Positions 1 to 64,000 of a stretch of 64,000 bases of DNA are shown here, piece after piece. The notes beneath the pieces are model-generated. The model saw only the letters and a program-made list of their open reading frames with translations. It did no database searches and was not told the DNA's origin. Each line of letters opens with the position of its first letter. The stretch's first letter is position 1. The stretch comes from Ruegeria sp. THAF33 (lineage in GTDB: Bacteria; Pseudomonadota; Alphaproteobacteria; Rhodobacterales; Rhodobacteraceae): the NCBI RefSeq assembly GCF_009363615.1, contig NZ_CP045385.1, positions 1 to 64,000 on the forward strand. The letters run 5' to 3'. A program made the position numbers and the translations under genes.

Positions 1-1308
1 ATGTACACGCACGAAGACCTGAATGCATTGCGCAATCAATCTCTCAAACTCCAGGGGTGGATTCGTCAGCAGACCTTTAGCCCCGAGATGGAGAAGACAC
101 TCCGCCGGTTTTCGAGCTGGGAAGTGTCCGAGCTGATCTTCCGGGTCAACCAGTCAACCTTTCGCGGAAAGCTGGCCGCTGATCCGTCTCTGCCCGGAGG
201 CGAGGTTGAGCCCGAGGGGCGGCAGCGCTGGTTCAGCCTGGAGGAGGTGAATGAGTTGCGGCGGCGGCTCAAGGTGAATCGTAAATCCCTCATGCCACCG
301 CGTCCCGAGGGCAAGCGGGCCATTCGCGCGGCCGTAGCGAACTTCAAGGGCGGGGCGGGCAAGTCAACGGTGGCGTTGCATCTTGCGCATGCTGCCGCGC
401 TTGATGGGTACCGTGTTCTTGTCGTTGATTTCGACCCGCAGGCCACGCTGAGCCATTCAATGGGCCTGACCGATGTCGCCGAGGATTACACTGTCTGGGG
501 GGTCATGGCGCGTGACCTGATCCGCGAGACCGAGCGCATGAACAACCGGCCCGCCGCGGCCGAGTCCGGCACCGCCCTGCCCCGCCGGGAACTGCCCCCG
601 GCGATCACGGATATGGGGCTTGGAGATCTGCGGATCAGCGATTTCATCAGGCGGACGTCCTGGTCCACCATCGATGCGATCCCATCCTGTGCGAACGCGG
701 CCTTCGTCGAATTTGCCTCGGCACAGTATCGCCACCTGAACCCTGAATGGTCTTTCTTTGCCGCAGTGTCCCGGTATCTGGATCAAATCCCTGACGACGC
801 CTATGACCTGATCCTGTTCGATTGCCCGCCGGCCATTGGGTATCAGTCCATGAACGCGGTGTTCGCGGCGGACATGTTGTACATTCCGTCTGGCCCCGGG
901 TACTGGGAATATGACTCGACCACGTCTTTTATCGGTCAGTTGGCAGAAGCTTTGGAGGACCTGGCCTACGGGTTCGACAAAACCTTACCCACGGGTAAGA
1001 TCGGTCTTCCCAAAACCTTCTGCGAACTGCGGTTCCTGCTTACAAGGTACGAGCCCGGAAACGCTTTGCATCTGGCGATGTTTGACGCGTTCCAGAAAGT
1101 CTTCGGAGACCACGTCGCCCAGCACCCTGTTGAAATGACCCGCGCGGTCGAGCAATCCGGCCGCTTTCTGAGCTCGGTGTACGAAATGGATTATCGCGAA
1201 ATGACCCGCGAAACCTGGCGTCGGGCCCGTTCGACGTTCGACAATGTTTACGAGGAATTCCGAGGTGTGATGCTGTCTGCCTGGGACAAGCTGGAGGATG
1301 ACGCATGA
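1..1308 (+). CDS. parA: ParA-type plasmid partition ATPase
   Basis: A 435-aa type Ia ParA, the motor of plasmid segregation. The deviant Walker A motif KGGAGKST is at about residues 116-123, the A' motif DFDPQ at about 143-147, and a Walker B-like strand (DLILFDCPPA) at about 269-278. The first 100 residues contain a winged-helix/MerR-like region (EVSELIFRVNQST, then FSLEEVNELRRRL), which in type Ia ParA binds the promoter and autoregulates. It overlaps parB by 4 bp (ATGA), so the two are translationally coupled. The window begins on its ATG, so its promoter is not visible and the sequence was probably rotated to this gene. RepA of a repABC unit is an alternative name, but no repC-like gene follows. 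Confidence 0.93.
   Translation: MYTHEDLNALRNQSLKLQGWIRQQTFSPEMEKTLRRFSSWEVSELIFRVNQSTFRGKLAADPSLPGGEVEPEGRQRWFSLEEVNELRRRLKVNRKSLMPPRPEGKRAIRAAVANFKGGAGKSTVALHLAHAAALDGYRVLVVDFDPQATLSHSMGLTDVAEDYTVWGVMARDLIRETERMNNRPAAAESGTALPRRELPPAITDMGLGDLRISDFIRRTSWSTIDAIPSCANAAFVEFASAQYRHLNPEWSFFAAVSRYLDQIPDDAYDLILFDCPPAIGYQSMNAVFAADMLYIPSGPGYWEYDSTTSFIGQLAEALEDLAYGFDKTLPTGKIGLPKTFCELRFLLTRYEPGNALHLAMFDAFQKVFGDHVAQHPVEMTRAVEQSGRFLSSVYEMDYREMTRETWRRARSTFDNVYEEFRGVMLSAWDKLEDDA
984..999. promoter_or_regulatory. parS: Candidate centromere (parS) palindrome 1
   Basis: The 16-mer CTTACCCACGGGTAAG lies inside parA. It has 7-bp arms, CTTACCC and GGGTAAG, around a 2-bp centre. The same 16-mer recurs at the parB stop codon. 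Plasmid ParB proteins bind palindromes of this size close to their own genes; the assignment is inference. Confidence 0.65.
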
Positions 1309-2414
1309 GCCGCAAGCGCAGAATGTTTGATATCGACCTGCCCGCAATGGATGACATTCCTGTCGGCAAGGTTCCGGACAAGGTTCTTGAAAAGCGGCGA
1401 GGCCCGATGGCTGCGGCCATTTCGGAAAATGCTGATGCGCTGCGCGACCAGCAATCGACGGAAGAAACCATTCGCGCAGAAAACGATCGTCTTGCGCATG
1501 AACTCGTGCGCCTGCGTTCCGAAGGTCTGGTGACCGAACGTGTAGCATTGGCTGACATTTTGTTTGAAAAGCTGACGCGGGATCGTAAACCCGGGCCGGA
1601 TCCGGAACTGGACGAGCTAAAAGCGTCAATTCAGGAAATCGGATTGTCCAACCCCATCCGACTTGAGCGTCGCTCAGATGGACGATTTGAACTGATCCAG
1701 GGGATGCGGCGCCTGTCTGCCTATCGGGTCTTGTATGAGGAAACGGGCGATGAGTCTTATGCCAGAATTCCAGCGGGTATTTCAGAGGCGGGCGATCTCG
1801 ACAGCAGCTACCGGCGCATGGTGGATGAGAACCTGATCCGCAAGGATATCTCGTTTGCGGAAATGGGTGCTCTGGCGCGCGCGTATGCCGAAGACCCGGC
1901 AAATGATTGCCCGGATGTAGACAAGGCGGTTTCCACTCTGTTCAAATCCGCCAGTTACACAAAGCGGAGTTACATTAGGTCATTTGCCAGTTTGCTGATG
2001 ATGTTGGACAAGGTTCTGAAACATCCGAACGACATTCCGCGCAACGTAGGCGTAGAGCTGAAGCGCAAGCTGGATGCAACGCCCGGTCTGGTGCGCCAGG
2101 TGAGTGCCGCGGTCATGAGCGAGCCAGACCGTGACGGAGCGCGTGAGGTTGCTATCCTCAGGTCATTTCTGGGCGCGCCGGAAACAAGCGTGGCAAAGAA
2201 GGCTCCGGTTGAAAGTGCCGATAAACCACGACGTGCAAAGACCACGTTTCAGGTATCAGGGCGGGCAGGGATCGCCAAGTGCTCGGCATCCAGTGGTCGA
2301 ATTGAGTTGAGATATGATTTGGACTTTACGCGTGTTGATCGCAGCAAACTTGAGGCGGCAATAGCTGCTTTCATCGATGCTCTTCCCGAGGAAGACGATC
2401 TTACCCACGGGTAA
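1305..2414 (+). CDS. parB: ParB-type partition protein
   Basis: A 369-aa ParB/RepB-type centromere-binding protein and partner of the upstream ParA. A ParB/sulfiredoxin-fold CTPase domain spans roughly residues 100-190: ELDELKASIQEIGLSNPIRL, then the arginine patch GMRRLSAYR where classical ParB has GERR. A helix-turn-helix region follows (ISFAEMGALARAY, then TKRSYIRSFASLL). The C-terminus ends with a short dimerisation-like stretch. Its start overlaps the parA stop. Its own stop codon TAA lies inside a 16-bp palindrome that also occurs within parA, which suggests that ParB loads on its own operon. Confidence 0.93.
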   Translation: MSRKRRMFDIDLPAMDDIPVGKVPDKVLEKRRGPMAAAISENADALRDQQSTEETIRAENDRLAHELVRLRSEGLVTERVALADILFEKLTRDRKPGPDPELDELKASIQEIGLSNPIRLERRSDGRFELIQGMRRLSAYRVLYEETGDESYARIPAGISEAGDLDSSYRRMVDENLIRKDISFAEMGALARAYAEDPANDCPDVDKAVSTLFKSASYTKRSYIRSFASLLMMLDKVLKHPNDIPRNVGVELKRKLDATPGLVRQVSAAVMSEPDRDGAREVAILRSFLGAPETSVAKKAPVESADKPRRAKTTFQVSGRAGIAKCSASSGRIELRYDLDFTRVDRSKLEAAIAAFIDALPEEDDLTHG

Positions 2415-2415
2415 G
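2400..2415. promoter_or_regulatory. parS: Candidate centromere (parS) palindrome 2
   Basis: Identical 16-mer to 984-999 (CTTACCCACGGGTAAG). The TAA stop of parB forms part of the right arm. An exact repeat of a palindrome inside coding DNA 1.4 kb away is unlikely by chance. Confidence 0.65.
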
Positions 2416-2436
2416 GTTTGGTTTGAAGGTCCGAGA

Positions 2437-2464
2437 AAAGGCGCCGGTCGAATCCGGCGCCTTT
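2437..2464 (+). terminator. Terminator hairpin after parAB
   Basis: A perfect 11-bp stem, AAAGGCGCCGG and CCGGCGCCTTT, around the loop TCGAAT, 22 bp after the parB stop. The A and T flanks would let it work in both directions. Confidence 0.75.
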
Positions 2465-2927
2465 GTCTTGTCGCTAATGCCTGGACGTTCTCAGCAAGGG
2501 ATTACTGCCCATAAGTTGTTTTGCCTTGAATTCGTGTCCCGTGATCGATGCTGCCGCAGCTTGAGACGGGGCTTGTGGCTTCGATCATTGACGTCGGTTC
2601 AGGAACGGTCATTTTCACGGAGTGTTGTCGGGGCCTAAAACTACGGCGTCTTGTTCGGGTTCGTACGTTCAGATCACGGAAGGGCGCTCGATACCTGCTC
2701 GAGATTTCGGCATGCAACATGTGACAGGGTAATAAGGTGATATGACGGCTACTCACTGCACACAATCTCGGTTAGAACAATTATATATGATAAGAAAAAT
2801 TATCAAATGTTATAGTGAAATCGTGTTGTGGAAAAGTAAGGATCAAAAATCCAAAATTATGCGCACAAGCGGAGAGGCGGCCTGAAAACACCTGCGGTTG
2901 GCAATGCTTTGCTGCTCTACAGTGTAA
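2465..2927. other. Non-coding stretch with AT-rich inverted repeat
   Basis: No convincing gene. It becomes AT-rich near 2780-2810, where TGATAA (2788-2793) and TTATCA (2800-2805) flank GAAAAA. An AT-rich patch beside parAB could belong to a replication origin, but no iterons or initiator gene are visible. Confidence 0.35.
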
Positions 2928-3746
2928 GGTTTTGTTGCAAAGATTTGAGCCCGTTGAGTTGTTTCGGCAATCGCTTGTGAGTCAGGTGGCGAGCTCAGCA
3001 AACTGCTGAAATGGGCAGAGTCCGGGCGTGATTTGACCCTTGCGGATCATGTGCGCCACTTCTATTCCGTCAAGCGTTGCCGCCGCTGAAGCAAAGGCCT
3101 TGAACCCCAGCATTGGCCGAGTGCGTCTCTTGATGAAACGGTGGTCCTGTTCCACGATATTGTTCAAGTATTTCCGCCTCACCATCTCAATTGGGATCGG
3201 GCAGCCAAAGCTTTTGAGCATTTTGTTGATGGCCTTGATGCCGGCGGTGTTGGCACCGCTCTTGTCGATCACAATCTTCTTCGGCAACCCATTGATCTCC
3301 AACATCCTGGCGAAGAACTTGGTGGCGGCTGGTTTGTTGCGACGTCGCGAAAGCATGAAATCAAGGGTCTTGCCGTGCTTGTCGACAGCTCGATAGAGGT
3401 AAACCCACGCGCCTTTAACTTTGATGTAAGTTTCGTCCATTCTCCACGAACGATTACAAGGCCCTTTGCGGCGACGTGCTGCCTCAGCGATTGCACCAGA
3501 ATACCGTGTTACCCACCGGTTCAGCGTGGTGTGGTCCACTGAAACACCGCGCTCGGCCATGATTTCTTCCAGATCCCGGTAAGACACACCGTATCGGACA
3601 TAGAAAAACACCGCGAACAGGATCACATCCTTCGGATATTGCGCGCCTTTGAAGGAAACCATGAACTGACTTTCGACTGATTTTACCGAAAGTCATTCAC
3701 CCGCAGCATCTGACCTCGTCAACAGCCAAAAGTTTGCAACAGATCC
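2928..3746 (-). mobile_element. IS6 family insertion sequence, copy 1
   Basis: An 819-bp element with imperfect terminal inverted repeats of the IS6 type: GGTTTTGTTGCAAA at the left and, read inward from the right, GGATCTGTTGCAAA. It encodes one transposase on the minus strand. The same 819 bp recur at 21776-22594. The 8-bp flanks (CAGTGTAA at the left, GTCGCAAG at the right) do not match, so there is no target duplication; replicon fusion or recombination between copies is likely. The right edge cuts into a reading frame that continues to 3868. Confidence 0.9.
2982..3662 (-). CDS. IS6 family transposase
   Basis: A 226-aa DDE transposase. It has an N-terminal zinc-finger-like and helix-turn-helix part (YRDLEEIMAERGVSVDHTTLNRWV) and a catalytic core with the first Asp in WRMDETYIKVKG, the second in VIDKSGAN and the Glu in IVEQDHRFIKRR. 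The length is normal for IS6 and the frame is intact, so it is probably active. Its product is identical to that of the copy at 21830-22510. Confidence 0.95.
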   Translation of the reverse strand: MVSFKGAQYPKDVILFAVFFYVRYGVSYRDLEEIMAERGVSVDHTTLNRWVTRYSGAIAEAARRRKGPCNRSWRMDETYIKVKGAWVYLYRAVDKHGKTLDFMLSRRRNKPAATKFFARMLEINGLPKKIVIDKSGANTAGIKAINKMLKSFGCPIPIEMVRRKYLNNIVEQDHRFIKRRTRPMLGFKAFASAAATLDGIEVAHMIRKGQITPGLCPFQQFAELAT

Positions 3747-3748
3747 GT

Positions 3749-3868
3749 CGCAAGAACAACGTTACCAACCGAAAGCAGCTCGTCACGCTGAGCATCGATT
3801 TCGTCTTCGAAGACGGTCGCTGGCAGATCACCCGTGAAGTGATCATGACCCGCGCAGACGAGGCATAG
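3749..3868 (+). pseudogene. 3' remnant of a gene cut by IS6 copy 1
   Basis: An open frame of 39 codons runs from the IS edge to a TAG at 3866-3868 and ends in VFEDGRWQITREVIMTRADEA. Such an ending is typical of small NTF2/SnoaL-fold (DUF4440-like) proteins, and the next gene, 3 bp downstream, encodes one. The 5' part has been lost at the IS boundary and is not seen elsewhere in the window. Confidence 0.55.
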
Positions 3869-3871
3869 CCA

Positions 3872-4315
3872 ATGCGGCATCTCTCTTTGACACTGGCCGC
3901 CATGCTCGTCGCTTTCACGGCTTGGGCCGAAGATGCCCCTCGTGACGTACAAGCCGAGCTATTGGCCTTCAACGATCGTTTCAATGCGCTCGCAGCGGAT
4001 TACGATGTGGAGGGTCTGGTGGGCTTATATGCCGACACGTCACTCTGGATTTCGCCAGACACTCGGCCAGTTCCCGGTCAGCAAGGCGCATCCGAAGTCT
4101 TTAGTTTCATGAGCGCTCAACAAGCCACCAATCTGCATTCTGTGGACGTGCTTGAGGTCTCGGAAGACGGCACGCTCGCAATGATGGTCGGGAACGCAGA
4201 CATCTCAATTCCATCTATGAACGTCGAGTTCACTGGCACACTTCAGTTTGTGATGCGTTGGTCTGACGGTGAGTGGAGGATCTTGAGTGACATGTACAAC
4301 GTGCATGAAGGCTAA
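3872..4315 (+). CDS. Exported SnoaL/DUF4440-like NTF2-fold protein
   Basis: A 147-aa protein with a Sec signal peptide (hydrophobic LSLTLAAMLVAFTAWA, cleavage expected before EDAP). The mature part has the NTF2-like pattern: FNDRFNALAADYDVEGLVGLY at the first helix, a beta sheet, and FVMRWSDGEWRILSDMYN at the end. Members of this fold bind small ligands or act as isomerases or hydrolases; no catalytic residues can be assigned. It starts 3 bp after the truncated upstream frame and was probably the second gene of an operon broken by the IS. Confidence 0.8.
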   Translation: MRHLSLTLAAMLVAFTAWAEDAPRDVQAELLAFNDRFNALAADYDVEGLVGLYADTSLWISPDTRPVPGQQGASEVFSFMSAQQATNLHSVDVLEVSEDGTLAMMVGNADISIPSMNVEFTGTLQFVMRWSDGEWRILSDMYNVHEG

Positions 4316-4615
4316 ACTGGGCCGGCAGATGCCGACTGCTTCTGCGAAGAGGTCGTCTATCTATCGCGCAGCATTGGCGGTTTTGGGGTCTCCTTCACAT
4401 TTCGGCGCGCGGCGGATGAACGGCTGGTCTAATGTCCAACACGCATTCGTTGCATCGTGCTTGGACCAAACGGACATCCAGGCTATAACACTCAAAGTCC
4501 ACCTCACTTAGTGAGGGGTCGTATGGCCCTACATCCACCATTCATAAGCCTTACATCCGGCTTGCGTATTTCTGGCAACTTAATCGCACCAACGAACAGA
4601 TCAACTAGAACGGTT
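4316..4615. other. Intergenic stretch, nothing recognised
   Basis: About 300 bp between the 3' ends of two convergent genes. I see no plausible gene, repeat or clear terminator. Confidence 0.5.
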
Positions 4616-5515
4616 TCATGCGCCATCAGGGCATAACATCCGATCCGCCGCGAGGTGATCAATGAGCGTACGCACGCGTGTCGTGAGGTGCCGGTTATGT
4701 GGAAAAAGCGCGGCCACAACATAGGGTGCGACGCGGTGGTCGGCAAAAAGTTCGACCAGCTCACCGGATTTCAGGGCCTCTGCGACAGTGTAGGCCGGGC
4801 ATCGTGCGATGGCGGCGCCTGCTGCGGCAATGCGGGCCGATCCTGCTGGTGCGCTCATTCGAAAGCGCCCGTTGACCTGCACCGCTTCTTCTTGGCCGTC
4901 GATGTCAAATCTCCAAACAGTGGGCTCTGTCATATTGCCATCCAGAATGCATTCGTGGGTGGCAAGTGTGCGTGGGTGGGCCGGTGTCCCTGCACGTTGC
5001 AGATAGGCAGGAGAGGCACAAACGACCAAGGGCATGCGACCAAGCTGGCGCATTTTAAGTGAGCTGTCGCGCATGGGGCCAATCCGAATGGCAAGGTCGA
5101 TCCCTTCTTCGATAATCGAGACCCTGCGGTCTGAGAATTGCAGGTCAAGTTCCACATTCGGGTGTTTTTCTGCAAACCGCACCAGCGATGGCGCAAGACG
5201 TAGTGCGCCAAAGCCGGTGGGTGCAGAGATGTGGATCACACCGCGCAGCGAGGCCTGTTCATTTTTCACGCGTTCTTCAAGCTCATCAAACCCATCAAGA
5301 AGCGGCTCGCACAGCGCCAGATATGTTGCGCCCGCATCAGTCAAAGCCACGCTGCGCGTCGTGCGGTTAAGCAGTTGCACACCGAGCGCGTTTTCCAGAT
5401 CAGCCACGTATTTGCTGACCAAACGCGCAGATCGCCCCATGCGCTGTGCCGCGACGGTGAATGAGGCGTTCTTTGCGACCAGCGCGAACGCGCGCATGCG
5501 ATCAATCTTGTCCAT
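4616..5515 (-). CDS. LysR family transcriptional regulator
   Basis: A 299-aa LysR regulator. The N-terminal winged helix-turn-helix (residues about 5-62) contains FTVAAQRMGRSARLVSKYVADLENALGVQL and the typical LNRTTRSVALTDAG. The rest is a periplasmic-binding-like effector domain. It is divergent from the GST gene at 5623 with 107 bp between, the usual arrangement for a LysR and its target. The likely regulon is GST, the DUF1348 protein and the PNPOx-flavoreductase. The ligand is unknown. Confidence 0.92.
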   Translation of the reverse strand: MDKIDRMRAFALVAKNASFTVAAQRMGRSARLVSKYVADLENALGVQLLNRTTRSVALTDAGATYLALCEPLLDGFDELEERVKNEQASLRGVIHISAPTGFGALRLAPSLVRFAEKHPNVELDLQFSDRRVSIIEEGIDLAIRIGPMRDSSLKMRQLGRMPLVVCASPAYLQRAGTPAHPRTLATHECILDGNMTEPTVWRFDIDGQEEAVQVNGRFRMSAPAGSARIAAAGAAIARCPAYTVAEALKSGELVELFADHRVAPYVVAALFPHNRHLTTRVRTLIDHLAADRMLCPDGA

Positions 5516-5622
5516 TTTATTGCGCCCTTTCAGGGCTTAAACTTACACCAAAACCGGCAATTATCGCAATGCAATGTAGCAGGTATGTCATTCCAAGACG
5601 CTAAAACTGACTGGAGACACTG

Positions 5623-6246
5623 ATGTCAAACGCCGTTCGCATTCACCATTTCGCCAAATCAGGTCACGCGCATCGTGCCCTGGTGTTCGCCAAACTTGCC
5701 GGGATTGCACATGAAGCCGTGCCGGTTGATCTTGCCGCTGGTGCGCATAAGTCGCCAGAATTTCTTGCCATGAACCCGAATGGCCAGGTTCCGGTTCTGG
5801 AAGATGGCGATGTGATTGTGCCAGATTCAAATGCGATTCTTGTCTACCTTGCCCGGTCTTATGCGCCTGACTGGATTCCCAGCACTGCATTTGAAGAGGC
5901 CGAGGTTCAGCGCTGGCTCACGCTTGCGGCTGGGGAAATTGCCTTCGGGTCCTGTGCCGCACGGTTGATCACTGTTTTTGGGGCGCCTTTGGACGCAGAT
6001 TTCGCAGCCGCAACCGCCGAAAAAGCGATGCAGAAACTGGAACAGGGGCTTGAGGGCCGTGAATGGCTTGTCGGTGATCGCCCGACGATCGCGGATGTGG
6101 CGACATATTCGTACACGGCACATGCGCCCGAGGGGAACGTGTCGCTGGATCCCTATCCCAACGTGCGTGCGTGGCTTGCTCGTTTTGAAGCCTTGCCCGG
6201 GTTTGAGGCGATGCCCGCAACCGCCGTTGGCCTGCTGGCCGAATAA
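5623..6246 (+). CDS. Glutathione S-transferase
   Basis: A 207-aa cytosolic GST. The thioredoxin-fold N-terminal domain carries the cis-proline/glutathione motif [14 protein letters not shown] and the SNAILVYLA signature. The C-terminal helical domain has the [15 protein letters not shown]-capping box. A Ser or His near [10 protein letters not shown] would be the catalytic residue. It conjugates or reduces electrophiles with glutathione. First gene of a three-gene operon divergent from LysR; the next gene starts 12 bp downstream. Confidence 0.92.
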
Positions 6247-6257
6247 GGAGACATGTG

Positions 6258-6734
6258 ATGTGCAAGGAAGCACCCCGCCATCCTTTACCGCCTTTCACCA
6301 AGGAAACGGCCATCGAAAAGGTGCGCCTTGCTGAAGACGGGTGGAACAGCCGTGACGCTGCCAAGGTCGCGCTTGCCTATACGCCGGACAGCAAGTGGCG
6401 TAATCGGGCCGAGTTTCCCGAAGGACGTGCCCAGATTGAAGAATTCCTGACACGCAAATGGGCGAAGGAATTGGACTATCGCCTGATCAAAGAGCTGTGG
6501 GTTCATGATGGGAACCGCATCGCGGTGCGATACGCCTATGAATACCATGATGACAGCGGGAATTGGTTTCGCGCCTATGGCAACGAAAACTGGGAGTTCG
6601 ACGAGAACGGCTTTATGGAACGTCGGTTCGCCAGCATCAACGAGCACCCGATTGCTAAGGCGGATCGCAAGTTCCGCTGGCCGCTGGGGCGGCGACCAGA
6701 CGATCACCCAAGCCTAAGTGATCTGGGACTTTAA
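6258..6734 (+). CDS. DUF1348 (SnoaL-like NTF2-fold) protein
   Basis: A 158-aa protein that matches the DUF1348 pattern: [42 protein letters not shown], then [16 protein letters not shown] strands and the tail [14 protein letters not shown]. The ATG at 6258 is chosen because GGAG lies 7 bp upstream; a GTG at 6255 is the alternative. The fold resembles small isomerases and hydrolases, but the activity of this family is unknown. It sits between a GST and a flavin protein, which suggests detoxification of small electrophiles. Confidence 0.88.
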
Positions 6735-6803
6735 TCCATCATTCGGGGGCATCGAAATGCCCCCGAACGAGAACTCCAAAGGCAATGGCGGAAGGATCCG
6801 ACA

Positions 6804-8774
6804 ATGACGCAGATACATCTGTCACATAAGGGGGAGCTGCTGCTGCAAGAACGGCGTAACACACCCAAAGAGCTTAGAGCCGCCATTCCACAATATATTA
6901 GCAGCGACATGCCGCAGCAGCACGCTGATTTCTTCGCGGGTCTGCCCTATTTGCCACTGGCAACGCTTGACCAGCAGGGGCGGCCTTGGGTCAGCCTTTT
7001 GGTGACGGCGTCGGAGGATGATCCAACGCTCGGCATCAAACAGGGTGGGCGCAATACGACCGATGTCGTCGCCGAAACATCCCCCTTTGACCCTTTTGCG
7101 CGCGCCTTTCAGCAATCTGCGATGCCCGCTGATCAAAGGCGGCTCTTTGCAGGGGTCGGAATTGATTTCAGGAACCGTCGTCGCAACAAGATCGCCGGAG
7201 CAATTGGCGTTGCATCTGTTGAGGATTCCGGAAAACTGCGGCTTCGGCTGATTTCCGACCAGCATCTCGGAAATTGCCCGAAGTACATCACCGTGCGCGA
7301 GGTGACACATGTGCAGCGTACTGCGGAGCTTTTGCATGACAGTTTTGATACACGGACAGAGGCCTTGCCTGAAATTGCTAAAGCCGTGGTTGATCAATCA
7401 AGCACAGTATTCTTGGCAACAAAATACACCGCTGTAGATAATGTTGCGGACACGCAATCGGATATGGGCGTGAACCATCGCGGCGGCGCGCCGGGCTTTG
7501 TCCGCCTCTACGAAGAACAAGATGGCGAGCAGATCACGACCTATCTCGTTTTGCCGGATCATTCCGGCAATCGCTTTTATCAATCCTTGGGCAATATCGA
7601 GACAGACCCGCAGGTAGGTCTTGTGTTCCCCGATTTCACCACGGGCGATGTGCTTTACATCACTGGCGAGGCTGAAAATCTGGCTGACGATGAAGCCGAG
7701 GCCCTGATGCCGCGCACCAATCTGCTGACGCGCATCAAGGTGACGGGGGCGGTACTGGTCAAAGAAGGGCTGAACCTGAAACTGACATCCGAGGAGCAGC
7801 TCTCGCCCTATAATCCGCCGGTCAGGCTGTTGCGGCAAGAACTGGAACAGATGGGGCACGCCCCCTTGGCCGAGGGCAAGGAGGCGCTCTCTGCCACACT
7901 CGTTTCAACACAAACTCTGTCCGACAGCATCAAAACATTCAAATTCAGGCTCTCGTCCCCCATCAATGCACCCTTGCCGGGTGGGTTCGGTGTCTTTGAC
8001 TTCTCAGAACTTCTGGACCGGGGTTACAGCCACATGAACGAGGCAAACCCCCAGATGGTGAACGAAGATTTCGTCCGGACCTGGACGCTATCCAGTGCAC
8101 CGCAATTTGACCAGAATACCAATGCGTTCTGGGCAACCGACAAGGTCAGCGTTACAGTCAAACGCAAACCGGGCGGGTTGATGTCAAATGTCCTGCACGA
8201 CAATGCCGCTGCGCTTGTCGCCAACTCTCTGCCCGTCGCCTTCAAGGGGACCGGCGCAGGGTTCACTTGTTTCAAAGAGGGCCCTGACGGCACGGCCCCA
8301 ACTGTCCCGCCAAAGATGCTTTGGATCGCTGGCGGTGTTGGCATTACACCATTCATGTCGATGTGGGACGGGATCGTGCAGATCGCAAAGACAAATCCGG
8401 ATCAGATGTCGACCGACATCGTGCTTTTGTACGCCGGACGGGGTGACGATATTAACGTTTTGAACCACTTCAGGCCGCCGCAGGGCGCACTACCCGATCA
8501 CGTGAAGTTCCGCATCGCTGCCTTTCAAAGCACAAGCACGTCGCCTTCTGCTGCACGGTCTGCTATGGATAGTCTGTACGAATTGGTTCCCAGCAACATA
8601 CTGAAACTAGAAAAACGACGCATGGGGATTGAAGACATTCAATCCGTCACAGAGCTGAACGCGCGTGAAGTATTCATGTGTGGACCTGGCGGCTTGATGA
8701 ATGGAACCGAAGCAATGCTCACCGAATTGGGCGTCGAAGAGTCTCGACGTCACCGCGAAACATTTATCTTCTGA
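6804..8774 (+). CDS. PNPOx-like flavin domain fused to ferredoxin-reductase-like domain
   Basis: A 656-aa two-part protein. Residues about 40-330 contain a pyridoxamine-phosphate-oxidase-like split barrel (LPYLPLATLDQQGRPWVSLL, and a second part with GFVRLYEEQDG and GNRFYQSLGNI). From about 350 to the end is an FAD/NAD-binding reductase module (FKFRLSSP, WTLSSAP, MLWIAGGVGITPFMSMWDG, VFMCGPGGLMNG). The plant-type [2Fe-2S] domain often fused to such reductases is absent, since the protein stops at ETFIF. It probably moves electrons from NAD(P)H to a bound flavin. It is the third gene of the GST operon, 69 bp after DUF1348. Confidence 0.87.
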   Translation: MTQIHLSHKGELLLQERRNTPKELRAAIPQYISSDMPQQHADFFAGLPYLPLATLDQQGRPWVSLLVTASEDDPTLGIKQGGRNTTDVVAETSPFDPFARAFQQSAMPADQRRLFAGVGIDFRNRRRNKIAGAIGVASVEDSGKLRLRLISDQHLGNCPKYITVREVTHVQRTAELLHDSFDTRTEALPEIAKAVVDQSSTVFLATKYTAVDNVADTQSDMGVNHRGGAPGFVRLYEEQDGEQITTYLVLPDHSGNRFYQSLGNIETDPQVGLVFPDFTTGDVLYITGEAENLADDEAEALMPRTNLLTRIKVTGAVLVKEGLNLKLTSEEQLSPYNPPVRLLRQELEQMGHAPLAEGKEALSATLVSTQTLSDSIKTFKFRLSSPINAPLPGGFGVFDFSELLDRGYSHMNEANPQMVNEDFVRTWTLSSAPQFDQNTNAFWATDKVSVTVKRKPGGLMSNVLHDNAAALVANSLPVAFKGTGAGFTCFKEGPDGTAPTVPPKMLWIAGGVGITPFMSMWDGIVQIAKTNPDQMSTDIVLLYAGRGDDINVLNHFRPPQGALPDHVKFRIAAFQSTSTSPSAARSAMDSLYELVPSNILKLEKRRMGIEDIQSVTELNAREVFMCGPGGLMNGTEAMLTELGVEESRRHRETFIF

Positions 8775-8960
8775 TTTCGTCGTCCGGCCAAATGTGGAAA
8801 TTCGCACTGGTCTGAGCATCGGTGAGTATGGGCTCAGAGCCGCCGAGTGCGCATGCAGCGCCGTTGCAGTCGGCCGGCTTCTTAAAACTTCCATTGCGAA
8901 AGACGATATAATCCTGCCGCCAGCGCGTTGCTGATGATTGGGTTTGGAGGGAGGATCGAA

Positions 8961-9196
8961 GGGTTGTGTCGCAAATTTTGAACTGAGATTGACGAGCACT
9001 CAGGTTTCACAGTCTCTTCCCGTCGAATAGTTTTCGAACAGGTTTTAAGTATGATCTCTCTGAAAGGCTGCCACTTTCCCAAGGATGCAGTTCTTTACGC
9101 TGTGTATTTCTATTTGCGGTACACAGTGTCGTATCGTGATTTGGAAGAGATCATGGCCGAACGCGGCGTGCAGGTGGACCACGCCACTCTCAACAG
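8961..9196 (+). pseudogene. IS6 family remnant cut by another IS6 element
   Basis: It begins with an IS6-type end (GGGTTGTGTCGCAAA). An ATG at 9051 opens a frame starting MISLKGCHFPKDAVLYAVYF that runs through YRDLEEIMAERGVQVDHATLNR. The match stops abruptly at 9196, where the terminal repeat of the next IS6 element begins. Only about 49 transposase codons survive. The 186 bp before it (8775-8960) show no gene. Confidence 0.85.
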
Positions 9197-10016
9197 GGGT
9201 TCTGTCGCAAATTCCTTTGAATGACGAGAAGGCAACGCAGGCGGGTTGATTATCCTGCCAGTTGGATGAACTGCTGAAACGGACGGATTCCGGGCGTGAA
9301 TTGACCTTTGCGGATCATGTTGACCAGTTCTATGCCTGCCAGGACAGATGCAGCTGAAGCGAAAGATTTGAACCCCAGCATTGGCCGGATACGCCGTTTT
9401 ATGAAGCGATGATCCTGTTCAATGATGTTGTTGAGATACTTCTGCCTCACCATCTCGATCGGGATCGGACAACCAAAGCCTTTCAGCATCTTGTTAATTG
9501 CTTTGATACCGGCTGTGTTGGCACCACTTTTGTCGATGACAATCTTCCTTGGCAAACCGTTCACCTCAAGCGCGCGGGCGAAGAACTTCGTCGCAGCGGC
9601 TTTATTCCGGCGCTCGGATAACATGAAATCCAAGGTCTTGCCGTGTTTGTCGATAGCTCGATAGAGATAAACCCAATTGCCTTTGACCCGCACATAAGTC
9701 TCATCCATGCGCCACGAACGATCTGCAGGACGCTTTCTATACCGCGCTGCTTCAGCAATGAGGCCAGAATATCGACTGACCCAGCGGTTCAGCGTTGCAT
9801 GATCCAGATCAACGCCACGTTCTGCCATGATTTCTTCCAGATCCCGGTATGAAACACCGTAGCGCAGATAGAAGAAAACCGCGTGCAAGATCACGTCTTT
9901 CGGAAAATGTGCGCCCTTAAATGAAATCGCCACGGTTTGCTCCTGTCATGTTCCAGCATGCGTTAACAAAACTGCGTTCGATCTGACAGGTGTGGACGGA
10001 GTTTGCGACAGAACCC
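9197..10016 (-). mobile_element. IS6 family insertion sequence, second type
   Basis: An 820-bp element with perfect 15-bp terminal inverted repeats GGGTTCTGTCGCAAA at both ends. It is related to, but distinct from, the 2928 and 21776 copies. It is inserted into an older IS6 remnant. The 8-bp flanks CTCAACAG and GAACGCAG differ, so no target duplication is seen. Confidence 0.88.
9250..9933 (-). CDS. IS6 family transposase, second type
   Basis: A 227-aa intact DDE transposase. Asp in WRMDETYVRVKG, Asp in VIDKSGAN and Glu in IIEQDHRFIKRR form the catalytic triad. It is clearly similar to the 226-aa transposase at 2982-3662 but differs at many positions (for example VDLDHATLNRWVSRYSGLIAEAARYRKRP). 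A fragment of a near relative is present at 18695-18838. Confidence 0.94.
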   Translation of the reverse strand: MAISFKGAHFPKDVILHAVFFYLRYGVSYRDLEEIMAERGVDLDHATLNRWVSRYSGLIAEAARYRKRPADRSWRMDETYVRVKGNWVYLYRAIDKHGKTLDFMLSERRNKAAATKFFARALEVNGLPRKIVIDKSGANTAGIKAINKMLKGFGCPIPIEMVRQKYLNNIIEQDHRFIKRRIRPMLGFKSFASAASVLAGIELVNMIRKGQFTPGIRPFQQFIQLAG

Positions 10017-10195
10017 GAACGCAGACATTCCCCATTTCGTGAGTTTTGCGTGTCCAATCTGAATCGGGGACGAGGGCGGGCGTTGATTGAAACCAGCAGT
10101 TTCCCACCCATGCGACAGAAACGTAAGGCCGCCTTTGGTTGACCTCTCGTGTCATACTCTTCAGTCTGGTGAGTATCTTCAGCCGCGAGGCCGCA

Positions 10196-10810
10196 ATGAT
10201 TCAAAAAAGCTTGCTTATTATCCTTCTTATTTACTCCTGGATTGGGTTGGCCGGTTCGGTCGGCGCTCAAACACAAGGCATCTGTGTCATAATGCAAACG
10301 GATGGGCAGGCAGTCGTTTCTGCCCGAGGAGCAGGCGCCCAACCTGCAGTCGTTGGTTTGGGTTTGGGGTTGAATGCCAAGCTGCGCACGGAAGCCGATG
10401 CAAGGGTTACCATGGCCTGCTATGATGGGCTTGAAGTTGTTGTAGGCCCGGAAAGCGAGATCGACGTGCTTGGTCTATTGGATCATGAAACGCGCCCCTT
10501 TGGACTGCGACTGATCGATGGCATCGCCGGGTTTCTTTTTTCTTCGGAAGACGGAAACGGCGTCCAGGTCAGAACCCCTTCTGCTGTTGCCGCGGTCCGT
10601 TCCACCGAGTGGGCGATGCGAGTCGAAAACAGTGCAAGCGCCATCTTCACACGTGAAGGCACGGTGTTTGTTTCTGCAGATGACACCGTTGCGCAACTAA
10701 GCCCAGGCAAAGGCATTGATGTATCCTCCTCTGGCGAAGTTGGGGCGGTCACGGATTGGGGGTCGGCGCGTATTGAGGAATTCGACGCACTTCTCGGGGC
10801 GGAATGGTAG
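10196..10810 (+). CDS. Exported FecR-domain protein
   Basis: A 204-aa protein with an N-terminal signal peptide (MIQKSLLIILLIYSWIGLAG, cleavage near VGAQ). The start at 10196 is chosen over 10139 because it gives a clean signal peptide and has GAGG upstream. A FecR domain follows: KLRTEADARVTMACYDGLEVVVGPES, then GIAGFLFSSED and VQVRTPSAVAAVRSTEWAM. FecR domains act in the periplasm as signal-relay or anti-sigma partners. No sigma factor gene is nearby. It overlaps the CHASE2-cyclase gene by 7 bp, so the two are probably co-translated as one sensor pair. Confidence 0.88.
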   Translation: MIQKSLLIILLIYSWIGLAGSVGAQTQGICVIMQTDGQAVVSARGAGAQPAVVGLGLGLNAKLRTEADARVTMACYDGLEVVVGPESEIDVLGLLDHETRPFGLRLIDGIAGFLFSSEDGNGVQVRTPSAVAAVRSTEWAMRVENSASAIFTREGTVFVSADDTVAQLSPGKGIDVSSSGEVGAVTDWGSARIEEFDALLGAEW

Positions 10811-12660
10811 CACGCGACGGGTTTCGACGCGTACGACGCATCACTGGGGTGATCGTGCTGCTGTCGAGCCTGTTGATCGCGATCTGGCACCCCGGGGACC
10901 GAAGTACGTTTTGGCAGGGAGTTGAAGGCAGGCTGCTCGACGCCAGATTCTTTTGGCGCGGCCCGGTGACACCCCCGGAGGGTGTCGCAATCATTGCATT
11001 TGACGATGCTGCCATGGCACAGCTTGAAACGTTTCCGCCGGCTCGATCAGCCTTGGCAGAGGCGGTGACGATTGCCTCAGAGGCGGATGCCGCAGCAATT
11101 GCTTTGGACTTTCTGTTGATTGATCCTCGTGCGGGTGACGAAGGTCTTGCTGAGGCATTGGCAGGTGCAGACGCAGTACTTGGGGTAGCCGAGGCGCCCG
11201 CTGATGCATCTCTGCAAGATCTCCAGAGCGGCGATTTTTCAGTTGTGATTGCCCCTGAGTTGGACAACCCGCTGCCCGCGTTGGGACCGGCTGAAACCTT
11301 GCGCGGTGTGGCATCGATCGGACATGTGAACCTGCGCCATGATCCCGATGGAGCAGCACGTCGGCTTATTGCTGCGCAGTATCTGGCAACTAAGGACGGC
11401 AACGCATGGTATCCGCCGCTCGCCCTTGCGGTCCTCAAGGCGGCGGATGATAAGCTGGACCTACAGTTGCGGTCATCCGAAACAGGCGGGCACCTGACAG
11501 TTGGGGACACCTTGGTCGCGCTGGACAGGCAGGGCGCTATCCCCCTGAACTTTTACGGGCAAGAAGGGACGATCCCGACCTATTCTTTCGCAGAGCTTGG
11601 GGAGGCAAACCTGCGGGACAAGATCTTGTTTGTCGGGGCCACCGCAACCGGGTTCGGAGACCGGCACGCTGCGTCCTACGATGCTACCTTTCCCGGCGTT
11701 GAGCTGCATGCAACTTTGGCTGCAAACGTGATCGAGCAGCGTTTTCTGCGTCGTGACGCGCTGACATGGTCATTGGACATCGCAGTGGCGCTGATCGCAG
11801 CCACGCTCGGATTCTTCGCCGCAAGAATGGACCGGCCCTGGCTAGGGGTTTTGGCGACCGCTACAGTGTTCAGCGTGCTGGCCCTCATGCTGCAAGCTGC
11901 ATTCGTCGTTGGTTGGTGGCTGGACGGGGTCACAGCAGTCTTCTCGCTGCTGCTCGGAGCTGGTGCCGGCGCCGGGCTGCGGCTCATGGAACATCGTCGG
12001 CGTGCTGCGAACCTCGCGCTCTATCAGTCGCCCCTGCTTGTTGAGCGGTTGGCAGATGCGGCCGACCCCCGGTTTGAAGCCACGGCAAGGCCCGCCGTTG
12101 TTTTGTTTGTTGATGTCGCTAACTTCACGACGCATTCCGAGAGCCTCGGCCCTGAGGGCACCGCCGATTTTTTGCGGTTGTTCCACGGGCTTGTCGAACA
12201 GTCCCTGGAACCACAGCGCGGGATCATCGCACATTTTGCCGGAGATGGCGCGATGGTTGTCTTTGGGCTGCCGGAACCCGGCCCGGACGACGCTATGCGC
12301 GCGCTGTGCTTCATCGAGGCGCTGTATGCGGCGGTTGGCACAAGTCCGGACTGGCCCGGTCTCGGGATACGGGTCGGTGGGCATGCGGGCCCGGTCCAGA
12401 CCAGTGTTATCGGTGGCAAGCGCCACAAACAACTCGCAGTGAGCGGTGACGTGGTAAACACAGCCAGTCGCCTGCAGGAGTTCGCCAAATCTCAACACGT
12501 GGCTATTGCCCTCTCCGGTGCACTTCTGGAACCAGATCCGCAAACGCGCGAACGAGCAGAGAAAATGGGATTGCGCCCAGCTGGCAAACATACGCTTCGC
12601 GGTCGGATGGAGCCACTAGACATCTGGACAGGCCCGCTTCCGGGCACAGTCGAGTCCTAG
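10804..12660 (+). CDS. CHASE2-domain adenylate/guanylate cyclase
   Basis: A 618-aa membrane sensor. An N-terminal transmembrane helix (VIVLLSSLLIAIW) leads into an extracytoplasmic CHASE2 domain (about residues 40-310: VAIIAFDDAAM, AIALDFLLIDPRAGD, INFYGQEGTI-like and FVGATATGFGDRH). Three close transmembrane helices follow (about 320-395), then a class III cyclase domain (about 430-600). The metal-binding aspartates are in LFVDVANFT and FAGDGAMVVFG. It should make cAMP (or cGMP) when CHASE2 senses a signal, probably through the FecR protein encoded just upstream. Confidence 0.92.
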   Translation: MVARDGFRRVRRITGVIVLLSSLLIAIWHPGDRSTFWQGVEGRLLDARFFWRGPVTPPEGVAIIAFDDAAMAQLETFPPARSALAEAVTIASEADAAAIALDFLLIDPRAGDEGLAEALAGADAVLGVAEAPADASLQDLQSGDFSVVIAPELDNPLPALGPAETLRGVASIGHVNLRHDPDGAARRLIAAQYLATKDGNAWYPPLALAVLKAADDKLDLQLRSSETGGHLTVGDTLVALDRQGAIPLNFYGQEGTIPTYSFAELGEANLRDKILFVGATATGFGDRHAASYDATFPGVELHATLAANVIEQRFLRRDALTWSLDIAVALIAATLGFFAARMDRPWLGVLATATVFSVLALMLQAAFVVGWWLDGVTAVFSLLLGAGAGAGLRLMEHRRRAANLALYQSPLLVERLADAADPRFEATARPAVVLFVDVANFTTHSESLGPEGTADFLRLFHGLVEQSLEPQRGIIAHFAGDGAMVVFGLPEPGPDDAMRALCFIEALYAAVGTSPDWPGLGIRVGGHAGPVQTSVIGGKRHKQLAVSGDVVNTASRLQEFAKSQHVAIALSGALLEPDPQTRERAEKMGLRPAGKHTLRGRMEPLDIWTGPLPGTVES

Positions 12661-12735
12661 GTGTCCGTCGTCAGAGTTTTCCGGACAGCGCAAGCAGTTT
12701 CGTAACGGAGGCTCTGGTTCGGTTTCTGTCTGAGT

Positions 12736-12850
12736 TTAGGCTGCAGCGGCTTGATGCTGCAACCGACGTTTTCGGATTGTCTTTTTCTTGATCTCCTCTC
12801 TCATCTTCAGGATCTTTGCCCCGCGACCGTGGTAGACATCGTCATGAGCT
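12736..12850 (-). pseudogene. C-terminal remnant of a transposase
   Basis: On the minus strand a frame reads AHDDVYHGRGAKILKMREE, then IKKKTIRKRRLQHQAAAA and a TAA at 12736-12738. Such basic tails after a xVYxGR motif are typical of DDE (integrase-core) transposases. No start or catalytic core is present. The rest of the gap 12661-12968 holds nothing else recognisable. Confidence 0.45.
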
Positions 12851-12968
12851 GTTCCAGAATGCTGCGATCGGTCATCGAACCCTCTTCCGAAGCTACATCG
12901 CAATTATGGCTGTTTCTGCCCGTGTCGGCCAGAGCGGCAGGCAAAGCGCACCGCCCTGATCACAGGCA

Positions 12969-13346
12969 TCAAAGACCCGAGATATCCACATACACCCGGT
13001 AATCCGCGATCCTGTCCTCGCGAAAGTTGAAACGTGCAGCAAAGCGCACGTCGTGCGTGCTTTGATCCTTGCGCGTATAGTGGACCGTGCCGTCGCAGAA
13101 CGCGGTATCGCCGCTAGACCAGATGCCGGTGATGGTGTGTTGCATACCCTGGATCGTGGCAAAGAAATCCGCGTTCGCAGCTTGCACGGCTATGCGCCCG
13201 TCAATCTGTTCGAAATTGCCAAGCTGGAATTGCACGTCTTCGGTCACATGTTCAACAACACCGGCTTCGTCGAGCGCGTCAACCGCGGTATAAAGGGACG
13301 CGATCCGGGGCGCGTGGGCTGCGGTGGTGGGGGCCGTGATTTGCAT
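12969..13346 (-). CDS. SnoaL-like NTF2-fold protein
   Basis: A 125-aa protein without a signal peptide. The pattern LYTAVDALDEAGVVEHVTEDVQFQLGN, GMQHTITGIW, then VRFAARFNFREDRIADYRVYVD is that of a small NTF2/SnoaL-fold protein. Catalytic residues cannot be assigned with confidence. It lies 39 bp after the DMT transporter gene on the same strand and is probably the last gene of the GST-DMT operon. Confidence 0.82.
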   Translation of the reverse strand: MQITAPTTAAHAPRIASLYTAVDALDEAGVVEHVTEDVQFQLGNFEQIDGRIAVQAANADFFATIQGMQHTITGIWSSGDTAFCDGTVHYTRKDQSTHDVRFAARFNFREDRIADYRVYVDISGL

Positions 13347-13385
13347 CTTCTGGTTTCCTTTTGTGTTTGAACGTTATCGGTGGGT

Positions 13386-14318
13386 CTAAGTCTGTTTAGC
13401 CTGTGACCGTCGGTGCAGGACCGGCGGGAGTTTCAGGTAGCCGTTGGTGACGGCTAGCCCAAGGAACAAGATTGCGAGGGACCCCAGCAGCCCAAGGCCA
13501 AGAGGTTCGCGAAAGACAATTGCCCCGATTGCGATGCCGGAAAGCGTGGCAAAATAGCCGACCTGCGCGAACCCAACGCCATCCGTGCGCCGCTGTACTT
13601 CGAAGGTCAGCGCATAGCTGAGCGCGGTGATGAATCCGATGCCGAGGATTGCGCCAAGCAGGGCAGGGGGCACCGAGACGTCGCTGATTGTGCTGCCGCG
13701 TCCCAGTAACAGGGCGGAAATCAACAACAGCTGTGACAGAAGCGTTCCGGTCGCCAGCCCCAACGGATCGCCGCCGGGCGGGTAGGCATAGCTGCGAAAG
13801 ACGTTGCCGCAGGCCAGAAACAAGGGCCCCAAAAGCGACAGGGCAATCCACGCCGGCTCGACACCCATCAGGTCAAACCCACCCATGGTAGCAAGGCTGA
13901 CCCCAGTAAGGCCGATCAGAATACCAACTAGGCGGTGCAACGGCAGCATCCTGCGCGCGATCAGTGCCGTTATCGCGAAGGTAAACAGCGGTGACAGCGT
14001 GACGAGGGCGGAATAGAACCCAAGGCTCACGTGCTCCAGCACCAGAAACCCGATCACAGCGGGGCCGCTGACACCGAAAACTCCGGCACCGACATAATAG
14101 GGGATGTGCCGCGTGTTGAGCACCACGCGCTTCTTCGACAGCAAGCACAACGCCAACAGCGCGATGCTGGCCAGCAAAACCTGCCAGAACAAAGCGGTCA
14201 GAGCTGATATTCCCGCCATCGAGACGAATTTGGACAAAGTGAAACTGACCCCCACCAGGACACCGATGGCCATGATCAGCGCTGATACAGGGGATCTTCT
14301 GACAATATCAGGCATCAC
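13386..14318 (-). CDS. DMT superfamily (EamA) transporter
   Basis: A 310-aa inner-membrane protein with about ten predicted helices in two EamA repeats, the second starting near ALSLLGPLFLACGNVFRSYA. EamA proteins usually export metabolites such as amino acids or drugs; the substrate here is unknown. It overlaps the upstream GST gene by 4 bp, which suggests a shared role, for example export of a processed thiol or quinone adduct. Confidence 0.9.
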   Translation of the reverse strand: MMPDIVRRSPVSALIMAIGVLVGVSFTLSKFVSMAGISALTALFWQVLLASIALLALCLLSKKRVVLNTRHIPYYVGAGVFGVSGPAVIGFLVLEHVSLGFYSALVTLSPLFTFAITALIARRMLPLHRLVGILIGLTGVSLATMGGFDLMGVEPAWIALSLLGPLFLACGNVFRSYAYPPGGDPLGLATGTLLSQLLLISALLLGRGSTISDVSVPPALLGAILGIGFITALSYALTFEVQRRTDGVGFAQVGYFATLSGIAIGAIVFREPLGLGLLGSLAILFLGLAVTNGYLKLPPVLHRRSQAKQT

Positions 14319-15265
14319 GCGGCCCCCATTTCCGGCACATCGGCTGAGGGCATGGAAGCCGGGCCGATCGGGACAATTCCGCTGGGGTTGATGTGACGAT
14401 GGCTGAGGAAATAATGCTGACGGATATGGGCCATGTCCACAGTGTCGGCCACGCCCGGCAACCCCATGATGTCGGCCAGATAGCGGGGCAGGGCGACATA
14501 GTCGCTGATGCGTTTGTAGTCGGTCTTGAAGTGGGTCACATAGACCGGGTCAAACCGCAGAAGTGTCGGAAACAGTTTCAGGTCAACCTCTGTCAGCACG
14601 TCTCCGGCCAGGAACCGGCGTTGGCCAAGCGTTTCCTCAATCGCGTCGAGACAGGCAAAGAGCGCTGTTACGGCCTCGCCATACGCGATCTGGTTGGTTG
14701 CAAACCCGGCGCGATAGACGCCTTCGCGGATCGGTGACTGAATTTGTTCGGCGATCCGGTCGATTTCGTCGCAAAGATGGGACGGGCGAAGATCGGGTTC
14801 CGTAGCATTGGGAAACGCCGTCTGAAGCATGCGCACGACTTCGGCCGATTCGGTGCTGACGATCCGGCCCGTCACCTTGTCCAGCAGCACTGGCACGCTG
14901 ATCGGACCCGTGTAATCCGGTTTGGCGCGCTGATAGGCTTCGTAAAGGAAGCGGGTGCGTTCTACGCCGCTTTGGTCGTTGAACAGGGTCTGGTCGATGA
15001 CCCATCCGTTTTCCGACATGATCGGGTCCATCCAGGTGATGCTGAACGCATCGCGCAATCCCTTCAAAGTCAGAACCAGATCGACGCTATGACACCAGGG
15101 GCAGGCTTTGGACAAGTACAGGTGATACCGGCCCGCCGTGTTCGGGAAAGGGGCGCCCGGCTGCGCGCTGATGTGGCTCCTGAATGGGCTTTGCAGGCGG
15201 TGAAAACGGCCGTCCGAGGCCGGCGGTTTATCACGCAGTATTCCGTTGATGAGCATCTTGGGCAT
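14315..15265 (-). CDS. Xi-class glutathione S-transferase (glutathionyl-hydroquinone reductase)
   Basis: A 316-aa protein of the YqjG/ECM4 type, longer than ordinary GSTs as expected for the Xi class. The active-site motif is C55-P-W-C58 in LSKACPWCHS; Cys55 would be the nucleophile that removes glutathione from glutathionyl-hydroquinones. The VPVLLDKVTGRIVSTESAEVVRML region is the glutathione site, and the C-terminal domain has FLAGDVLTEVDLKLFPTLLRFD. First gene of a minus-strand operon (GST, DMT, SnoaL-like), divergent from a LysR gene 115 bp away. Confidence 0.93.
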   Translation of the reverse strand: MPKMLINGILRDKPPASDGRFHRLQSPFRSHISAQPGAPFPNTAGRYHLYLSKACPWCHSVDLVLTLKGLRDAFSITWMDPIMSENGWVIDQTLFNDQSGVERTRFLYEAYQRAKPDYTGPISVPVLLDKVTGRIVSTESAEVVRMLQTAFPNATEPDLRPSHLCDEIDRIAEQIQSPIREGVYRAGFATNQIAYGEAVTALFACLDAIEETLGQRRFLAGDVLTEVDLKLFPTLLRFDPVYVTHFKTDYKRISDYVALPRYLADIMGLPGVADTVDMAHIRQHYFLSHRHINPSGIVPIGPASMPSADVPEMGAA

Positions 15266-15380
15266 GTCAGCCTCCGGCGTTAGCAGGACTTGCCCACAAC
15301 CTATTTACCTTCCATTACGGTGATAATCGTGTGAATTTGAAACTTATAGGTGAGAATAATTCGCCCAAAGGAAGCGAAAC

Positions 15381-16301
15381 ATGACTGAAATTGGCGCAAT
15401 CCCCGTTTTTGTTGCTGTGGCGGACCATGGCGGGTTCGCAGCCGCCGCCCGGCATCTGGGTCTGACGAAATCAGCCATCAGCAAGCGGATCGGTGTACTA
15501 GAGGCACATCTGGGAACGCAGCTCTTTCATCGGTCGACGCGGTCCATCTCACTTACCGAGGCGGGTGAGATCTATCTGGCCCATGCGGCGCAGGCGCTTA
15601 CCGCAGCGCAGGACGCCGAAGACGCGATTGCGGCGTTGCAGGGGCAACCGGTTGGATTACTCCGGCTCAGCACACCCATGTCTTTCGGGCAATTGCACGT
15701 TGCTCCGCTGATCGCCGCATTTCTCAGGCAATATCCAGGGATCAGACTAGATCTCACGATGGACGACAAATTTGTCGACCTTGTTGAAGGAGGCATCGAC
15801 GTCGCCTTACGTGCCGGAACCTTGCCGGACTCGGCCCTGATCGCACGCAAACTTGCTCCGATCCACAGCGTGATCGTCGCTGCGCCGGACTATCTTGCGC
15901 AGTCCGGAACGCCAGAAACACCTGAGGATCTTCTGACACACACCTGCCTTCACTACGCCTATTCGCGCGACTCTTCGGAATGGCGCTTGGCCGGTCCCGA
16001 GGGCGACGTGCGGGTTCAGACGTCCGGCGTTCTGCGCGTGAACAACAGTGAGGCCCTGTGCACCGCGCTGCTTGACGGGCTTGGCATCGGTCGCCTGCCG
16101 ACCTTTATTGCCGGGGCCCACCTGACCAATGGCCGTCTGGTCAGGGTGCTGTCCAACTATCGCCTGCCCGAGCAGGCGCTGTACGCCGTCTTCCCCGAAC
16201 GAAAACACATGCCTGCGAAAGTTCGGGCGTTTCTGGATTTCGTTGTGGAGCGCGTCGGGCAAGACGTGCCCTATTGGGATATGGATGCAGGCCCGCTTTA
16301 G
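15381..16301 (+). CDS. LysR family transcriptional regulator
   Basis: A 306-aa LysR protein: HTH at about residues 3-62 ([30 protein letters not shown], then [14 protein letters not shown]), followed by the substrate-binding-like domain. It is divergent from the Xi-GST operon and is its likely regulator. Its 3' end overlaps that of the convergent TetR gene by 4 bp. Confidence 0.92.
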
Positions 16302-16891
16302 GGGCGCAGGCCGCGAATGAGTATCTCGATTGTCTGTTTCTGCAATCTTGAGTGGCGCGCATCAGACATGCTGAACAGCCCCTTGTGCAGGATCATGCCG
16401 TCCACGATGCTGGCAAACGCGCGTCCCAGGTCGTCTGCATCCGCCTCGGCACGTATCTCGCCTGCTACCTGAAGCTGCCGGATCTGATTTGTGTAGAATG
16501 CGCCGAGGCTGTCAAAAAACGCGGCGACCTTGGCGCTGAAGACATCGGAGGCAAAGCTTGGTCCAAAGATTTCAAAAAACACGCGGATAAACCGGGCCTG
16601 TTCGGTTTGCACATTCATTGCGTTTGAGAGTGTGTCTGCAAAGTCCGCAAGGGTCGTTGGGGCTTCAGCTTCGGTCAACCGCGTCTCGATGGATTTGAAA
16701 TAGCGATCTACCATTGCCCCTGCGATGGCGTCCTTGTTCCTGAAATACAGATAAAGCGTGCCCTTTCCGAGCCCTGCGGCCTCGGCAATATCGGCAATGG
16801 TTGCGGCGTGGTAGCCTTTTTGCGCATAGACCTGCATTGCGGCATCCAGAATACCGTTTTGCATCTCTTCACGGTCGACAATCTTTGGCAT
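16298..16891 (-). CDS. TetR family repressor
   Basis: A 197-aa TetR regulator starting at [13 protein letters not shown]; longer upstream starts would run through the operator and are rejected. The DNA-binding domain reads [19 protein letters not shown], then [24 protein letters not shown]. The rest is the helical ligand-binding domain. It is divergent from a membrane protein and NmrA-like gene pair, with two operator-like palindromes between, so it most likely represses both directions. Confidence 0.92.
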
Positions 16892-16932
16892 GGATCTGCT
16901 TTCAATAACCTTCGGGGTGTAGTTTCGCTGAT

Positions 16933-16987
16933 TTATGACTGGACGTCCAGTCATAACAAGATGTATATGACTGACCGTCCGGTCATA
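16933..16987. promoter_or_regulatory. TetR operators: one perfect and one imperfect palindrome
   Basis: 16933-16956 is a perfect 24-bp palindrome with half-site TTATGACTGGAC. 16966-16987 is a related imperfect one (TATGACTGACC and GTCCGGTCATA). Both lie between the divergent tetR and membrane-protein genes. The TGAC-GTCA type sequence is common for TetR family operators. Confidence 0.85.
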
Positions 16988-17070
16988 AACGATTCGGTCT
17001 ACGAAAGAGACAAGCCACCAATGATCAGGGCAGGTCTGTTCCGTATGGCCAGAGATAGATGGAGAGAACG

Positions 17071-17721
17071 ATGCGGGTCGAACCGATGAACGACGCAGGT
17101 GCGGAAGTCTGCTGGAGCTATGACGGGCCAACCGATCCGCTTGTCGGCAGTAGCGCGACCCGCGCGGAACGCTGGTTGGGATATGGTGGCGCAGGCCTGA
17201 TCACGGCTTTGCTCGTGATCAGCACGTACATGGGCAGCCCACCGTTTGACAAACTCTGGCAATGGGCCGTTTTCGTGTTCTTTGCATATGACATCGGCGG
17301 CGGCGCGGTCGCGAACATGCTCAATTCCTGCAAACGGTTTTATCACAGCAGGGCCGTCCCCGGCGAAGGTGCCTTTGTTCGGGCGGCAAAGAACGTGCAT
17401 TTGTTCACCGCGATCCACATTCACCCCATTGTAGCCGCGGCTCTATTGGGCGGATCCGTACCCAACGCGGTCATCTGGTATCTGGCGCTGCAGGGTTCCG
17501 TCTGGCTTGTGCTGGCCGTGCCGCTTTACCTGCGCCGGCCGTTTGCAACGCTGTTCACCGTCGTCGCGGTGATCGCCGAATACAATTTTCTGTCACTGGG
17601 CGATGGACTGGAATGGTTCATTCCCTGCCTTTTCATCAAGATGGTCATGGGTCACGCGGTTCAGGAAGAGCCCTATGCACCCCGCGCGCCTTCAGACCCA
17701 AGAGAAAGAGCGCGCAAATGA
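17071..17721 (+). CDS. Multi-pass membrane protein of unknown function
   Basis: A 216-aa protein with about five to six predicted membrane helices ([90 protein letters not shown]). Conserved-looking His residues ([10 protein letters not shown]) could bind a metal or haem. The start at MRVEPMN is preferred because GGAGAG lies just upstream. It is under the TetR operators and overlaps the next gene by 4 bp. I do not recognise the family. Confidence 0.82.
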
Positions 17722-18575
17722 AAACCGTGTTCATTGCCGGGGCGACCGGATATCTCGGTCGACATATTGCGAAACTGTACCTGTCCAGCGGCTGGCATGT
17801 CCGTGCCCTGGTCCGAAACAGTGAACAGGCGCGTGTCTCCGGACTGGACGCCAGCGAGTATTTCGTAGGCGAGGCCACCCGGCCCGAGACGCTGCGCGGC
17901 GCCATGGATGGCGTCGATCTGGTGATTTCTTCGCTGGGCATTACACGACAGCGCGACGGTCTGACGTATGAAGAGGTCGACTATCAGGCCAACGTAAATC
18001 TGCTTGAAGAAGCCCTTGCAGCCAAGGTCGGTCATTTCGCCTATATTCACGTGCTGAACGCCGACAAGATGCCGGACGTTCCGCTTGTGGCCGCAAAGCA
18101 GGCATTTGCGGATCGTCTGGACGCCGCGCCCATCACATCCACTATTGTCGCACCGTCAGGATTCTTTTCCGACATGGCGGATTTTCTGAATATGGCTAAG
18201 TCCGGCCGTGTCTGGCTGTTCGGAACCGGGCACTTAAGGCTCAACCCGATTGACGGTTCCGATCTGGCCAGGGTCGTCATGTCGGCCATTGAGGAGGGGC
18301 GCACATTTGTCCCGGTCGGAGGCCCGGACATCTTTACCCAGACAGAACTGGCCGAGGCCGCGTTTGCAGCGCTGGGGCAACCTGCGAAAATCACCTACCT
18401 GCCGGATTTGACCCGCAGACTGGCCCTGAAGATTCTGCCATGGGTGACGCCCGCTCACGTACACGGGCCAGCTCTGTTTTTCCTGTCGGCGATGGGGCAC
18501 GAAATGGTTGGCGAGCCGACCGGAATCGAACACATTGCGGACCATTTCAATGCACTTGTCGCGGAAGAACAATGA
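17718..18575 (+). CDS. NmrA-like NAD(P)-binding SDR protein
   Basis: A 285-aa atypical short-chain dehydrogenase. The nucleotide-binding glycine motif GATGYLG is at about residues 8-14. ALVRNSEQAR after the second strand suggests NADP preference. No YxxxK catalytic pair is obvious, as in NmrA-type sensors. Start ATGA overlaps the stop of the membrane protein gene, so the pair is coupled and TetR-controlled. It may use or sense a redox or ubiquinone-like substrate. Confidence 0.88.
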   Translation: MKTVFIAGATGYLGRHIAKLYLSSGWHVRALVRNSEQARVSGLDASEYFVGEATRPETLRGAMDGVDLVISSLGITRQRDGLTYEEVDYQANVNLLEEALAAKVGHFAYIHVLNADKMPDVPLVAAKQAFADRLDAAPITSTIVAPSGFFSDMADFLNMAKSGRVWLFGTGHLRLNPIDGSDLARVVMSAIEEGRTFVPVGGPDIFTQTELAEAAFAALGQPAKITYLPDLTRRLALKILPWVTPAHVHGPALFFLSAMGHEMVGEPTGIEHIADHFNALVAEEQ

Positions 18576-18581
18576 CGGCAT

Positions 18582-18686
18582 GTGCCCGATTTTTTTGTGG
18601 GGTCGTATATTCTGCCTGACTGGTTCGCCCAATACACTTTCGGAGAGTTCGCCATGCTCGTAGACCCGCATCTGCCAGACTATTAA
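18582..18686 (+). CDS. Possible short peptide or gene remnant
   Basis: A 34-codon GTG frame reads VPDFFVGSYILPDWFAQYTF, then GEFAMLVDPHLPDY, and stops at TAA 18684-18686, nine bases before an IS6 end. The amino-acid make-up looks coding-like, but no clear ribosome binding site is present. It could equally be the tail of a gene lost next to the IS. Confidence 0.25.
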   Translation: MPDFFVGSYILPDWFAQYTFGEFAMLVDPHLPDY

Positions 18687-18694
18687 TTCGCCGA

Positions 18695-18838
18695 GGGTTC
18701 TGTCGCGAACTCCGTCCCCACCTGTCAGATCGAACGCAGTTCTGTTAACGCGGGCTGGAATATGACAGGAGCAGGCCGTGACGATCTCGTTTAAGGGTGC
18801 GCATTTTCCGAAAGACGTGATTTTGCACGCGGTTTTCT
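18695..18838 (+). pseudogene. IS6 family remnant (left end and first codons)
   Basis: It begins with GGGTTCTGTCGCGAAC and continues through a leader closely similar to the 9197-10016 element, then a GTG frame TISFKGAHFPKDVILHAVF. The match ends at 18838, exactly at the stop codon of the convergent methyltransferase gene. About 144 bp of a once 820-bp element remain. Confidence 0.85.
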
Positions 18839-19485
18839 CAGTGCTTTTTCGCGACGACATATCGACTAGGCAGCATTCCGGCCTGATCCGAGGTCTCTAT
18901 TACCTCGAAGCCGGTGTTGACAATTTTCCGTTCGAGTTGTTGCGCGGAGATAAAGTTGACAAAGGGCGCTTTCCCAAGAGCTTGCATGATCGGGATCGCG
19001 ATCCGACGGATCATCGCGTATTTGAAGCCGCCGTTCTTCGGAGCGCATACAGTTTTCGAAATGAAAACCCCACCGGGCTTCGTCAATGAAAATATATGCG
19101 CGAGCGCATCTTCGAGGTCAGGCACGAGATGAAGCAGGTTGTGTGCCAGGATCGCATCATACGATCCCTCATCAATTTGATGCTCCAGAACTTCAGCCAC
19201 TTTGAATGTTACGTTTTCCAGGCCTTCTTCCGCGCGCTTTTCATTGGCAATCTCGATCATACCTAACGCAAGATCCGTCGCGGTAACATGGGCAACGTGC
19301 GGCGCAAGTAGAAGCGCCGTTGAACCCGTCCCACAGCCAATTTCCAACACGTTGTCTTCCGCTTTAAGATAAGACTTCGTGCGCTCGAGCGTGTTCAGGT
19401 ATCCTTCCATGTTCCGGATAGGATCAGCAGCGTACTTGCGCGATATCTTGCTCCAGAATGCGGCGTCCTTGGACAAAGTAGCCAT
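18838..19485 (-). CDS. Class I SAM-dependent methyltransferase
   Basis: A 215-aa methyltransferase starting at MATLSKDAAFW. Motif I VLEIGCGTGSTALLLAP binds SAM, the acidic end of strand 2 is VTATDLALGMIEIA, and LHLVPDLEDALAHIF with LTKPGGVFISKT follow. The substrate cannot be told; related proteins methylate small molecules or quinones. It is divergent from the LysR gene at 19571. Its stop codon coincides with the break point of an IS6 remnant, but the C-terminus looks complete. Confidence 0.88.
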   Translation of the reverse strand: MATLSKDAAFWSKISRKYAADPIRNMEGYLNTLERTKSYLKAEDNVLEIGCGTGSTALLLAPHVAHVTATDLALGMIEIANEKRAEEGLENVTFKVAEVLEHQIDEGSYDAILAHNLLHLVPDLEDALAHIFSLTKPGGVFISKTVCAPKNGGFKYAMIRRIAIPIMQALGKAPFVNFISAQQLERKIVNTGFEVIETSDQAGMLPSRYVVAKKH

Positions 19486-19570
19486 TGTATTTCTCGCTTT
19501 AATAGGTGGTTGATGCACCCGATACTTTCAAACGCGGCCTTATGGAATTGCCAAAGTTCGCAGAATTGTT

Positions 19571-20488
19571 ATGCATAAATGCATGAATTGGAAGGCCATC
19601 AACTTCGACTGGAACCAGGTGCGGTCTTTTCTCGCGACCGCGGAAGAAGGCTCGTTTTCCGCGGCGGCACGTGTGCTTGAGCAAACTCAGCCTACAGTAG
19701 GTCGCCAGGTTGCCAACCTGGAGCAGTCACTCGGCATCACCTTGTTTGAACGGGTTGGTAAATCGCTGAAACTGACAGCTGCCGGCACCGAGCTTTTGTT
19801 GCACGTCCGGGAAATGGCAGATGTTGCGAGCAGGATCTCACTGACCGCGACAAGCCAGTCACAAGCTATCGAAGGGCAAGTCAGGATAACCGCGTCCGAC
19901 GTGATGTCAGCGTTTCAGTTACCGCCGATCCTGAAGCAGATCAGGCTTGCGGCGCCACGTCTTGAGATCGATGTTGTCGCTGCAAATGATATACGTGATA
20001 TTCAGCGGCGTGAAGCCGATATTGCCATCAGACATGTACGCCCGACGCAACCAGATTTGATTGCAAGACTTGTGGCAGAGGCGACAGCAAACTTTTATGC
20101 GGCACCTTCGTATCTTGACCAGGTTGGGCGTCCCAAAAACGCAGACGACCTCGCCAAACTGGACTTCGTGGGGTTTGGAGATGTGGACACAATGATCGGC
20201 TTTCTAAATCCAGCTGGCATTGACGTCACAAGGCAGAACTTCCGGATCGGTTCGCAAAGCGGGATCGTTTCGTGGGAGATGGTGCGTCACGGATTTGGTG
20301 TCAGTGTGATGTCGGATGATATAGCCGCATTAACACCCGGTATTGAGAGAGTCTTGCCAGACCGCGAGCCCTTCAAGTTTCCGATTTGGCTAGCCACGCA
20401 CTCGGAATTGCACACCGCAAAGCGGATCCGACTGGTGTTCGACCAGCTTGCGGAGCGGCTAGGCGATCAGACAAGTAGAAACACATAG
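19571..20488 (+). CDS. LysR family transcriptional regulator
   Basis: A 305-aa LysR: HTH FLATAEEGSFSAAARVLEQTQPTVGRQVANL, then the FERVGKSLKLTAAG wing, then an effector domain. Its start codon lies inside ATGCATAAATGCAT, an inverted repeat that could be an autoregulatory LysR site. Divergent from the methyltransferase gene with 85 bp between. Confidence 0.92.
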   Translation: MHKCMNWKAINFDWNQVRSFLATAEEGSFSAAARVLEQTQPTVGRQVANLEQSLGITLFERVGKSLKLTAAGTELLLHVREMADVASRISLTATSQSQAIEGQVRITASDVMSAFQLPPILKQIRLAAPRLEIDVVAANDIRDIQRREADIAIRHVRPTQPDLIARLVAEATANFYAAPSYLDQVGRPKNADDLAKLDFVGFGDVDTMIGFLNPAGIDVTRQNFRIGSQSGIVSWEMVRHGFGVSVMSDDIAALTPGIERVLPDREPFKFPIWLATHSELHTAKRIRLVFDQLAERLGDQTSRNT

Positions 20489-20497
20489 GAAGGCTCA

Positions 20498-21004
20498 ATG
20501 TCACACGCGGTCCCAACACTCCACTTGCTGTGCGGTAAAGTCGCTTCCGGTAAATCCACTCTGGCGGCGGAACTGTCGCGCCACAATTTAGCAGTTCTCA
20601 TATCCGAAGATCAATGGCTGAGCGCCCTGTTTGGTGACGAGATGTCTTCACTACAGGACTATGTGAGATGCGCATCAAAACTTGGTCAGATCATGGGCCC
20701 ACATGTAACATCAATGCTTGTCGCCGGGGTTTCGGTCGTCCTCGATTTCCCGGCAAATACTCTCGAAAACCGAAGGTGGGCGCGTGGGCTGATCAAAGGT
20801 ACAGGGGCGGCGCAGATACTCCATTTTCTGGATGTGCCGGACGAGGTCTGTCTGGACAGGCTGCACGGGCGCAACAAAGAAGGCGCCCATGCCTTTGCCA
20901 CAACCGATGATCAGTTTCGGCGTATCGCGCGGCATTTTGTTCCTCCGTCACCTGACGAAGGGTTTCAAATCATAACTCACCCCCCGAAATCCGGGCTCAA
21001 GTGA
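20498..21004 (+). CDS. P-loop kinase-like / zeta-toxin-like ATP-binding protein
   Basis: A 168-aa protein with Walker A GKVASGKS at about residues 12-19 and a later ILHFLDVPDEVCLDRLHGRN that resembles the lid and Arg region of AAA_33/zeta-like kinases. It starts 9 bp after the LysR stop and is probably co-transcribed. No antitoxin-like gene lies beside it, so a small-molecule kinase is more likely than a toxin. Confidence 0.78.
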   Translation: MSHAVPTLHLLCGKVASGKSTLAAELSRHNLAVLISEDQWLSALFGDEMSSLQDYVRCASKLGQIMGPHVTSMLVAGVSVVLDFPANTLENRRWARGLIKGTGAAQILHFLDVPDEVCLDRLHGRNKEGAHAFATTDDQFRRIARHFVPPSPDEGFQIITHPPKSGLK

Positions 21005-21094
21005 ATTCACCCCGCCGCACAGAGAATGATGCGGCCACCCGGTCGCCAGTAGCGGATGGCCGTATACCCAAGATCAGTGGTGTAGTTCGTCAGG

Positions 21095-21517
21095 CTATGC
21101 CGTAACTTGAGGTATGTTCCCTGCTTTCTTTCGCCTCTCTTGGACCACGACCCACGCACACAACAGCGCAAGAACAACCTCTATCCCGAGCGCAGCCAGA
21201 ACGCCGGCAGATGGCCGACCATCAAGGACCAGACTGATTATGCGCCCCACGGCAAAAGCCGAGAAAACGGTTGTTCCAAGCAAAGCAGCTGAGCGCGCCA
21301 AATTCTTGTTAAGAGCACCCGCCAGTATGATCAGGCCAAGTGCTGCGAGATTGGCTGCAGGTGCGCGCAATTCGCTCATGAGGTTTGGCTGCGGCGTCAA
21401 TGCTATGCCGTAGCCGGTGTAGAAGGCCTGCGGATCAAGTGTGATCGCCAGACCAATGCTGGCTGCCACTAAACCGGAAAAGCCAAGGACAAGTCTGTAT
21501 TTGAAGTCAATTGTCAT
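21095..21517 (-). CDS. DUF4345-like small membrane protein
   Basis: A 140-aa protein with four predicted membrane helices (YRLVLGFSGLVAASIGLAITL, LRAPAANLAALGLIILAGAL, AALLGTTVFSAFAVGRII, VLAALGIEVVLALLCAWVVV). The AFYTGYG and ELRAPAANLAALG segments fit DUF4345. The start at MTIDFKY is chosen because GGAGA lies upstream. Probably in operon with the truncated NmrA-like gene upstream. Confidence 0.78.
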   Translation of the reverse strand: MTIDFKYRLVLGFSGLVAASIGLAITLDPQAFYTGYGIALTPQPNLMSELRAPAANLAALGLIILAGALNKNLARSAALLGTTVFSAFAVGRIISLVLDGRPSAGVLAALGIEVVLALLCAWVVVQERRKKAGNIPQVTA

Positions 21518-21545
21518 GATCGTCTCCATCATTTGCTGGCTTGCC

Positions 21546-21775
21546 TCAAGCGGCTTTGGTCCATGCCCCTGACATCGCGGCTTTTTCTGCAAATTCAGCA
21601 AAGTCGCGAGGCGTGCGGCCGAGCGCGCGCTGGACACCGTCTGCGAGGTTCGCATTGCGTCCATCAAGCGTTTCCCGTGCAATGTCCGTGATGACATCCG
21701 CGATCATCTCACCATTCGCGGTTTTGACTTCCGCATGGAAGGCTTCAAAGGAAATCGGCACGTACTGCACCGTCC
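21546..21775 (-). pseudogene. NmrA-like oxidoreductase, truncated by IS6 copy 2
   Basis: Only the last 75 or so codons remain (VQYVPISFEAFHAEVKTANG to AAMSGAWTKAA). The sequence resembles the C-terminal end of NmrA-type NAD(P)H azoreductases (VQYV, then LGRTPRDFAEFAEKAA). The frame runs into the IS6 end at 21776, so the Rossmann domain is lost. Confidence 0.75.
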
Positions 21776-22594
21776 GGTTTTGTTGCAAAGATTTGAGCCC
21801 GTTGAGTTGTTTCGGCAATCGCTTGTGAGTCAGGTGGCGAGCTCAGCAAACTGCTGAAATGGGCAGAGTCCGGGCGTGATTTGACCCTTGCGGATCATGT
21901 GCGCCACTTCTATTCCGTCAAGCGTTGCCGCCGCTGAAGCAAAGGCCTTGAACCCCAGCATTGGCCGAGTGCGTCTCTTGATGAAACGGTGGTCCTGTTC
22001 CACGATATTGTTCAAGTATTTCCGCCTCACCATCTCAATTGGGATCGGGCAGCCAAAGCTTTTGAGCATTTTGTTGATGGCCTTGATGCCGGCGGTGTTG
22101 GCACCGCTCTTGTCGATCACAATCTTCTTCGGCAACCCATTGATCTCCAACATCCTGGCGAAGAACTTGGTGGCGGCTGGTTTGTTGCGACGTCGCGAAA
22201 GCATGAAATCAAGGGTCTTGCCGTGCTTGTCGACAGCTCGATAGAGGTAAACCCACGCGCCTTTAACTTTGATGTAAGTTTCGTCCATTCTCCACGAACG
22301 ATTACAAGGCCCTTTGCGGCGACGTGCTGCCTCAGCGATTGCACCAGAATACCGTGTTACCCACCGGTTCAGCGTGGTGTGGTCCACTGAAACACCGCGC
22401 TCGGCCATGATTTCTTCCAGATCCCGGTAAGACACACCGTATCGGACATAGAAAAACACCGCGAACAGGATCACATCCTTCGGATATTGCGCGCCTTTGA
22501 AGGAAACCATGAACTGACTTTCGACTGATTTTACCGAAAGTCATTCACCCGCAGCATCTGACCTCGTCAACAGCCAAAAGTTTGCAACAGATCC
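21776..22594 (-). mobile_element. IS6 family insertion sequence, copy 2
   Basis: An 819-bp element that appears identical to 2928-3746, in the same orientation. The 8-bp flanks are CACCGTCC and CCTAGTTT, with no target duplication and no match to the flanks of copy 1. The two copies bound an 18.0-kb segment (3747-21775) and form a pseudo-compound transposon. Confidence 0.92.
21830..22510 (-). CDS. IS6 family transposase (identical to 2982-3662)
   Basis: A 226-aa intact DDE transposase whose product is identical to that of copy 1. Near-zero divergence between the copies indicates a recent event or gene conversion. Confidence 0.95.
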   Translation of the reverse strand: MVSFKGAQYPKDVILFAVFFYVRYGVSYRDLEEIMAERGVSVDHTTLNRWVTRYSGAIAEAARRRKGPCNRSWRMDETYIKVKGAWVYLYRAVDKHGKTLDFMLSRRRNKPAATKFFARMLEINGLPKKIVIDKSGANTAGIKAINKMLKSFGCPIPIEMVRRKYLNNIVEQDHRFIKRRTRPMLGFKAFASAAATLDGIEVAHMIRKGQITPGLCPFQQFAELAT

Positions 22595-22632
22595 CCTAGT
22601 TTGGGATATGTTTCAGGTCAAAAGCGGATGCC

Positions 22633-23664
22633 TTAGCACGTCGGCACCGGACCTGTTGTTCCTCTGACGATGCACTCCAATTCGCAGCAGAGTCTGAAGT
22701 GTTCTGAATCGTCTGACGTAATGTATTTGGTGAATCTTTCGCCGGCGAGTTGTCCAATGGTTTCTGCCGGAATGCGAATTGTGGTGAGCCCTGGCTCAAC
22801 ATCCGCGGACCCCTTGAAATCTCCAATACCGATGATTGACAGGTCATTAGGAACCTTCAAGCCGAGGTTTTGGGCCGCAAACAAAGCGCCCTGTGCGATG
22901 ACGTCGTTTCCGCAAAGTAAAGCGGTAGGGCGAATACGTTCAGTCAGAAGAGATGTGGCCGCCTGCTTAGCCTGAGATATGCTGTATGGGGCTTCAGAAT
23001 CACGTTCATTCGGAATGGAAATACCCTTTTCATAAAGCGCGTCACGTACGGCAGAAAGACGATTATGCGCCCGGTCATTGTCTGTGGTTTTGGGAAAGAT
23101 CAGCCCAATGTCACGGTGCTCCAATGCAAGCAGGTGTTCTGCCGCAAGGCGCCCGGCCAAGCGATTGTCGGCTCCGACACACGGCAGCGGGCTGTCATTT
23201 GAGTAGTTCCATATAGCGAGCGCCGGTGTTCTCTGCTGCTTGATCAACTGAACAGTGGCTTTGGAATGCTCCAGCCCTACCAGCGCCACCCCGTCAATCC
23301 GATGCTCCAGCAGCTTGCGGACCATCGCGTATTCTCGGTCGAGATTATAACCGTGTGATGCCAGCAAAAGGGTAAACCCGGCACTGTCAATGGAATCTGA
23401 AAAGGCCTGAATGACTTCGGCAAAAATGGCGTGATTGATTGTTGGCACCACTAGGCCGATCGTGCCTGACCGTTTTCCATGCATCGTCTGAGCCGCGCGG
23501 TTGCGGATGTAGCCCAATCGCTGAACGGCCCGGTTGATCTTTTTCCGAGTCGCAGGGTTGACCAGATTGGGGTGGTTGAAGGTGCGGGAAACGGTCGAGG
23601 GTGAAACTTTAGCGGCCTTTGCAACGGCCACGATATCCACCTTATCCTTCTGAAATTTAGCCAT
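22633..23664 (-). CDS. sauR: LacI family transcriptional repressor (SauR-like)
   Basis: A 343-aa LacI-type regulator starting at MAKFQKD. The HTH and hinge read DIVAVAKAAKVSPSTVSRTF, then NHPNLVNPATRKKINRAVQRLGY. A periplasmic-binding-like effector domain follows (GTIGLVVPTINHAIFAEVIQ, ALLCGNDVIAQGALFAAQ). It is divergent from tctABC and the sulfoacetate-type genes with a LacI-like operator between. In Cupriavidus necator the sulfoacetate cluster sauRSTU is also headed by a LacI regulator. The effector is inferred to be sulfoacetate or a CoA ester of it. Confidence 0.85.
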   Translation of the reverse strand: MAKFQKDKVDIVAVAKAAKVSPSTVSRTFNHPNLVNPATRKKINRAVQRLGYIRNRAAQTMHGKRSGTIGLVVPTINHAIFAEVIQAFSDSIDSAGFTLLLASHGYNLDREYAMVRKLLEHRIDGVALVGLEHSKATVQLIKQQRTPALAIWNYSNDSPLPCVGADNRLAGRLAAEHLLALEHRDIGLIFPKTTDNDRAHNRLSAVRDALYEKGISIPNERDSEAPYSISQAKQAATSLLTERIRPTALLCGNDVIAQGALFAAQNLGLKVPNDLSIIGIGDFKGSADVEPGLTTIRIPAETIGQLAGERFTKYITSDDSEHFRLCCELECIVRGTTGPVPTC

Positions 23665-23689
23665 AAAACCCTCTCGCACAGTCGATTTT

Positions 23690-23717
23690 ATGAAAACATT
23701 TGCAATACTATTTTCAT
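23690..23717. promoter_or_regulatory. Candidate LacI-type operator
   Basis: Inverted repeat ATGAAAA (23690-23696) and TTTTCAT (23711-23717), 14 bp apart, in the 113-bp gap between the divergent repressor and tctA. AAAA-TTTT flanked repeats are common LacI family sites. Confidence 0.6.
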
Positions 23718-23777
23718 CGCCTAACCTGATTTGTCAACAAAAGTAAAAGTGTGAACCGACGGGTTGGGAGGCCCTGA

Positions 23778-25289
23778 ATGGAATTCATTTACTACTTCGG
23801 AGATGTGTTCACGCCGCTCTCGTTCCTGTTGCTTTTGGGTGGCACGATAGGCGGGTTGATCCTTGGGGCGACGCCGGGCCTGTCACCCACGATGGCGGTT
23901 GCATTGCTGATCCCGTTCACCTTCCAGCTTGAGGCCGCGCAGGGCCTGATCCTGCTAGGCGCTGCCTATACCTCGACTGTTGCGGGCGGCGCGGTCAGCG
24001 CCATTTTGCTGAAAATCCCCGGAGCGCCTGCCAATATCGCCACGACGCTGGACGGGCACACCATGGCGAAACAGGGACAGGGTGCGCGGGCGCTGCAATT
24101 GTCCTTTCTGGCCTCGGCCGTGGGTGGCATTTTTGGCGTTTTGCTTCTGATCTTCCTGACACCGGTTCTGGCGAAATGGGCGCTGGCCTTTGGTCCGTCG
24201 CACCTGTTCTGGCTGGCCATTCTGGGTGTAACGGTGATCGGAACGCTGGATTCCGCGTCGGTTGTCAAAGGGTTGCTGTCGGGTTGCATCGGGCTGTGGC
24301 TTGCGACCATCGGCTTCGACGACATCATGGGCGCGCAGCGGTTCATTTTTCATCCCGCCTTGGGCGGAGGTATCAACATCATTGCCGCCCTGATCGGACT
24401 TTTCGCAATTCCGCAGGTTCTGACGATGTTCGCCAAAGGTCGCCACAACGCCGGAGCCGAGGTCATCGAGGTGCAGCGCCACTCGATAATGGCCGCCTTC
24501 CGGGAGCTGTTCAGCCGCACGCGGGCCCTGAGCATCGGAACCCTGACAGGTTCGATCATCGGCCTGATCCCGGGTGTCGGTGGGCAGATCGCGGGCCTTG
24601 TGGCCTATGACCAGACCAAGAAGTTCTCATCCGAAAAAGACAAGTTCGGCACCGGTCATTCCGAGGGCGTCATTGCCGCGGAATCCGCCAACAATGCCAT
24701 GGTCGGCCCGTCTCTGGTGCCGCTGCTGACCCTTTCGATCCCCGGAAGCCCCACCGCTGCGGTGCTGCTGGGCGGATTGCTGATCCACGGCATCTTCCCG
24801 GGATCAGACCTGTTCGACAACCACCCGGACGTGGCATGGACCTTCATCAACTCGATGCTGATCGGGCAGGTACTGATGTGCATCTTTGGCCTTTACGTTG
24901 CCGGTCTTGCGGCCCGTGTCGCGCAGGTGCCGCAATCGGTGATGGCTGCAATCGTCCTGGCGCTGTCCGTTTTCGGAGCATACTCGGTTCAGGGTTCGAT
25001 GGGTGACGTCTATGTCATGGCCTGCCTGGGGATAGGCATGTTCTTTCTGGAACGGTTCGGCTTCTCCGCGGCGCCACTGGTTTTGGGCCTGATCCTGGGA
25101 CCCATCGCCGAAGCCAACTTCATTCAGGGCGGAATGATTGCTGACGCCACCGTGGGCAAGGCCGCATACTTCCTGAGTGGCGGGTTGAACCTGTTCCTGA
25201 TCGCCATTGTGCTGGCCTCGGTCGCTTATTCGGTTTGGATGGAGCTGCGTCACCGTCGCTACACCACCAAAGAGGAGGCACAGGCATGA
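23778..25289 (+). CDS. tctA: Tripartite tricarboxylate transporter, large membrane subunit
   Basis: A 503-aa permease with about 12 helices. The TctA signatures are visible: LGATPGLSPTMAVALLIPFTF near the N-terminus and the repeated, inverted counterpart LIPGVGGQIAGLVAYDQTKK and LSIPGSPTAAVLLGGLLIHG. It forms the channel that takes up an organic acid, delivered by TctC, at the cost of an ion gradient. Stop and tctB start overlap (ATGA). Confidence 0.94.
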   Translation: MEFIYYFGDVFTPLSFLLLLGGTIGGLILGATPGLSPTMAVALLIPFTFQLEAAQGLILLGAAYTSTVAGGAVSAILLKIPGAPANIATTLDGHTMAKQGQGARALQLSFLASAVGGIFGVLLLIFLTPVLAKWALAFGPSHLFWLAILGVTVIGTLDSASVVKGLLSGCIGLWLATIGFDDIMGAQRFIFHPALGGGINIIAALIGLFAIPQVLTMFAKGRHNAGAEVIEVQRHSIMAAFRELFSRTRALSIGTLTGSIIGLIPGVGGQIAGLVAYDQTKKFSSEKDKFGTGHSEGVIAAESANNAMVGPSLVPLLTLSIPGSPTAAVLLGGLLIHGIFPGSDLFDNHPDVAWTFINSMLIGQVLMCIFGLYVAGLAARVAQVPQSVMAAIVLALSVFGAYSVQGSMGDVYVMACLGIGMFFLERFGFSAAPLVLGLILGPIAEANFIQGGMIADATVGKAAYFLSGGLNLFLIAIVLASVAYSVWMELRHRRYTTKEEAQA

Positions 25290-25741
25290 ACCGTTCGCAG
25301 CATGTATTCGGATCAGGTCTTGTCTTTGCGGTCGGCCTTTGGGTGACCTGGGTCAGCTACACCCAGCAACCGGTCGAGGCGTTCCTGTTCCCGCGTCTGA
25401 TCGCAACCGTTTTTGTGGTTCTGGCCGGATGGACGTTCGGCAAGGCAGTCATGGGATTGTCCAAGGTTGGCAACGGCGTCACGCGCACGATGTTTGTCAA
25501 CATGCTGCCGGGTCTTATCGTGACGCTGATCTATGTGTTCTGGGCGGCCAAGTCGCTGGGCTTTTACACCGCGACGACAATCGCCTTCTTCATCCTGCTG
25601 TCGATCTATGACCCGGCGCCGCATTCGGACGTCAAAAGCTGGATCCGGCGCGGGATCATCACGGGCGTCTTCGTGGCGGTGATGTACGGCCTCTTTTCCA
25701 TGCTTCTGAACGTCTACACGCCAAGGGAAATTCTGTTCTGA
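25286..25741 (+). CDS. tctB: Tripartite tricarboxylate transporter, small membrane subunit
   Basis: A 151-aa protein with four predicted helices (HVFGSGLVFAVGLWVTW, FLFPRLIATVFVVLAGWTF, MLPGLIVTLIYVFWAAKSLG, GVFVAVMYGLFSMLLNVY). Size, topology and position between tctA and tctC identify TctB. Start chosen at the ATGA overlap with tctA. Confidence 0.92.
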   Translation: MNRSQHVFGSGLVFAVGLWVTWVSYTQQPVEAFLFPRLIATVFVVLAGWTFGKAVMGLSKVGNGVTRTMFVNMLPGLIVTLIYVFWAAKSLGFYTATTIAFFILLSIYDPAPHSDVKSWIRRGIITGVFVAVMYGLFSMLLNVYTPREILF

Positions 25742-25784
25742 CCGCGCAAACAGCGGAAGAACCTAATCAGGGAGGAAACGCAAA

Positions 25785-26744
25785 ATGAAACGATTGATAG
25801 CCGGGGCGGCTTTGGCCCTCATGAGCCTGACGGGTGCGGCGGCGGCCGAGGACTATCCCGAACGGCCGATCATGATGATGGTCAGCTACGGGGCTGGCGG
25901 CGCGACGGACTTCCAGGCGCGGATCGTGACCATGACCGCCGGAAACGAGGACGCGCTGGGAATGCCCATCGCCATCATCAACAAGCCCGGCGCGGGTGGC
26001 CGCGTGGGCTGGAACTGGTTCGCCACGCAGGCGGATGCAGACGGCTATACGCTGGCGGCCTACAATGTTCCGCATTTCATCGCCCAGTCTATCAAGGGTG
26101 GCGTGGAATATTCGACCGACAGTTTCGAACCTATCGCGAACTGGGGTGCGGATCCGGCGGTATTTGTCGTGGGCGCCGACAGCCCGTTCAACTCGATGCA
26201 GGATGTCATTGCCTATGCCAAGGAAAACCCGGGCAAGCTGACGGTATCCGGTGCCGGATTGTTTGTGGGCCACCACATCGCGGCGCTGCAAATCGACAAG
26301 GCAGCCGGAACCAAGATGGCCTATATCCCGACCAAGGGTGGCGGCGCGGCGGCCATGAAGGCCGTGATTGCCGGTGAGGTTATGGGCGGCATCAACAACC
26401 TGTCCGACGCATTCCGCGCGCAGGAAGCGGGCAATGTCAAAATTCTGGGTGTCGCCGATCTTGAACGCAACGCGTTCCTGCCGGATGTTCCAACGATGAT
26501 GGAACAGGGGCTGGACGTGGACAACTCGTCGGTCAATTTCCGGGGTGTGATGGTGCCAAAAGGAACACCGCCCGAAGTGATTGAAAAGCTGGCCGCGACA
26601 GTACCTGAGATGTTTGCCAATTCGCGTGTCGCCAAGAAGATGGAGGCCGGCGGGTCGCCCATGCACATCATGACCCGTGACGAGGTGATAGAGATGTGGG
26701 GCCAGCGTCAACAAACACTGAACGAACTGCTGGCCGGTCTCTGA
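25785..26744 (+). CDS. tctC: Tripartite tricarboxylate transporter, periplasmic binding protein
   Basis: A 319-aa exported binding protein. Signal peptide MKRLIAGAALALMSLTGAAAA, mature end near EDYPERPI. The Bug/TctC features YGAGGATDFQARI, NKPGAGGRVGWNWF and the VPKGTPPEVIEKL segment are present. It determines the substrate of the system; the downstream enzymes point to sulfoacetate, but any C2-C4 acid is possible. Confidence 0.93.
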   Translation: MKRLIAGAALALMSLTGAAAAEDYPERPIMMMVSYGAGGATDFQARIVTMTAGNEDALGMPIAIINKPGAGGRVGWNWFATQADADGYTLAAYNVPHFIAQSIKGGVEYSTDSFEPIANWGADPAVFVVGADSPFNSMQDVIAYAKENPGKLTVSGAGLFVGHHIAALQIDKAAGTKMAYIPTKGGGAAAMKAVIAGEVMGGINNLSDAFRAQEAGNVKILGVADLERNAFLPDVPTMMEQGLDVDNSSVNFRGVMVPKGTPPEVIEKLAATVPEMFANSRVAKKMEAGGSPMHIMTRDEVIEMWGQRQQTLNELLAGL

Positions 26745-26804
26745 CCCGGACATTCTAAAACGGGGCGGAACAGGTCCGCCCCGGTCAATCTATCGAGGAC
26801 CAAG

Positions 26805-28226
26805 ATGAACGCTCAGGACGGGATTGCCCCCGAAATTGCCGAAGTGGACCGGATCGTCGAACGGGCGCGTGCCGCTCAGTCTGCTTTCGAAGCCAGTGGT
26901 AGTCAGGCGCTATATGACAAAGCGGCACTTGCAGCGGGATGGGCCATCATGGAACCGGAACGCAACCGGGCCCTTGCCGAACTGGCCGTGGAAACCACCG
27001 GCCTGGGTAACGTGCCCGACAAGATCACCAAGAACCACCGCAAGACGCTCGGGTTGCTGCGCGATATAGCCGACGCCAATACGCACGGGATTATCAGCGA
27101 TGATCCGGCAACAGGTATCACCGAGATCGCGCGCGCCATCGGCGTGATTGGTGCGGTTGTGCCGTCGACCAACCCTGCCGCGACGCCGGCCAACAACATC
27201 ATCAACGCACTCAAGGGCGGCAATGCCATCGTGGTGGCGCCGTCCCCCAAAGGTGTTGCGTCCTGCGAAATGCTGCTTGACTACATTCATGCCGAATTCG
27301 ACAAGCTTGGGCTTAATCGCGATCTGGTGCTGATGCTGCCTGCGCCCGGGTCAAAGGCCAAGACACAACGGTTGATGGAGGCTGTTGACCGGGTGATCTG
27401 CACCGGCAGCCAAAACAATGTTCATCGCGCACAATCCTGCGGTACGCCGGCGGTGGCCGTTGGGGCTGGCAATGTCACGGTGATTGTCGACGAGACTGCC
27501 GATCTGCAGGCCGCAGCGGCCAAGATCACGGCCTCGAAGTGTTTCGACAACGCGACCTCCTGCTCGTCCGAAAATGCCGTCGTTGTGGTGGACGCGGTCT
27601 ATGACGATTTTGTCACTGCGATGACTGCCGAGGGCGGCGCGCTGGTTCCGGCCTCTGACGAAGCAGGGATCGTTTTGCGGCTTTGGCCGGACGGGCACCT
27701 CAACCGGTCAGCCATCGCTCAGGACGCCGACAAGATGCTTGAGGCGCTGGGGGTGGCCGGGAAAGTCCCCGAAGGCACCAAGTTTCTGGCGGTTGAAACC
27801 GACGGGATTGGCCCCGATCACCCCCTGTCCGGGGAGAAGCTAAGCCGGGTTCTGGCCCTGTACCGTGCCTCGGACTATGCCGCCGCTAAAGCCACCGCAG
27901 CGCGCGTTCTGGCCCATCAGGGGGCCGGGCATTCGGTCGGCATTCACACCAGCGACGACGCGCGCGCGGTCGAGCTTGGTCGCGAGCTGCCGACCTGCAG
28001 GGTCATAGTCAATCAGGCGCATACATTTGCCACCGGTGGCAGCTTTAACAATGGCATGCCCTTTTCGCTTTCTATGGGATGCGGCAGCTGGGGCGGAAAC
28101 TCAATCGATACCAACCTGCATTGGCGGCACTTTGTCCAAACCACCAAAATCGTGCGTGAAATAGCCCCCCGCGAACCCGCGCTAGAGGATGTTTTCGGTG
28201 CGTATTGGCAGGAGGCCGGGCAATGA
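26805..28226 (+). CDS. sauS: CoA-acylating aldehyde dehydrogenase, probably sulfoacetaldehyde dehydrogenase
   Basis: A 473-aa acylating aldehyde dehydrogenase of the EutE/AdhE/SauS type. The catalytic Cys is at about residue 253 in KCFDNATSCSSENAVVVVD. The N-terminal cofactor region includes GVIGAVVPSTNPAATPANNI. The C-terminal HTFATGGSFNNGMPFSLSMGCG is typical of the class. Together with the adjacent CoA ligase it would reduce sulfoacetyl-CoA to sulfoacetaldehyde with NAD(P)H, as SauS does in C. necator. Another acyl-CoA substrate is possible. Overlaps the ligase gene by 4 bp. Confidence 0.78.
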   Translation: MNAQDGIAPEIAEVDRIVERARAAQSAFEASGSQALYDKAALAAGWAIMEPERNRALAELAVETTGLGNVPDKITKNHRKTLGLLRDIADANTHGIISDDPATGITEIARAIGVIGAVVPSTNPAATPANNIINALKGGNAIVVAPSPKGVASCEMLLDYIHAEFDKLGLNRDLVLMLPAPGSKAKTQRLMEAVDRVICTGSQNNVHRAQSCGTPAVAVGAGNVTVIVDETADLQAAAAKITASKCFDNATSCSSENAVVVVDAVYDDFVTAMTAEGGALVPASDEAGIVLRLWPDGHLNRSAIAQDADKMLEALGVAGKVPEGTKFLAVETDGIGPDHPLSGEKLSRVLALYRASDYAAAKATAARVLAHQGAGHSVGIHTSDDARAVELGRELPTCRVIVNQAHTFATGGSFNNGMPFSLSMGCGSWGGNSIDTNLHWRHFVQTTKIVREIAPREPALEDVFGAYWQEAGQ

Positions 28227-29734
28227 TGGAACCGCCAAAAGGCACAGTCCGCGACTGGCTGGACCAGAGGGCTGATCAGGGCGGAACCGGGTTTGTGTTC
28301 CCCGATGGCGCGCCGAATCTAAGCTGGGCGGAACTGCGCAACTCGTCCCGAAACGTGGCAAGCATGTTGACCCAGCTAGGCGTGCAAAAAGGTGAAAGCG
28401 TCGCCCTAGTGTATCCCAACTGCCGCGAGGCGCTGATTGCTTTGTTCGGCGTTCTGTGTGGTGGGTTCCGGGCAACCATGATCAATCTTGTTGCGGGCGA
28501 CAGTGCCGTGGCCTACGCACTTGAACACAGCGGCGCGCGCTTTGCCTTTGTGCACCCGGATCAAAACGCGTTGTTTGACCGAACCGCCGACCCATCAGCA
28601 ACCACGGCTTTGCAAGTCACCGACGCCGGTGACGCCACTGCCGAGCTTTATGACCTGATGCCTGACGATCACGCCCTGCTCATGTACACGTCAGGCACGA
28701 CCGGCCGTCCCAAAGGTGTCGTTCACACCCATTCCAGCCTGTTGGCTGGCGGCTGGACCACCGCCGTCGCGCACGAGCTGTCAGACGTGGACCGTGGCTT
28801 TTGCGTTTTGCCGATCTACCACATCAACGGGCTTTGCGTGACTGTGATGGGAACGCTCGTCTCGGGCGGATCGCTGGCCATGTGCGAACGGTTTTCGGCC
28901 AGCCGGTTCTGGGACAACGTCCGGAAAACGCAGGCGACGTGGTTTTCGGTGGTCCCGACCATCATCTCTCATCTGCTGCATTCCGACACCAACCCGGATG
29001 CCCAGACGCGACAGCAGTTGCGGTTCGGGCGGTCCGCGTCCTCCGCGCTGGCCCCTGATGTGCAACGCGCATTTGAAGAGCGGTTCGAGGTTCCCATTGT
29101 CGAAACGATGGGGCTTACGGAAACCGCAGCGCAGATCCTGTCGAACCCCCTTCCGCCGGGCGTGCGTAAGATCGGCTCACCAGGTGTTGCGTTTGGAAAT
29201 GACGCCGCGATTCTAGACCTAAACCAGCAACCGGTTCCACATGGGACCGAGGGTGAACTGGTCATACGCGGACCTAATGTCATGCTTGAATACCTCAAGA
29301 ACCCGGATGCGACTGCAGGAACGTTTACAGCCGACGGCTGGCTGCGTACGGGTGACCTCGCGCGTATGGATGAGGATGGGTATGTCTATGTCACCGGTCG
29401 CCTGAAAGAACTGATCATCAAAGGCGGGGAAAACATCGCCCCGCGTGAGATCGACGAGGCACTGTACTCCCATCCCGATGTTGTCGAAGCTGCAGCTTTT
29501 GCGCGCCCCTGTCGCAGCTATGGTGAAACTGTCGAGGCCGCCGTCAAAATCCGGGACGGATCCGAGCTGACGTCGCTGACCCTATTGCAGATTTGTGAAA
29601 CCAAGCTGGGCCGTTTCAAATCTCCCGACGAAGTTCATATCTTGCCGGATCTTCCCAAAGGTCCATCGGGGAAAATCCAAAGGAACAGAATACTCGAGAT
29701 CGTTAGCGAGAAGTTCGAAAAGGCCAAGCCTTAG
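28223..29734 (+). CDS. sauT: AMP-forming acyl-CoA ligase, probably sulfoacetate-CoA ligase
   Basis: A 503-aa ANL superfamily ligase. ATP-binding P-loop YTSGTTGRPKGVVHTH, the A5 motif ETMGLTETAAQI, the A7/A8 hinge WLRTGDLARMDEDGYVYVTG and RLKELIIKGGENIAPREID, and the catalytic Lys in GPSGKIQRNR are all present. It would activate the imported acid with ATP and CoA. The start ATGATGG overlaps the dehydrogenase stop. Ligase plus acylating dehydrogenase plus uptake system is the sulfoacetate-to-sulfoacetaldehyde set. Confidence 0.8.
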   Translation: MMEPPKGTVRDWLDQRADQGGTGFVFPDGAPNLSWAELRNSSRNVASMLTQLGVQKGESVALVYPNCREALIALFGVLCGGFRATMINLVAGDSAVAYALEHSGARFAFVHPDQNALFDRTADPSATTALQVTDAGDATAELYDLMPDDHALLMYTSGTTGRPKGVVHTHSSLLAGGWTTAVAHELSDVDRGFCVLPIYHINGLCVTVMGTLVSGGSLAMCERFSASRFWDNVRKTQATWFSVVPTIISHLLHSDTNPDAQTRQQLRFGRSASSALAPDVQRAFEERFEVPIVETMGLTETAAQILSNPLPPGVRKIGSPGVAFGNDAAILDLNQQPVPHGTEGELVIRGPNVMLEYLKNPDATAGTFTADGWLRTGDLARMDEDGYVYVTGRLKELIIKGGENIAPREIDEALYSHPDVVEAAAFARPCRSYGETVEAAVKIRDGSELTSLTLLQICETKLGRFKSPDEVHILPDLPKGPSGKIQRNRILEIVSEKFEKAKP

Positions 29735-30007
29735 GCGCTCTTGACCGTTTTTGTTATCAAAGTTCTTCGTGTGCTTTAATCAAAAAAGCAAGCCGACGAC
29801 GGTCAATCCGTGTTTCAACGCTGGGCAGATAAGTGAAACACCGGAGAAATAGTGCCGCTCAGCGCCCTGCCGAAGGTCGAATGGTTACGTGATGCCACGT
29901 GACTTGTTGACGGGTGTATCTTGATGGTGAATGGGCCGATCTCATCTTCGCGTTCATGAACGTCAGAGGATCTTTGAGCATGAGCGGATTATTTTGAGGG
30001 ATCTAGG

Positions 30008-30367
30008 TCATGTTGACAAATGGCGGATCCAGAGGCGGATCGAAGTGATATCTACGAAGCCGAGGAAGCTTTCGGCTGTTTTGTCATAGCGGGTTGCCAC
30101 GCGCCGAGCATTCTTCAGCTTGTTGAAGCATCTCTCGACCAGGTTTCTCAGCCGGTAGAGATGCCAATCCAAACCAACGCGCTTCTTTCGGGACTTTCGC
30201 ATTGGGATCACCGGTCGAATGCAGCGGTTGTGCAGGTCGGTGCGAATGCGGTCGGCGTCGTAACCTTTGTCGGCTAGCAGCACGACTGGCTCGGGCAGGT
30301 TGTCGTCCATGACCCGATCAAATCCAAGATAGTCCGATGTCTGGCCAGGCGTGATGTCAGTTCTCAT
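30008..30367 (-). CDS. IS5/IS427 transposase OrfB (C-terminal part)
   Basis: The open part of the second frame from an internal ATG; the coding match extends upstream into the OrfA overlap as GFGRSKGGFTTKIHLRVNAAG, so the fusion protein enters here by a -1 shift. It carries the second Asp in VVLLADKGYDADRIR and the Glu in RLRNLVERCFNKLKNARRVATRY. The slip site is probably GGTTTTGG near 30437-30444 (minus strand). Confidence 0.88.
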   Translation of the reverse strand: MRTDITPGQTSDYLGFDRVMDDNLPEPVVLLADKGYDADRIRTDLHNRCIRPVIPMRKSRKKRVGLDWHLYRLRNLVERCFNKLKNARRVATRYDKTAESFLGFVDITSIRLWIRHLST

Positions 30368-30384
30368 CGGCAGCCCGGCGGCAT

Positions 30385-30795
30385 TTACCCGGAGGTGGAT
30401 CTTGGTCGTGAAGCCGCCTTTTGAGCGGCCAAAACCCTGTCGCGGAGTCCCCCTTTTGCGCCCGCTGCCTGATGATGGGCACGAACCACGGTGCTGTCGA
30501 CCATTTGAAGGGCATCAGGAACGATCCTGCTTTCGGTCAAGGTTTCCAAAATCTGTTCCCAGAGCCCCGCGAGGGTCCAGCGACGGAACTGTCGGTAGAC
30601 ACTCGACCACTTCCCAAACTCCTCAGGCAAGTCTCGCCATGGGGCACCTGTACGTGCAATCCAGAAAACGCCATCAAGAACAAGGCGGTGGTTGATCGGT
30701 TTGCGCCCGTTCGGGGCACGGATCGAAAGAATGAACCGTTCAAAGAACGCCCACTCCTCGTCCGACATTAGGTTTCTTGCCAAGCTGGCCTCCAT
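30385..30795 (-). CDS. IS5/IS427 transposase OrfA (N-terminal part)
   Basis: A 136-aa first frame: LMSDEEWAFFERFILSIRAP, then INHRLVLDGVFWIARTGAPW and RDLPEEFGKWSSVYRQFRRW, then the first catalytic Asp in ALQMVDSTVVRAHHQAAGAKGG. Past that point the frame loses similarity to transposases, as expected if translation shifts to OrfB. Confidence 0.9.
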   Translation of the reverse strand: MEASLARNLMSDEEWAFFERFILSIRAPNGRKPINHRLVLDGVFWIARTGAPWRDLPEEFGKWSSVYRQFRRWTLAGLWEQILETLTESRIVPDALQMVDSTVVRAHHQAAGAKGGLRDRVLAAQKAASRPRSTSG

Positions 30796-31005
30796 CGCAG
30801 ATACCGGCTTGAATCACGATCAGCGGGCGCTGGGAATCCCTTTTGTCAACACGACCTAAACATGTAGCGAAATTCCGACATTTGAGTGAGATCATTCGTT
30901 TGTGGCGCTTGCTTGTCACCAAGTGCATTTACTGTGAAATTAGGTGCAAATGGCCTGCTCCCCAGAAACGCCATCACTTGAGATCTATTGTGTCGGATGG
31001 CCCAG

Positions 31006-31314
31006 TTACTCGACTCCCACAAGCCTCCAAATTGGAATTGGGTCGCAGCCACCTCCGCAACACTCGCAATTCGCTGTACCGCGATCACCCTCAGACCCGT
31101 CGAACCCAGTATTCTTGAGTGCAATGACGGTTCGTGGAGCACCATGTAGCACGCCCAGAAGCTTTAGATTACCGTCCCGGTCATCGAAGGTTCCGTCATC
31201 AACGCACAACTCACCCGAGCCATATGTTGTTTCCCAGTTTCCTTGCCCTTCGCGAACTTCGATCCTTTTAAGTCTCTGATTTGAGTCCACTATATCGTAG
31301 ATTAATGTTGTCAC
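31006..31314 (-). CDS. Small Cys-rich protein of unknown function
   Basis: A 102-aa protein starting at GTG with AGGGGA 6 bp upstream. There is no signal peptide. The centre reads GNWETTYGSGELCVDDGTFD, and a Cys cluster near the end (NCECCGGGCDPIPIW) could bind a metal. It is the last gene of a long minus-strand block. No family recognised. Confidence 0.6.
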   Translation of the reverse strand: MTTLIYDIVDSNQRLKRIEVREGQGNWETTYGSGELCVDDGTFDDRDGNLKLLGVLHGAPRTVIALKNTGFDGSEGDRGTANCECCGGGCDPIPIWRLVGVE

Positions 31315-31340
31315 GTTTATCCCCTTTCTAAAACGCTATT

Positions 31341-31937
31341 CTACTTTATGCCAAACAGTAAATCTTCCATGTAGTACTGATAGTTATCCGCGTTTCTACG
31401 AGCTTTTCCAGGATCAGAAGTCGCTAAGGCTTGAGCGTCAGCAACCCCATATTCATGATCCATTGTAGGTGCGACCGCCTCGATATGAGTAATCTCATGT
31501 AAAATCACACCAGCGAATGAATCTTTGCCCGTCGCGCTTTGTTCAAAGAACTCCGGGGCTAAGTAGATATTTCCAGACCCATCTGGAAAATATGCAGCAA
31601 GCTCATTCAAACTGAACTCAAGCTCAGGTGAATTCGCAATCGGGCACCAAATATTAGAGATACTGGAAAATGTCTGTGCGAATTCAAAAGTTCTCTTTAC
31701 CTCCTGTACAGCGTTTTCAGCATTCGTTCCAAACCATCTGGCAAAACGCTGCTCGTCTGCCACATTAGAGAGTGCCATTGCGTCAATCGACTGCGCAATC
31801 CCATCTTGTGATGTCTTTATCGCTTGTTCAACGATGTTTTGTTGCGCATCAGAGCACGGAATTTGACTATCCGAAATATCTGACAGCGAAACGGTTGGGA
31901 TCAAAATGATGCAGGAAAGCAAGGCTGCGAACCTCAT
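31341..31937 (-). CDS. Exported M35-like (aspzincin) metallopeptidase
   Basis: A 198-aa protein with a signal peptide (MRFAALLSCIILIPTVSLSD). The zinc motif is HEITH in GVILHEITHIEAVAPTMDHEYG; HExxH followed by a D-x-x-YG segment (the third ligand Asp region) fits the aspzincin/deuterolysin and peptidyl-Lys peptidase group. The following ALATSDPGKARRNADNYQYY is also typical of that group. A strong GAGGAG precedes the ATG. It is probably an exported protease, unusual beside giant proteins of unknown function. Confidence 0.82.
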   Translation of the reverse strand: MRFAALLSCIILIPTVSLSDISDSQIPCSDAQQNIVEQAIKTSQDGIAQSIDAMALSNVADEQRFARWFGTNAENAVQEVKRTFEFAQTFSSISNIWCPIANSPELEFSLNELAAYFPDGSGNIYLAPEFFEQSATGKDSFAGVILHEITHIEAVAPTMDHEYGVADAQALATSDPGKARRNADNYQYYMEDLLFGIK

Positions 31938-31961
31938 TGTTCAAGACTCCTCAGATTAGCT

Positions 31962-32177
31962 TTATTCAGGATCGTCTGTTATGAAATTCAGAAGGACAAT
32001 TATGCCGTTTGCGATAAGGCGCCATCTCGTTGAGGTGCCCCCAGTCTTTAATACATTTGCCTTATTCATTTTCTTTTGTTCCGCTTCAAAGTCAACTGGA
32101 GAAAGAACTAAGAGATGTTCGTCTGGCTGACCTCGGGCGACATGGTAAAACCCAAACGCCAAGGATTGGGTGGCCAT
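31962..32177 (-). CDS. Small hypothetical protein
   Basis: A 71-aa frame with a hydrophobic C-terminal stretch (RLIANGIIVLLNFITDD). The ribosome binding site is weak. It lies 24 bp upstream of the peptidase gene on the same strand. It may be real, but only position and composition support it. Confidence 0.4.
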   Translation of the reverse strand: MATQSLAFGFYHVARGQPDEHLLVLSPVDFEAEQKKMNKANVLKTGGTSTRWRLIANGIIVLLNFITDDPE

Positions 32178-32263
32178 AAGTTATTCTATGGAAAATCAAA
32201 ATCTTAACGCAAACCGAAGTTCTAGTATTTTGACTGCTCCTCCCCGGTTTGTCTAGGATAGCT

Positions 32264-32896
32264 TTAAGCATCGCCAGGGCTCTCGTTCTGGGCGAAAAAC
32301 AGGTCGTTGAGGAAGACCAAGACGGAAATCCAGGCCGCCAGGGCAAGCGCCGCCAAAATAAGCGGTTCGACAGCCGGATACCAATCAACCGAACCTTGAA
32401 GCTTACCCTTTTCGTCGATGAAACCGCCGATCTTGTGGGTCATCGAGAAGATTTCTGAGAACGGAACAGTATCGATTGCGGAACCGGGCGACCCTGTCTG
32501 CGAACGGAGCCAAACAGGTGCATCCAGGACTTTCCGGGCAAAGTGTACCAATGATAGCGCTGGCATGATAATGAAGGCCGTCAGAAAAAAAAGCTGATGC
32601 CAGCGCCCGCCCGATGTGGACGTGTCGAGACCTTCCAGCCAAACCACCGGCAGCTTTGCGTGCCACGCATCGGCGCCGCTTCGTCGCGCGTAGGCGGTTC
32701 CGATGCGGCTGACCAAAATGGTCAGCACGGCGCAGATTGGGAGAGCCACGAGGGATCCGACGCCCGGCCCATCCTCAATCAAGTCGACATCAAAGATCGG
32801 GTTTCCACCCTGACTGACAATCCAGGCGTTCGCTGCATAGAAGGCAAGAAGCGCACCCAGAACGCTCCAAAGCTTGCGAAGATGTTCTTGCGTCAC
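32264..32896 (-). CDS. Membrane protein of unknown function
   Basis: About 210 aa from a GTG start (VTQEHLRKLW) that has AGGAG upstream and does not overlap the preceding gene; a longer start at 32959 would. Four hydrophobic helices are predicted (VLGALLAFYAANAWIV, LVALPICAVLTILVSRIG, LFFLTAFIIMPALSLVHFA, PLILAALALAAWISVLVFLN). No family recognised. It is embedded in the giant-protein block and could anchor a complex. Confidence 0.75.
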   Translation of the reverse strand: MTQEHLRKLWSVLGALLAFYAANAWIVSQGGNPIFDVDLIEDGPGVGSLVALPICAVLTILVSRIGTAYARRSGADAWHAKLPVVWLEGLDTSTSGGRWHQLFFLTAFIIMPALSLVHFARKVLDAPVWLRSQTGSPGSAIDTVPFSEIFSMTHKIGGFIDEKGKLQGSVDWYPAVEPLILAALALAAWISVLVFLNDLFFAQNESPGDA

Positions 32897-32912
32897 TTCA
32901 GGCTCCTGCCGA

Positions 32913-33380
32913 TCAATCAATGTTAAAGGCCACGCAGGCTTCATGCAGGCCTTCCACAATCTCCGCCTTCACCGCTTCTTCGATATCTGCGGAGAAAGCC
33001 CGAAGCACGCCGGCTTTCGAGCCACCAAAATCGCTTAGCGTCACGGAAACTGTTGGGACATCGCAGGTATCGAGATGCATGGTTGCAGCTGCTGATATTC
33101 GAACCGAGGCGTCGGCCCGCACGAATGCGGCAGAAGACGTTTCGCATGCCAATCGACCTGTGAACGTTGCGTCAACGACATCACCTGTGAGCAGGACCGC
33201 CGCCCCCTCGACGCTGACGCTCTGAAGTCGGTCGATGCCTATTGAGAACAGGCCCGCATCGAATTTCAATCCGCGACACGGATTGTCTTCGGCAATCCGT
33301 TTCTGAATCACGGTGTTCGAATGAGCTGGGGTCGAGCCAAGGGCACAGACCACTAGGACCAGAGCAGTCAGAAACCGCAT
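32913..33380 (-). CDS. Exported protein of unknown function
   Basis: A 155-aa protein with a Sec signal peptide (MRFLTALVLVVCALGSTPAH). The mature part has four Cys and a beta-rich pattern (LQSVSVEGAAVLLTGDVVDA, ADASVRISAAATMHLDTCD). It lies 57 bp after the 153-aa exported protein gene, in the same operon. No family recognised. Confidence 0.75.
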   Translation of the reverse strand: MRFLTALVLVVCALGSTPAHSNTVIQKRIAEDNPCRGLKFDAGLFSIGIDRLQSVSVEGAAVLLTGDVVDATFTGRLACETSSAAFVRADASVRISAAATMHLDTCDVPTVSVTLSDFGGSKAGVLRAFSADIEEAVKAEIVEGLHEACVAFNID

Positions 33381-33437
33381 GACCAGCGCTCCTCTTGATC
33401 ATATGGCGTGCGCACAGAACCCAAGCTCTTTCCGCCC

Positions 33438-33899
33438 TTAGCAGTTCGGGTCATTGCACCTTATCGCGAGGTCGGCGTTTACATCTTCGCCCGTTACATA
33501 ATCGGACCTCTCATCGTATTTGGGTTGTCCGTCACAAGCGAAGGCACGCCGAGCATTCACCATCCAGAAATGCGAAATAGTGCCGTCGGACAATCGCGTC
33601 TTCGAGATACGTTCGGCATCCGCATCCCATGGAACCGTCTGCCAATCACCGTTTGAAAACACCTCGATAATAGTAAAAGCGTCGGGCGACTGGTTGATCC
33701 GTGCGACGCACTGAACGCCTAGGTCCAAAAGCGCTACCAGGTAATTTGGGTACTCCTTTGATAGCCGCTCTTTCTTCTCTTTTAGCGTTGCAGGAATACG
33801 CGGGTCGTCGGTGCACCAGTCAGGACCGGAATTGCAGGAAGCCTGAGCTGCCCCCGCACAGATCAAGGCAACGCACAACGCGGTTTCAAAAAGTCTCAT
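33438..33899 (-). CDS. Exported Cys-rich protein of unknown function
   Basis: A 153-aa protein with a signal peptide (MRLFETALCVALICAGAAQA). The mature chain begins SCNSGPDWCTDDPRIP and ends IRCNDPNC, with several Cys that could form disulfides in the periplasm. It overlaps the 1899-aa giant gene by 4 bp (ATGA), so translation is coupled to it. No family recognised. Confidence 0.8.
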   Translation of the reverse strand: MRLFETALCVALICAGAAQASCNSGPDWCTDDPRIPATLKEKKERLSKEYPNYLVALLDLGVQCVARINQSPDAFTIIEVFSNGDWQTVPWDADAERISKTRLSDGTISHFWMVNARRAFACDGQPKYDERSDYVTGEDVNADLAIRCNDPNC

Positions 33900-36800
33900 C
33901 GTTTCCTCCCGTCTGGATATTCATCCGCAACAGTTTCGCAATTGACGTCTTTGCTCACGCCACCAAGCAAGCGCCCCAAATCAAGGCGCGCTGCGTAGCG
34001 AGGACCGGCAGGCCGGAAAATGTCAGTATCTGGTGACAGCGCAACGCCTGTGGGCGCCGGTTCGATCGGATAACTGGCAGGCCGAAACCATGGCCGCTCT
34101 TCGACGTATAGCACGAAAGTCTCACCCGGCACCGGCGTTTCAAGAAGACTCATGTCCCGTGTCCAAAGGCTGATCCAGCCAGCCGGGCTGTCATTTGGCA
34201 CAAGGTATCCAGCATTCGGGCGACCCAGAGGATCAGTGTCGGATTGATCCAAGCGAACTGGCGTCCTCAAGAGAATACCGCCCGGCCCTTGGCGTTCTCG
34301 GAAAACCTCATAGTGCAAACGCGGACGGTCATGTAGTCTTTCATGCGCGAACAAAGCGTCGGCCGCACCTTCCTTCTTGGCATCCAAAACAGACCGATAC
34401 GCATCTCGGATCTCTTCGCCTTGATCCTCTGACGGATCGAAAGCCGACTTGCGGCTCAGTGCAGCCGCTCCGAACAAGCTCAGCGTGAGCCCCCCAGAAT
34501 CGTTCTGGGTTACGATCAAATGACGGCTTGCCATGACGTGCGCCCATTGCGTCACCGGTTCCGAGACGCGCAGGTCTTCTTTTGTATTGGGCTGATATCG
34601 GACGAGGCCGAAGCGGACCATCGCCTCAGACAGGACGCCAATATCCAGATCGACATCGACATACCATTCCTCAGTCTCGGGATCGAACAATGGTCGATAA
34701 CACATAAGACCGACGGTCAGTGATTTGCCAGGAACCAATGCACCAACATCGCGCGCCTGTTCCACAGTTGGCATCAGGGCGTTCGCTACATACGTGGCTT
34801 TGCGTGGATCACCGTCTTCGCGCTCAAGGTCGCGATGAAATGCATCTGGTCCAATAAATAGGCCAGGGCGGTTCGCTCGGCGTACTTGCCCTGCTCGGAA
34901 CTCTACTCCGAATTTCTCTAACGGCACCTCACAGGCGAGCCCCTGCATCAACTGCTCGTCGTCTTGACCTGCAATCGGATCGAGTCCCATTCGGGACACA
35001 AAGCGCCCACCTGGCCCAAGATCATCATCAATGAAATGCGGTAGGACCGCCTTTGGCCCCAATTCGCCTGTCGTCGGGTCTGGGATGGGAACACTATCGT
35101 CGCAGAAGGGTGCCAGGTTAGTTTCGTCAAGATTGGGTGGCCAAAGCACAATGCCCAACTGTTCATCCTCGCCGGAAGAGAACCATTCTCGCGAGAGCCT
35201 GATACGCGTGACAATCCGACGGGACTGTAGCAAGCCTTTGTTTTTTCCCCGCTCCTCGATGCGCCCATGCCAAGCAAAAACCGGTTCCGGCGCGGGCGCG
35301 TCACATTTGGCGGGACGTTTGGTGGCCGGAAGAATTACTTCTGTCCAATCCCCATCCTTGTACGTCACGGCCTGCGGAAGTGTCTCCGACGTTCTGAAAG
35401 CGCCGCCGCGAACATAATTCGCCGTATCGAGAAAAGCCGCTGTTCGCCCGAAGACGCGCGGTTTGATCAGGAGTTTCCGCGCCTTTTCGTCGGGGAAGAC
35501 ATGCTTGCGAACGACACGCCATTCGTCTGTCGTTTGTTGGTCAGCGAGAAAGAACGGTCGAAGCGGGAGTGTCGCATCCCCGCCCGCTGTCTTCTCTATC
35601 TCTCGCGACAGGTTTTCGACGCGCAAGAGCGGGAAGGTGACCTCGTCATGCTTAGTGACGCCCATGTCATTGATTGCAAAACCGAAAATATCCTTGCCAG
35701 TTCGGTAGAAGACACGCCCGTCGTCCAATTCGAAATTCGGCCAGTCCCCGTCGCGTTTCTTGGGAACGCTCCGACCGCGTTTCGGATCATCGAAGGCTGA
35801 CGCGCCCGGCAGGATCGCTTGTCCTATCAGTTCAAAACCGTCGACCTGATCGAGCCGAAAACTGATCTGACCGTCCAGCGCGAATTCAGTCGCCAGGTGA
35901 TCAATAGCGTCCTTTCCGATCAGTTTTCCATCGGTTTCCAACCGACTATTTTCCGGTCGCAGCACACGCATCTGCGCCGTATCAATCTCTGCAACCTTTT
36001 CTTCGAACCTTGGTCCATCCCCGCCCGCTGGAACGCTTGGTATAATTGGCGTGCGGATCGGTCGGTTTATGGCATGTGTCACCCGGATCGAGCGAACGGA
36101 TGCCAGTTCCGGCAGCGGGCGCCTTAACATCATCTGATGAAGTTTCTGGGCGAGTGCCTGAAGCGCCACCTTAGGGGGCGTGATCTCTCCGCCTGGGCCA
36201 AAAAAACTGGTATCTGGGTCAGCAGTTGACCCGCCGCAAGCAAGACTGGCCAAAGCTTCCACGATAGTTTCGGCGTTGCACGCTGTCCCGAGCGTTTCCC
36301 TAGCCTCCCTCAGGCACTCATCCTGAGTCTTGTCGCCTACGATACGATCAGCGTAGATCGCGAGCGACTGGATCAATGAAAAATTCCGGCAAAGGTCCTC
36401 CGCACTCGGAACAGCCCAGCAATCAAGTTCGTAGTCTTCGCCGGGCGGCAAGGACACCACGATGCGCGACAGCAGGCGGTCGACGCCGCCTGTCTCGACA
36501 CGGATTTTCTGACCGGCCAAGAAAAGACGAATATGGGCTTCTCCAGTTGCAGGTGTGGTCGCCCGCAACAAGTCAACGACAACCGGCAACATGCGTGGAT
36601 ACCCAGCCTTAGTTTCGACTTCGACCGGAACAGGGTCTCCGACATAGGTGCCCTCCGCAGGATGGCGCAGGGCAAACACAAGCTGCGAAGCCATGGGATC
36701 GGGGTAGTAGCGACCGTTTGCTTCGACACCGGTGACATCCAGAACTGCGTCGCCCGCGCCGTCACTATCGGCGTCGTTAGGATCATACGGATACCGCCGA

Positions 36801-39595
36801 TTGACCAGATAGGCTTCGCTGTTGAAGCCTCGCATTATTGCGCTTCCAACCGTCGGAAAGCCCCCCTCATCCGTCTTTGACGCGCGCGGGATCAAACCCT
36901 GCGGTTTTCGCGAAAATTGCAACTGATCGAACACGCCATGCCGTGTGGCTTCTTCGAAACTCACCTGCGGCGGCAACAGAATGCGCCGGGCCGACCTTGG
37001 TTTTTCCCGGTTGAGCAATTCTTTCAAGGCTGGAACCTTTCGTTCGTCCCCAGTGAGATCGATCGACCTGACCAACATGTTGAGCGAGTGCTCCGGTCCC
37101 ATGGGCAGGTTCAGCTTTTGGGCGTCGCCCCGCAGCATCAAAACAGTCGGCACGTCCAGTCGCGACTGACGAAGAAAGCGAAAATATGGCTGTGCTTCAT
37201 TCTGGTTGGGCGGGTATGGCGTATCCAACTGATCGTCGGCCAGCGCATTGACAGGAACGGCCGCACCGCCGGAAAACACCTGCCGCATCTTGAAGCGATA
37301 GGCGCAGCCATAACGGAGGGGCGGCGGCAACAAATTATCGTCAAAATCATCAGAATCCGGAAGGCTGATCGTCCGTCCGAATCGTAAGCCGGCTTCAGAG
37401 ACGTATCCCGGTCGCGATGCGCTATCGGCCCCCATCGGATCACCGTTCCATTGTGCGATGGCCTCTTCCATCACCACGTCCACGGGCTGCTTGTTCTCGC
37501 CGTCCATCTCGTCTGTCGCGATCAACCGTGCCGGAACGGTCTGCATGGCACTGTCAAGGCTCACGCGCTGTTCACTTTTGAACCGGCCCGCAATCCTTGG
37601 CAGCTTCCGATTCACAAAACTCCGGGTATTCTGATCGCCAGAAGTCCCGTAATCGACGACGCGCCCTGTTAACGACCGCCATTCTGTCACGATATCAGAG
37701 TTGCCATCCCCTTTCTTGACCGGCACACCCACATCTAACCGTGCGCCGACAGTTAGATCAGCAGCGTCTAGGACCAATTGCTTTTGTGCCCCGCAAACGG
37801 CGAGATTTGATTTGATTGATGCACCGGCCAGCCTGGCAAGATCACTGCCGGCCGGAAAGTTCACCTCGGACTTAGCAATACTGGCTGCAAGATTGAGCGC
37901 GGATTGCTGGAGAACACCGCGGTCGAGCAGGGCGAGGCCGGATGTCTGAAGACTGGACGCCTCGCACAGGTCTTCCCAAAGACCGGCTTTCGCCCATTTC
38001 TCGTTGTCCTTGTCACCATCTTTGGTCTTTCTGTCTTCGGCGGGGACTGCCAGCATGTTTGCGCGCCTAAGTTGGCGGCGCTGACACTCAAGCTCAGTTG
38101 CTGTTCTGATATCGAGACTGGTGAGGTCATAACGCAACCGATCCGGTGTTTTAGGGTCAAGCGGTACCCCCATGCGAAAATGTCCGTCACGTTCTGGCGA
38201 CGCCTCCTCGCACTCCCATTCTGTCTCTGAGGCTGGGTAAAACCAACTTCTTGCGCGTTCCAGCTTTGCAAGGGTTAGTGGCAGCGCGCGAAAGCTGCGC
38301 TCCTCGCCTCCGCAGGAGGGATCGGGACAGGACACAAGGACGAAGCCGTCATTAACCGAGGGAGTTTTGCTTTCAATCTCATCAAGATCGATACGTACAT
38401 CGACAGCGAGGCCGAATAGCCGTGCAAGTGCAGGTGTCGACTGCAAAGTGAAGAACGCGCGCTCCGCGGCGGCAAGGACCGGGTTTGCCTCTTCGTGAAC
38501 CCGTTTTGGCGCTTCTCCTGGGGCCGTATCAGCATATTCCGACCAACTGGCGTATGCCGCGATTTCCTCCGCCCTCTCGAACGTGCTCTCGGCGTCATCG
38601 CCGGCGACAAACGCTTTCGGCACCTCGACCTCCGACGGACGTGCGGAGCGGACGCATTTCTGACCTTCTGCTGCGTCGGCGGCAGACGTTAGTGTTTTGG
38701 TCACAGATTCGGACGCGCCGACGACTTTTTCCCGCAAGGCCTTATGTCTCGCGATGGCTGCCTCCCGGCGCTTGGTTTTGACGATGTTTTCAGGAACAAT
38801 CTCGTCTGTGGGCGGCACGTGCGTTTCAGTGAGCGTTTCGGCGAGACACTTCAAACGGGCTAGTTCCGCAGCGCAACGCACGTCCCCACCTTGCTCCGCT
38901 TCCGCATAGGAGATCAGAAGCTCCTCGACCCTTTGGAATTCGATGGAAACCGAAAGGTCCGAATGTGGCACGGCAGCCATCGCTTGCACGGCACGTTCTG
39001 CGTTGGGCTCAATCTTGAGTTTGAGTTGCCCGTCGTTCCCGTAGAGACGTTCGTCCCTTTTGGTCTGTTCTTCAGCGTTCAACGGCGCGGCAGTTGCTAT
39101 CGTTTGGTCCAGCGCAGTCGGATTCGCCGCAGAACTGCCCAAGGAAGCGTCGATCTGTTTGGCAAGTGCGAGCCATTCGGTTTCATCCCCCTCGAACAAA
39201 TTTCGAAGCCAGATCCGGCGCAGCTCTTCCAACTCCGTCGCGCTGAATGTGCTGTCAGCGCGCCAGGCGTCTGCTTGTACCTGACAAGGTGTGCCACACT
39301 TACTGATATCGATTGGCACATTCCCGGCATCGATCCCGAATATGGTCAGTGGAATCTTGAAATCGCTTCCCGCAAGCTTCTCAAATACATTCTTTGGCCA
39401 GCTTTGGAGCGTGTAACCCGTGGGAACATCCCCGTTTTCTCCGGACAGTTCGGGTGTCAGAAGCACCGTGGCGCGAAGGAACCGTCTGCCTCGGGAACGA
39501 ACAATTCCGTTGGGGACAACCCGCGCGTAGGGGCGCGCGTAGATCGGGGTGGTGTTGACTTCTTTCACAATGTTGGTTGCAAAATCACGCGCCAT
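33896..39595 (-). CDS. Giant protein of unknown family (1899 aa)
   Basis: A 1899-aa protein without an evident signal peptide. It begins MARDFATNIVKEVNTTPIYA with beta-rich segments, then a Glu/Ala-rich helical part (about residues 170-320). A CPDPSCGGEE segment could bind zinc, and long mixed alpha-beta stretches follow. No known motif or repeat is evident. The start codon shares its A with the stop of the 3311-aa gene, and the 3' end overlaps the next small exported protein gene by 4 bp, so the three are made together. Base use resembles the 3311-aa gene. Function unknown; a structural partner of the 3311-aa protein is a guess. Confidence 0.9.
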   Translation of the reverse strand: MARDFATNIVKEVNTTPIYARPYARVVPNGIVRSRGRRFLRATVLLTPELSGENGDVPTGYTLQSWPKNVFEKLAGSDFKIPLTIFGIDAGNVPIDISKCGTPCQVQADAWRADSTFSATELEELRRIWLRNLFEGDETEWLALAKQIDASLGSSAANPTALDQTIATAAPLNAEEQTKRDERLYGNDGQLKLKIEPNAERAVQAMAAVPHSDLSVSIEFQRVEELLISYAEAEQGGDVRCAAELARLKCLAETLTETHVPPTDEIVPENIVKTKRREAAIARHKALREKVVGASESVTKTLTSAADAAEGQKCVRSARPSEVEVPKAFVAGDDAESTFERAEEIAAYASWSEYADTAPGEAPKRVHEEANPVLAAAERAFFTLQSTPALARLFGLAVDVRIDLDEIESKTPSVNDGFVLVSCPDPSCGGEERSFRALPLTLAKLERARSWFYPASETEWECEEASPERDGHFRMGVPLDPKTPDRLRYDLTSLDIRTATELECQRRQLRRANMLAVPAEDRKTKDGDKDNEKWAKAGLWEDLCEASSLQTSGLALLDRGVLQQSALNLAASIAKSEVNFPAGSDLARLAGASIKSNLAVCGAQKQLVLDAADLTVGARLDVGVPVKKGDGNSDIVTEWRSLTGRVVDYGTSGDQNTRSFVNRKLPRIAGRFKSEQRVSLDSAMQTVPARLIATDEMDGENKQPVDVVMEEAIAQWNGDPMGADSASRPGYVSEAGLRFGRTISLPDSDDFDDNLLPPPLRYGCAYRFKMRQVFSGGAAVPVNALADDQLDTPYPPNQNEAQPYFRFLRQSRLDVPTVLMLRGDAQKLNLPMGPEHSLNMLVRSIDLTGDERKVPALKELLNREKPRSARRILLPPQVSFEEATRHGVFDQLQFSRKPQGLIPRASKTDEGGFPTVGSAIMRGFNSEAYLVNRRYPYDPNDADSDGAGDAVLDVTGVEANGRYYPDPMASQLVFALRHPAEGTYVGDPVPVEVETKAGYPRMLPVVVDLLRATTPATGEAHIRLFLAGQKIRVETGGVDRLLSRIVVSLPPGEDYELDCWAVPSAEDLCRNFSLIQSLAIYADRIVGDKTQDECLREARETLGTACNAETIVEALASLACGGSTADPDTSFFGPGGEITPPKVALQALAQKLHQMMLRRPLPELASVRSIRVTHAINRPIRTPIIPSVPAGGDGPRFEEKVAEIDTAQMRVLRPENSRLETDGKLIGKDAIDHLATEFALDGQISFRLDQVDGFELIGQAILPGASAFDDPKRGRSVPKKRDGDWPNFELDDGRVFYRTGKDIFGFAINDMGVTKHDEVTFPLLRVENLSREIEKTAGGDATLPLRPFFLADQQTTDEWRVVRKHVFPDEKARKLLIKPRVFGRTAAFLDTANYVRGGAFRTSETLPQAVTYKDGDWTEVILPATKRPAKCDAPAPEPVFAWHGRIEERGKNKGLLQSRRIVTRIRLSREWFSSGEDEQLGIVLWPPNLDETNLAPFCDDSVPIPDPTTGELGPKAVLPHFIDDDLGPGGRFVSRMGLDPIAGQDDEQLMQGLACEVPLEKFGVEFRAGQVRRANRPGLFIGPDAFHRDLEREDGDPRKATYVANALMPTVEQARDVGALVPGKSLTVGLMCYRPLFDPETEEWYVDVDLDIGVLSEAMVRFGLVRYQPNTKEDLRVSEPVTQWAHVMASRHLIVTQNDSGGLTLSLFGAAALSRKSAFDPSEDQGEEIRDAYRSVLDAKKEGAADALFAHERLHDRPRLHYEVFRERQGPGGILLRTPVRLDQSDTDPLGRPNAGYLVPNDSPAGWISLWTRDMSLLETPVPGETFVLYVEERPWFRPASYPIEPAPTGVALSPDTDIFRPAGPRYAARLDLGRLLGGVSKDVNCETVADEYPDGRKR

Positions 39596-42500
39596 CAGAA
39601 CAAATCCTCACACACCATCGTCATGTCGTAATATTTGCGGTGATCCCGCCAGTTGCCGTTGGGCGGATCGACCTTCACCCTGATGACCGGGTCCCGAACT
39701 GTGACAACTTCGACGAACTCATTTTCGCTTTGGAGCGAAGCAAGCTGCACACCATCATGAAGAGCGCGCCGTAGGGTCCGAAGCGATGGGTGCAGACTTG
39801 CCTGCTGCGTCGGTTGGAACCCCTTTCCTTCCTTTTTCCAGACCTGAACAGAAAACTCGAAGTCCTTGATCCCCATCGAGAATGAGAAGGTGAACACCGC
39901 CTCACCCGACATGTCCCCGTTAACCATGCCAAGCCGGACATATAGGGAAGATGAAAAGCTGAATATCCAAATATTCGCACTTCCGCCTGCAAAGAAAGTG
40001 CCTGATATTTCAGTGACCTTTCCAACATCCGGCAAAGATGTCTGGCGGACATAGATGCCTGCCATGATGCGTCCCTGACCGGTGAGCGGACCGAAGGCAA
40101 AGGCCCCGGCGCCACCGAATTCAAACGACGCCTCGAAGCCAACGATGCCTTTTGTATTTGCCTCGATTGCGAAGAACCCGGAGCCACCATACGGCGCGAT
40201 CGACACAGTGAAAGGTGAGCGCCTGCGAGAGAGCGAGGCCCCAAACCGCGCGTCCGCCCCATCGAAAGGCAGCCGGGCGCTGGCGGTGATCGCAACATTA
40301 AAGAACGACGCCGTGCCGATAGATATCGTCGTCGACGGCAGAGCGTATCCTGCCTTCAAACCCAAAGGTGAGATTGTCGGCTCGATGAAGAAGCCGCTGT
40401 CGCTTGAGAGCGTGAAGTAAGAGGCAAGCTGCTGAACGAATTCAAGCTCCTCGCCGATCTCAAAATCCACGAAGTCAACTTTGAATACTGGGTCCCGCCC
40501 ATCCTCCGTGATAAACCTCGCGCCCGCGAATATCAGTTTTACGGCTTTGAAGTCGCCCACGAGATTGATGTCGAATGGACCAAGCGATCCTTCCGCCTTT
40601 GCCGAAACAGACGGCGGGGCGAATTGGGGGCCGCCGTTGCCGATGCCGTCCGATACACCTGAGATCGTGTTGGAGAAGTCGATGACAATGGTGGCATCAA
40701 CCCGGAACTTGGACTTGTTTCGTGGTTCGAAGATGCCCGCCGTGGCCTTTTTCATATTCTCGGACAACTCGGTGCCAAAGCCGTAACTCATCTCGATTTT
40801 CGATGGCACGAGTTCCAGAATGTGTTCCTCGATCTGGTCACGGACGACGTCGAGCGCAATCTCGTCCAGAAGCTGACCCTTCAGAAGCTGGCCGAGGACT
40901 TCGGCAAGCCCAGTGAAGATCGCAACTGGCGCGGCCTCCCCGTCAACCCAGCCTTGAATGAACGCGCGAAGGAACTCTCGATTAGCGGGATCAGAGATGG
41001 GTTTGGCAGTGGGTTCGAAAGCCGTCGCCAGTCCGTTGGTTGCCCAGGTCAGCCTGTCAGTCGAAGTACCGCCGACCACGACTTGCGGTTGCAGTTTGTT
41101 GCTCAGATCCTGAAGAAGGCCATGTTCGTCCTTGATCGCGTCGAGAATGATTTGGCGGAGCGCCACGAGTCCAACGTAGACTTCGTGGACAAGGCCACGC
41201 GGTTGCTCTTCGGCACCCGGATCCGTACCAAGAACACTGCCGAGGTTCGGCATGTCTGCGGCTGGCGTGAGGCGTTCCGGCAAGGGGTCGGACGGGTCCA
41301 ACCCAAGTGAATTTGCCGTAATTGAGTTTGGCAAAACGCCACCAATCGAAGCCCGGGCAAAATCATCGGCACGCGCGTAAATCTCGCCCACCGCATAGCC
41401 GAGGATATCTTCGCCGATACTGGCAAGTGATTTCACGGCGGCTTCGATTCCCTCTTCTTCGAGCCTGATGAACTCGTCGGCTTGATCGTTGATCCATTGT
41501 GTCGCGGCGTCGACGACCTCCTCGCGCGCGGCGGCGGGCAATGCGGTCCGCTCAGCCGGTTGAGCGAGATTGGTCGCAATGTCTTCAAATATCTTCTGCA
41601 GCTCATTGACCGCCTCGAAGCCGGTCTTGCCGTTGGGATATTTGTCTAGTTCCATCGAAAGGGCTTCCAGCGCCTCTCTGCTATCCTCGGCATCGCCTTT
41701 CAGTTTGGTGAGGTCGATCTTGTCGATTGTCTCGGCCAGCAATTGGCGCTTGATAACAGCCTCTTGTCCGTTATCGTTTGGCGGTGGCCGGAGTGCCTCG
41801 ATCTCAGCAATGGCCCCGTTCAAGGCTGTCTCGACTTCGGCGGCAGTCTTCGCCAACTGAGCGACAATCGGCTTAATAAGCCCGACGAGCCTTGTGGCGG
41901 CGTCCCCGGCAATCTCCTCGAACGCCTCCGACAGGTCCTTGAACTCGTTGACGATTGTCTCCACGCGATTGCCGCCATCATCCTTGTCAAGCTGGATCAG
42001 GACGTTGAGACCTTGGACAATTCCGGCAAGTGCCAGAACCTTGTCGATATGGTCTTCCTTCAAGACATTCCCGATGGCATCGACAATCGACTTGAAGTGC
42101 ACCACGAGCGATTTGAGGAGTTCCTGCCGCCCTTTCATGAAGCTGTCGATTTGCCGGGTCGCCGGTGCAAGCTTGTTCTCTTTCAGAAGCACGCCGATCT
42201 TACAGAAATCGCCAAGCTGCCCAAGAGCCTGCTGCACACTTGCGTCCAAAGCGTGGACCGCAAGCGCATCATTATGGAGATCGCAAAACGCCTCTCCCGC
42301 CGCATCGCGTATCTTTGTGAGTTCCCTCTTCAGGACGTTTGCAAAATCGATGAAGCCGTTCACACAGTCCGCAACTTCTTGCTTGCCACTTGGAACGAAG
42401 TTCTCGGCCTTGTCGTTCACCTTCTCGGCGATGTCGGTAATGTCGACGTCTTCCAGTTTCTCCAATATCTCGGCAATCTTGCCGTGCGCCTCGTGGATCG

Positions 42501-45500
42501 TCTTGCAAAGGTCGGGATCACCGCCTGCTGGCGGCATGATTGAGATTTGTCCGCTCTCGTAGACGCAGAGATTATCCACTTCGGGGTCGAGGGTCAGTTC
42601 TTCGATCCGGCAGTATGCGAGCTTCGTGAGGTCGAGAGATTTGCCGATTTTGTCGAGGAGCGTCGTCCACCCGGTGAATGTACAATACTCCTCCACATTG
42701 AAATCCAGACGGCCGGTAAAGACTTCAATAAAGGCTATCAATCGTTTGGCCACAACATCGAGCCGCTCGGGTTCATCCTCTATGGTCTTCTTAAGCGCCT
42801 GCGCCGTGGTGTATGCGTTCTTCAAGCGCTCAAACTCGGTGCGCCACATTTCGGTCATGGCAGGCGGCAGATCAGCGGCGATGAACAGGCGCGCGAGGAA
42901 GGACCGGCCTTGATCCTGCAAACCGTACATCGCCTTCAGCGAGGCCAACTGACGAGCAAGGTCATCCGGCAACGTGCCGGCGAATTCCGCCTTCGCGACT
43001 ACGATGGCTGCGTCGATCCGCCGTTTGAGCGCTTCACCTAGTTTCTTGGCGAGTATGGCGAACTCTTCCTTGAAGACGTCTTCAATCTTCTTCGGTGTCG
43101 GTGGTGCAGCGGGGGGCAAGAGCTTTACAAGCACATTCTCTACGAACTCGCGGACGGCGTCTTCGACGGTTCGTTTGCGCAGCATTAATGCTTGGCGAAT
43201 ACGCTGCAAAATAGCGTCGTCGACGCCGGAAATGCTGTCTGGGAACGGGATGGCAAACCAGGGGTACGGGTCGTTGGTGCCACCTGGACCGACGATCAGC
43301 TGGGCGAGTTCTTGCGGCAGGTTGGACGGATCGAAGGGCCCCAGAATCTCCGCGACGCCATCCGAGATGACTTTGGAGATATCAAGGTTCGCGCCACTGA
43401 TCAGGTCGACACGGCTGATCAGTGTATCCGCGAATTTCTGAACCGGGTTAGCAGCTGTAACCCTTATCGCATTCAGGAAACGCTGGCCCGCCTCGTAGAC
43501 CTCCGAACAGGCAAAGGTGAACTCCAGCGGGTCCTCGGTCCCAATAGCCTTGTTGATTGCGGCGCGGAGTGATTGAAGCCCGCGCCAAAGCTCGGGAAAC
43601 ACCTCTTGAAGCGTCACTGAGGGAATGAGCGTTCCGCTTGCGGATTGCAATTGAGAAAGTCCTGTATCGAGACCGGCCCAATGTTCCTGAACCGTGTCAA
43701 GCGCACCTTTCAAGGGGCGCAGCACCTTGTCTTTTACGAATTCCTGCGCGTTCTGAGCCGCTTCTTCTGCATCTGCGGCCGCGCCGGCCACCTGCCCTGC
43801 CCCGTACTGGATCATTTCCGCAAGCTCTGGTGCGCCGGTCGCCGGATCTTCGAGAAACTCCTCTGTGATGAATTTGAAGAGGTCCTTGATACTGACGAGA
43901 CCCAGAATTTTCGCGTCGCTCGAAAACAGGTTCTCGTAAAGCTCCCGAGCCTTTCGGAGTGCTTCCGTAACATCGTCTTCAGGGTTTTGGTTAGCCTCCG
44001 GTACTGCCGGTACTGCTGCAACCGGTTTGGCCGCGATCTCGGCTTTCGGTGGGACGTTGTATTCCGCAGCAAGGCTTGGGCGTTGGACAGACACGTTGTC
44101 GGCGCCGGGCGTCGGGGTTGGGATTACCACCCAGTCATTTTCATCACCGTCAAAGTTTGTGACTGCCCCTTTCGACCTCGAGAGTGCCACGATATGCCCG
44201 TCCGGGCGGAACACAGCACCCGAGTTATCTCCTTTATCCCCCATGCTCTGCGCCTGCGGTGTCAGAACACGCAAGAAAAGCTGCATGCCATTGCCTATCT
44301 CTTTGGCCGCCTCGGCAATGGCCACCAGGGCTTCGCTACTTTCTGCCCCTTCTTCTCCCTGGCGATACAGTGGCAAGCCGTTCTTGATGTAGCGGCCATC
44401 AAAGCTCGCGATGACCGGCGTGTCGGGTACGCGTCCCGTCAGGCGTTCGTTCTGGCGCAAACGGATGTGGCATGTATCAACCGCCGGATAGAATGGAGGC
44501 TGGTCCACACCCTGCAAAACCGGTGTGAACCGGAAACTGGTGTTTCGGAACTCCACGTTCCTGATATCTGCGTCGGCTCCGGCGCCTCTGCGCTCACGCG
44601 GTACCGACCGCTCTCTGCCTTCGGCCATTAACGTCCAGGTACTTGTCTCGATACTTGCCGAGCCACTCTCAAGCTCTGGCGCATACCGCATTTTCGCGCC
44701 GCCAAATCGCAAGGTGCGCATGTGCTTGATTGGGTCGATCGCAGCCGACCGCGTTGCGCCATCACTGGTGTCCGGTGTTTCAATCTCATTGTACCGTTGC
44801 ACCAGAATTTCCAGCGCGGCTTCGTCATTTGCGGCTGTATTGTCGACGAAGATCAGCGGCAGGTCGGTAAACTGTCCGCCGATATTCATTTCAAACCGCA
44901 CCTCTGTTCCCGGAAGCGCTGTCAAGCTGGGCCAGAAGGCAAGTCCGGGCCGACGTCCGATATCAACACGCCCACCGCCTTCATACGGGTCGGCAATATC
45001 AGGTGTGACGGTGGTCAGAAGCGTGACTTGATCGGCAGGGAAGGCTCTTCCATCATTCGCCTGCCCCACCGCTGGGTAGACCTTTTCCGGCTTCGTGCAC
45101 CGCACGAACATACGCTGCCGAAGATAGGCGCGAATTTGTTCCGGTTGTAGCCGATCTCGATAGAAGGTCCGCTCGGTTACCTTGACCAGAGCAGCTCTGT
45201 GACCAAGCGGGAACAAAAATCCTTTGTAGACCACTTCAGTCGAGACATCCCTCCCCAGAACGGTCCACTGTGTCCACTTTTCCACCGTGAGGGCATCGAA
45301 CAGTGCGCCACCGTCCAACCGTCTCGCAGAGGCCGGCGGAACGAAAGAGGTGTCGGCGCGCACGGATCCGCCAAGGCTTGTCAGCGCCAGTTCGGTGACA
45401 TTGAGCGTGGGCGGGATGTAAATCGCGGAACCTGGCAAAAGGTCGCCCAGGACGTGGCGAGGGTCCGGTTCGCTTTGACCAGAATTCGCAACAAGCTCAC

Positions 45501-48500
45501 CCGTCGACTTTCGTCGTCCGGTTACAGGGAGACCGAAGGCCGAGCTCAAAACGACGAGTTGGTGCCGGTCATTCGCGGACAGTGCCGCACGGAAAGCGCG
45601 TGCACGTTTGAGGATCCGCTTCTCATGATCAACCGTCAGCCCGAGGCGGACGCACATGCGTCGGACGATGTCGGGCAACACCGCAGGCTTTTCGTCCGCC
45701 GCGGCTGCAAGAACAGCGGCGCAATAGGTTTCGTCGCTGGCGTAATCACCAGGTTCTATCTTTGTCGTTTTTTTGGGGTCGATTTCGAGTTCTTTGAACT
45801 CGTCTGGATTGATAGCTCGTGCACGCTCCATCAAATGTCTCGGGCCTATGCCTTCGGCATGGGTTTCCGCGCGCGTCAACATCCAGGGGGCAATATTGCC
45901 GGCTGGAGGCGGGCCATACCCCGGCAATCGCGCGTAAGAAACATCGAGGTTTCTGCCGGCATCGTCGGCGGCCCCGGTCCATAAGAAACTCGCTCGAAAA
46001 TCCGGAGATGCCACAGCTCGGATGCCAGGATCAATACCGCCCGTGAAAAGGCGTGCGCTGAACAACGGACGTAAATCACAATTCGGATCAACGCGTGAAA
46101 TTTTGTCCGCTGATACAGGTATGTCAGAATAGACCGAGTTGAAAACACTCTTCCGGGATAGAAAAACTGCGCGATCAGATGGCGACAGGATCAATCGGGC
46201 GGGAAGTTCAATGCTCGTCTCAAGCGCCTGAGGTGAGCGCATGACACCGCGGACATCTTCAAGCCGGTCAAGCGAATTGACGTTTACTCGGAACCCGAGC
46301 GCGTCCAGTTTCGCCCCAGCGGACAGGTCCTCCGTTCGATCACTTCGCGGATCAAGGCGACCACCGGTTCCGGGCTTCCAAACGGTTGCCGCACGGCGGG
46401 TCACTGCAAGCTCCATGGACGCCCAGTTCGTCAGTGCAGACAGGGAGAAATCCATCCGCGACTTGCCGAGTTGATTCTCCTCATCGACAGGCTGGTCGAG
46501 GCGAGAATGCGTCACACGCTCAACGGCGACGCTGTCACGACAGGTGATCTTGAACGCCAGTCGCGACGGTTCGGAGACACGCGCTTCGGCAAGACCGCCC
46601 GGAGACACTGAACCGGCCAAACGGGCGGCAATGCGCCCTATTAGCGTGGCATCGGCATTCAAAAGATGCCCGGAAATATCCTTGGCCCATGCGCGACTTG
46701 GAACGGCGCTTGGCGTGGGCTTTACGCTCAGGTCGACAAAACTGAAATCGAGCGCGAACTCAATGTTTTGCGTTTCCAGTGGCAGTGTGGCGGTTTGCTC
46801 AAGCTCCTTGATTGCCTCCTCACGCCACAACTCGCGAACCAGCGCGTAACGCGGCACGGCAGATGCAATCTGCCGTTCCAGCGCCATGGCCGCGTCAAAA
46901 TCGGTGCTGAACGCTTGGGTTTCACGGGTCTTTTGGAATGACAAAATGCGATTGGCCGCGACACGCGCTTCGTGCAACAGTTTCTGGAGCGCGGCATTTA
47001 CATCAGCGTTCTTGATCGTCCTCGCCACTTCGCGCGCGATGGCAGAGGCCTGCGGGTCCATCGCGAGATCGCCGATGTAGGTCAGTTGATCCTCCGGCAT
47101 TTGGCGCTTTGTCAGGACAGTCTTGAACCCGAGATCGACGGTTGCCCCGTCGTTGAAAGCCTGGGCGGTTGTGCGAAAACGATCGGCAAAAACCTCCATT
47201 TCGCCATGCTTGTCTTTCGCAATCTTGCGTTTGAGCACCTCCTTTCGGAAGCTGATGCGTTTGTCGATACGAAGACGCGACAGTGCCAGCAAAACGTCGT
47301 CTGTGACGAACGGATCGATTTCCTTGCAGCCGTCAAGACTTGAGCAAGCGGGCGTGTATACGGACCAATCCCAAGCGTCCCCGTCCGGGACAAGCTGGAG
47401 AAGCTCTGCCTCCTTTTCTGCTTCACTGACAGGGTCTTCGCGAGCGACGTCCGGGGGATCTGGATCCTTTGGATGGAAGAAGGCCTGCTCCAGCAGGTGT
47501 TGAGGCGGAAACTCGACAACCAACGTCGGACGATTGTCGAGAATGTCGGGGGATCTCGCATTCTCTCCCGGTCGTGCAATCACCATGCACTCGTTGGTGA
47601 GCCCCACGATCTCATGCGCGTCTGCGACGAACTCCAGCGCAAGCCCCGCAAACCGAAAGTTCAGGTTCAAGAGGTCCCAGGCCCGGGCGGCCTTCAGCTT
47701 CGCCAGGCTCAAATCGATCCGGCACCACGCGCCGTCGGCCGTCGCGCCCCGGTCGAGAACGTAGTAGCTGCCACTAATCGGCTCGGAAAACCCGCTGCGG
47801 TGGTACAGAAGTTGGAAAGCAGCATGTTCAAATGTCAGTCGACTGTACTGCGCGTCCTTGAGCGCAAAACCGGCTTCTATCAGTTCCAGCGCAATCTCAG
47901 CCCATTCCAGAGTGACGCTGGAAGTTGTGCCCGACCCAGTCGCAAACATTGAATATCGCACCGGCAGGCCTGCGCGATCCCGGAAAATTGATCCGTAAGC
48001 GGGACCCTCGGAGGGAGCGTCACTCGCGGGTGGAGTGTCAACGATCAGCGAACCGAGCGGCGTTTCAAGTCTACGGGCTCTGCGCGCACTATGCGTGGCA
48101 CCGAACGTAATATCATTGCGGAACAGGAAGGGATCACGGGTCGGACGGTCGCTGCTCCGAAGTCGAGAGATCCGTCGCAACGCGCCGGACAGGCCAGGCA
48201 GCGGACCCACGGCGTCGACTCCTACCGACAGATCGGTCGTCCAGTCCCCCAAGACATAAAGCGTGGCTTCGCGCGGCATTCTGGATTGAACGGTTTCGCC
48301 ATCGCGTTCGTCTGCTCGCAAAACAATCTCGTCGTATGGTTGGCTGGCGTCGCGTGACTTCGGGTCTATTTGATTCTTTGGATCGATTTGGTACGTAAGT
48401 CCGATCTTTGGCAAAGCACCGGAACCAAAGGTGAGCTTGCGTGTCTCGCCCACCTTTCGCTCCGGCTCTGAGAAATTTCCAAGCGCCACGACCGCGCCGC

Positions 48501-49530
48501 CTGGCACACCATCAAGACTGGCCTCCAACCGCCGCAAATCAGATGTTGGGACCGGGTCATTCGTTATTGGCCGCGTGACACTTGTCGAAGGCAGAGCCCA
48601 ACCCATTTGCAACGTCGAAAATCGCAAATCAGAGTGACCGGCAGCAAGGGGAGCTGTCCCAAGCTTCCGCTCCTCAAGGGACCAATCGCCATCGGCCCAG
48701 AGGCCAACTTGCAAGGACGCACGTGACGACACTAGCCTGTTGAATACGCGGCGCATCGTTCCGTTGATGCGCGTCCTACTGACATCTTGAATCAGATTCA
48801 CGCTGCGGCGTGCAAAAGACCGCAGGTCCACGAAACCGCCGGATGTTAACGCATTCAAGCCAAACTGGCTTCCGGTTCGCCCCGTTGACCAGAAGTCTGT
48901 CAGGGCACGAACGCGCCAGCACAGTCGACCGCCGATACGTTGTCGTTTGAATCTGAACTGCACAAACCGATTAAAATCACGCGCAAACCTGACGTTCCTG
49001 ACACTGAGAAGATGCTCCCGGCCATCATCTATGCTATCTGCAGAAACGGCATCGAGTTGAAAAAAGGCTTCCGGACCATATCGAAAGGAATCAAGCTCCC
49101 ACAGAAACTCTCTCTCTCTCGACGCGGCAAACTCATTCAGGAACCTTTGCTTTTCGTGGCGTAGTTTGACGGCCTCATCCTTGGTTGCCGTCTTTAGAAG
49201 CTCATCTTTGGCATCCGATTGTCGTTTGGCTTCGAGATTGCCAAGTTCGGCATAGACACGGACAAAACGCCGGTCATCAGATCGCTCAAAGAATAGTCCG
49301 ATGTCATCAAGAGCATCGCCTCTCGTAGCCAAAGCCGGGGCAGCAGTTATCGCGAGGCTAGAACCCAGAAACGTACGGCGGGAAATTTTGCACCAGTTGG
49401 TCCAGGATGCAATCTGACCTTCTTCAACAAATTCTTCATTATTCAGCAACTCGTCCTTCAACAATTCCTCCACAAAAAAACATTGTTTAAACGTCCAAGT
49501 ACAATTAAAGAAACTCGAAAAAGCGTTCAA
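39595..49530 (-). CDS. Giant Tat-exported protein of unknown family (3311 aa)
   Basis: One uninterrupted frame of 3311 codons. Near the N-terminus S50-R-R-T-F-L-G, the hydrophobic LGSSLAITAAPALA and a likely cleavage at about residue 68 form a twin-arginine signal, implying export of a folded protein. The TTG at 49530 gives an overly long n-region; TTG at 49461 (behind GGAGGA) or 49449 may be the true start. The first 1600 or so residues are mixed beta; the middle (about 1750-2750) is helical and Glu/Lys-rich with coiled-coil character. The last 450 or so are Gly/Phe-rich amphipathic strands (for example FGGAGAFAFGPLTGQGRIMAG) resembling a beta-barrel or beta-helix. No known domain was recognised. 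It is followed directly by the 1899-aa gene. Confidence 0.92.
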   Translation of the reverse strand: MNAFSSFFNCTWTFKQCFFVEELLKDELLNNEEFVEEGQIASWTNWCKISRRTFLGSSLAITAAPALATRGDALDDIGLFFERSDDRRFVRVYAELGNLEAKRQSDAKDELLKTATKDEAVKLRHEKQRFLNEFAASREREFLWELDSFRYGPEAFFQLDAVSADSIDDGREHLLSVRNVRFARDFNRFVQFRFKRQRIGGRLCWRVRALTDFWSTGRTGSQFGLNALTSGGFVDLRSFARRSVNLIQDVSRTRINGTMRRVFNRLVSSRASLQVGLWADGDWSLEERKLGTAPLAAGHSDLRFSTLQMGWALPSTSVTRPITNDPVPTSDLRRLEASLDGVPGGAVVALGNFSEPERKVGETRKLTFGSGALPKIGLTYQIDPKNQIDPKSRDASQPYDEIVLRADERDGETVQSRMPREATLYVLGDWTTDLSVGVDAVGPLPGLSGALRRISRLRSSDRPTRDPFLFRNDITFGATHSARRARRLETPLGSLIVDTPPASDAPSEGPAYGSIFRDRAGLPVRYSMFATGSGTTSSVTLEWAEIALELIEAGFALKDAQYSRLTFEHAAFQLLYHRSGFSEPISGSYYVLDRGATADGAWCRIDLSLAKLKAARAWDLLNLNFRFAGLALEFVADAHEIVGLTNECMVIARPGENARSPDILDNRPTLVVEFPPQHLLEQAFFHPKDPDPPDVAREDPVSEAEKEAELLQLVPDGDAWDWSVYTPACSSLDGCKEIDPFVTDDVLLALSRLRIDKRISFRKEVLKRKIAKDKHGEMEVFADRFRTTAQAFNDGATVDLGFKTVLTKRQMPEDQLTYIGDLAMDPQASAIAREVARTIKNADVNAALQKLLHEARVAANRILSFQKTRETQAFSTDFDAAMALERQIASAVPRYALVRELWREEAIKELEQTATLPLETQNIEFALDFSFVDLSVKPTPSAVPSRAWAKDISGHLLNADATLIGRIAARLAGSVSPGGLAEARVSEPSRLAFKITCRDSVAVERVTHSRLDQPVDEENQLGKSRMDFSLSALTNWASMELAVTRRAATVWKPGTGGRLDPRSDRTEDLSAGAKLDALGFRVNVNSLDRLEDVRGVMRSPQALETSIELPARLILSPSDRAVFLSRKSVFNSVYSDIPVSADKISRVDPNCDLRPLFSARLFTGGIDPGIRAVASPDFRASFLWTGAADDAGRNLDVSYARLPGYGPPPAGNIAPWMLTRAETHAEGIGPRHLMERARAINPDEFKELEIDPKKTTKIEPGDYASDETYCAAVLAAAADEKPAVLPDIVRRMCVRLGLTVDHEKRILKRARAFRAALSANDRHQLVVLSSAFGLPVTGRRKSTGELVANSGQSEPDPRHVLGDLLPGSAIYIPPTLNVTELALTSLGGSVRADTSFVPPASARRLDGGALFDALTVEKWTQWTVLGRDVSTEVVYKGFLFPLGHRAALVKVTERTFYRDRLQPEQIRAYLRQRMFVRCTKPEKVYPAVGQANDGRAFPADQVTLLTTVTPDIADPYEGGGRVDIGRRPGLAFWPSLTALPGTEVRFEMNIGGQFTDLPLIFVDNTAANDEAALEILVQRYNEIETPDTSDGATRSAAIDPIKHMRTLRFGGAKMRYAPELESGSASIETSTWTLMAEGRERSVPRERRGAGADADIRNVEFRNTSFRFTPVLQGVDQPPFYPAVDTCHIRLRQNERLTGRVPDTPVIASFDGRYIKNGLPLYRQGEEGAESSEALVAIAEAAKEIGNGMQLFLRVLTPQAQSMGDKGDNSGAVFRPDGHIVALSRSKGAVTNFDGDENDWVVIPTPTPGADNVSVQRPSLAAEYNVPPKAEIAAKPVAAVPAVPEANQNPEDDVTEALRKARELYENLFSSDAKILGLVSIKDLFKFITEEFLEDPATGAPELAEMIQYGAGQVAGAAADAEEAAQNAQEFVKDKVLRPLKGALDTVQEHWAGLDTGLSQLQSASGTLIPSVTLQEVFPELWRGLQSLRAAINKAIGTEDPLEFTFACSEVYEAGQRFLNAIRVTAANPVQKFADTLISRVDLISGANLDISKVISDGVAEILGPFDPSNLPQELAQLIVGPGGTNDPYPWFAIPFPDSISGVDDAILQRIRQALMLRKRTVEDAVREFVENVLVKLLPPAAPPTPKKIEDVFKEEFAILAKKLGEALKRRIDAAIVVAKAEFAGTLPDDLARQLASLKAMYGLQDQGRSFLARLFIAADLPPAMTEMWRTEFERLKNAYTTAQALKKTIEDEPERLDVVAKRLIAFIEVFTGRLDFNVEEYCTFTGWTTLLDKIGKSLDLTKLAYCRIEELTLDPEVDNLCVYESGQISIMPPAGGDPDLCKTIHEAHGKIAEILEKLEDVDITDIAEKVNDKAENFVPSGKQEVADCVNGFIDFANVLKRELTKIRDAAGEAFCDLHNDALAVHALDASVQQALGQLGDFCKIGVLLKENKLAPATRQIDSFMKGRQELLKSLVVHFKSIVDAIGNVLKEDHIDKVLALAGIVQGLNVLIQLDKDDGGNRVETIVNEFKDLSEAFEEIAGDAATRLVGLIKPIVAQLAKTAAEVETALNGAIAEIEALRPPPNDNGQEAVIKRQLLAETIDKIDLTKLKGDAEDSREALEALSMELDKYPNGKTGFEAVNELQKIFEDIATNLAQPAERTALPAAAREEVVDAATQWINDQADEFIRLEEEGIEAAVKSLASIGEDILGYAVGEIYARADDFARASIGGVLPNSITANSLGLDPSDPLPERLTPAADMPNLGSVLGTDPGAEEQPRGLVHEVYVGLVALRQIILDAIKDEHGLLQDLSNKLQPQVVVGGTSTDRLTWATNGLATAFEPTAKPISDPANREFLRAFIQGWVDGEAAPVAIFTGLAEVLGQLLKGQLLDEIALDVVRDQIEEHILELVPSKIEMSYGFGTELSENMKKATAGIFEPRNKSKFRVDATIVIDFSNTISGVSDGIGNGGPQFAPPSVSAKAEGSLGPFDINLVGDFKAVKLIFAGARFITEDGRDPVFKVDFVDFEIGEELEFVQQLASYFTLSSDSGFFIEPTISPLGLKAGYALPSTTISIGTASFFNVAITASARLPFDGADARFGASLSRRRSPFTVSIAPYGGSGFFAIEANTKGIVGFEASFEFGGAGAFAFGPLTGQGRIMAGIYVRQTSLPDVGKVTEISGTFFAGGSANIWIFSFSSSLYVRLGMVNGDMSGEAVFTFSFSMGIKDFEFSVQVWKKEGKGFQPTQQASLHPSLRTLRRALHDGVQLASLQSENEFVEVVTVRDPVIRVKVDPPNGNWRDHRKYYDMTMVCEDLF

Positions 49531-50117
49531 AAATCTGATGGAGATTTCAACGGACCTGTAATGGATCTGTATTATGCGCGAACAAACGCACCATAAAGAA
49601 GTCTCTGTAGGCGGCCCCCTTTCTCACCCCTCAGATTTCACCTTTGCGGTTACTAAAGGATCGCGTGAACATATCTGACGGTACGAAGTATGAACTCCTT
49701 TCGTCAATATTTTTGTTGGAGGTTTTACAAGGTGGTGGCCCCTAAGTAGCTGAATTAATATGATAAATTCCCCTCCTTTTAGTTTTTCTTAACCAAATAG
49801 AGACGATGAAAATCGAATCACATGCCTACAGCACACCAGAGCCAGCTCAGCGCGGTATAGGCGCGCGCTGCACGTTTTAGAAAGACTGACCAGGACTACA
49901 TCCTGCTTCGCACCATAAATCTAATAGGGTTGTTTGTAGCCGTCTTGCCATTCCTTAAGGAGACCGACGGTCTTGCCTTTTCCGACCTCTAAAATTCGGT
50001 CGTTTGCACGGGCCTCATCTTCTCTTTTTTCCGCCGTGCTACTTCCCAAGTGGGGGTCAATTGCGGTACGGGTCGAAATGAAACTTTAAAGATTTTCGGC
50101 TAAGGCAACGTTCGTCC
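49531..50117. other. Non-coding stretch upstream of the giant genes
   Basis: About 590 bp with no convincing gene on either strand. It must contain the promoter of the minus-strand giant operon unless that is read through from upstream. I see no clear inverted repeat or operator. Confidence 0.45.
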
Positions 50118-50369
50118 TTACCACGTGGATTCAACGAAAGAGCCCAAGTTACTGGATGCTGCGCTGTCCACCAATGTCGGCTCCTCGGACTGCGGAAAAA
50201 TATGTAACAAAATCAAACCGAGTTTCGCCAAGGTTTGTGCCATAAGATTTTCAATGCTTGCCGGCGCATCTCCGCCAGCGACAAAAACGACCGTTCTTGG
50301 CAAATAGGTTTTGGCTAGAGTTTTTTTGACCTCCGATACCGGCGCTCGAAACAAGGTAATTTCCGTCAA
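50118..50369 (-). CDS. Small hypothetical protein
   Basis: An 83-aa frame from a TTG start: TEITLFRAPVSEVKKTLAKT, then PRTVVFVAGGDAPASIENLM and QTLAKLGLILLHIFPQSEEP. Composition looks coding-like, and it continues the minus-strand series downstream of the phospholipase-like gene. The start codon and ribosome binding site are weak. No family recognised. Confidence 0.45.
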   Translation of the reverse strand: MTEITLFRAPVSEVKKTLAKTYLPRTVVFVAGGDAPASIENLMAQTLAKLGLILLHIFPQSEEPTLVDSAASSNLGSFVESTW

Positions 50370-50438
50370 GACCCATGACCGAAGAGCCGTCGAAGTGGAA
50401 CATTGACCTCGCCGCGACCTACACCCGGACGCTTACAA

Positions 50439-50969
50439 TTAATTGACTCGTAGGTGAGCCTCAGTAACGCGTGGATCTCTAGAAAAATCCCAATCCTTAG
50501 GGTCAGGGGGTTTTGACCATATGGTGGCTAAACGGCCGCGAAAGTAGATGTTCCAAAGCCTAAAAGGATGGTGAAATTCCGGCACTTTCAATTCGAAACG
50601 ATGTTTTCTACCGGGTTCGATAGCATCTGCGTGTCCCAAATCATCCAATGGGTCTCCTGTCGCCTCTCCCGAATGAATGCCATTGATGAATCCATCTTCT
50701 GGCCCGTGAACTTCCCACGTGCAAAAAATGAATTGATACTCTAAGACAGTCAGATCACTCGCAAGTGTGCCGATATTCGACGCCTCAACAACCAATTTTT
50801 CTGTAGTGAATTCTACTAAGCATTTCGGTTGCCTTGATTTGAACTCCGGCTTTTGACTGCGGTCAACGGTAGAACCTATATCGCCCTCGTAAAGCTCAAA
50901 AATCACGAAAGCATCCTGCGGGTTCTCATTATCATCAAGGATGATGTCTTGTGCATCAATGTCGTTCAT
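50439..50969 (-). CDS. Hypothetical protein next to phospholipase C-like gene
   Basis: A 176-aa cytoplasmic-looking protein starting MNDIDAQDIILDDNENPQDA, with AGGGGA upstream and 10 bp after the stop of the phospholipase-like gene. Segments such as DAFVIFELYEGDIGS, LVEFTTEKLVVEASNIGTL and RHRFELKVPEFHHPFRLWNI suggest a beta-sandwich. No family recognised. Tight spacing implies a partner or immunity-like role, which is speculation. Confidence 0.7.
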   Translation of the reverse strand: MNDIDAQDIILDDNENPQDAFVIFELYEGDIGSTVDRSQKPEFKSRQPKCLVEFTTEKLVVEASNIGTLASDLTVLEYQFIFCTWEVHGPEDGFINGIHSGEATGDPLDDLGHADAIEPGRKHRFELKVPEFHHPFRLWNIYFRGRLATIWSKPPDPKDWDFSRDPRVTEAHLRVN

Positions 50970-50979
50970 CGACGTTCCC

Positions 50980-52791
50980 CTAAAACTGGTAAGTGCTGCC
51001 AGGAGGCAATTCGTCCCAAGGGCGGAACCCAATACCACGATCTCCATCCAGATCGAAATTATAAACCGGGAGAGAGCCCTCCAATAAGGCAATCGAGAAG
51101 TCTACCGCGTTTCCGAATCCATTAGTCTCAGTCAGTTGCGATTCCAGACTCACAGTGTCTTGCGGGGTAGGAGCCTGTCCCATTTCGTGAAGCAAGGCTT
51201 CAGCTTCGGGGTTCATCACATTCGAGGTGTCCACCATCCAATCTGGGCGCAGTTTTTGGTTTAACGGAACTATTGGAACTGTGGCGGGCCGCTCGACCGA
51301 AGCGAGAATGTCTGGTGGTACAAGCCAGTACATAAGGGGCTTCGGATTCGGCAGCGTTCGCCTGGGATATGTATTTGCCTCAAAGTTGTCCGAGGTTGTG
51401 ATCATGTCATCAAGGAAGCCGAAGGAGGAGAAATCATCCTTACTCAAGTAGCCCCACCCAACTAAACACAGCATCGTGCGAATAGCGCTTACAATGAAAT
51501 GTAGAGCAGAGTTGATCAAGTATAACGCCCATCTGGGAGCTTGAGCTACGATTCTGGTGATTGCCGCGACTGGCAAAGTTGCAATCATCACCAGCAGGAC
51601 AGCACCTTTGGAGAGCCACGAAAACAGTGACTTAAGAAAGTCAGAAATACTCCCATTCCACTTCGGTGGTGGCCCCGGGTTATTGGCTTTGAGAATATCC
51701 TTAATCTCCTTCCAGACCTCTTTGAGGTTATCCGGCGGGGGTGTAGGCTTCTCGATTGTCCCGTTGGTCGACAAGCGGAGATAGCGCTTTAGAAACTCAT
51801 ATGCGAATAGGAACTCGTCCTTTTCAGGGTACCCATTCTTAAGCAGAGATGGAACGAACGGTGGCTGGTAAACGTCGCGCATTGAGTTCACAATCAACTC
51901 TGCGATTTCATTTTCCTCTTGTGAGGACACACTGATCAGTGTGTCCAACCGTGCTGCCATAATGTCTCCGCGACCCTGATTGTTCCACAGCCAACTGTCT
52001 GCGACGGTTTCGACGACTAGGTGCCGATAGGCATGATTCCGGAACGGTCCCCCTACGAGTCGGTTGATAAAAGGATGACCCGTCACATCTCCCGCCACAT
52101 GCGTCATATACCCACGAGCATAGGATAGCTGTGCCGTAGTGCTGGCCGTGGACAATAGGTTCGTCGCAAAATCGCCGGTATGTCGATAGTGTAGCAAATC
52201 CATCCACCACCATTCTGAATAATCACCTGGTGTGGTGGGGTGTTTCCAAGCACCGTCATCTGTGAACGGATGCCCAAACATCCGGAACGGAAATCCGAAT
52301 TTATCTGTCGTTTCTATCACCCAAGTTGGATCGGAAAATTTTGGATCAATCACAAATTCGGGTGGAAGACTCCCAATCTCTGAAAAGATTGGATTCTTTA
52401 CGTTTATTGACCCGACGCCCCAAGCAAGTCCAAGCTTTGTGGCCAAGAACATCGCTTCCATGCCGACATTAAATGTATAGCTGAGGTCTTTTCTAAGACC
52501 GCCACTCAACCAATCCACCAAGTCATCGACAGGCTTGGTGAGCTGCTCTTCTATCTCGTTCAGTTTCTCTTTGATGTCCGAAGTCTTCTCGAGTACCGAA
52601 AGCGCGACTTCGAAACCTTTTCGAAGTTCGGGTTTGCTGGTGGAAGGGTCGAACATAAACAGTGTTGTATCTGGACCAATGGCACCAAACCTTAAGGCTT
52701 CAGCATGGAGGTTTGGAAAAAGGTCCGGTCTTCTTTGAGCGGCCAACTCTGCGAAAATGATGTGTGATCCAAACTTCGGCACTTTGCGCAC
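50980..52791 (-). CDS. Zinc-dependent phospholipase C-like protein
   Basis: About 603 aa from a GTG start (VRKVPKFGSHIIFAELAAQR). The first 300 residues carry the spaced His/Asp pattern of the bacterial alpha-toxin/PLC fold: GSHIIFAEL, FGAIGPDTTLFMFDP, LLHYRHTGDF, YMTHVAGDVTGHPFINRLVG and HAYRHLVVETVADSWLW, which would hold a zinc cluster. A hydrophobic stretch (AVLLVMIATLPVAAITRIVA, then LINSALHFIVSAIRTMLCLV) could insert in membranes. No N-terminal signal is seen. It would cleave phospholipid head groups. A G8 tract (minus strand) lies right at the start. Confidence 0.78.
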   Translation of the reverse strand: MRKVPKFGSHIIFAELAAQRRPDLFPNLHAEALRFGAIGPDTTLFMFDPSTSKPELRKGFEVALSVLEKTSDIKEKLNEIEEQLTKPVDDLVDWLSGGLRKDLSYTFNVGMEAMFLATKLGLAWGVGSINVKNPIFSEIGSLPPEFVIDPKFSDPTWVIETTDKFGFPFRMFGHPFTDDGAWKHPTTPGDYSEWWWMDLLHYRHTGDFATNLLSTASTTAQLSYARGYMTHVAGDVTGHPFINRLVGGPFRNHAYRHLVVETVADSWLWNNQGRGDIMAARLDTLISVSSQEENEIAELIVNSMRDVYQPPFVPSLLKNGYPEKDEFLFAYEFLKRYLRLSTNGTIEKPTPPPDNLKEVWKEIKDILKANNPGPPPKWNGSISDFLKSLFSWLSKGAVLLVMIATLPVAAITRIVAQAPRWALYLINSALHFIVSAIRTMLCLVGWGYLSKDDFSSFGFLDDMITTSDNFEANTYPRRTLPNPKPLMYWLVPPDILASVERPATVPIVPLNQKLRPDWMVDTSNVMNPEAEALLHEMGQAPTPQDTVSLESQLTETNGFGNAVDFSIALLEGSLPVYNFDLDGDRGIGFRPWDELPPGSTYQF

Positions 52792-53270
52792 CCCCCCCAA
52801 AAAATCTAGCAGGTGGTAAATGAATACGCAGAGATGAGAACTTTCGTCTTAGGTGAAGTTCATTCCATGAGCCCGAAACTTCTCAAATTCGGTGACCGCT
52901 GCGCAATCTTCCAAGACTAACTCTCACTTCGATCTTCGCGTGAAAGTATAACATTTGTCAAATCTCATGGCGTTTTCTACCGCCTCGTTGTGACGAGCTC
53001 CCCACGCTGAGAGATTGTGCTATACGTAAAATGTAGCCACAACTGGGGCCAAAAACCCAATCGTTTTTGTCACAGGCGAAAGCCACCGTTATTGACACGA
53101 GGCTGTTTCGAACTGTCCCCAGCTACCCTCAGAAGAGCGGTCAATCGCGCAGCCGCAGGGAAAGCCGGCAAGGTCCGCGTCTTTCGAGTTCACGACCCGT
53201 GCGGCGAACGGCAATTGCTGCGCTGCAATCTTTCAACCCAAGCATGCCAAGCTCTCCTATCGGACTGCCG

Positions 53271-53411
53271 TTCGCACGTAATCTGGGTTCGGGCCGATGA
53301 TTGCAGGCTGGTTGCAAACAATGTGGGTTCATTCGCAGATAATCCGGGTTTGCCCCCTTCGATAGATGCAAATAATTCGGGCCGAAAATCACGATGATTG
53401 CAGGTCGAGCC
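53271..53411. repeat. Degenerate direct repeats
   Basis: Imperfect repeats with the core GCAnnTAATYYGGG: TTCGCACGTAATCTGGGTT (53271-53289), TTCGCAGATAATCCGGGTT (53332-53350) and a weaker GATGCAAATAATTCGGGCC near 53365. GATGATTGCAGG also occurs twice (near 53296 and 53394). They could be recombinase or protein-binding sites, or the end of a decayed element. The rest of the gap 52792-53451 shows no gene. Confidence 0.5.
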
Positions 53412-53451
53412 AATTATGTTCGCAGGTCGTTACACTTAGCCCCGGCATTGG

Positions 53452-53937
53452 TTACGGCCTACGGTTTGCGGCCTTCCTAAGCGCGCTTGTCACATCTTCA
53501 ACATCGGAGTGTTTCCAGATGTCATCACGCAAAAAGAACCGATAACCTTTCTTGTCATCGGGTTTACCAATTTCCTCGACGACGCTGACCGGCGCCATTG
53601 CCGCGCGGATCACTCGATACTGCTCATCGAACAGCACACCGGCCAGAACGTCGAAGTCATTCAGAGATTTGATGGCGGATAGTTCGCGGGACGTGTTGCG
53701 CTGGTAGATCCGTCGAGACTTGATCTGATATCGGATTCCTGTCGCGTCTGTCGCATCGTATCCCTTTTCCGAGTTGGGAGCTAACTTCCAACCAAACGCT
53801 TCCCGAAACAGAAACTCTGCCCAATCTCCAGCGGGGTTGTTTCCAGTCCTCAATATGCCCTGCCTGCGCAATTCGGCCAGGATGTCAGCGTACAGTGAAA
53901 GAAGTTCAGACGGTGGGTTGTCGGTCAGATCATTCAT
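53452..53937 (-). CDS. PD-(D/E)xK nuclease-like hypothetical protein
   Basis: A 161-aa protein. GDWAEFLFREAFGWKL, then KGYDATDATGIRYQIKSRRIYQ gives an E-(n)-D-(n)-QxK arrangement like that of PD-(D/E)xK nucleases, with Asp in GYDATD and Lys in QIKSRR. The remainder (NDFDVLAGVLFDEQYRVIRA) fits the same fold. A DNA-binding or cleaving role in plasmid defence or maintenance is possible. It is divergent from structured element A. Confidence 0.7.
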   Translation of the reverse strand: MNDLTDNPPSELLSLYADILAELRRQGILRTGNNPAGDWAEFLFREAFGWKLAPNSEKGYDATDATGIRYQIKSRRIYQRNTSRELSAIKSLNDFDVLAGVLFDEQYRVIRAAMAPVSVVEEIGKPDDKKGYRFFLRDDIWKHSDVEDVTSALRKAANRRP

Positions 53938-53977
53938 TACAGTGTTATGTCGGGATAGCCGTTAAATGGCCATACGG

Positions 53978-54711
53978 GCAAATCCCGCGCCTTTGGGCGC
54001 GTGACCGCGTGCTAGTCGGACGCCGGCACACCGGCCTCCGACCCGAACCAATCACGACCTTTCTCCCTTCGGCCCAGGTGGCGGTGAATCTGTCTCGTCC
54101 CGAGCCAGCTTAACCGCGGCCAAATGGTCGCCAGGACATGCTTGTTTCGGCCCATAGGGTTACGCCCGCTTTTGCAAGAGGTCTTGGAGATCCGCGCGAG
54201 GCGCGCGGCTCGCATTGATTATTGGACAGGGCAGGGGATCGACGCGCTAAAGCGCGCTCACCCCAGCCCTGGCATTATCCAATAGTGGGGCTGCTGTGAC
54301 CGGCAAGCCGGTCCCATCATCCCGATCGCATTCAGTTCAGTTGCATCTAACTCCGCTGCCTCTCGCCTCCGGCTCGAACGCGGTGTCAGAGCCCCTTCAA
54401 TTTGATGTTCTGAATGCGCTCTAATCCGCCCGCATCCTGCGTCGGGCCGGTCAAGGGGCAAGCGCCGCGCGTTGCGCGTCGTCTCCACGTCAAAAAACCC
54501 GGTTCCTCCCACGCGCAAGCGCGCGGTTCCCTCCCATTTTTTTGCCACTCCGACCCCGTGACAGTCCCGCCCCAGGCCACAGGCTGGGCTTTGCCCACCC
54601 TGTTCTGCCAGCCGAAAGATGTGGCCCATCTTTCAGCTAACAAAACAAAGAGGTCGCGCCCATTAGCGGATAGCCGGGGAACACTGGCAACCGCATCGCC
54701 ACGAAGGAAAG
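53978..54711 (+). ncRNA. Large structured RNA candidate, copy A
   Basis: About 734 nt of non-coding sequence dense in hairpins, homologous to 59839-60470. Stems include CGCGCC/GGCGCG near 53986, GTCGGA-c-GCCGG with its partner (54015-54042), CCGCGCG/CGCGCGG (54192-54208), a 65-nt compound hairpin closed by TATTGGA/TCCAATA (54220-54284), GACCGGC/GCCGGTC (near 54298), ACAGG-c-TGGGC/GCCCA-c-CCTGT (54579-54603) and GAAAGATG/CATCTTTC (54614-54634). A 99-nt insert (54328-54426) forms an extra stem CGCATTCAG/CTGAATGCG absent from the other copy. C-rich TTCCTCCC (54503-54510) is unpaired. It ends just before the 73-aa gene at 54719. G-U pairs favour the plus strand. Confidence 0.65.
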
Positions 54712-54718
54712 AGTTATT

Positions 54719-54940
54719 ATGACTGAATATCGTCTTGGATCATCGGAAATGGTTCATACACCCGGCCTAATTGCATGGGCCATCAACGGGTATCACTTCG
54801 CAGATGATCGTCCGGTTCTGCTGAACAGCATGTGCCAGAGCTTCCCCACAGTTCCCAACACCGCCATCGAACAGCTTTTGTCCAAGGCCGTGCCTTACAC
54901 GGTTGAGGATAAAACGGTCGTTTTCAGCGTGGACGAATAG
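54719..54940 (+). CDS. Small plasmid protein of unknown function
   Basis: A 73-aa protein (MTEYRLGSSEMVHTPGLIAW, then NTAIEQLLSKAVPYTVEDKT). GGAAAGAG lies just upstream. It follows structured element A directly. No family recognised; not related to the DUF932 protein that follows copy C. Confidence 0.65.
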   Translation: MTEYRLGSSEMVHTPGLIAWAINGYHFADDRPVLLNSMCQSFPTVPNTAIEQLLSKAVPYTVEDKTVVFSVDE

Positions 54941-54993
54941 TCCGGTTCTGAAACGGCCAATGTGCAACCTGCGCACGGAAGGAGGTGAAATCC

Positions 54994-55107
54994 ATGAGTA
55001 AAGAAACTCTGCAACAGCGTCGGAAAGAAGCCGATGAATTGCTCAAGAAGGGCGGTCTATCCGCAAAAATCGCCCGCGCCTTCTTGAAAACTCAAGCAAC
55101 CGCCTAA
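54994..55107 (+). CDS. Very small basic protein
   Basis: A 37-aa frame (MSKETLQQRRKEADELLKKG, then GLSAKIARAFLKTQATA) with a near-perfect Shine-Dalgarno GGAGGTG 6-7 bp upstream. Helical and rich in Lys and Arg. A hairpin with a GCAA loop follows at 55119. It lies between the 73-aa gene and the ParB-like gene. Confidence 0.7.
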   Translation: MSKETLQQRRKEADELLKKGGLSAKIARAFLKTQATA

Positions 55108-55118
55108 GCGGCCTCGCT

Positions 55119-55136
55119 CTACCCCGCAAGGGGTAG
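55119..55136 (+). terminator. GNRA-loop hairpin
   Basis: CTACCCC (55119-55125) and GGGGTAG (55130-55136) around the tetraloop GCAA. No U-tract follows, so it may be a weak terminator or an RNA processing or stability element between two genes. Confidence 0.5.
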
Positions 55137-55180
55137 GGCACCAATAACAAAAACTTAGCTTTGAGACAAGGACTTGCCCA

Positions 55181-56377
55181 ATGAGCAAACTCGAAACATT
55201 CACCGCACCGGAAACCATCGAAACCGTTGCCCTGTCCAATCTGTACCTGTCAGACATCAATCCGCGTCAGGACGTTTCCGACGAAGGCATTGCGCTGCTG
55301 GCAGAAAGCCTTGTCACGTGCGGCCTGATCCAGAACTTGAGCGGTCTGCGCGACAAGGACGGTAAAGTCGGCATCGTCGCAGGTGGCCGCCGTTTCCGCG
55401 CGCTCAAACTTGCCGTGACCGAGCGCCCCGATCTGGCGCAGGTGCCGGTCAAGATCACCGATAACCCCTTTGTGGCCGAGCAATGGGCCAATGCCGAGAA
55501 CACCGCCCGCGAAGAACTGGACCCGATTGACGAGGTTCGTGCCTATGGGAAAATGGCCGCGAAATCCTTGTCTGTTGGCAAGATCAGCAACGCATTCGGC
55601 GTCACCGAGGCGCATGTGCGCCGCCGCCTTGCGCTGGCTGATCTGCCCAATCCTGTCCTGGATGCGGTGAAAGCCGGGGAAATCAGCCAAGGCATTGCCA
55701 AGGCTATGACCATCTGTGACGACGAGGCAAAAATCCTTGAAGCACTGGAAGGTGCAAAAACCGGGCGCTTGTACAATGAATACTATGTCCGCCAAGCCCT
55801 GACACCGGAGTCTGTGCGCGACTCAGACCGCAGAGCCAAGTTTGTTGGACAGGATGCCTTTGAAGACGCTGGCGGAACCGTCACCAGTGATTTGTTCCAG
55901 AACGAAACCCTGTTCAATGACCCTGAATTGCTGGACCGCCTGTTTACCGAGAAACTGGCCGAGGAAGCCGAAAAGCTGCGCGAAGCGGAAGGCTGGGCAT
56001 GGGTCATGATCACCGACGACAGCAACCCATATTTCTACGAGGTCCGGGACGCCCACGGGGTCGCTCAAACTCCGGTGATTGAAGGTGTTTTGACCGAGGA
56101 ACAGGCTGAGCGCTTTGACGAGTTGGCCGAGCTTGAAGAAGGTGACGCGCTGGACGAGGCCGGACAAGCCGAACTGGATGCGATGCAAAAGGTTCTGGAT
56201 GGTGAATACCAGTCCGCGCAGAAGGCGTTGGCCGGGATCATGGTTTTTGTCCGTCACAATGGCGACATCTCCGCTTTGCGTGGCCTCATTAAGCCCGAGG
56301 ATCAGGCAGCGGCTATTGAGCGGGAGTTCATCGAAGCCCCCTCAGAACCTTCCAAGCCCACCACGCGGGAAGCTTAG
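55181..56377 (+). CDS. Plasmid ParB-like protein, N-terminal part before an in-frame stop
   Basis: A 398-codon frame. ParB/sulfiredoxin domain at about residues 10-110 (LYLSDINPRQDVSDEGIALL, IVAGGRRFRALKLAV, AENTAREELDPIDEVRAYGK), then an HTH (VGKISNAFGVTEAHVRRRLALA, LPNPVLDAVKAGEISQGIAK). It ends at a TAG (56375-56377), but the same frame continues openly to 57058. Such ParB-like proteins usually exceed 600 aa, so this is a broken or stop-containing gene. It is distinct from the parB at 1305 and probably a KorB-like regulator. Confidence 0.85.
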   Translation: MSKLETFTAPETIETVALSNLYLSDINPRQDVSDEGIALLAESLVTCGLIQNLSGLRDKDGKVGIVAGGRRFRALKLAVTERPDLAQVPVKITDNPFVAEQWANAENTAREELDPIDEVRAYGKMAAKSLSVGKISNAFGVTEAHVRRRLALADLPNPVLDAVKAGEISQGIAKAMTICDDEAKILEALEGAKTGRLYNEYYVRQALTPESVRDSDRRAKFVGQDAFEDAGGTVTSDLFQNETLFNDPELLDRLFTEKLAEEAEKLREAEGWAWVMITDDSNPYFYEVRDAHGVAQTPVIEGVLTEEQAERFDELAELEEGDALDEAGQAELDAMQKVLDGEYQSAQKALAGIMVFVRHNGDISALRGLIKPEDQAAAIEREFIEAPSEPSKPTTREA

Positions 56378-56410
56378 AAACCGGCCTTCTCGCAGAAGTT
56401 CAATGACGAC

Positions 56411-57058
56411 ATGGTAGCGATCCGTCTGGGAGCCATTCAAACGGCCATGCTCGACAAGCCCGAGTATGTTCTGAGCCTGTTTGCCTTCTATGCGACACCA
56501 GCATCCGGCCACCACACCAGCCTGTTCGGGTTTGGCTACGGCGGTGCGGAGCGGAACGCCCCCGAGATTGACGACCAGTACAATCTTGATCCGCGCCTTG
56601 GCGGAGAAAGGGACGAGGCAGCAGAGGAAGCCTATAACCAGTTTCAGGAAATGGCCGGGAAAGGCAGTGTCGAAGCGTTCAAGGCTTTCCGCGATCTGGG
56701 CAAGAAAACCCGCAACGGCGAAATCACCGCGTTTCTCGCGCGGCGCTTTACAACCCAGCAGGCCGACTTCATGGCTGAAATCGCGGCTGATGTTGATGCT
56801 GATATTCGCTCGATCTGGACGCCTTCCGAGACGAACTGCTTCAAGCGGCTCAAGGCTGTACAGTTGGATGAACTGTACAAAGACCTTCTGGATTTGCACA
56901 TGGACACCGATGCCTACCGCGCGTTCAGCAAGTCCAAGAAGGGCGAGAAGAACCAAGCGCTGCCCAAGCTGTTCAACGATCCAGAGCATCAAAAGGCTTT
57001 GCGCATCACCGCCGAACAGAAAGCCCGCATTGACGCATGGGTCCCTGAGTGCTTCTAA
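56411..57058 (+). CDS. ParB-like protein, C-terminal part after the in-frame stop
   Basis: In the same frame as 55181-56377. Eleven codons after the TAG (KPAFSQKFNDD) lead into the ATG at 56411. The 215 codons that follow (MVAIRLGAIQTAMLDKPEYV, then FYATPASGHHTSLFGFGYGG) look like the normal C-terminal domain of long plasmid ParB-like proteins. With readthrough the product would be about 625 aa. No good ribosome binding site precedes 56411, so separate translation is uncertain. Confidence 0.7.
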   Translation: MVAIRLGAIQTAMLDKPEYVLSLFAFYATPASGHHTSLFGFGYGGAERNAPEIDDQYNLDPRLGGERDEAAEEAYNQFQEMAGKGSVEAFKAFRDLGKKTRNGEITAFLARRFTTQQADFMAEIAADVDADIRSIWTPSETNCFKRLKAVQLDELYKDLLDLHMDTDAYRAFSKSKKGEKNQALPKLFNDPEHQKALRITAEQKARIDAWVPECF

Positions 57059-57069
57059 AACAATTAGGG

Positions 57070-57088
57070 CAGGGCGCATTGCGCCCTG
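57070..57088 (+). terminator. Terminator-like hairpin after ParB-like gene
   Basis: CAGGGCGC and GCGCCCTG around ATT, 12 bp after the TAA at 57058, followed by TTCCC. A stable stem with a weak T tract. Confidence 0.55.
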
Positions 57089-57152
57089 TTCCCAGCAGGG
57101 ATTTAATCATGACGTATTCCCGCAAGGTGACTGCCGAAACGCAATGAAAGAA

Positions 57153-57170
57153 TGATAGCATACTTGCTAT
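57153..57170. promoter_or_regulatory. Candidate FitA-type operator
   Basis: TGATAGCA (57153-57160) and TGCTAT (57165-57170) form an inverted repeat about 60 bp upstream of the antitoxin gene. The half-sites match the TGATAGCA/TGCTATCA sites that FitAB of Neisseria binds. A second palindrome, CATATC-AGC-GATATG, lies just downstream. Confidence 0.6.
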
Positions 57171-57228
57171 TTGCTTGCACTGCCATCATATCAGCGATAT
57201 GCTGTCATTATCAAACATGGAGGATGAA

Positions 57229-57462
57229 ATGGCAAATCTGACAGTCAGAAATCTATCTGATGACGTTCACAGTCGCGTTCGGTTTGTCGCGGCAGAACGT
57301 GGCATCAGCACTGAGGAAGCCGCGCGGCAACTTCTCGATGAGGCGTCACGGCCAGCCGAGAAGGTTGGCGACGTGATTGTGGAATACGTGCAGGGCCTTA
57401 ATGCATTCTTGCCAGATATTGAACGTAGTGGCGACAAAGCAGAACCGGCGGACTTCGGGTGA
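57229..57462 (+). CDS. FitA-like ribbon-helix-helix antitoxin
   Basis: A 77-aa antitoxin: MANLTVRNLSDDVHSRVRFV, then AAERGISTEEAARQLLDEAS is the RHH DNA-binding part; the C-terminal tail (VEYVQGLNAFLPDIERSGDK) would wrap the PIN toxin. The start at 57229 is set by GGAGGA 4 bp upstream. It overlaps the toxin gene by 4 bp. Confidence 0.88.
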   Translation: MANLTVRNLSDDVHSRVRFVAAERGISTEEAARQLLDEASRPAEKVGDVIVEYVQGLNAFLPDIERSGDKAEPADFG

Positions 57463-57881
57463 TTATTCTAGACACAAACGTGCTGTCCGACCCTATGAAG
57501 GAAAGCCCTTCCAAGGCGGTGATTGGGTGGTTGAATGCGCTGCATAGCGCGCAGTTTTATACCACGACGATCACCATCTTTGAGGTACGTTACGGGATCG
57601 AATTATTGCCTGACGGCAACCGGAAAGCTGCGCTTTGGAAGGGGTTCGACTTTACGCTAGGCCGTCTGTGCGGCAACCGGATTTTGCCATTTGACCGTGC
57701 GGCTGCGGAGGCCCTTGCAAACATGCAAGCCGAAGCGAAAGCCTATGACGTGAAGTTGGCGGACGCGCAGATTGCGGCAATTGCAAAGACACACGGTTTT
57801 TCAGTCGCAACAAGAGACGTGAAGCCGTTTCAGTTCTTAGGTGTCAATGTTTTGAATCCTTGGGATCACCCATCCGATTGA
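57459..57881 (+). CDS. VapC/FitB-type PIN-domain toxin
   Basis: A 140-aa PIN ribonuclease starting at GTG in the GTGA overlap with the antitoxin stop. The acidic active site is intact: Asp in ILDTNVLSDP, Glu in TIFEVRYGIE, Asp in KLADAQIAAIA and Asp in SVATRDVKPF. It would cut tRNA or rRNA when the antitoxin is lost, giving post-segregational killing. Confidence 0.93.
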   Translation: MIILDTNVLSDPMKESPSKAVIGWLNALHSAQFYTTTITIFEVRYGIELLPDGNRKAALWKGFDFTLGRLCGNRILPFDRAAAEALANMQAEAKAYDVKLADAQIAAIAKTHGFSVATRDVKPFQFLGVNVLNPWDHPSD

Positions 57882-57893
57882 GGGACTGGAAGA

Positions 57894-58436
57894 ATGACCA
57901 AAGCCACCACCCCAACAGCACCAGAGAGCGCCATTCGCCGCGTCTGGAAGTCCGCGCAGATGTATATTGCGTTCCACAAGGACCAGAACAAACGGCAGCG
58001 CAGCGAGCCGAAGTTCTGGCCCCCGAAGTACGGCAGCGCGTCCGTTCATGGCGATCCGAGCGAGCAGGAGGCCATTGTTGTGGTCAAAGCCGCCGACCCG
58101 GAGGACACTCAGGATGTGCAAATCAAGCTGCACCCCGGTCGGATTGTTGTGCGTCGTGATGCAGAAAGCTGGTGGCAAGGGGTTGCGGTCGAAGATCATT
58201 CTGTAACCGTCCGAATGGCGGATGGCACAATTATTGAGGTTCGACATGATGGGTCTGTCAAACGACGTTCCGCTGAAGATGAAACCCATGTCGAAGCGGA
58301 TGGCAGCATTTTCAAATGGACCGAACATGCGGAAACAACAATGACAGGTGATGGGATCGAAATGACCCGTCGTACTGAGGACCGGATTACCGCGATCACC
58401 TATGACGGCGTTGTCGATCGGGCGCGCAAGCGATAG
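57894..58436 (+). CDS. Plasmid protein of unknown function
   Basis: A 180-aa protein. A basic N-terminal part (IRRVWKSAQMYIAFHKDQNK) is followed by beta-rich, repeated hairpins (VTVRMADGTIIEVRHDGSVK, HVEADGSIFKWTEHAETTMT), like beta-solenoid or baseplate-spike tails. No known family recognised. It starts 12 bp after the toxin gene and ends before a strong terminator. Confidence 0.7.
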   Translation: MTKATTPTAPESAIRRVWKSAQMYIAFHKDQNKRQRSEPKFWPPKYGSASVHGDPSEQEAIVVVKAADPEDTQDVQIKLHPGRIVVRRDAESWWQGVAVEDHSVTVRMADGTIIEVRHDGSVKRRSAEDETHVEADGSIFKWTEHAETTMTGDGIEMTRRTEDRITAITYDGVVDRARKR

Positions 58437-58480
58437 CCTCACCAAGATTCTTTCATTTTCCTCTTGTGGCGAGAGATACT

Positions 58481-58504
58481 GGCCCACTTCGGTGGGCCTT
58501 TTTT
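58481..58504 (+). terminator. Rho-independent terminator
   Basis: GGCCCAC and GTGGGCC around the TTCG region, followed directly by six T. It closes the ParB-like/FitAB/180-aa transcription unit and separates it from structured element B. Confidence 0.88.
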
Positions 58505-58538
58505 CTTACCGGCGGCTTGATGGTGCAATGTCCTTGTT

Positions 58539-59199
58539 GTCCTGACCGCGCGGGGTTGGAACCCCGCTCCATCAGGACTGTGCGCTTCCAGCGCAAGGGG
58601 CCGCTTCAGCGGCCAGGCCGCGTTTCTTCATCATGGTTTCGGGAATTGAAAGAGGCCAGCATGAGGGGGTAGATGCTGGCCTCTGGGGGAATTACCGTCA
58701 GTGAGCGGTAAGTGGTAGGGTTGAGACTTTGATAACCGACTCAAACGCAGGCCGAAATTAGGGCTTTCCCGTAGCAGCGGATGCTTCTTGCGCCGCTGCC
58801 AGCAAGAACCGGCGACTTGCGCTGCCACCGCGCCCTTAATCCTTGTTCCGCAGGTCATTCCGTTTCGGGAAAGCGGCCAGATCGCGGATTCGCCCAATGC
58901 CCATCTGTCGGATCGAGGTGATGTTGCCGCGTTTCTCTTTGTTCAAGCGTTCCGGGCGCAGCGGGCCCAGAAGCTCTTGCCTTTCACTCGGTCTGACAGC
59001 CTCAATCCCGTTGCCAGTGAAGATCCTCGTTCACGTGTTTCTTCTCTGATGAACATAAGCGGGCAGTCGGGGGAGCCGCGCAGCCCCCGTTCCGGGCGCT
59101 CCGCTTCAACAGGTAATTTCCCCTGCGCTGATCGCGCATTCCTCGCGGAGCAAATTACCTGCTGACACCCCCTTTATGCCCGCTTCTTCCATGTTCATC
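58539..59199 (+). ncRNA. Large structured RNA candidate B
   Basis: About 660 nt without a gene but full of stems. GTCCTGA/TCAGGAC encloses GCGGGGTT-GG-AACCCCGC (58539-58578). GGCCGCT/AGCGGCC lies near 58600. A perfect 12-bp stem at 58651-58684 has the loop GAGGGGGTAG. TTACCG/CGGTAA is near 58692 and GCAGCGG/CCGCTGC near 58774. A long-range helix of 18 bp, with a 5-nt bulge on one side, joins 59048-59065 to 59177-59199 and encloses CAGGTAATTT/AAATTACCTG (59110-59161). The loop AGGGGGT (58664-58670) is complementary to unpaired ACCCCCT (59167-59173). It ends 28 nt before the 67-aa gene. Unrelated in sequence to A and C. Confidence 0.55.
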
Positions 59200-59227
59200 G
59201 AAACACTCAAAAAACGAGGATCAAACA

Positions 59228-59431
59228 ATGGCAACTCAAACTCTGAAGCTGAACGTCAAAGCCGGTGAAAAAGATGGCAAAAACTTCTGGAACCGCTGCG
59301 GTGTCGCGTTCGTAAACACTGACGATCACGGCAACATCACCTCGATCCAGGTCAAACACGATATGTTCCCCGGCGTCGAAATGGTGGCCTTCCCGAAACG
59401 CAATGACGACAACGAACAGGTGACCGAATAA
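59228..59431 (+). CDS. Small plasmid protein of unknown function
   Basis: A 67-aa protein (MATQTLKLNVKAGEKDGKNF, then VAFVNTDDHGNITSIQVKHD) with GAGGA upstream. A compact beta-rich domain is likely. It is headed by structured element B and followed by a hairpin. Similar short proteins sit beside DUF932 genes on alphaproteobacterial plasmids as far as I recall; no function is known. Confidence 0.75.
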   Translation: MATQTLKLNVKAGEKDGKNFWNRCGVAFVNTDDHGNITSIQVKHDMFPGVEMVAFPKRNDDNEQVTE

Positions 59432-59439
59432 AAAGGGGT

Positions 59440-59459
59440 AGGGCGGCGCAAGTCGCCCT
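59440..59459 (+). terminator. Probable terminator after the 67-aa gene
   Basis: AGGGCG (59440-59445) and CGCCCT (59454-59459) around GCGCAAGT, followed by a T-rich stretch, 9 bp after the stop codon. Confidence 0.6.
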
Positions 59460-59559
59460 TTCCTTTGCTCCGGCTTCGGTCCGGACGCAATAGCGTCCCA
59501 GATTGTCGTAGCCGATGCCTTGGCGGCGCACACCTGCAGCGTCATTGGCCGTCGCTGAT

Positions 59560-59642
59560 CTCATTTTGAGGTCAGTTCCAGCAAACAGATGTATCCACCT
59601 GGTTCCCTAGTCGGTTACGTCTTTCTTCGGCCTCATTTTGAG
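59560..59642. repeat. Duplicated small palindrome CTCATTTTGAG
   Basis: CTCATTTTGAG occurs at 59560-59570 and again at 59632-59642, 72 bp apart start to start, in a non-coding stretch. Each copy is a near-palindrome (CTCA and TGAG). Two operators for one repressor, controlling the RNA elements or DUF932 downstream, is a possible reading. Confidence 0.45.
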
Positions 59643-59683
59643 ATAAGAAATGCGGTGCTTGCAAAGACGCCACTCACAATACG

Positions 59684-59760
59684 ACCGCACCGGCCACAAC
59701 CAGCCGTTCCCTCCGGCTAAATTATGATCACTTCCTCCCATTTGATCAGGCCGGTGCGGT
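59684..59760 (+). ncRNA. Three-way-junction RNA candidate with C-rich loops
   Basis: A 77-nt element closed by a perfect 12-bp stem ACCGCACCGGCC (59684-59695) and GGCCGGTGCGGT (59749-59760). Inside are AGCCG/CGGCT (59702-59718) and TGATCA/TGATCA (59725-59748). The second inner stem abuts the closing stem. Its 12-nt loop contains TTCCTCCC, complementary to Shine-Dalgarno sequences, as in the CCUCCUCCC-loop sRNAs known from alphaproteobacteria. On DNA it could instead be a binding site. Confidence 0.55.
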
Positions 59761-59838
59761 TCCTAAAACATCACCTTCAATTGAAAGCCGCCAAAACTCT
59801 GTACAGTAGGCTGCGCTGTACAAATGACGGCGTTATGC

Positions 59839-60470
59839 GCAAATCCCGCGCCTTGGGGCGCGTGACCGCGTGCTAAGCTTCAGCCGGCAGACCGGCTTAC
59901 GCCCCGAACCAACCACGCCCTTTCTCCCTTCGGCCTGATGCGGTGAATCTGTCTCGTCCCGAGCCAGCTTAACCGCGGCCAAATGGTCGCCAGGACTTGC
60001 TTGTTTCGGCCCTTCGGGTAACGCCCGCTTTTGCAAGAGGTCTGGGAGATCCGCGCGCGGCGCGCGGCTCGCATTGATTATTGGACAGGGCAGGGGATCG
60101 ACGCGCTAAAGCGCGCTCACCCCGGCCCTGGCATTGTCCAATAGTGGGTCTGCTGTGACCGGCAGGCCGGTCCCATCATCCCGATCCGCCCGCATCCTGT
60201 GTCGGGCCGGTCAAGGGGCAAGCGCCGCGCGGTGCGCGTCGTCTCCATGTCAAAAAACCCGGTTCCTCCCACGCGCAAGCGCGCGGTTCCCTCCCATTTT
60301 TTCGCCACTCCGACCCCGTGACAGTCCCGCCCCGGGCCACAGGCAGGGCTTCGCCCTCCTGTTCTGCCAGCCGATAGATGTGGTCCATCTATCAGCTAAC
60401 AGATCAGAAGGCCGCGCCCATTGGCGGAAAGCTGGGAAACACCGGCAACCGCATCGCCACGAAAGAAAGG
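59839..60470 (+). ncRNA. Large structured RNA candidate, copy C
   Basis: About 632 nt, homologous to 53978-54711 without its 99-nt extra stem. The same order of stems is kept: CGCGCC/GGCGCG, AGCCGG/CCGGCT (59882-59897), CCGCGCG/CGCGCGG (60051-60067), the compound hairpin closed by TATTGGA/TCCAATA (60079-60143), GACCGGC/GCCGGTC, ACAGG-c-AGGGC/GCCCT-CCTGT (60339-60362) and GATAGATG/CATCTATC (60373-60393). Two of these differ from copy A by paired changes that keep the helix. TTCCTCCC is at 60263-60270. It runs up to the DUF932 gene at 60481. Confidence 0.65.
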
Positions 60471-60480
60471 AAGTAAGTCT

Positions 60481-61353
60481 ATGGGTTACAATCGTTATAT
60501 GAGCGGAATGTCCTGCGGTGGTCTGGTCACAGGGGAAGCCTTGACCGACGATCAACTGCGCTCCGCCGTGCCCTCGATCTTCGCAACCGAAGCCCACGAA
60601 AGCCGGTCTGACCGCTTTGTTGTGGTGCCGACAATCGACGTTCTGACCGGACTGCGTAAGGAAGGGTTTGACCCATTCTTTGCTCAGCAGGCCAACACCC
60701 GCATTGAAGGCAAAGCCGAGTTCACCAAACACATGCTGCGCTTGCGCCACCGCTCAATCACCAATGCCGAAGGCGAAGCCTTTGAAATCATCTTGGTCAA
60801 CGCCAATGATGGAACCAGCAGCTATCAGATGGTGCCGGGTTTCTTTCGGTTTGTCTGCGCTAATGGCCTGATGGTTGGCGACAGCTTTAACGAGGTGAAG
60901 GTGCGCCATTCTGGTGACGCCATTCATGAGGTGATCGAAGGCGCATACACTGTTTTGGAAGATGCGCCCCATGTGGCCGAGCAGGTTGAAACCTTCAAAG
61001 GTATCTCTCTGGACGACGCCGAGCGCAAAGTGTTCGCGGAAGTGGTGCATGAACTGCGCTTTCCCGAGGCTCACAAGGAAGATGGAAAGCCCGCGCCGGT
61101 TCAGGCTGACGCTCTGTTGAGAACCCGCCGCAATGCCGACCGTCTGACCGATCTGTGGACCGTTGGCAATGTACTGCAGGAGAACGTCATCAAGGGCGGG
61201 CTGCATGGTCGCGTCAAGGATGGCAATGGCCGCACACGCCGACAGCGCACCCGTGGCGTCAAAGGCATCGACCAGAACAAAGCTCTGAACCGGGCCGTCT
61301 GGTCTCTCACTGAAAAGATGGCAGAGCTGAAGGGCGTAAGCCTCGCAGCCTGA
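60481..61353 (+). CDS. DUF932 plasmid/phage-like protein
   Basis: A 290-aa protein of the DUF932 family: MSCGGLVTGEALTDDQLRSA, FVVVPTIDVLTGLRKEGFDP, HMLRLRHRSITNAEGEAFEI, then FRFVCANGLMVGDSFNEVKV and the tail GIDQNKALNRAVWSLTEKMA. Members are common on plasmids and phages of Proteobacteria; the function is unknown. The start has GGAAG upstream. Its leader is structured element C. Confidence 0.92.
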   Translation: MGYNRYMSGMSCGGLVTGEALTDDQLRSAVPSIFATEAHESRSDRFVVVPTIDVLTGLRKEGFDPFFAQQANTRIEGKAEFTKHMLRLRHRSITNAEGEAFEIILVNANDGTSSYQMVPGFFRFVCANGLMVGDSFNEVKVRHSGDAIHEVIEGAYTVLEDAPHVAEQVETFKGISLDDAERKVFAEVVHELRFPEAHKEDGKPAPVQADALLRTRRNADRLTDLWTVGNVLQENVIKGGLHGRVKDGNGRTRRQRTRGVKGIDQNKALNRAVWSLTEKMAELKGVSLAA

Positions 61354-61361
61354 AGAACAGC

Positions 61362-61384
61362 GCGCGGCTCGATCCGGGCCGCGC
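61362..61384 (+). terminator. Hairpin after DUF932
   Basis: GCGCGGC (61362-61368) and GCCGCGC (61378-61384) around TCGATCCGG, 8 bp after the stop. No T tract; possibly a stability or pausing element before the next gene. Confidence 0.5.
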
Positions 61385-61410
61385 ATACCCCCTGACTCGG
61401 AGCAGAGACC

Positions 61411-61968
61411 ATGCAAAATGAAATCGTCAACACACCCGCACACGAGCGTTTCAACAACTTGCCGAAAGGCGACAAGCTGGACCAATTCGAGTGGTTCGAA
61501 ATCATGCCGTGCCGAAATGATGAAAGCGAAGGGTGCGCCGTCCAGTGCGAAGCCGGAGAGGTCGAGTTTTGGAGCATTTACGGCCGGAAGAACGAAGGCA
61601 CCAAAGACGCGCCGGAGTTTCTGGCGATGGCAGTCCATGACGCATGGGATGCCAAGGCGATTGTAAAAATCGCACGCCAGATTGCCACGGAAACCGGCAA
61701 GGGCTTCTTGGCTGGTGACGTCGCCTATGGGCAGTTTCCCCGCCAGAGCGGTCAGCTCGTGCCAGTGACCGAATTCATTGAGATTGCCGAGGCTCTGACA
61801 TTCGCCATCCACGAAGCCAACGAAAGCGAGATTCCTGACGAAGACCAGCGCGTCGATGATTTTGATAATCATCCGCTGGCCGATCTGCGCGAGGCGTTTG
61901 TCGATTACTCCGACTATTCCGGTTCTGACCAGCTCGACCCGTACCAGTCAGACGCCACCCTTCACTGA
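61411..61968 (+). CDS. Plasmid protein of unknown function
   Basis: A 185-aa acidic protein (HERFNNLPKGDKLDQFEWFE, EFWSIYGRKNEGTKDAPEFL, AVHDAWDAKAIVKIARQIAT). GGAGCAGAG precedes the ATG. It ends in an Asp-rich tail. No family recognised; position after DUF932 is typical of plasmid accessory genes. Confidence 0.75.
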   Translation: MQNEIVNTPAHERFNNLPKGDKLDQFEWFEIMPCRNDESEGCAVQCEAGEVEFWSIYGRKNEGTKDAPEFLAMAVHDAWDAKAIVKIARQIATETGKGFLAGDVAYGQFPRQSGQLVPVTEFIEIAEALTFAIHEANESEIPDEDQRVDDFDNHPLADLREAFVDYSDYSGSDQLDPYQSDATLH

Positions 61969-61986
61969 AACCTTGCAAAGCCGGGA

Positions 61987-62002
61987 GGCCGCAAAAGCGG
62001 CC
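61987..62002 (+). terminator. Intergenic hairpin
   Basis: GGCCGC and GCGGCC around AAAA, extendable by flanking GG/CC, between two genes on the same strand. No T tract. Confidence 0.45.
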
Positions 62003-62030
62003 CCCGCCATTTGCCCGATGGAGACCAGAA

Positions 62031-62318
62031 ATGCAGCAGCTTGATTTGATACCGATGGCCCCGACCGAGAAAGGAACACCCGGCGCAAGTTGGTGGGCCG
62101 GTGCCTGGGAATGCCGAAATCATGACGGATATTTCCAGACCCGCGAGCAGGGGCGGGGGCCGTGGAAATTCGTGATCTACGGGTTTGGTGATGACGATGT
62201 TTCCGTCTACGGCGTCAACCCGTTCGGCGAGTTGATCCGCCAAAGGGTGCCCATCGACCAGCAGGACCGCATCACCATTCTTGGCCGCAAATATGGCCGG
62301 GATAACTGGCAGCACTAA
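62031..62318 (+). CDS. Small plasmid protein of unknown function
   Basis: A 95-aa protein (GASWWAGAWECRNHDGYFQT, then VYGVNPFGELIRQRVPIDQQ) with GGAG upstream. It is followed by a short GGGC-GAA-GCCC hairpin. No family recognised. Confidence 0.65.
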   Translation: MQQLDLIPMAPTEKGTPGASWWAGAWECRNHDGYFQTREQGRGPWKFVIYGFGDDDVSVYGVNPFGELIRQRVPIDQQDRITILGRKYGRDNWQH

Positions 62319-62359
62319 GCCGGGCGAAGCCCGAAAACTGAAATCGAGAGGACAGGCAA

Positions 62360-62608
62360 ATGTATGCCCATTGTTTCCGTTCTGGACACATCGAGCTTTC
62401 CGCACATCCCGACATCGAGGGCGGGATTTGTATCGGGGAAGGAACAGAGGACGAGCTGACCCGCAAACTGGATGGACGCGCCCGCATGTCATGGAATGAC
62501 ACGTGGTTGATCCCCGGAGTTCCGGAGGCCGAAACCGGGGATGCGGCCTTAGACGCCACCATTCGGTTCAAGACCCGGATGGACGAACCTTTGCCCGAGG
62601 CCGGATAG
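62360..62608 (+). CDS. Small plasmid protein of unknown function
   Basis: An 82-aa protein (MYAHCFRSGHIELSAHPDIE, GICIGEGTEDELTRKLDGRA). AGGACAGG lies upstream. Its TAG is directly followed by the GTG of the next gene, so the two are coupled. Confidence 0.65.
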   Translation: MYAHCFRSGHIELSAHPDIEGGICIGEGTEDELTRKLDGRARMSWNDTWLIPGVPEAETGDAALDATIRFKTRMDEPLPEAG

Positions 62609-62857
62609 GTGCGCCACCAGCTCACCTTGCCGGGGCTCGATCAGCCGCGCCGCGAGCAGCGCGTTTTGATGCACGCGGCTGATGTGGGTCAAGCCCCCGG
62701 TATGATGCCCGGTTGGCGAACTGCCAAGGGTGGGCACTTCATATGCGGTCAGTGTGGTCATGACGCCGGATGGAGTTTTGACATGACCGATACTGAAATT
62801 CGGCGGGGCATTCCGTGCCCGGTCTGCAACCACGAAAAGGAGGATTCCGATGCTTGA
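62609..62857 (+). CDS. Small zinc-ribbon protein
   Basis: An 82-aa protein from a GTG that abuts the previous stop. ICGQCGHDAGWSF and IPCPVCNHEKEDS give two CxxC pairs, a zinc-ribbon layout. Probably a DNA- or RNA-binding accessory factor. It overlaps the next small gene by 8 bp. Confidence 0.7.
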   Translation: MRHQLTLPGLDQPRREQRVLMHAADVGQAPGMMPGWRTAKGGHFICGQCGHDAGWSFDMTDTEIRRGIPCPVCNHEKEDSDA

Positions 62858-63008
62858 GAAATGTGTTCATCACACCATCGACATTGCTGTTGCCGGTGCC
62901 CTTCTGGTGGCAGCAGTTTCAGCATTTTGCTGGCACGCGGAACAGCGCGCCACTACCGAGGTTTGGAAGTCTGACCGTGCCGCCCGGCTGACCGTCGCGC
63001 GAGACTGA
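62850..63008 (+). CDS. Very small single-span membrane protein
   Basis: A 52-aa frame starting MLEKCVHHTIDIAVAGALLV with one membrane helix (IAVAGALLVAAVSAFCW) and a charged C-terminus. AAGGAGG lies 6 bp before the ATG and the start overlaps the zinc-ribbon gene. Small membrane proteins of this kind occur in plasmid entry-exclusion or lysis roles, which cannot be decided here. Confidence 0.6.
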   Translation: MLEKCVHHTIDIAVAGALLVAAVSAFCWHAEQRATTEVWKSDRAARLTVARD

Positions 63009-63018
63009 CCCGGCCCTT

Positions 63019-63276
63019 TCAGCGCGTCCTGTTCTTCCTATCATCGACCATCCGGGCGAGGTCCGGATAGCCCGCGCCGCATCGGTTGTGCAGGTCCAGC
63101 CCGTCCTTTTCTCGGTCGCATGTTTTGGCGATGATCTTGAGCGCCGAGGGCAGCGGCGTGTCAGCACCGACCAGCTCAATGAACCGCTTTTTCGGGTACT
63201 GCCCGTACCGCCTGCAGGTCTTGCAGTTGATCCGGACCATCTCAAACGGATAATCCCAAGCCCTCACAGCGTACAA
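63019..63276 (-). CDS. Small Cys-containing plasmid protein
   Basis: An 85-aa protein on the minus strand (starts TTG at 63276 or GTG at 63267). It contains INCKTCRRYGQYPKKRFIEL, then KTCDREKDGLDLHNRCGAGY, so four Cys in CxxC and two single Cys could bind zinc. Convergent with the membrane peptide gene. Probably a nucleic-acid-binding accessory protein. Confidence 0.65.
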   Translation of the reverse strand: MYAVRAWDYPFEMVRINCKTCRRYGQYPKKRFIELVGADTPLPSALKIIAKTCDREKDGLDLHNRCGAGYPDLARMVDDRKNRTR

Positions 63277-63885
63277 CCCCCGGTAGTGCGATTTTCACGC
63301 GGTCTGAAAATCTTCAACCCTTCCATTCTCAGCATCTACCCCACGGGTCCGATTAGAGCCAGCGTAAAGGCTGGCCGCTCAGTCCCCGTTCGGGCCACCC
63401 AACGCGAAGCCGCGCGACTGGCACCGTGCCAAGATCCCGACTGAGACACCCTGACCTGATGTGCTACAGCCGGTCAGCTCGTCGGGTCGCGCGGCTGCAG
63501 CCCAGCCGATTTGTTGGCGCACTGACCTGACCGGCAGAGCCAATGCCAACTCGTCGGCACCCGCCGCCAGAGCGTCGGGAAGTTGAGCGCGCCCAGGCGC
63601 GCGGAAAATGCAGATTGCATTTAACGTGCCGGAAAGTGACGGGCGCTGTTCGGGCAGCCCACGCTTTGCGTGATTGCCCTGCGCCAGTCCACCGGCACCC
63701 ACGCCTGTTGATTGGAAAAGGGACGGAACCCTTTTCCCGGCGTGGAAATAGCCTCCAAGAGCAAAGTTGCTCCGATCATGATTGGAGAAAATGCGGATTT
63801 CTCAAATCACATCGGTTTACTCTTGGTGATTATGACAGGATAAGGTAGTTGTGTTACAAATCACAAATACAACCAGAGGTATAGA
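63277..63885. other. Non-coding stretch, possible transfer origin
   Basis: About 600 bp without a convincing gene, upstream of an RHH protein. It holds CCGGTCAG and CTGACCGG (near 63470 and 63531), a perfect 9-bp hairpin GGAAAAGGG/CCCTTTTCC (63714-63737), a near-palindrome CTCC-ATCATGAT-GGAG type near 63770, and GTTGT/ACAAC just before the RHH gene. oriT regions typically lie just upstream of a mobC-like RHH gene; no relaxase gene is in view. Confidence 0.4.
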
Positions 63886-64000
63886 TTGAGCAAGCCCAGC
63901 GACACCACTGTCTTCTCCGTTCGACTGCCATCAGATGCCTTGGCGCGTTTGGAAGAGGCCGTGCAGTCGCTTGGGGCCAAGAGCCGCAACCAAATCATCC
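63886..64000 (+). CDS. Ribbon-helix-helix protein, partial (mobilisation-like)
   Basis: A TTG start with AGAGG 7 bp upstream opens a frame that runs off the window: SKPSDTTVFSVRLPSDALAR, then LEEAVQSLGAKSRNQII. The VFSVRLPSDALARLE strand-helix is an RHH DNA-binding fold. MobC/TraJ-like relaxosome proteins begin this way, but an antitoxin or plasmid regulator is also possible. Confidence 0.6.
   Translation, partial: MSKPSDTTVFSVRLPSDALARLEEAVQSLGAKSRNQII

What the first reader, a model, noticed from the sequence alone, without database searches (positions are those of the whole stretch)
53978..60470. Two diverged copies of a 630-730 nt non-coding element keep their stems by compensatory changes
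53978-54711 (A) and 59839-60470 (C) share the same series of hairpins but differ at many bases. In the stem at 54579-54603 the pair T54585-A54597 is A60345-T60357 in C. In the stem at 54614-54634 the pair A54616-T54632 is T60375-A60391 in C. Other differences fall in loops: AGG to CGG at 54199, ATA to TTC at 54152, TTTG to TTGG near 53992. The genes after A and C are unrelated, so the element itself is the duplicated unit. This is the pattern of a conserved folded RNA (or single-stranded DNA) and not of a spacer. Two copies of a large ornate RNA on one plasmid would be new as far as I know.
Basis: partly seen in the sequence, partly recalled or inferred. Interest (0 to 1): 0.93.

Follow-up and report, generated by a model that had tools for sequence, protein, structure and literature searches.

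The report
Folded single-strand DNA switch on plasmids
Two related folded DNA elements sit in front of the first genes that a mobile DNA would bring into a new bacterial cell, and their evolution suggests that the incoming single DNA strand itself folds, probably so that protective genes can be switched on before the second strand is made.

Summary
In detail: A and C are 92% identical hairpin-rich copies, and homologues show strong compensatory change. They belong to a family found in 92 PLSDB records and 87 of 390 genomes of the order. The interpretation changes: the strand kept folded is the minus strand, not the mRNA-sense strand. Stem pairs hit by one transition become A-C on the plus strand (G-T on the minus) two to three times as often as G-T, opposite to RNase P RNA and like F-plasmid Frpo. 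The minus strand is also the predicted transferred strand: a MOBP nick motif lies at 63835-63842, then VirD1/VirD2-like genes. All 75 collected 3' modules have an RBS and ORF within 200 nt, median 39, mostly leading-region genes (ardC, ParB-like, DUF932, DUF3768). Best reading: a new family of single-stranded promoter/initiation sites, without detectable sequence similarity to Frpo; F has the same layout. Against: no conserved sigma-70 boxes; late-entering position on MobQ plasmids; MOBF oriT unresolved; no expression data.

The parts
53978..54711 (+). Element copy A; gene-sense strand +, the strand inferred to fold is -
   Evidence: BLASTN to C; modules M5+MC+M3 by nhmmer
53978..54176 (+). 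A, 5' module M5
   Evidence: nhmmer E 2e-51; the profile was built partly from A and C; pair table and minus-strand wobble
54189..54276 (+). A, core hairpin module MC, with the near-invariant internal loop GGGGATCGACG...CGCTCACCCC
   Evidence: nhmmer E 1.1e-21; pair table
54425..54674 (+). A, 3' module M3 (multibranch domain closed by TCCGCC...GGCGGA)
   Evidence: nhmmer; covariation; model R1 217 bits, A being in the seed
54328..54423 (+). Stretch present in A only, between MC and M3; holds the best plus-strand sigma-70-like match of A (TTCAAT-18-TCTAAT, 54396-54425)
59839..60470 (+). Element copy C
   Evidence: DNA folds of both strands
59839..60035 (+). C, module M5
60048..60135 (+). C, module MC
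60185..60433 (+). C, module M3
   Evidence: model R1 214 bits, C being in the seed; - strand z -5.6, + strand z -2.75
54719..54940 (+). 73-aa ORF directly after A
   Evidence: no Pfam or NCBIfam hit
55181..56377 (+). ParB-like protein (ParB_N + HTH_ParB), downstream of A
   Evidence: Pfam; F's leading-region ParB-like protein has the same two domains
57211..57881 (+). FitA-like antitoxin and PIN-domain toxin, between A and C
   Evidence: Pfam; NCBIfam VapB/VapC models below cut-off
60481..61353 (+). DUF932 protein directly after C
   Evidence: Pfam PF06067 E 4.7e-44; a DUF932 gene also lies downstream of the oriT-proximal repeat copy of F
63835..63842 (-). Predicted MOBP nic TATCCTG/T on the - strand, imperfect inverted repeat 5' of it. 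Makes the - strand the transferred strand, with A and C on its leading side
   Evidence: sequence; consensus (C/T)ATCCTG(C/T) from PMC3772185 passages; the same core CCTTATCCTGTCA lies 42 nt before a VirD1-like gene in L096
63886..64000 (+). Start of a VirD1/MobC-like RHH gene (63886-64305, runs off the window); a VirD2-like relaxase follows at 64302-66155 of the contig

Best explanation
A and C are two copies of a leading-region element that works as folded single-stranded DNA. During conjugation the minus strand enters the recipient 5' end first (inferred from the nic motif). The element on that strand folds into a conserved multi-hairpin structure that imitates double-stranded DNA and recruits RNA polymerase, possibly a primase as well. 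Transcription, possibly also primer synthesis, then runs on the incoming strand toward oriT into the gene directly downstream (DUF932 after C; the small ORF and ParB-like gene after A). Establishment genes would thus be made before second-strand synthesis and shut off once the DNA is double-stranded. Shown here: the fold, its covariation, the strand bias of its substitutions, the tight coupling to start codons, the gene families. Inferred: transferred strand, polymerase recruitment, timing.
For: (1) Strand test. At 60 M3 pairs common to all four folds, changes from Watson-Crick to A-C (G-T on the minus strand) outnumber those to G-T 57:28; at unpaired columns minus-type:plus-type transitions are 56:94 (OR 3.4, p 1.3e-5). 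MC 39:14 (OR 2.7, p 0.0025) and M5 41:14 (OR 2.2, p 0.02) agree. Both halves of the M3 set agree: 33:15 in 36 ardC-adjacent copies, 32:15 in 31 others. RNase P RNA by the same code gives 24:61 (p 3.7e-5 against an even split), different from M3 at p 6.6e-7; measured against its own unpaired columns the RNase P bias is not significant (OR 0.65, p 0.14). F-type Frpo gives 13:6 (OR 3.2, p 0.059). (2) The minus strand folds better, partly from composition, since its shuffles are also more stable, but z is lower too. (3) 75 of 75 M3 places have an SD plus an ORF of at least 45 codons within 200 nt, median 39 nt, IQR 38-41; antisense side 23 of 74. (4) Of 25 elements in loci with a MOBP-type relaxase hit over 60 bits, 22 lie on the relaxase's strand and upstream of it. 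In all 20 loci with the MobQ nic TAAGTGCGCCCT, nic is on the strand opposite to the element, so the transferred strand is the template (nick position from PMC4814116 passages); these loci are largely one lineage. (5) F has the same layout and gene families.
Against: No strongly conserved -35/-10 pair in M3: the best column averages -0.7 on the plus and 2.4 on the minus strand over 67 copies. A and C share a minus-strand CTGTCA-17-AAAAAT (score 6.7; two F Frpo copies have 7.1 on that strand), but it is weak in the family. A alone has a plus-strand match in its extra stretch (6.0), which could be an ordinary promoter. On MobQ plasmids the element lies at the late-entering end of the transferred strand, where early expression gains little. 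In MOBF plasmids (L006, L019, L114) elements and mobF are convergent and no oriT was found; if oriT lies at the 5' side of the mobF operon the template would be the wrong strand. L099 and L102 have MobF-query hits on the element's own strand, not resolved. 3 of 25 MOBP-locus elements break the rule (L088; L120; L117, a 45-nt fragment) and two loci (L097, L120) have the nic motif on the contrary strand. That motif is expected about 0.3 times per searched stretch by my arithmetic, so distant ones mean little. The wobble test cannot separate minus-strand DNA from a minus-strand RNA. No transcript or mating data. The contig has no T4CP by PF02534, so transfer would need help in trans.
Confidence: 0.66

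Rival explanations
1. Single-strand initiation (ssi/sso-like) site: the folded transferred strand is a priming or primosome-loading site for complementary-strand synthesis; expression of the next gene is incidental.
For: No conserved sigma-70 boxes. On MobQ plasmids the element sits toward the 3' end of the transferred strand, where one primer would serve most of the strand. Frpo also primes, by the title of Masai and Arai cited in PMC11541004.
Against: Every collected M3 has an ORF with an SD close downstream, median 39 nt, and copies multiply with leading operons; a pure priming site has no reason for that coupling.
Confidence: 0.13
2. Structured 5' leader RNA of the downstream mRNA (riboswitch, attenuator or antiterminator).
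For: Immediately upstream of SD and start codon; covariation; A's extra stretch holds a plus-strand promoter-like match.
Against: Wobble polarity opposite to RNase P and to that expected for a plus-strand RNA; the stricter consensus scan finds no plus-strand promoter within or just upstream of A or C; no Rfam family.
Confidence: 0.07
3. A large non-coding RNA transcribed from the minus strand.
For: The wobble signature fits any minus-strand nucleic acid. The matrix scan gives a minus-strand promoter-like site near the right end of A (54690-54667), absent from the listed best four of C; a minus-strand terminator-like site lies about 380 nt left of C (59459-59440).
Against: The consensus scan finds no minus-strand promoter at the right end of A or C and no terminator at their left ends (scanned from 53700). 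Does not explain the coupling to plus-strand start codons or the link to the transferred strand.
Confidence: 0.06
4. EGeRS1-like establishment-gene leader: a hairpin-rich 400-600 bp region that blocks read-through and acts by an unknown mechanism, as on pLS20.
For: Same size, multiple copies, position directly upstream of the RBS of ardC and other establishment genes (PMC8708921, sections 13 and 20 and passages).
Against: On pLS20 the transferred strand is the non-template strand, the authors' main argument against an ssDNA promoter; here the predicted transferred strand is the template. Blocking read-through is not exclusive with the best explanation.
Confidence: 0.08

Closest known systems
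Frpo / ssi single-stranded promoters of F-like plasmids (Frpo1, Frpo2); also ColIb-P9
   Same: Multi-copy, hairpin-rich, leading region, upstream of ssb/ParB-like/psiB and DUF932 operons pointing to oriT. F: two copies of about 600 nt, 5.39 kb apart, 92% identical by PMC9849209 (passages) and 89% over 559 nt by my BLAST, with the flmAB toxin-antitoxin between. Window: 92%, 5.86 kb, FitA/PIN pair between. Same wobble direction. DUF3560 follows both kinds of element.
   Different: No detectable sequence similarity (three module HMMs vs eight IncF-type leading regions, no hit at E<=10); three-module build; no conserved -35/-10 found; mostly in Rhodobacterales; also on MobQ plasmids at the late-entering side.
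EGeRS1 of Bacillus plasmid pLS20
   Same: 400-600 bp hairpin-rich sequences in several copies upstream of the RBS of establishment genes including ardC
   Different: Transferred strand is the non-template there; mechanism unknown; sequences not compared here
Large ornate RNAs (GOLLD, ROOL, OLE)
   Same: Length and complexity of the fold
   Different: No Rfam match at gathering score and the plus strand is not the strand kept folded
Single-strand origins (sso) of rolling-circle plasmids (recalled)
   Same: Folded ssDNA near the 3' end of the displaced strand, as on MobQ plasmids here
   Different: Here each copy is coupled to an ORF start; sso consensus motifs not tested

Membership tests
Frpo/ssi single-stranded promoter | Sequence homology to known Frpo/ssi | tested here: not met
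   nhmmer with M5, MC, M3 against eight IncF-type leading regions: no hit at E<=10
Frpo/ssi single-stranded promoter | Lies in the leading region upstream of leading genes that point to oriT | tested here: met
   For A and C: predicted nic 63835-63842, VirD1/VirD2-like genes beyond it; oriT predicted, not proven. Not met on MobQ plasmids (late-entering side)
Frpo/ssi single-stranded promoter | Transferred strand is the template of the downstream gene | tested here: met
   For A and C by the predicted nic. Window and L096 nic within 45 nt of the VirD1-like gene; of 15 distinct MOBP loci 11 have the motif, 9 on the expected strand, 2 contrary (L097, L120), 4 none; 20 of 20 MobQ-nic loci. MOBF unresolved
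Frpo/ssi single-stranded promoter | Stable fold of the transferred strand | tested here: met
   Predicted folds; strand bias of substitutions
Frpo/ssi single-stranded promoter | -35 and -10 boxes rebuilt in the stem | tested here: inconclusive
   No well conserved linear pair in 67 copies; A and C share CTGTCA-17-AAAAAT on the minus strand; no mismatch-aware search of the folded form
Frpo/ssi single-stranded promoter | RNA polymerase transcribes or primes from the ssDNA form | not testable with these tools
   Needs in vitro transcription or mating experiments
EGeRS1 | Hairpin-rich multi-copy region directly upstream of the RBS of establishment genes | tested here: met
   definition from PMC8708921
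EGeRS1 | Transferred strand is the non-template strand | tested here: not met
   (predicted nic)
Rfam large ornate RNAs (GOLLD, ROOL, OLE) | Match to the covariance model | tested here: not met
   0 matches at gathering score in the window; at E<1 in 53900-60550 only mir-5615 and isrB, both below gathering
sso of rolling-circle plasmids | Conserved sso motifs and RNA-polymerase-dependent priming (recalled) | not tested
   -

The most novel reading that the evidence does not exclude
This is a structured single-stranded-DNA family, recognised by covariation plus wobble polarity in the way RNA families are. Its fold is kept on the conjugatively transferred strand and is read by RNA polymerase, or by a primase, without classical sigma-70 boxes. 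It arose independently of Frpo in Alphaproteobacteria and spread over plasmids of at least three relaxase classes (MOBP, MOBQ, MOBF) as a modular zygotic-expression cassette.
Probability: 0.42. Interest if true: 0.86.

Novelty: new variant of a known kind. Interest (0 to 1): 0.72.

Why it matters
Single-stranded promoters are described for enterobacterial F- and I-type plasmids, with further candidates proposed by structure elsewhere (PMC9849209 and PMC11541004, passages). Three full-text searches that would catch this family returned no paper: Rhodobacterales + plasmid + leading region, single-stranded promoter + Alphaproteobacteria + plasmid, leading region + DUF932 + plasmid. The listings show no title on it, but most of those papers I did not open, and subscription journals and preprints are not held. 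A sequence-unrelated, widespread counterpart with the same downstream gene families would show that zygotic expression from the incoming strand is a convergent plasmid strategy, and would flag many unnamed establishment genes in marine bacteria. The wobble-polarity test is a cheap way to ask of any covarying intergenic element which strand folds.

Tried and rejected
RNA reading: rejected by the strand test, with RNase P as control. My first RNase P run mixed strands and was meaningless; the oriented rerun is.

Sigma-70 promoter inside the fold: searched on both strands by matrix (matrix values recalled) and by consensus; nothing well conserved. TTGACA-like letters in M3 have no -10 at 15-19 nt on the plus strand.

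Decayed coding gene: not tested by a protein search; the ORFs of at least 60 aa listed inside A and C overlap one another in several frames, and homologues vary by paired changes and indels.

R-scape was not available; searches are my own tree-based versions (Fitch reconstruction), so p-values are approximate. E-values from model R1 are rough and it holds only 37 pairs. The genome-wide searches use a first look that scores few candidates per genome, so their tallies are lower bounds.

Rows dropped: loci L020 and L004 as duplicates of W and L023, M3 hits under about 190 nt, near-identical rows (67 of 75 kept); MC hits under 70 nt and M5 under 150 nt, then near-identical MC rows (58 of 60 kept; M5 26 of 26); incomplete Frpo copies, such as that of L159 (19 kept). 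Of the places listed I fetched 60 regions; of 92 plasmid records, stretches of 10, plus the one phage-labelled record.


Full report
What is there. A (53978-54711) and C (59839-60470) are 92% identical over two collinear blocks; A has about 97 extra nt. The window is the first 64 kb of an 811,101-bp contig of a five-contig genome. Contig 5 holds a further copy (model R1, 174.6 bits); contig 4 gives only a 29-nt match and a weak M5 hit.

A family. Distant BLASTN finds A in 92 of 72,556 plasmid records, 123 places. The ten genera named in the tally (Phaeobacter 30, Paracoccus 18, Pseudosulfitobacter 15 and seven others) are Rhodobacterales by recall; ten records are not named there. One of 50,697 phage records also matches. 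C has a match in 87 of 390 genomes of the order, 43 of 139 genera. A covariance model of the 3' module hits 3 of 289 genomes drawn over the class: the own genome, one of another family strongly, one marginally at E 9.5e-4 (strict filters). The element is modular: M5 (about 200 nt), MC (core hairpin) and M3 (about 250 nt, a multibranch domain closed by TCCGCC/GGCGGA). No M3 hit accompanies M5+MC in L013, and no M5 hit was found on the MobQ plasmids.

The fold is under selection. On 34 homologues 39 of 77 pairs of the minus-strand structure show a change on both sides; covariation score 0.281 against 0.109 +/- 0.006 in shuffles (0/500) and at most 0.117 slid. With 67 non-redundant copies, 4 pairs are significant among all column pairs against 60 tree-based simulations, all in helices. 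Weak helices exist: helix 13 is 48.5% and the single pair of helix 5 41.2% paired.

Which strand folds. If the plus strand (mRNA sense) folded, single changes in stems should favour G-U on it. At the 60 M3 pairs that both strands and both parameter sets predict, I counted changes along a tree: Watson-Crick to G-T 28, to A-C 57, to another Watson-Crick pair 62, other 84. At unpaired columns the bias is the other way: plus-type transitions 94, minus-type 56 (Fisher p 1.3e-5; against an even split the 57:28 has p 0.0011). MC gives 39 A-C to 14 G-T (unpaired minus:plus 141:136, p 0.0025), M5 41 to 14 (121:92, p 0.02). Copies directly before ardC (36) give 33:15, the other 31 give 32:15. The RNA control, RNase P of 30 genomes of the order, gives 24 A-C to 61 G-T; relative to its own unpaired columns (76:126) that is not significant (p 0.14), against an even split p is 3.7e-5, and its difference from M3 has p 6.6e-7. 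The known single-strand promoter Frpo, 19 copies from IncF-type plasmids, gives 13:6 (p 0.059) and also folds better on the strand complementary to its genes (-220.8 vs -201.9 kcal/mol as DNA). The consensus M3 domain folds better on the minus strand with RNA (-183.2 vs -155.3) and DNA parameters (-126.1 vs -110.0); so do A and C singly and the whole of C. Part of that is composition, because shuffled minus strands are also more stable, but the z-scores go the same way. So the minus strand is most likely the folded molecule. The test cannot tell minus-strand DNA from a minus-strand RNA.

The minus strand is probably the transferred strand. Just past the window lie a small RHH gene (63886-64305) and a VirD2-like relaxase (64302-66155; PF03432; NCBIfam VirD2 model below its cut-off). 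Forty-four nt before the first is TATCCTGT on the minus strand (63835-63842), with an imperfect inverted repeat 5' of it. This matches the MOBP nick consensus (C/T)ATCCTG(C/T) (PMC3772185, passages); a relative (L096) has the same core 42 nt before its VirD1-like gene. Cleavage there makes the minus strand the transferred strand, with C entering about 3.4 kb and A about 9.1 kb after the start, and the plus-strand genes transcribed from it toward oriT.

Survey. I pooled 82 loci and grouped modules into 100 elements in 74 loci. The first recognised gene within 700 nt on the same strand is ardC 48, DUF3768 13, ParB-like 6, DUF932 4, DUF3560 1, none of my queries 28. All 75 M3 places have a ribosome-binding sequence and an ORF of at least 45 codons within 200 nt, median distance 39, IQR 38-41; the antisense side passes the same rule in 23 of 74. 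Of 25 elements in loci with a MOBP-type relaxase hit over 60 bits, 22 are on the relaxase strand and upstream of it; exceptions are in L088, L117 (a 45-nt fragment) and L120. Of 15 distinct MOBP loci 11 hold the nick motif within 2.5 kb upstream of the relaxase operon; in 9 it is on the strand opposite to the elements, in L097 and L120 on the same strand. About 0.3 motifs per stretch are expected by chance, so the near ones (window 44 nt, L096 42 nt, L013 113 nt) carry the weight. In all 20 loci with the RSF1010-type nic TAAGTGCG/CCCT, it is on the strand opposite to the element (nic from PMC4814116 passages), though most of these share one gene order and so one origin. There the element lies beyond mobQ, or in four loci (L069, L071, L079, L088) next to nic, on the side that enters last. 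In MOBF plasmids (L006, L019, L114) elements and mobF converge and oriT could not be placed; L099 and L102 show MobF-query hits on the element's own strand.

Comparison with F. F's leading region holds two repeats of about 600 nt, in three blocks each, 5.39 kb apart, one before ssb-DUF905-ParB-like-psiB, one before a small ORF and DUF932, these genes pointing to traM. Couturier et al. (PMC9849209, passages) name Frpo2 before ssb and Frpo1 before ygeA and ygeB, give 92% identity and about 5 kb distance, note the flmAB toxin-antitoxin between them, and report no increase of fusion signal in transconjugants when either is deleted. That ygeB is the DUF932 gene I infer from position; my BLAST gives the two copies 89% over 559 nt. 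The window matches: 92%, 5.86 kb, a FitA/PIN pair between, ParB-like after A, DUF932 after C. Another copy precedes DUF3560 and a gene annotated as methyltransferase (L007; the second has no Pfam hit), as on IncF plasmids. No sequence similarity between the elements was found. ArdC, the gene most often downstream, is an ssDNA-binding antirestriction protein needed in the recipient (PMC7213743, abstract and passages).

Mechanism and limits. The best reading is an ssDNA promoter or initiation site that switches on establishment genes from the incoming strand. I did not find well conserved -35/-10 boxes. Three tested Frpo copies score no better than 4.4 on the plus strand; on the minus strand two F copies share a 7.1 site and A and C share a 6.7 site, CTGTCA-17-AAAAAT, whose column averages only 2.4 over the family. 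A alone has a 6.0 site on the plus strand in its extra stretch. Priming of the complementary strand would explain the MobQ position better than early expression does. EGeRS1 of pLS20 (PMC8708921, sections 13 and 20 and passages) is similar in size, number and place but has the transferred strand as non-template. By the membership test this is not a proven Frpo: sequence homology is not met and promoter boxes are inconclusive. It works like one. Three full-text searches aimed at this family returned nothing.

Noticed in passing
L018 (PP438431.1, 1-20387): A GenBank record named 'Synechococcus phage Ssp-JY41, complete genome' looks like a Rhodobacterales MobQ plasmid: RepA-like, ParA, MobA/MobL relaxase, T4CP-like, ArdC-like and this element.
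   Followed up: partly
window 59056-59200: By eye, a long inverted repeat (CAACAGGTAATTT...AAATTACCTGCTG) sits directly before the 67-aa ORF at 59228; none of the three module profiles reports it, so it may be another kind of leading-region element.
   Followed up: no
window 33896-49530, - strand: Two adjoining giant ORFs of 1899 and 3311 aa; the first has no Pfam match, the second was not searched.
   Followed up: no
window 60754-61872 and 56342-57079, - strand: Long antisense ORFs (372 and 245 aa) mirror the DUF932 gene with its neighbour and the 215-aa ORF; perhaps by-products of coding composition.
   Followed up: no
L120:11537-11868: One M3+MC copy lies on the strand opposite to its neighbours and to the nearby relaxase, the clearest exception to the orientation rule.
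   Followed up: no
window 54593-54653, - strand: Rfam mir-5615 matches the M3 hairpin of A at 34.9 bits, E 3.4e-4 (gathering score 82), on the minus strand; I take it as chance.
   Followed up: no
G495:C7:1053-1290 and C4:3-209 (L162, L165; also L167, L168): The only strong model hits outside the own family among 289 class genomes: two M3 copies in another alphaproteobacterial family, suggesting spread beyond Rhodobacterales. Surroundings fetched but not analysed.
   Followed up: partly
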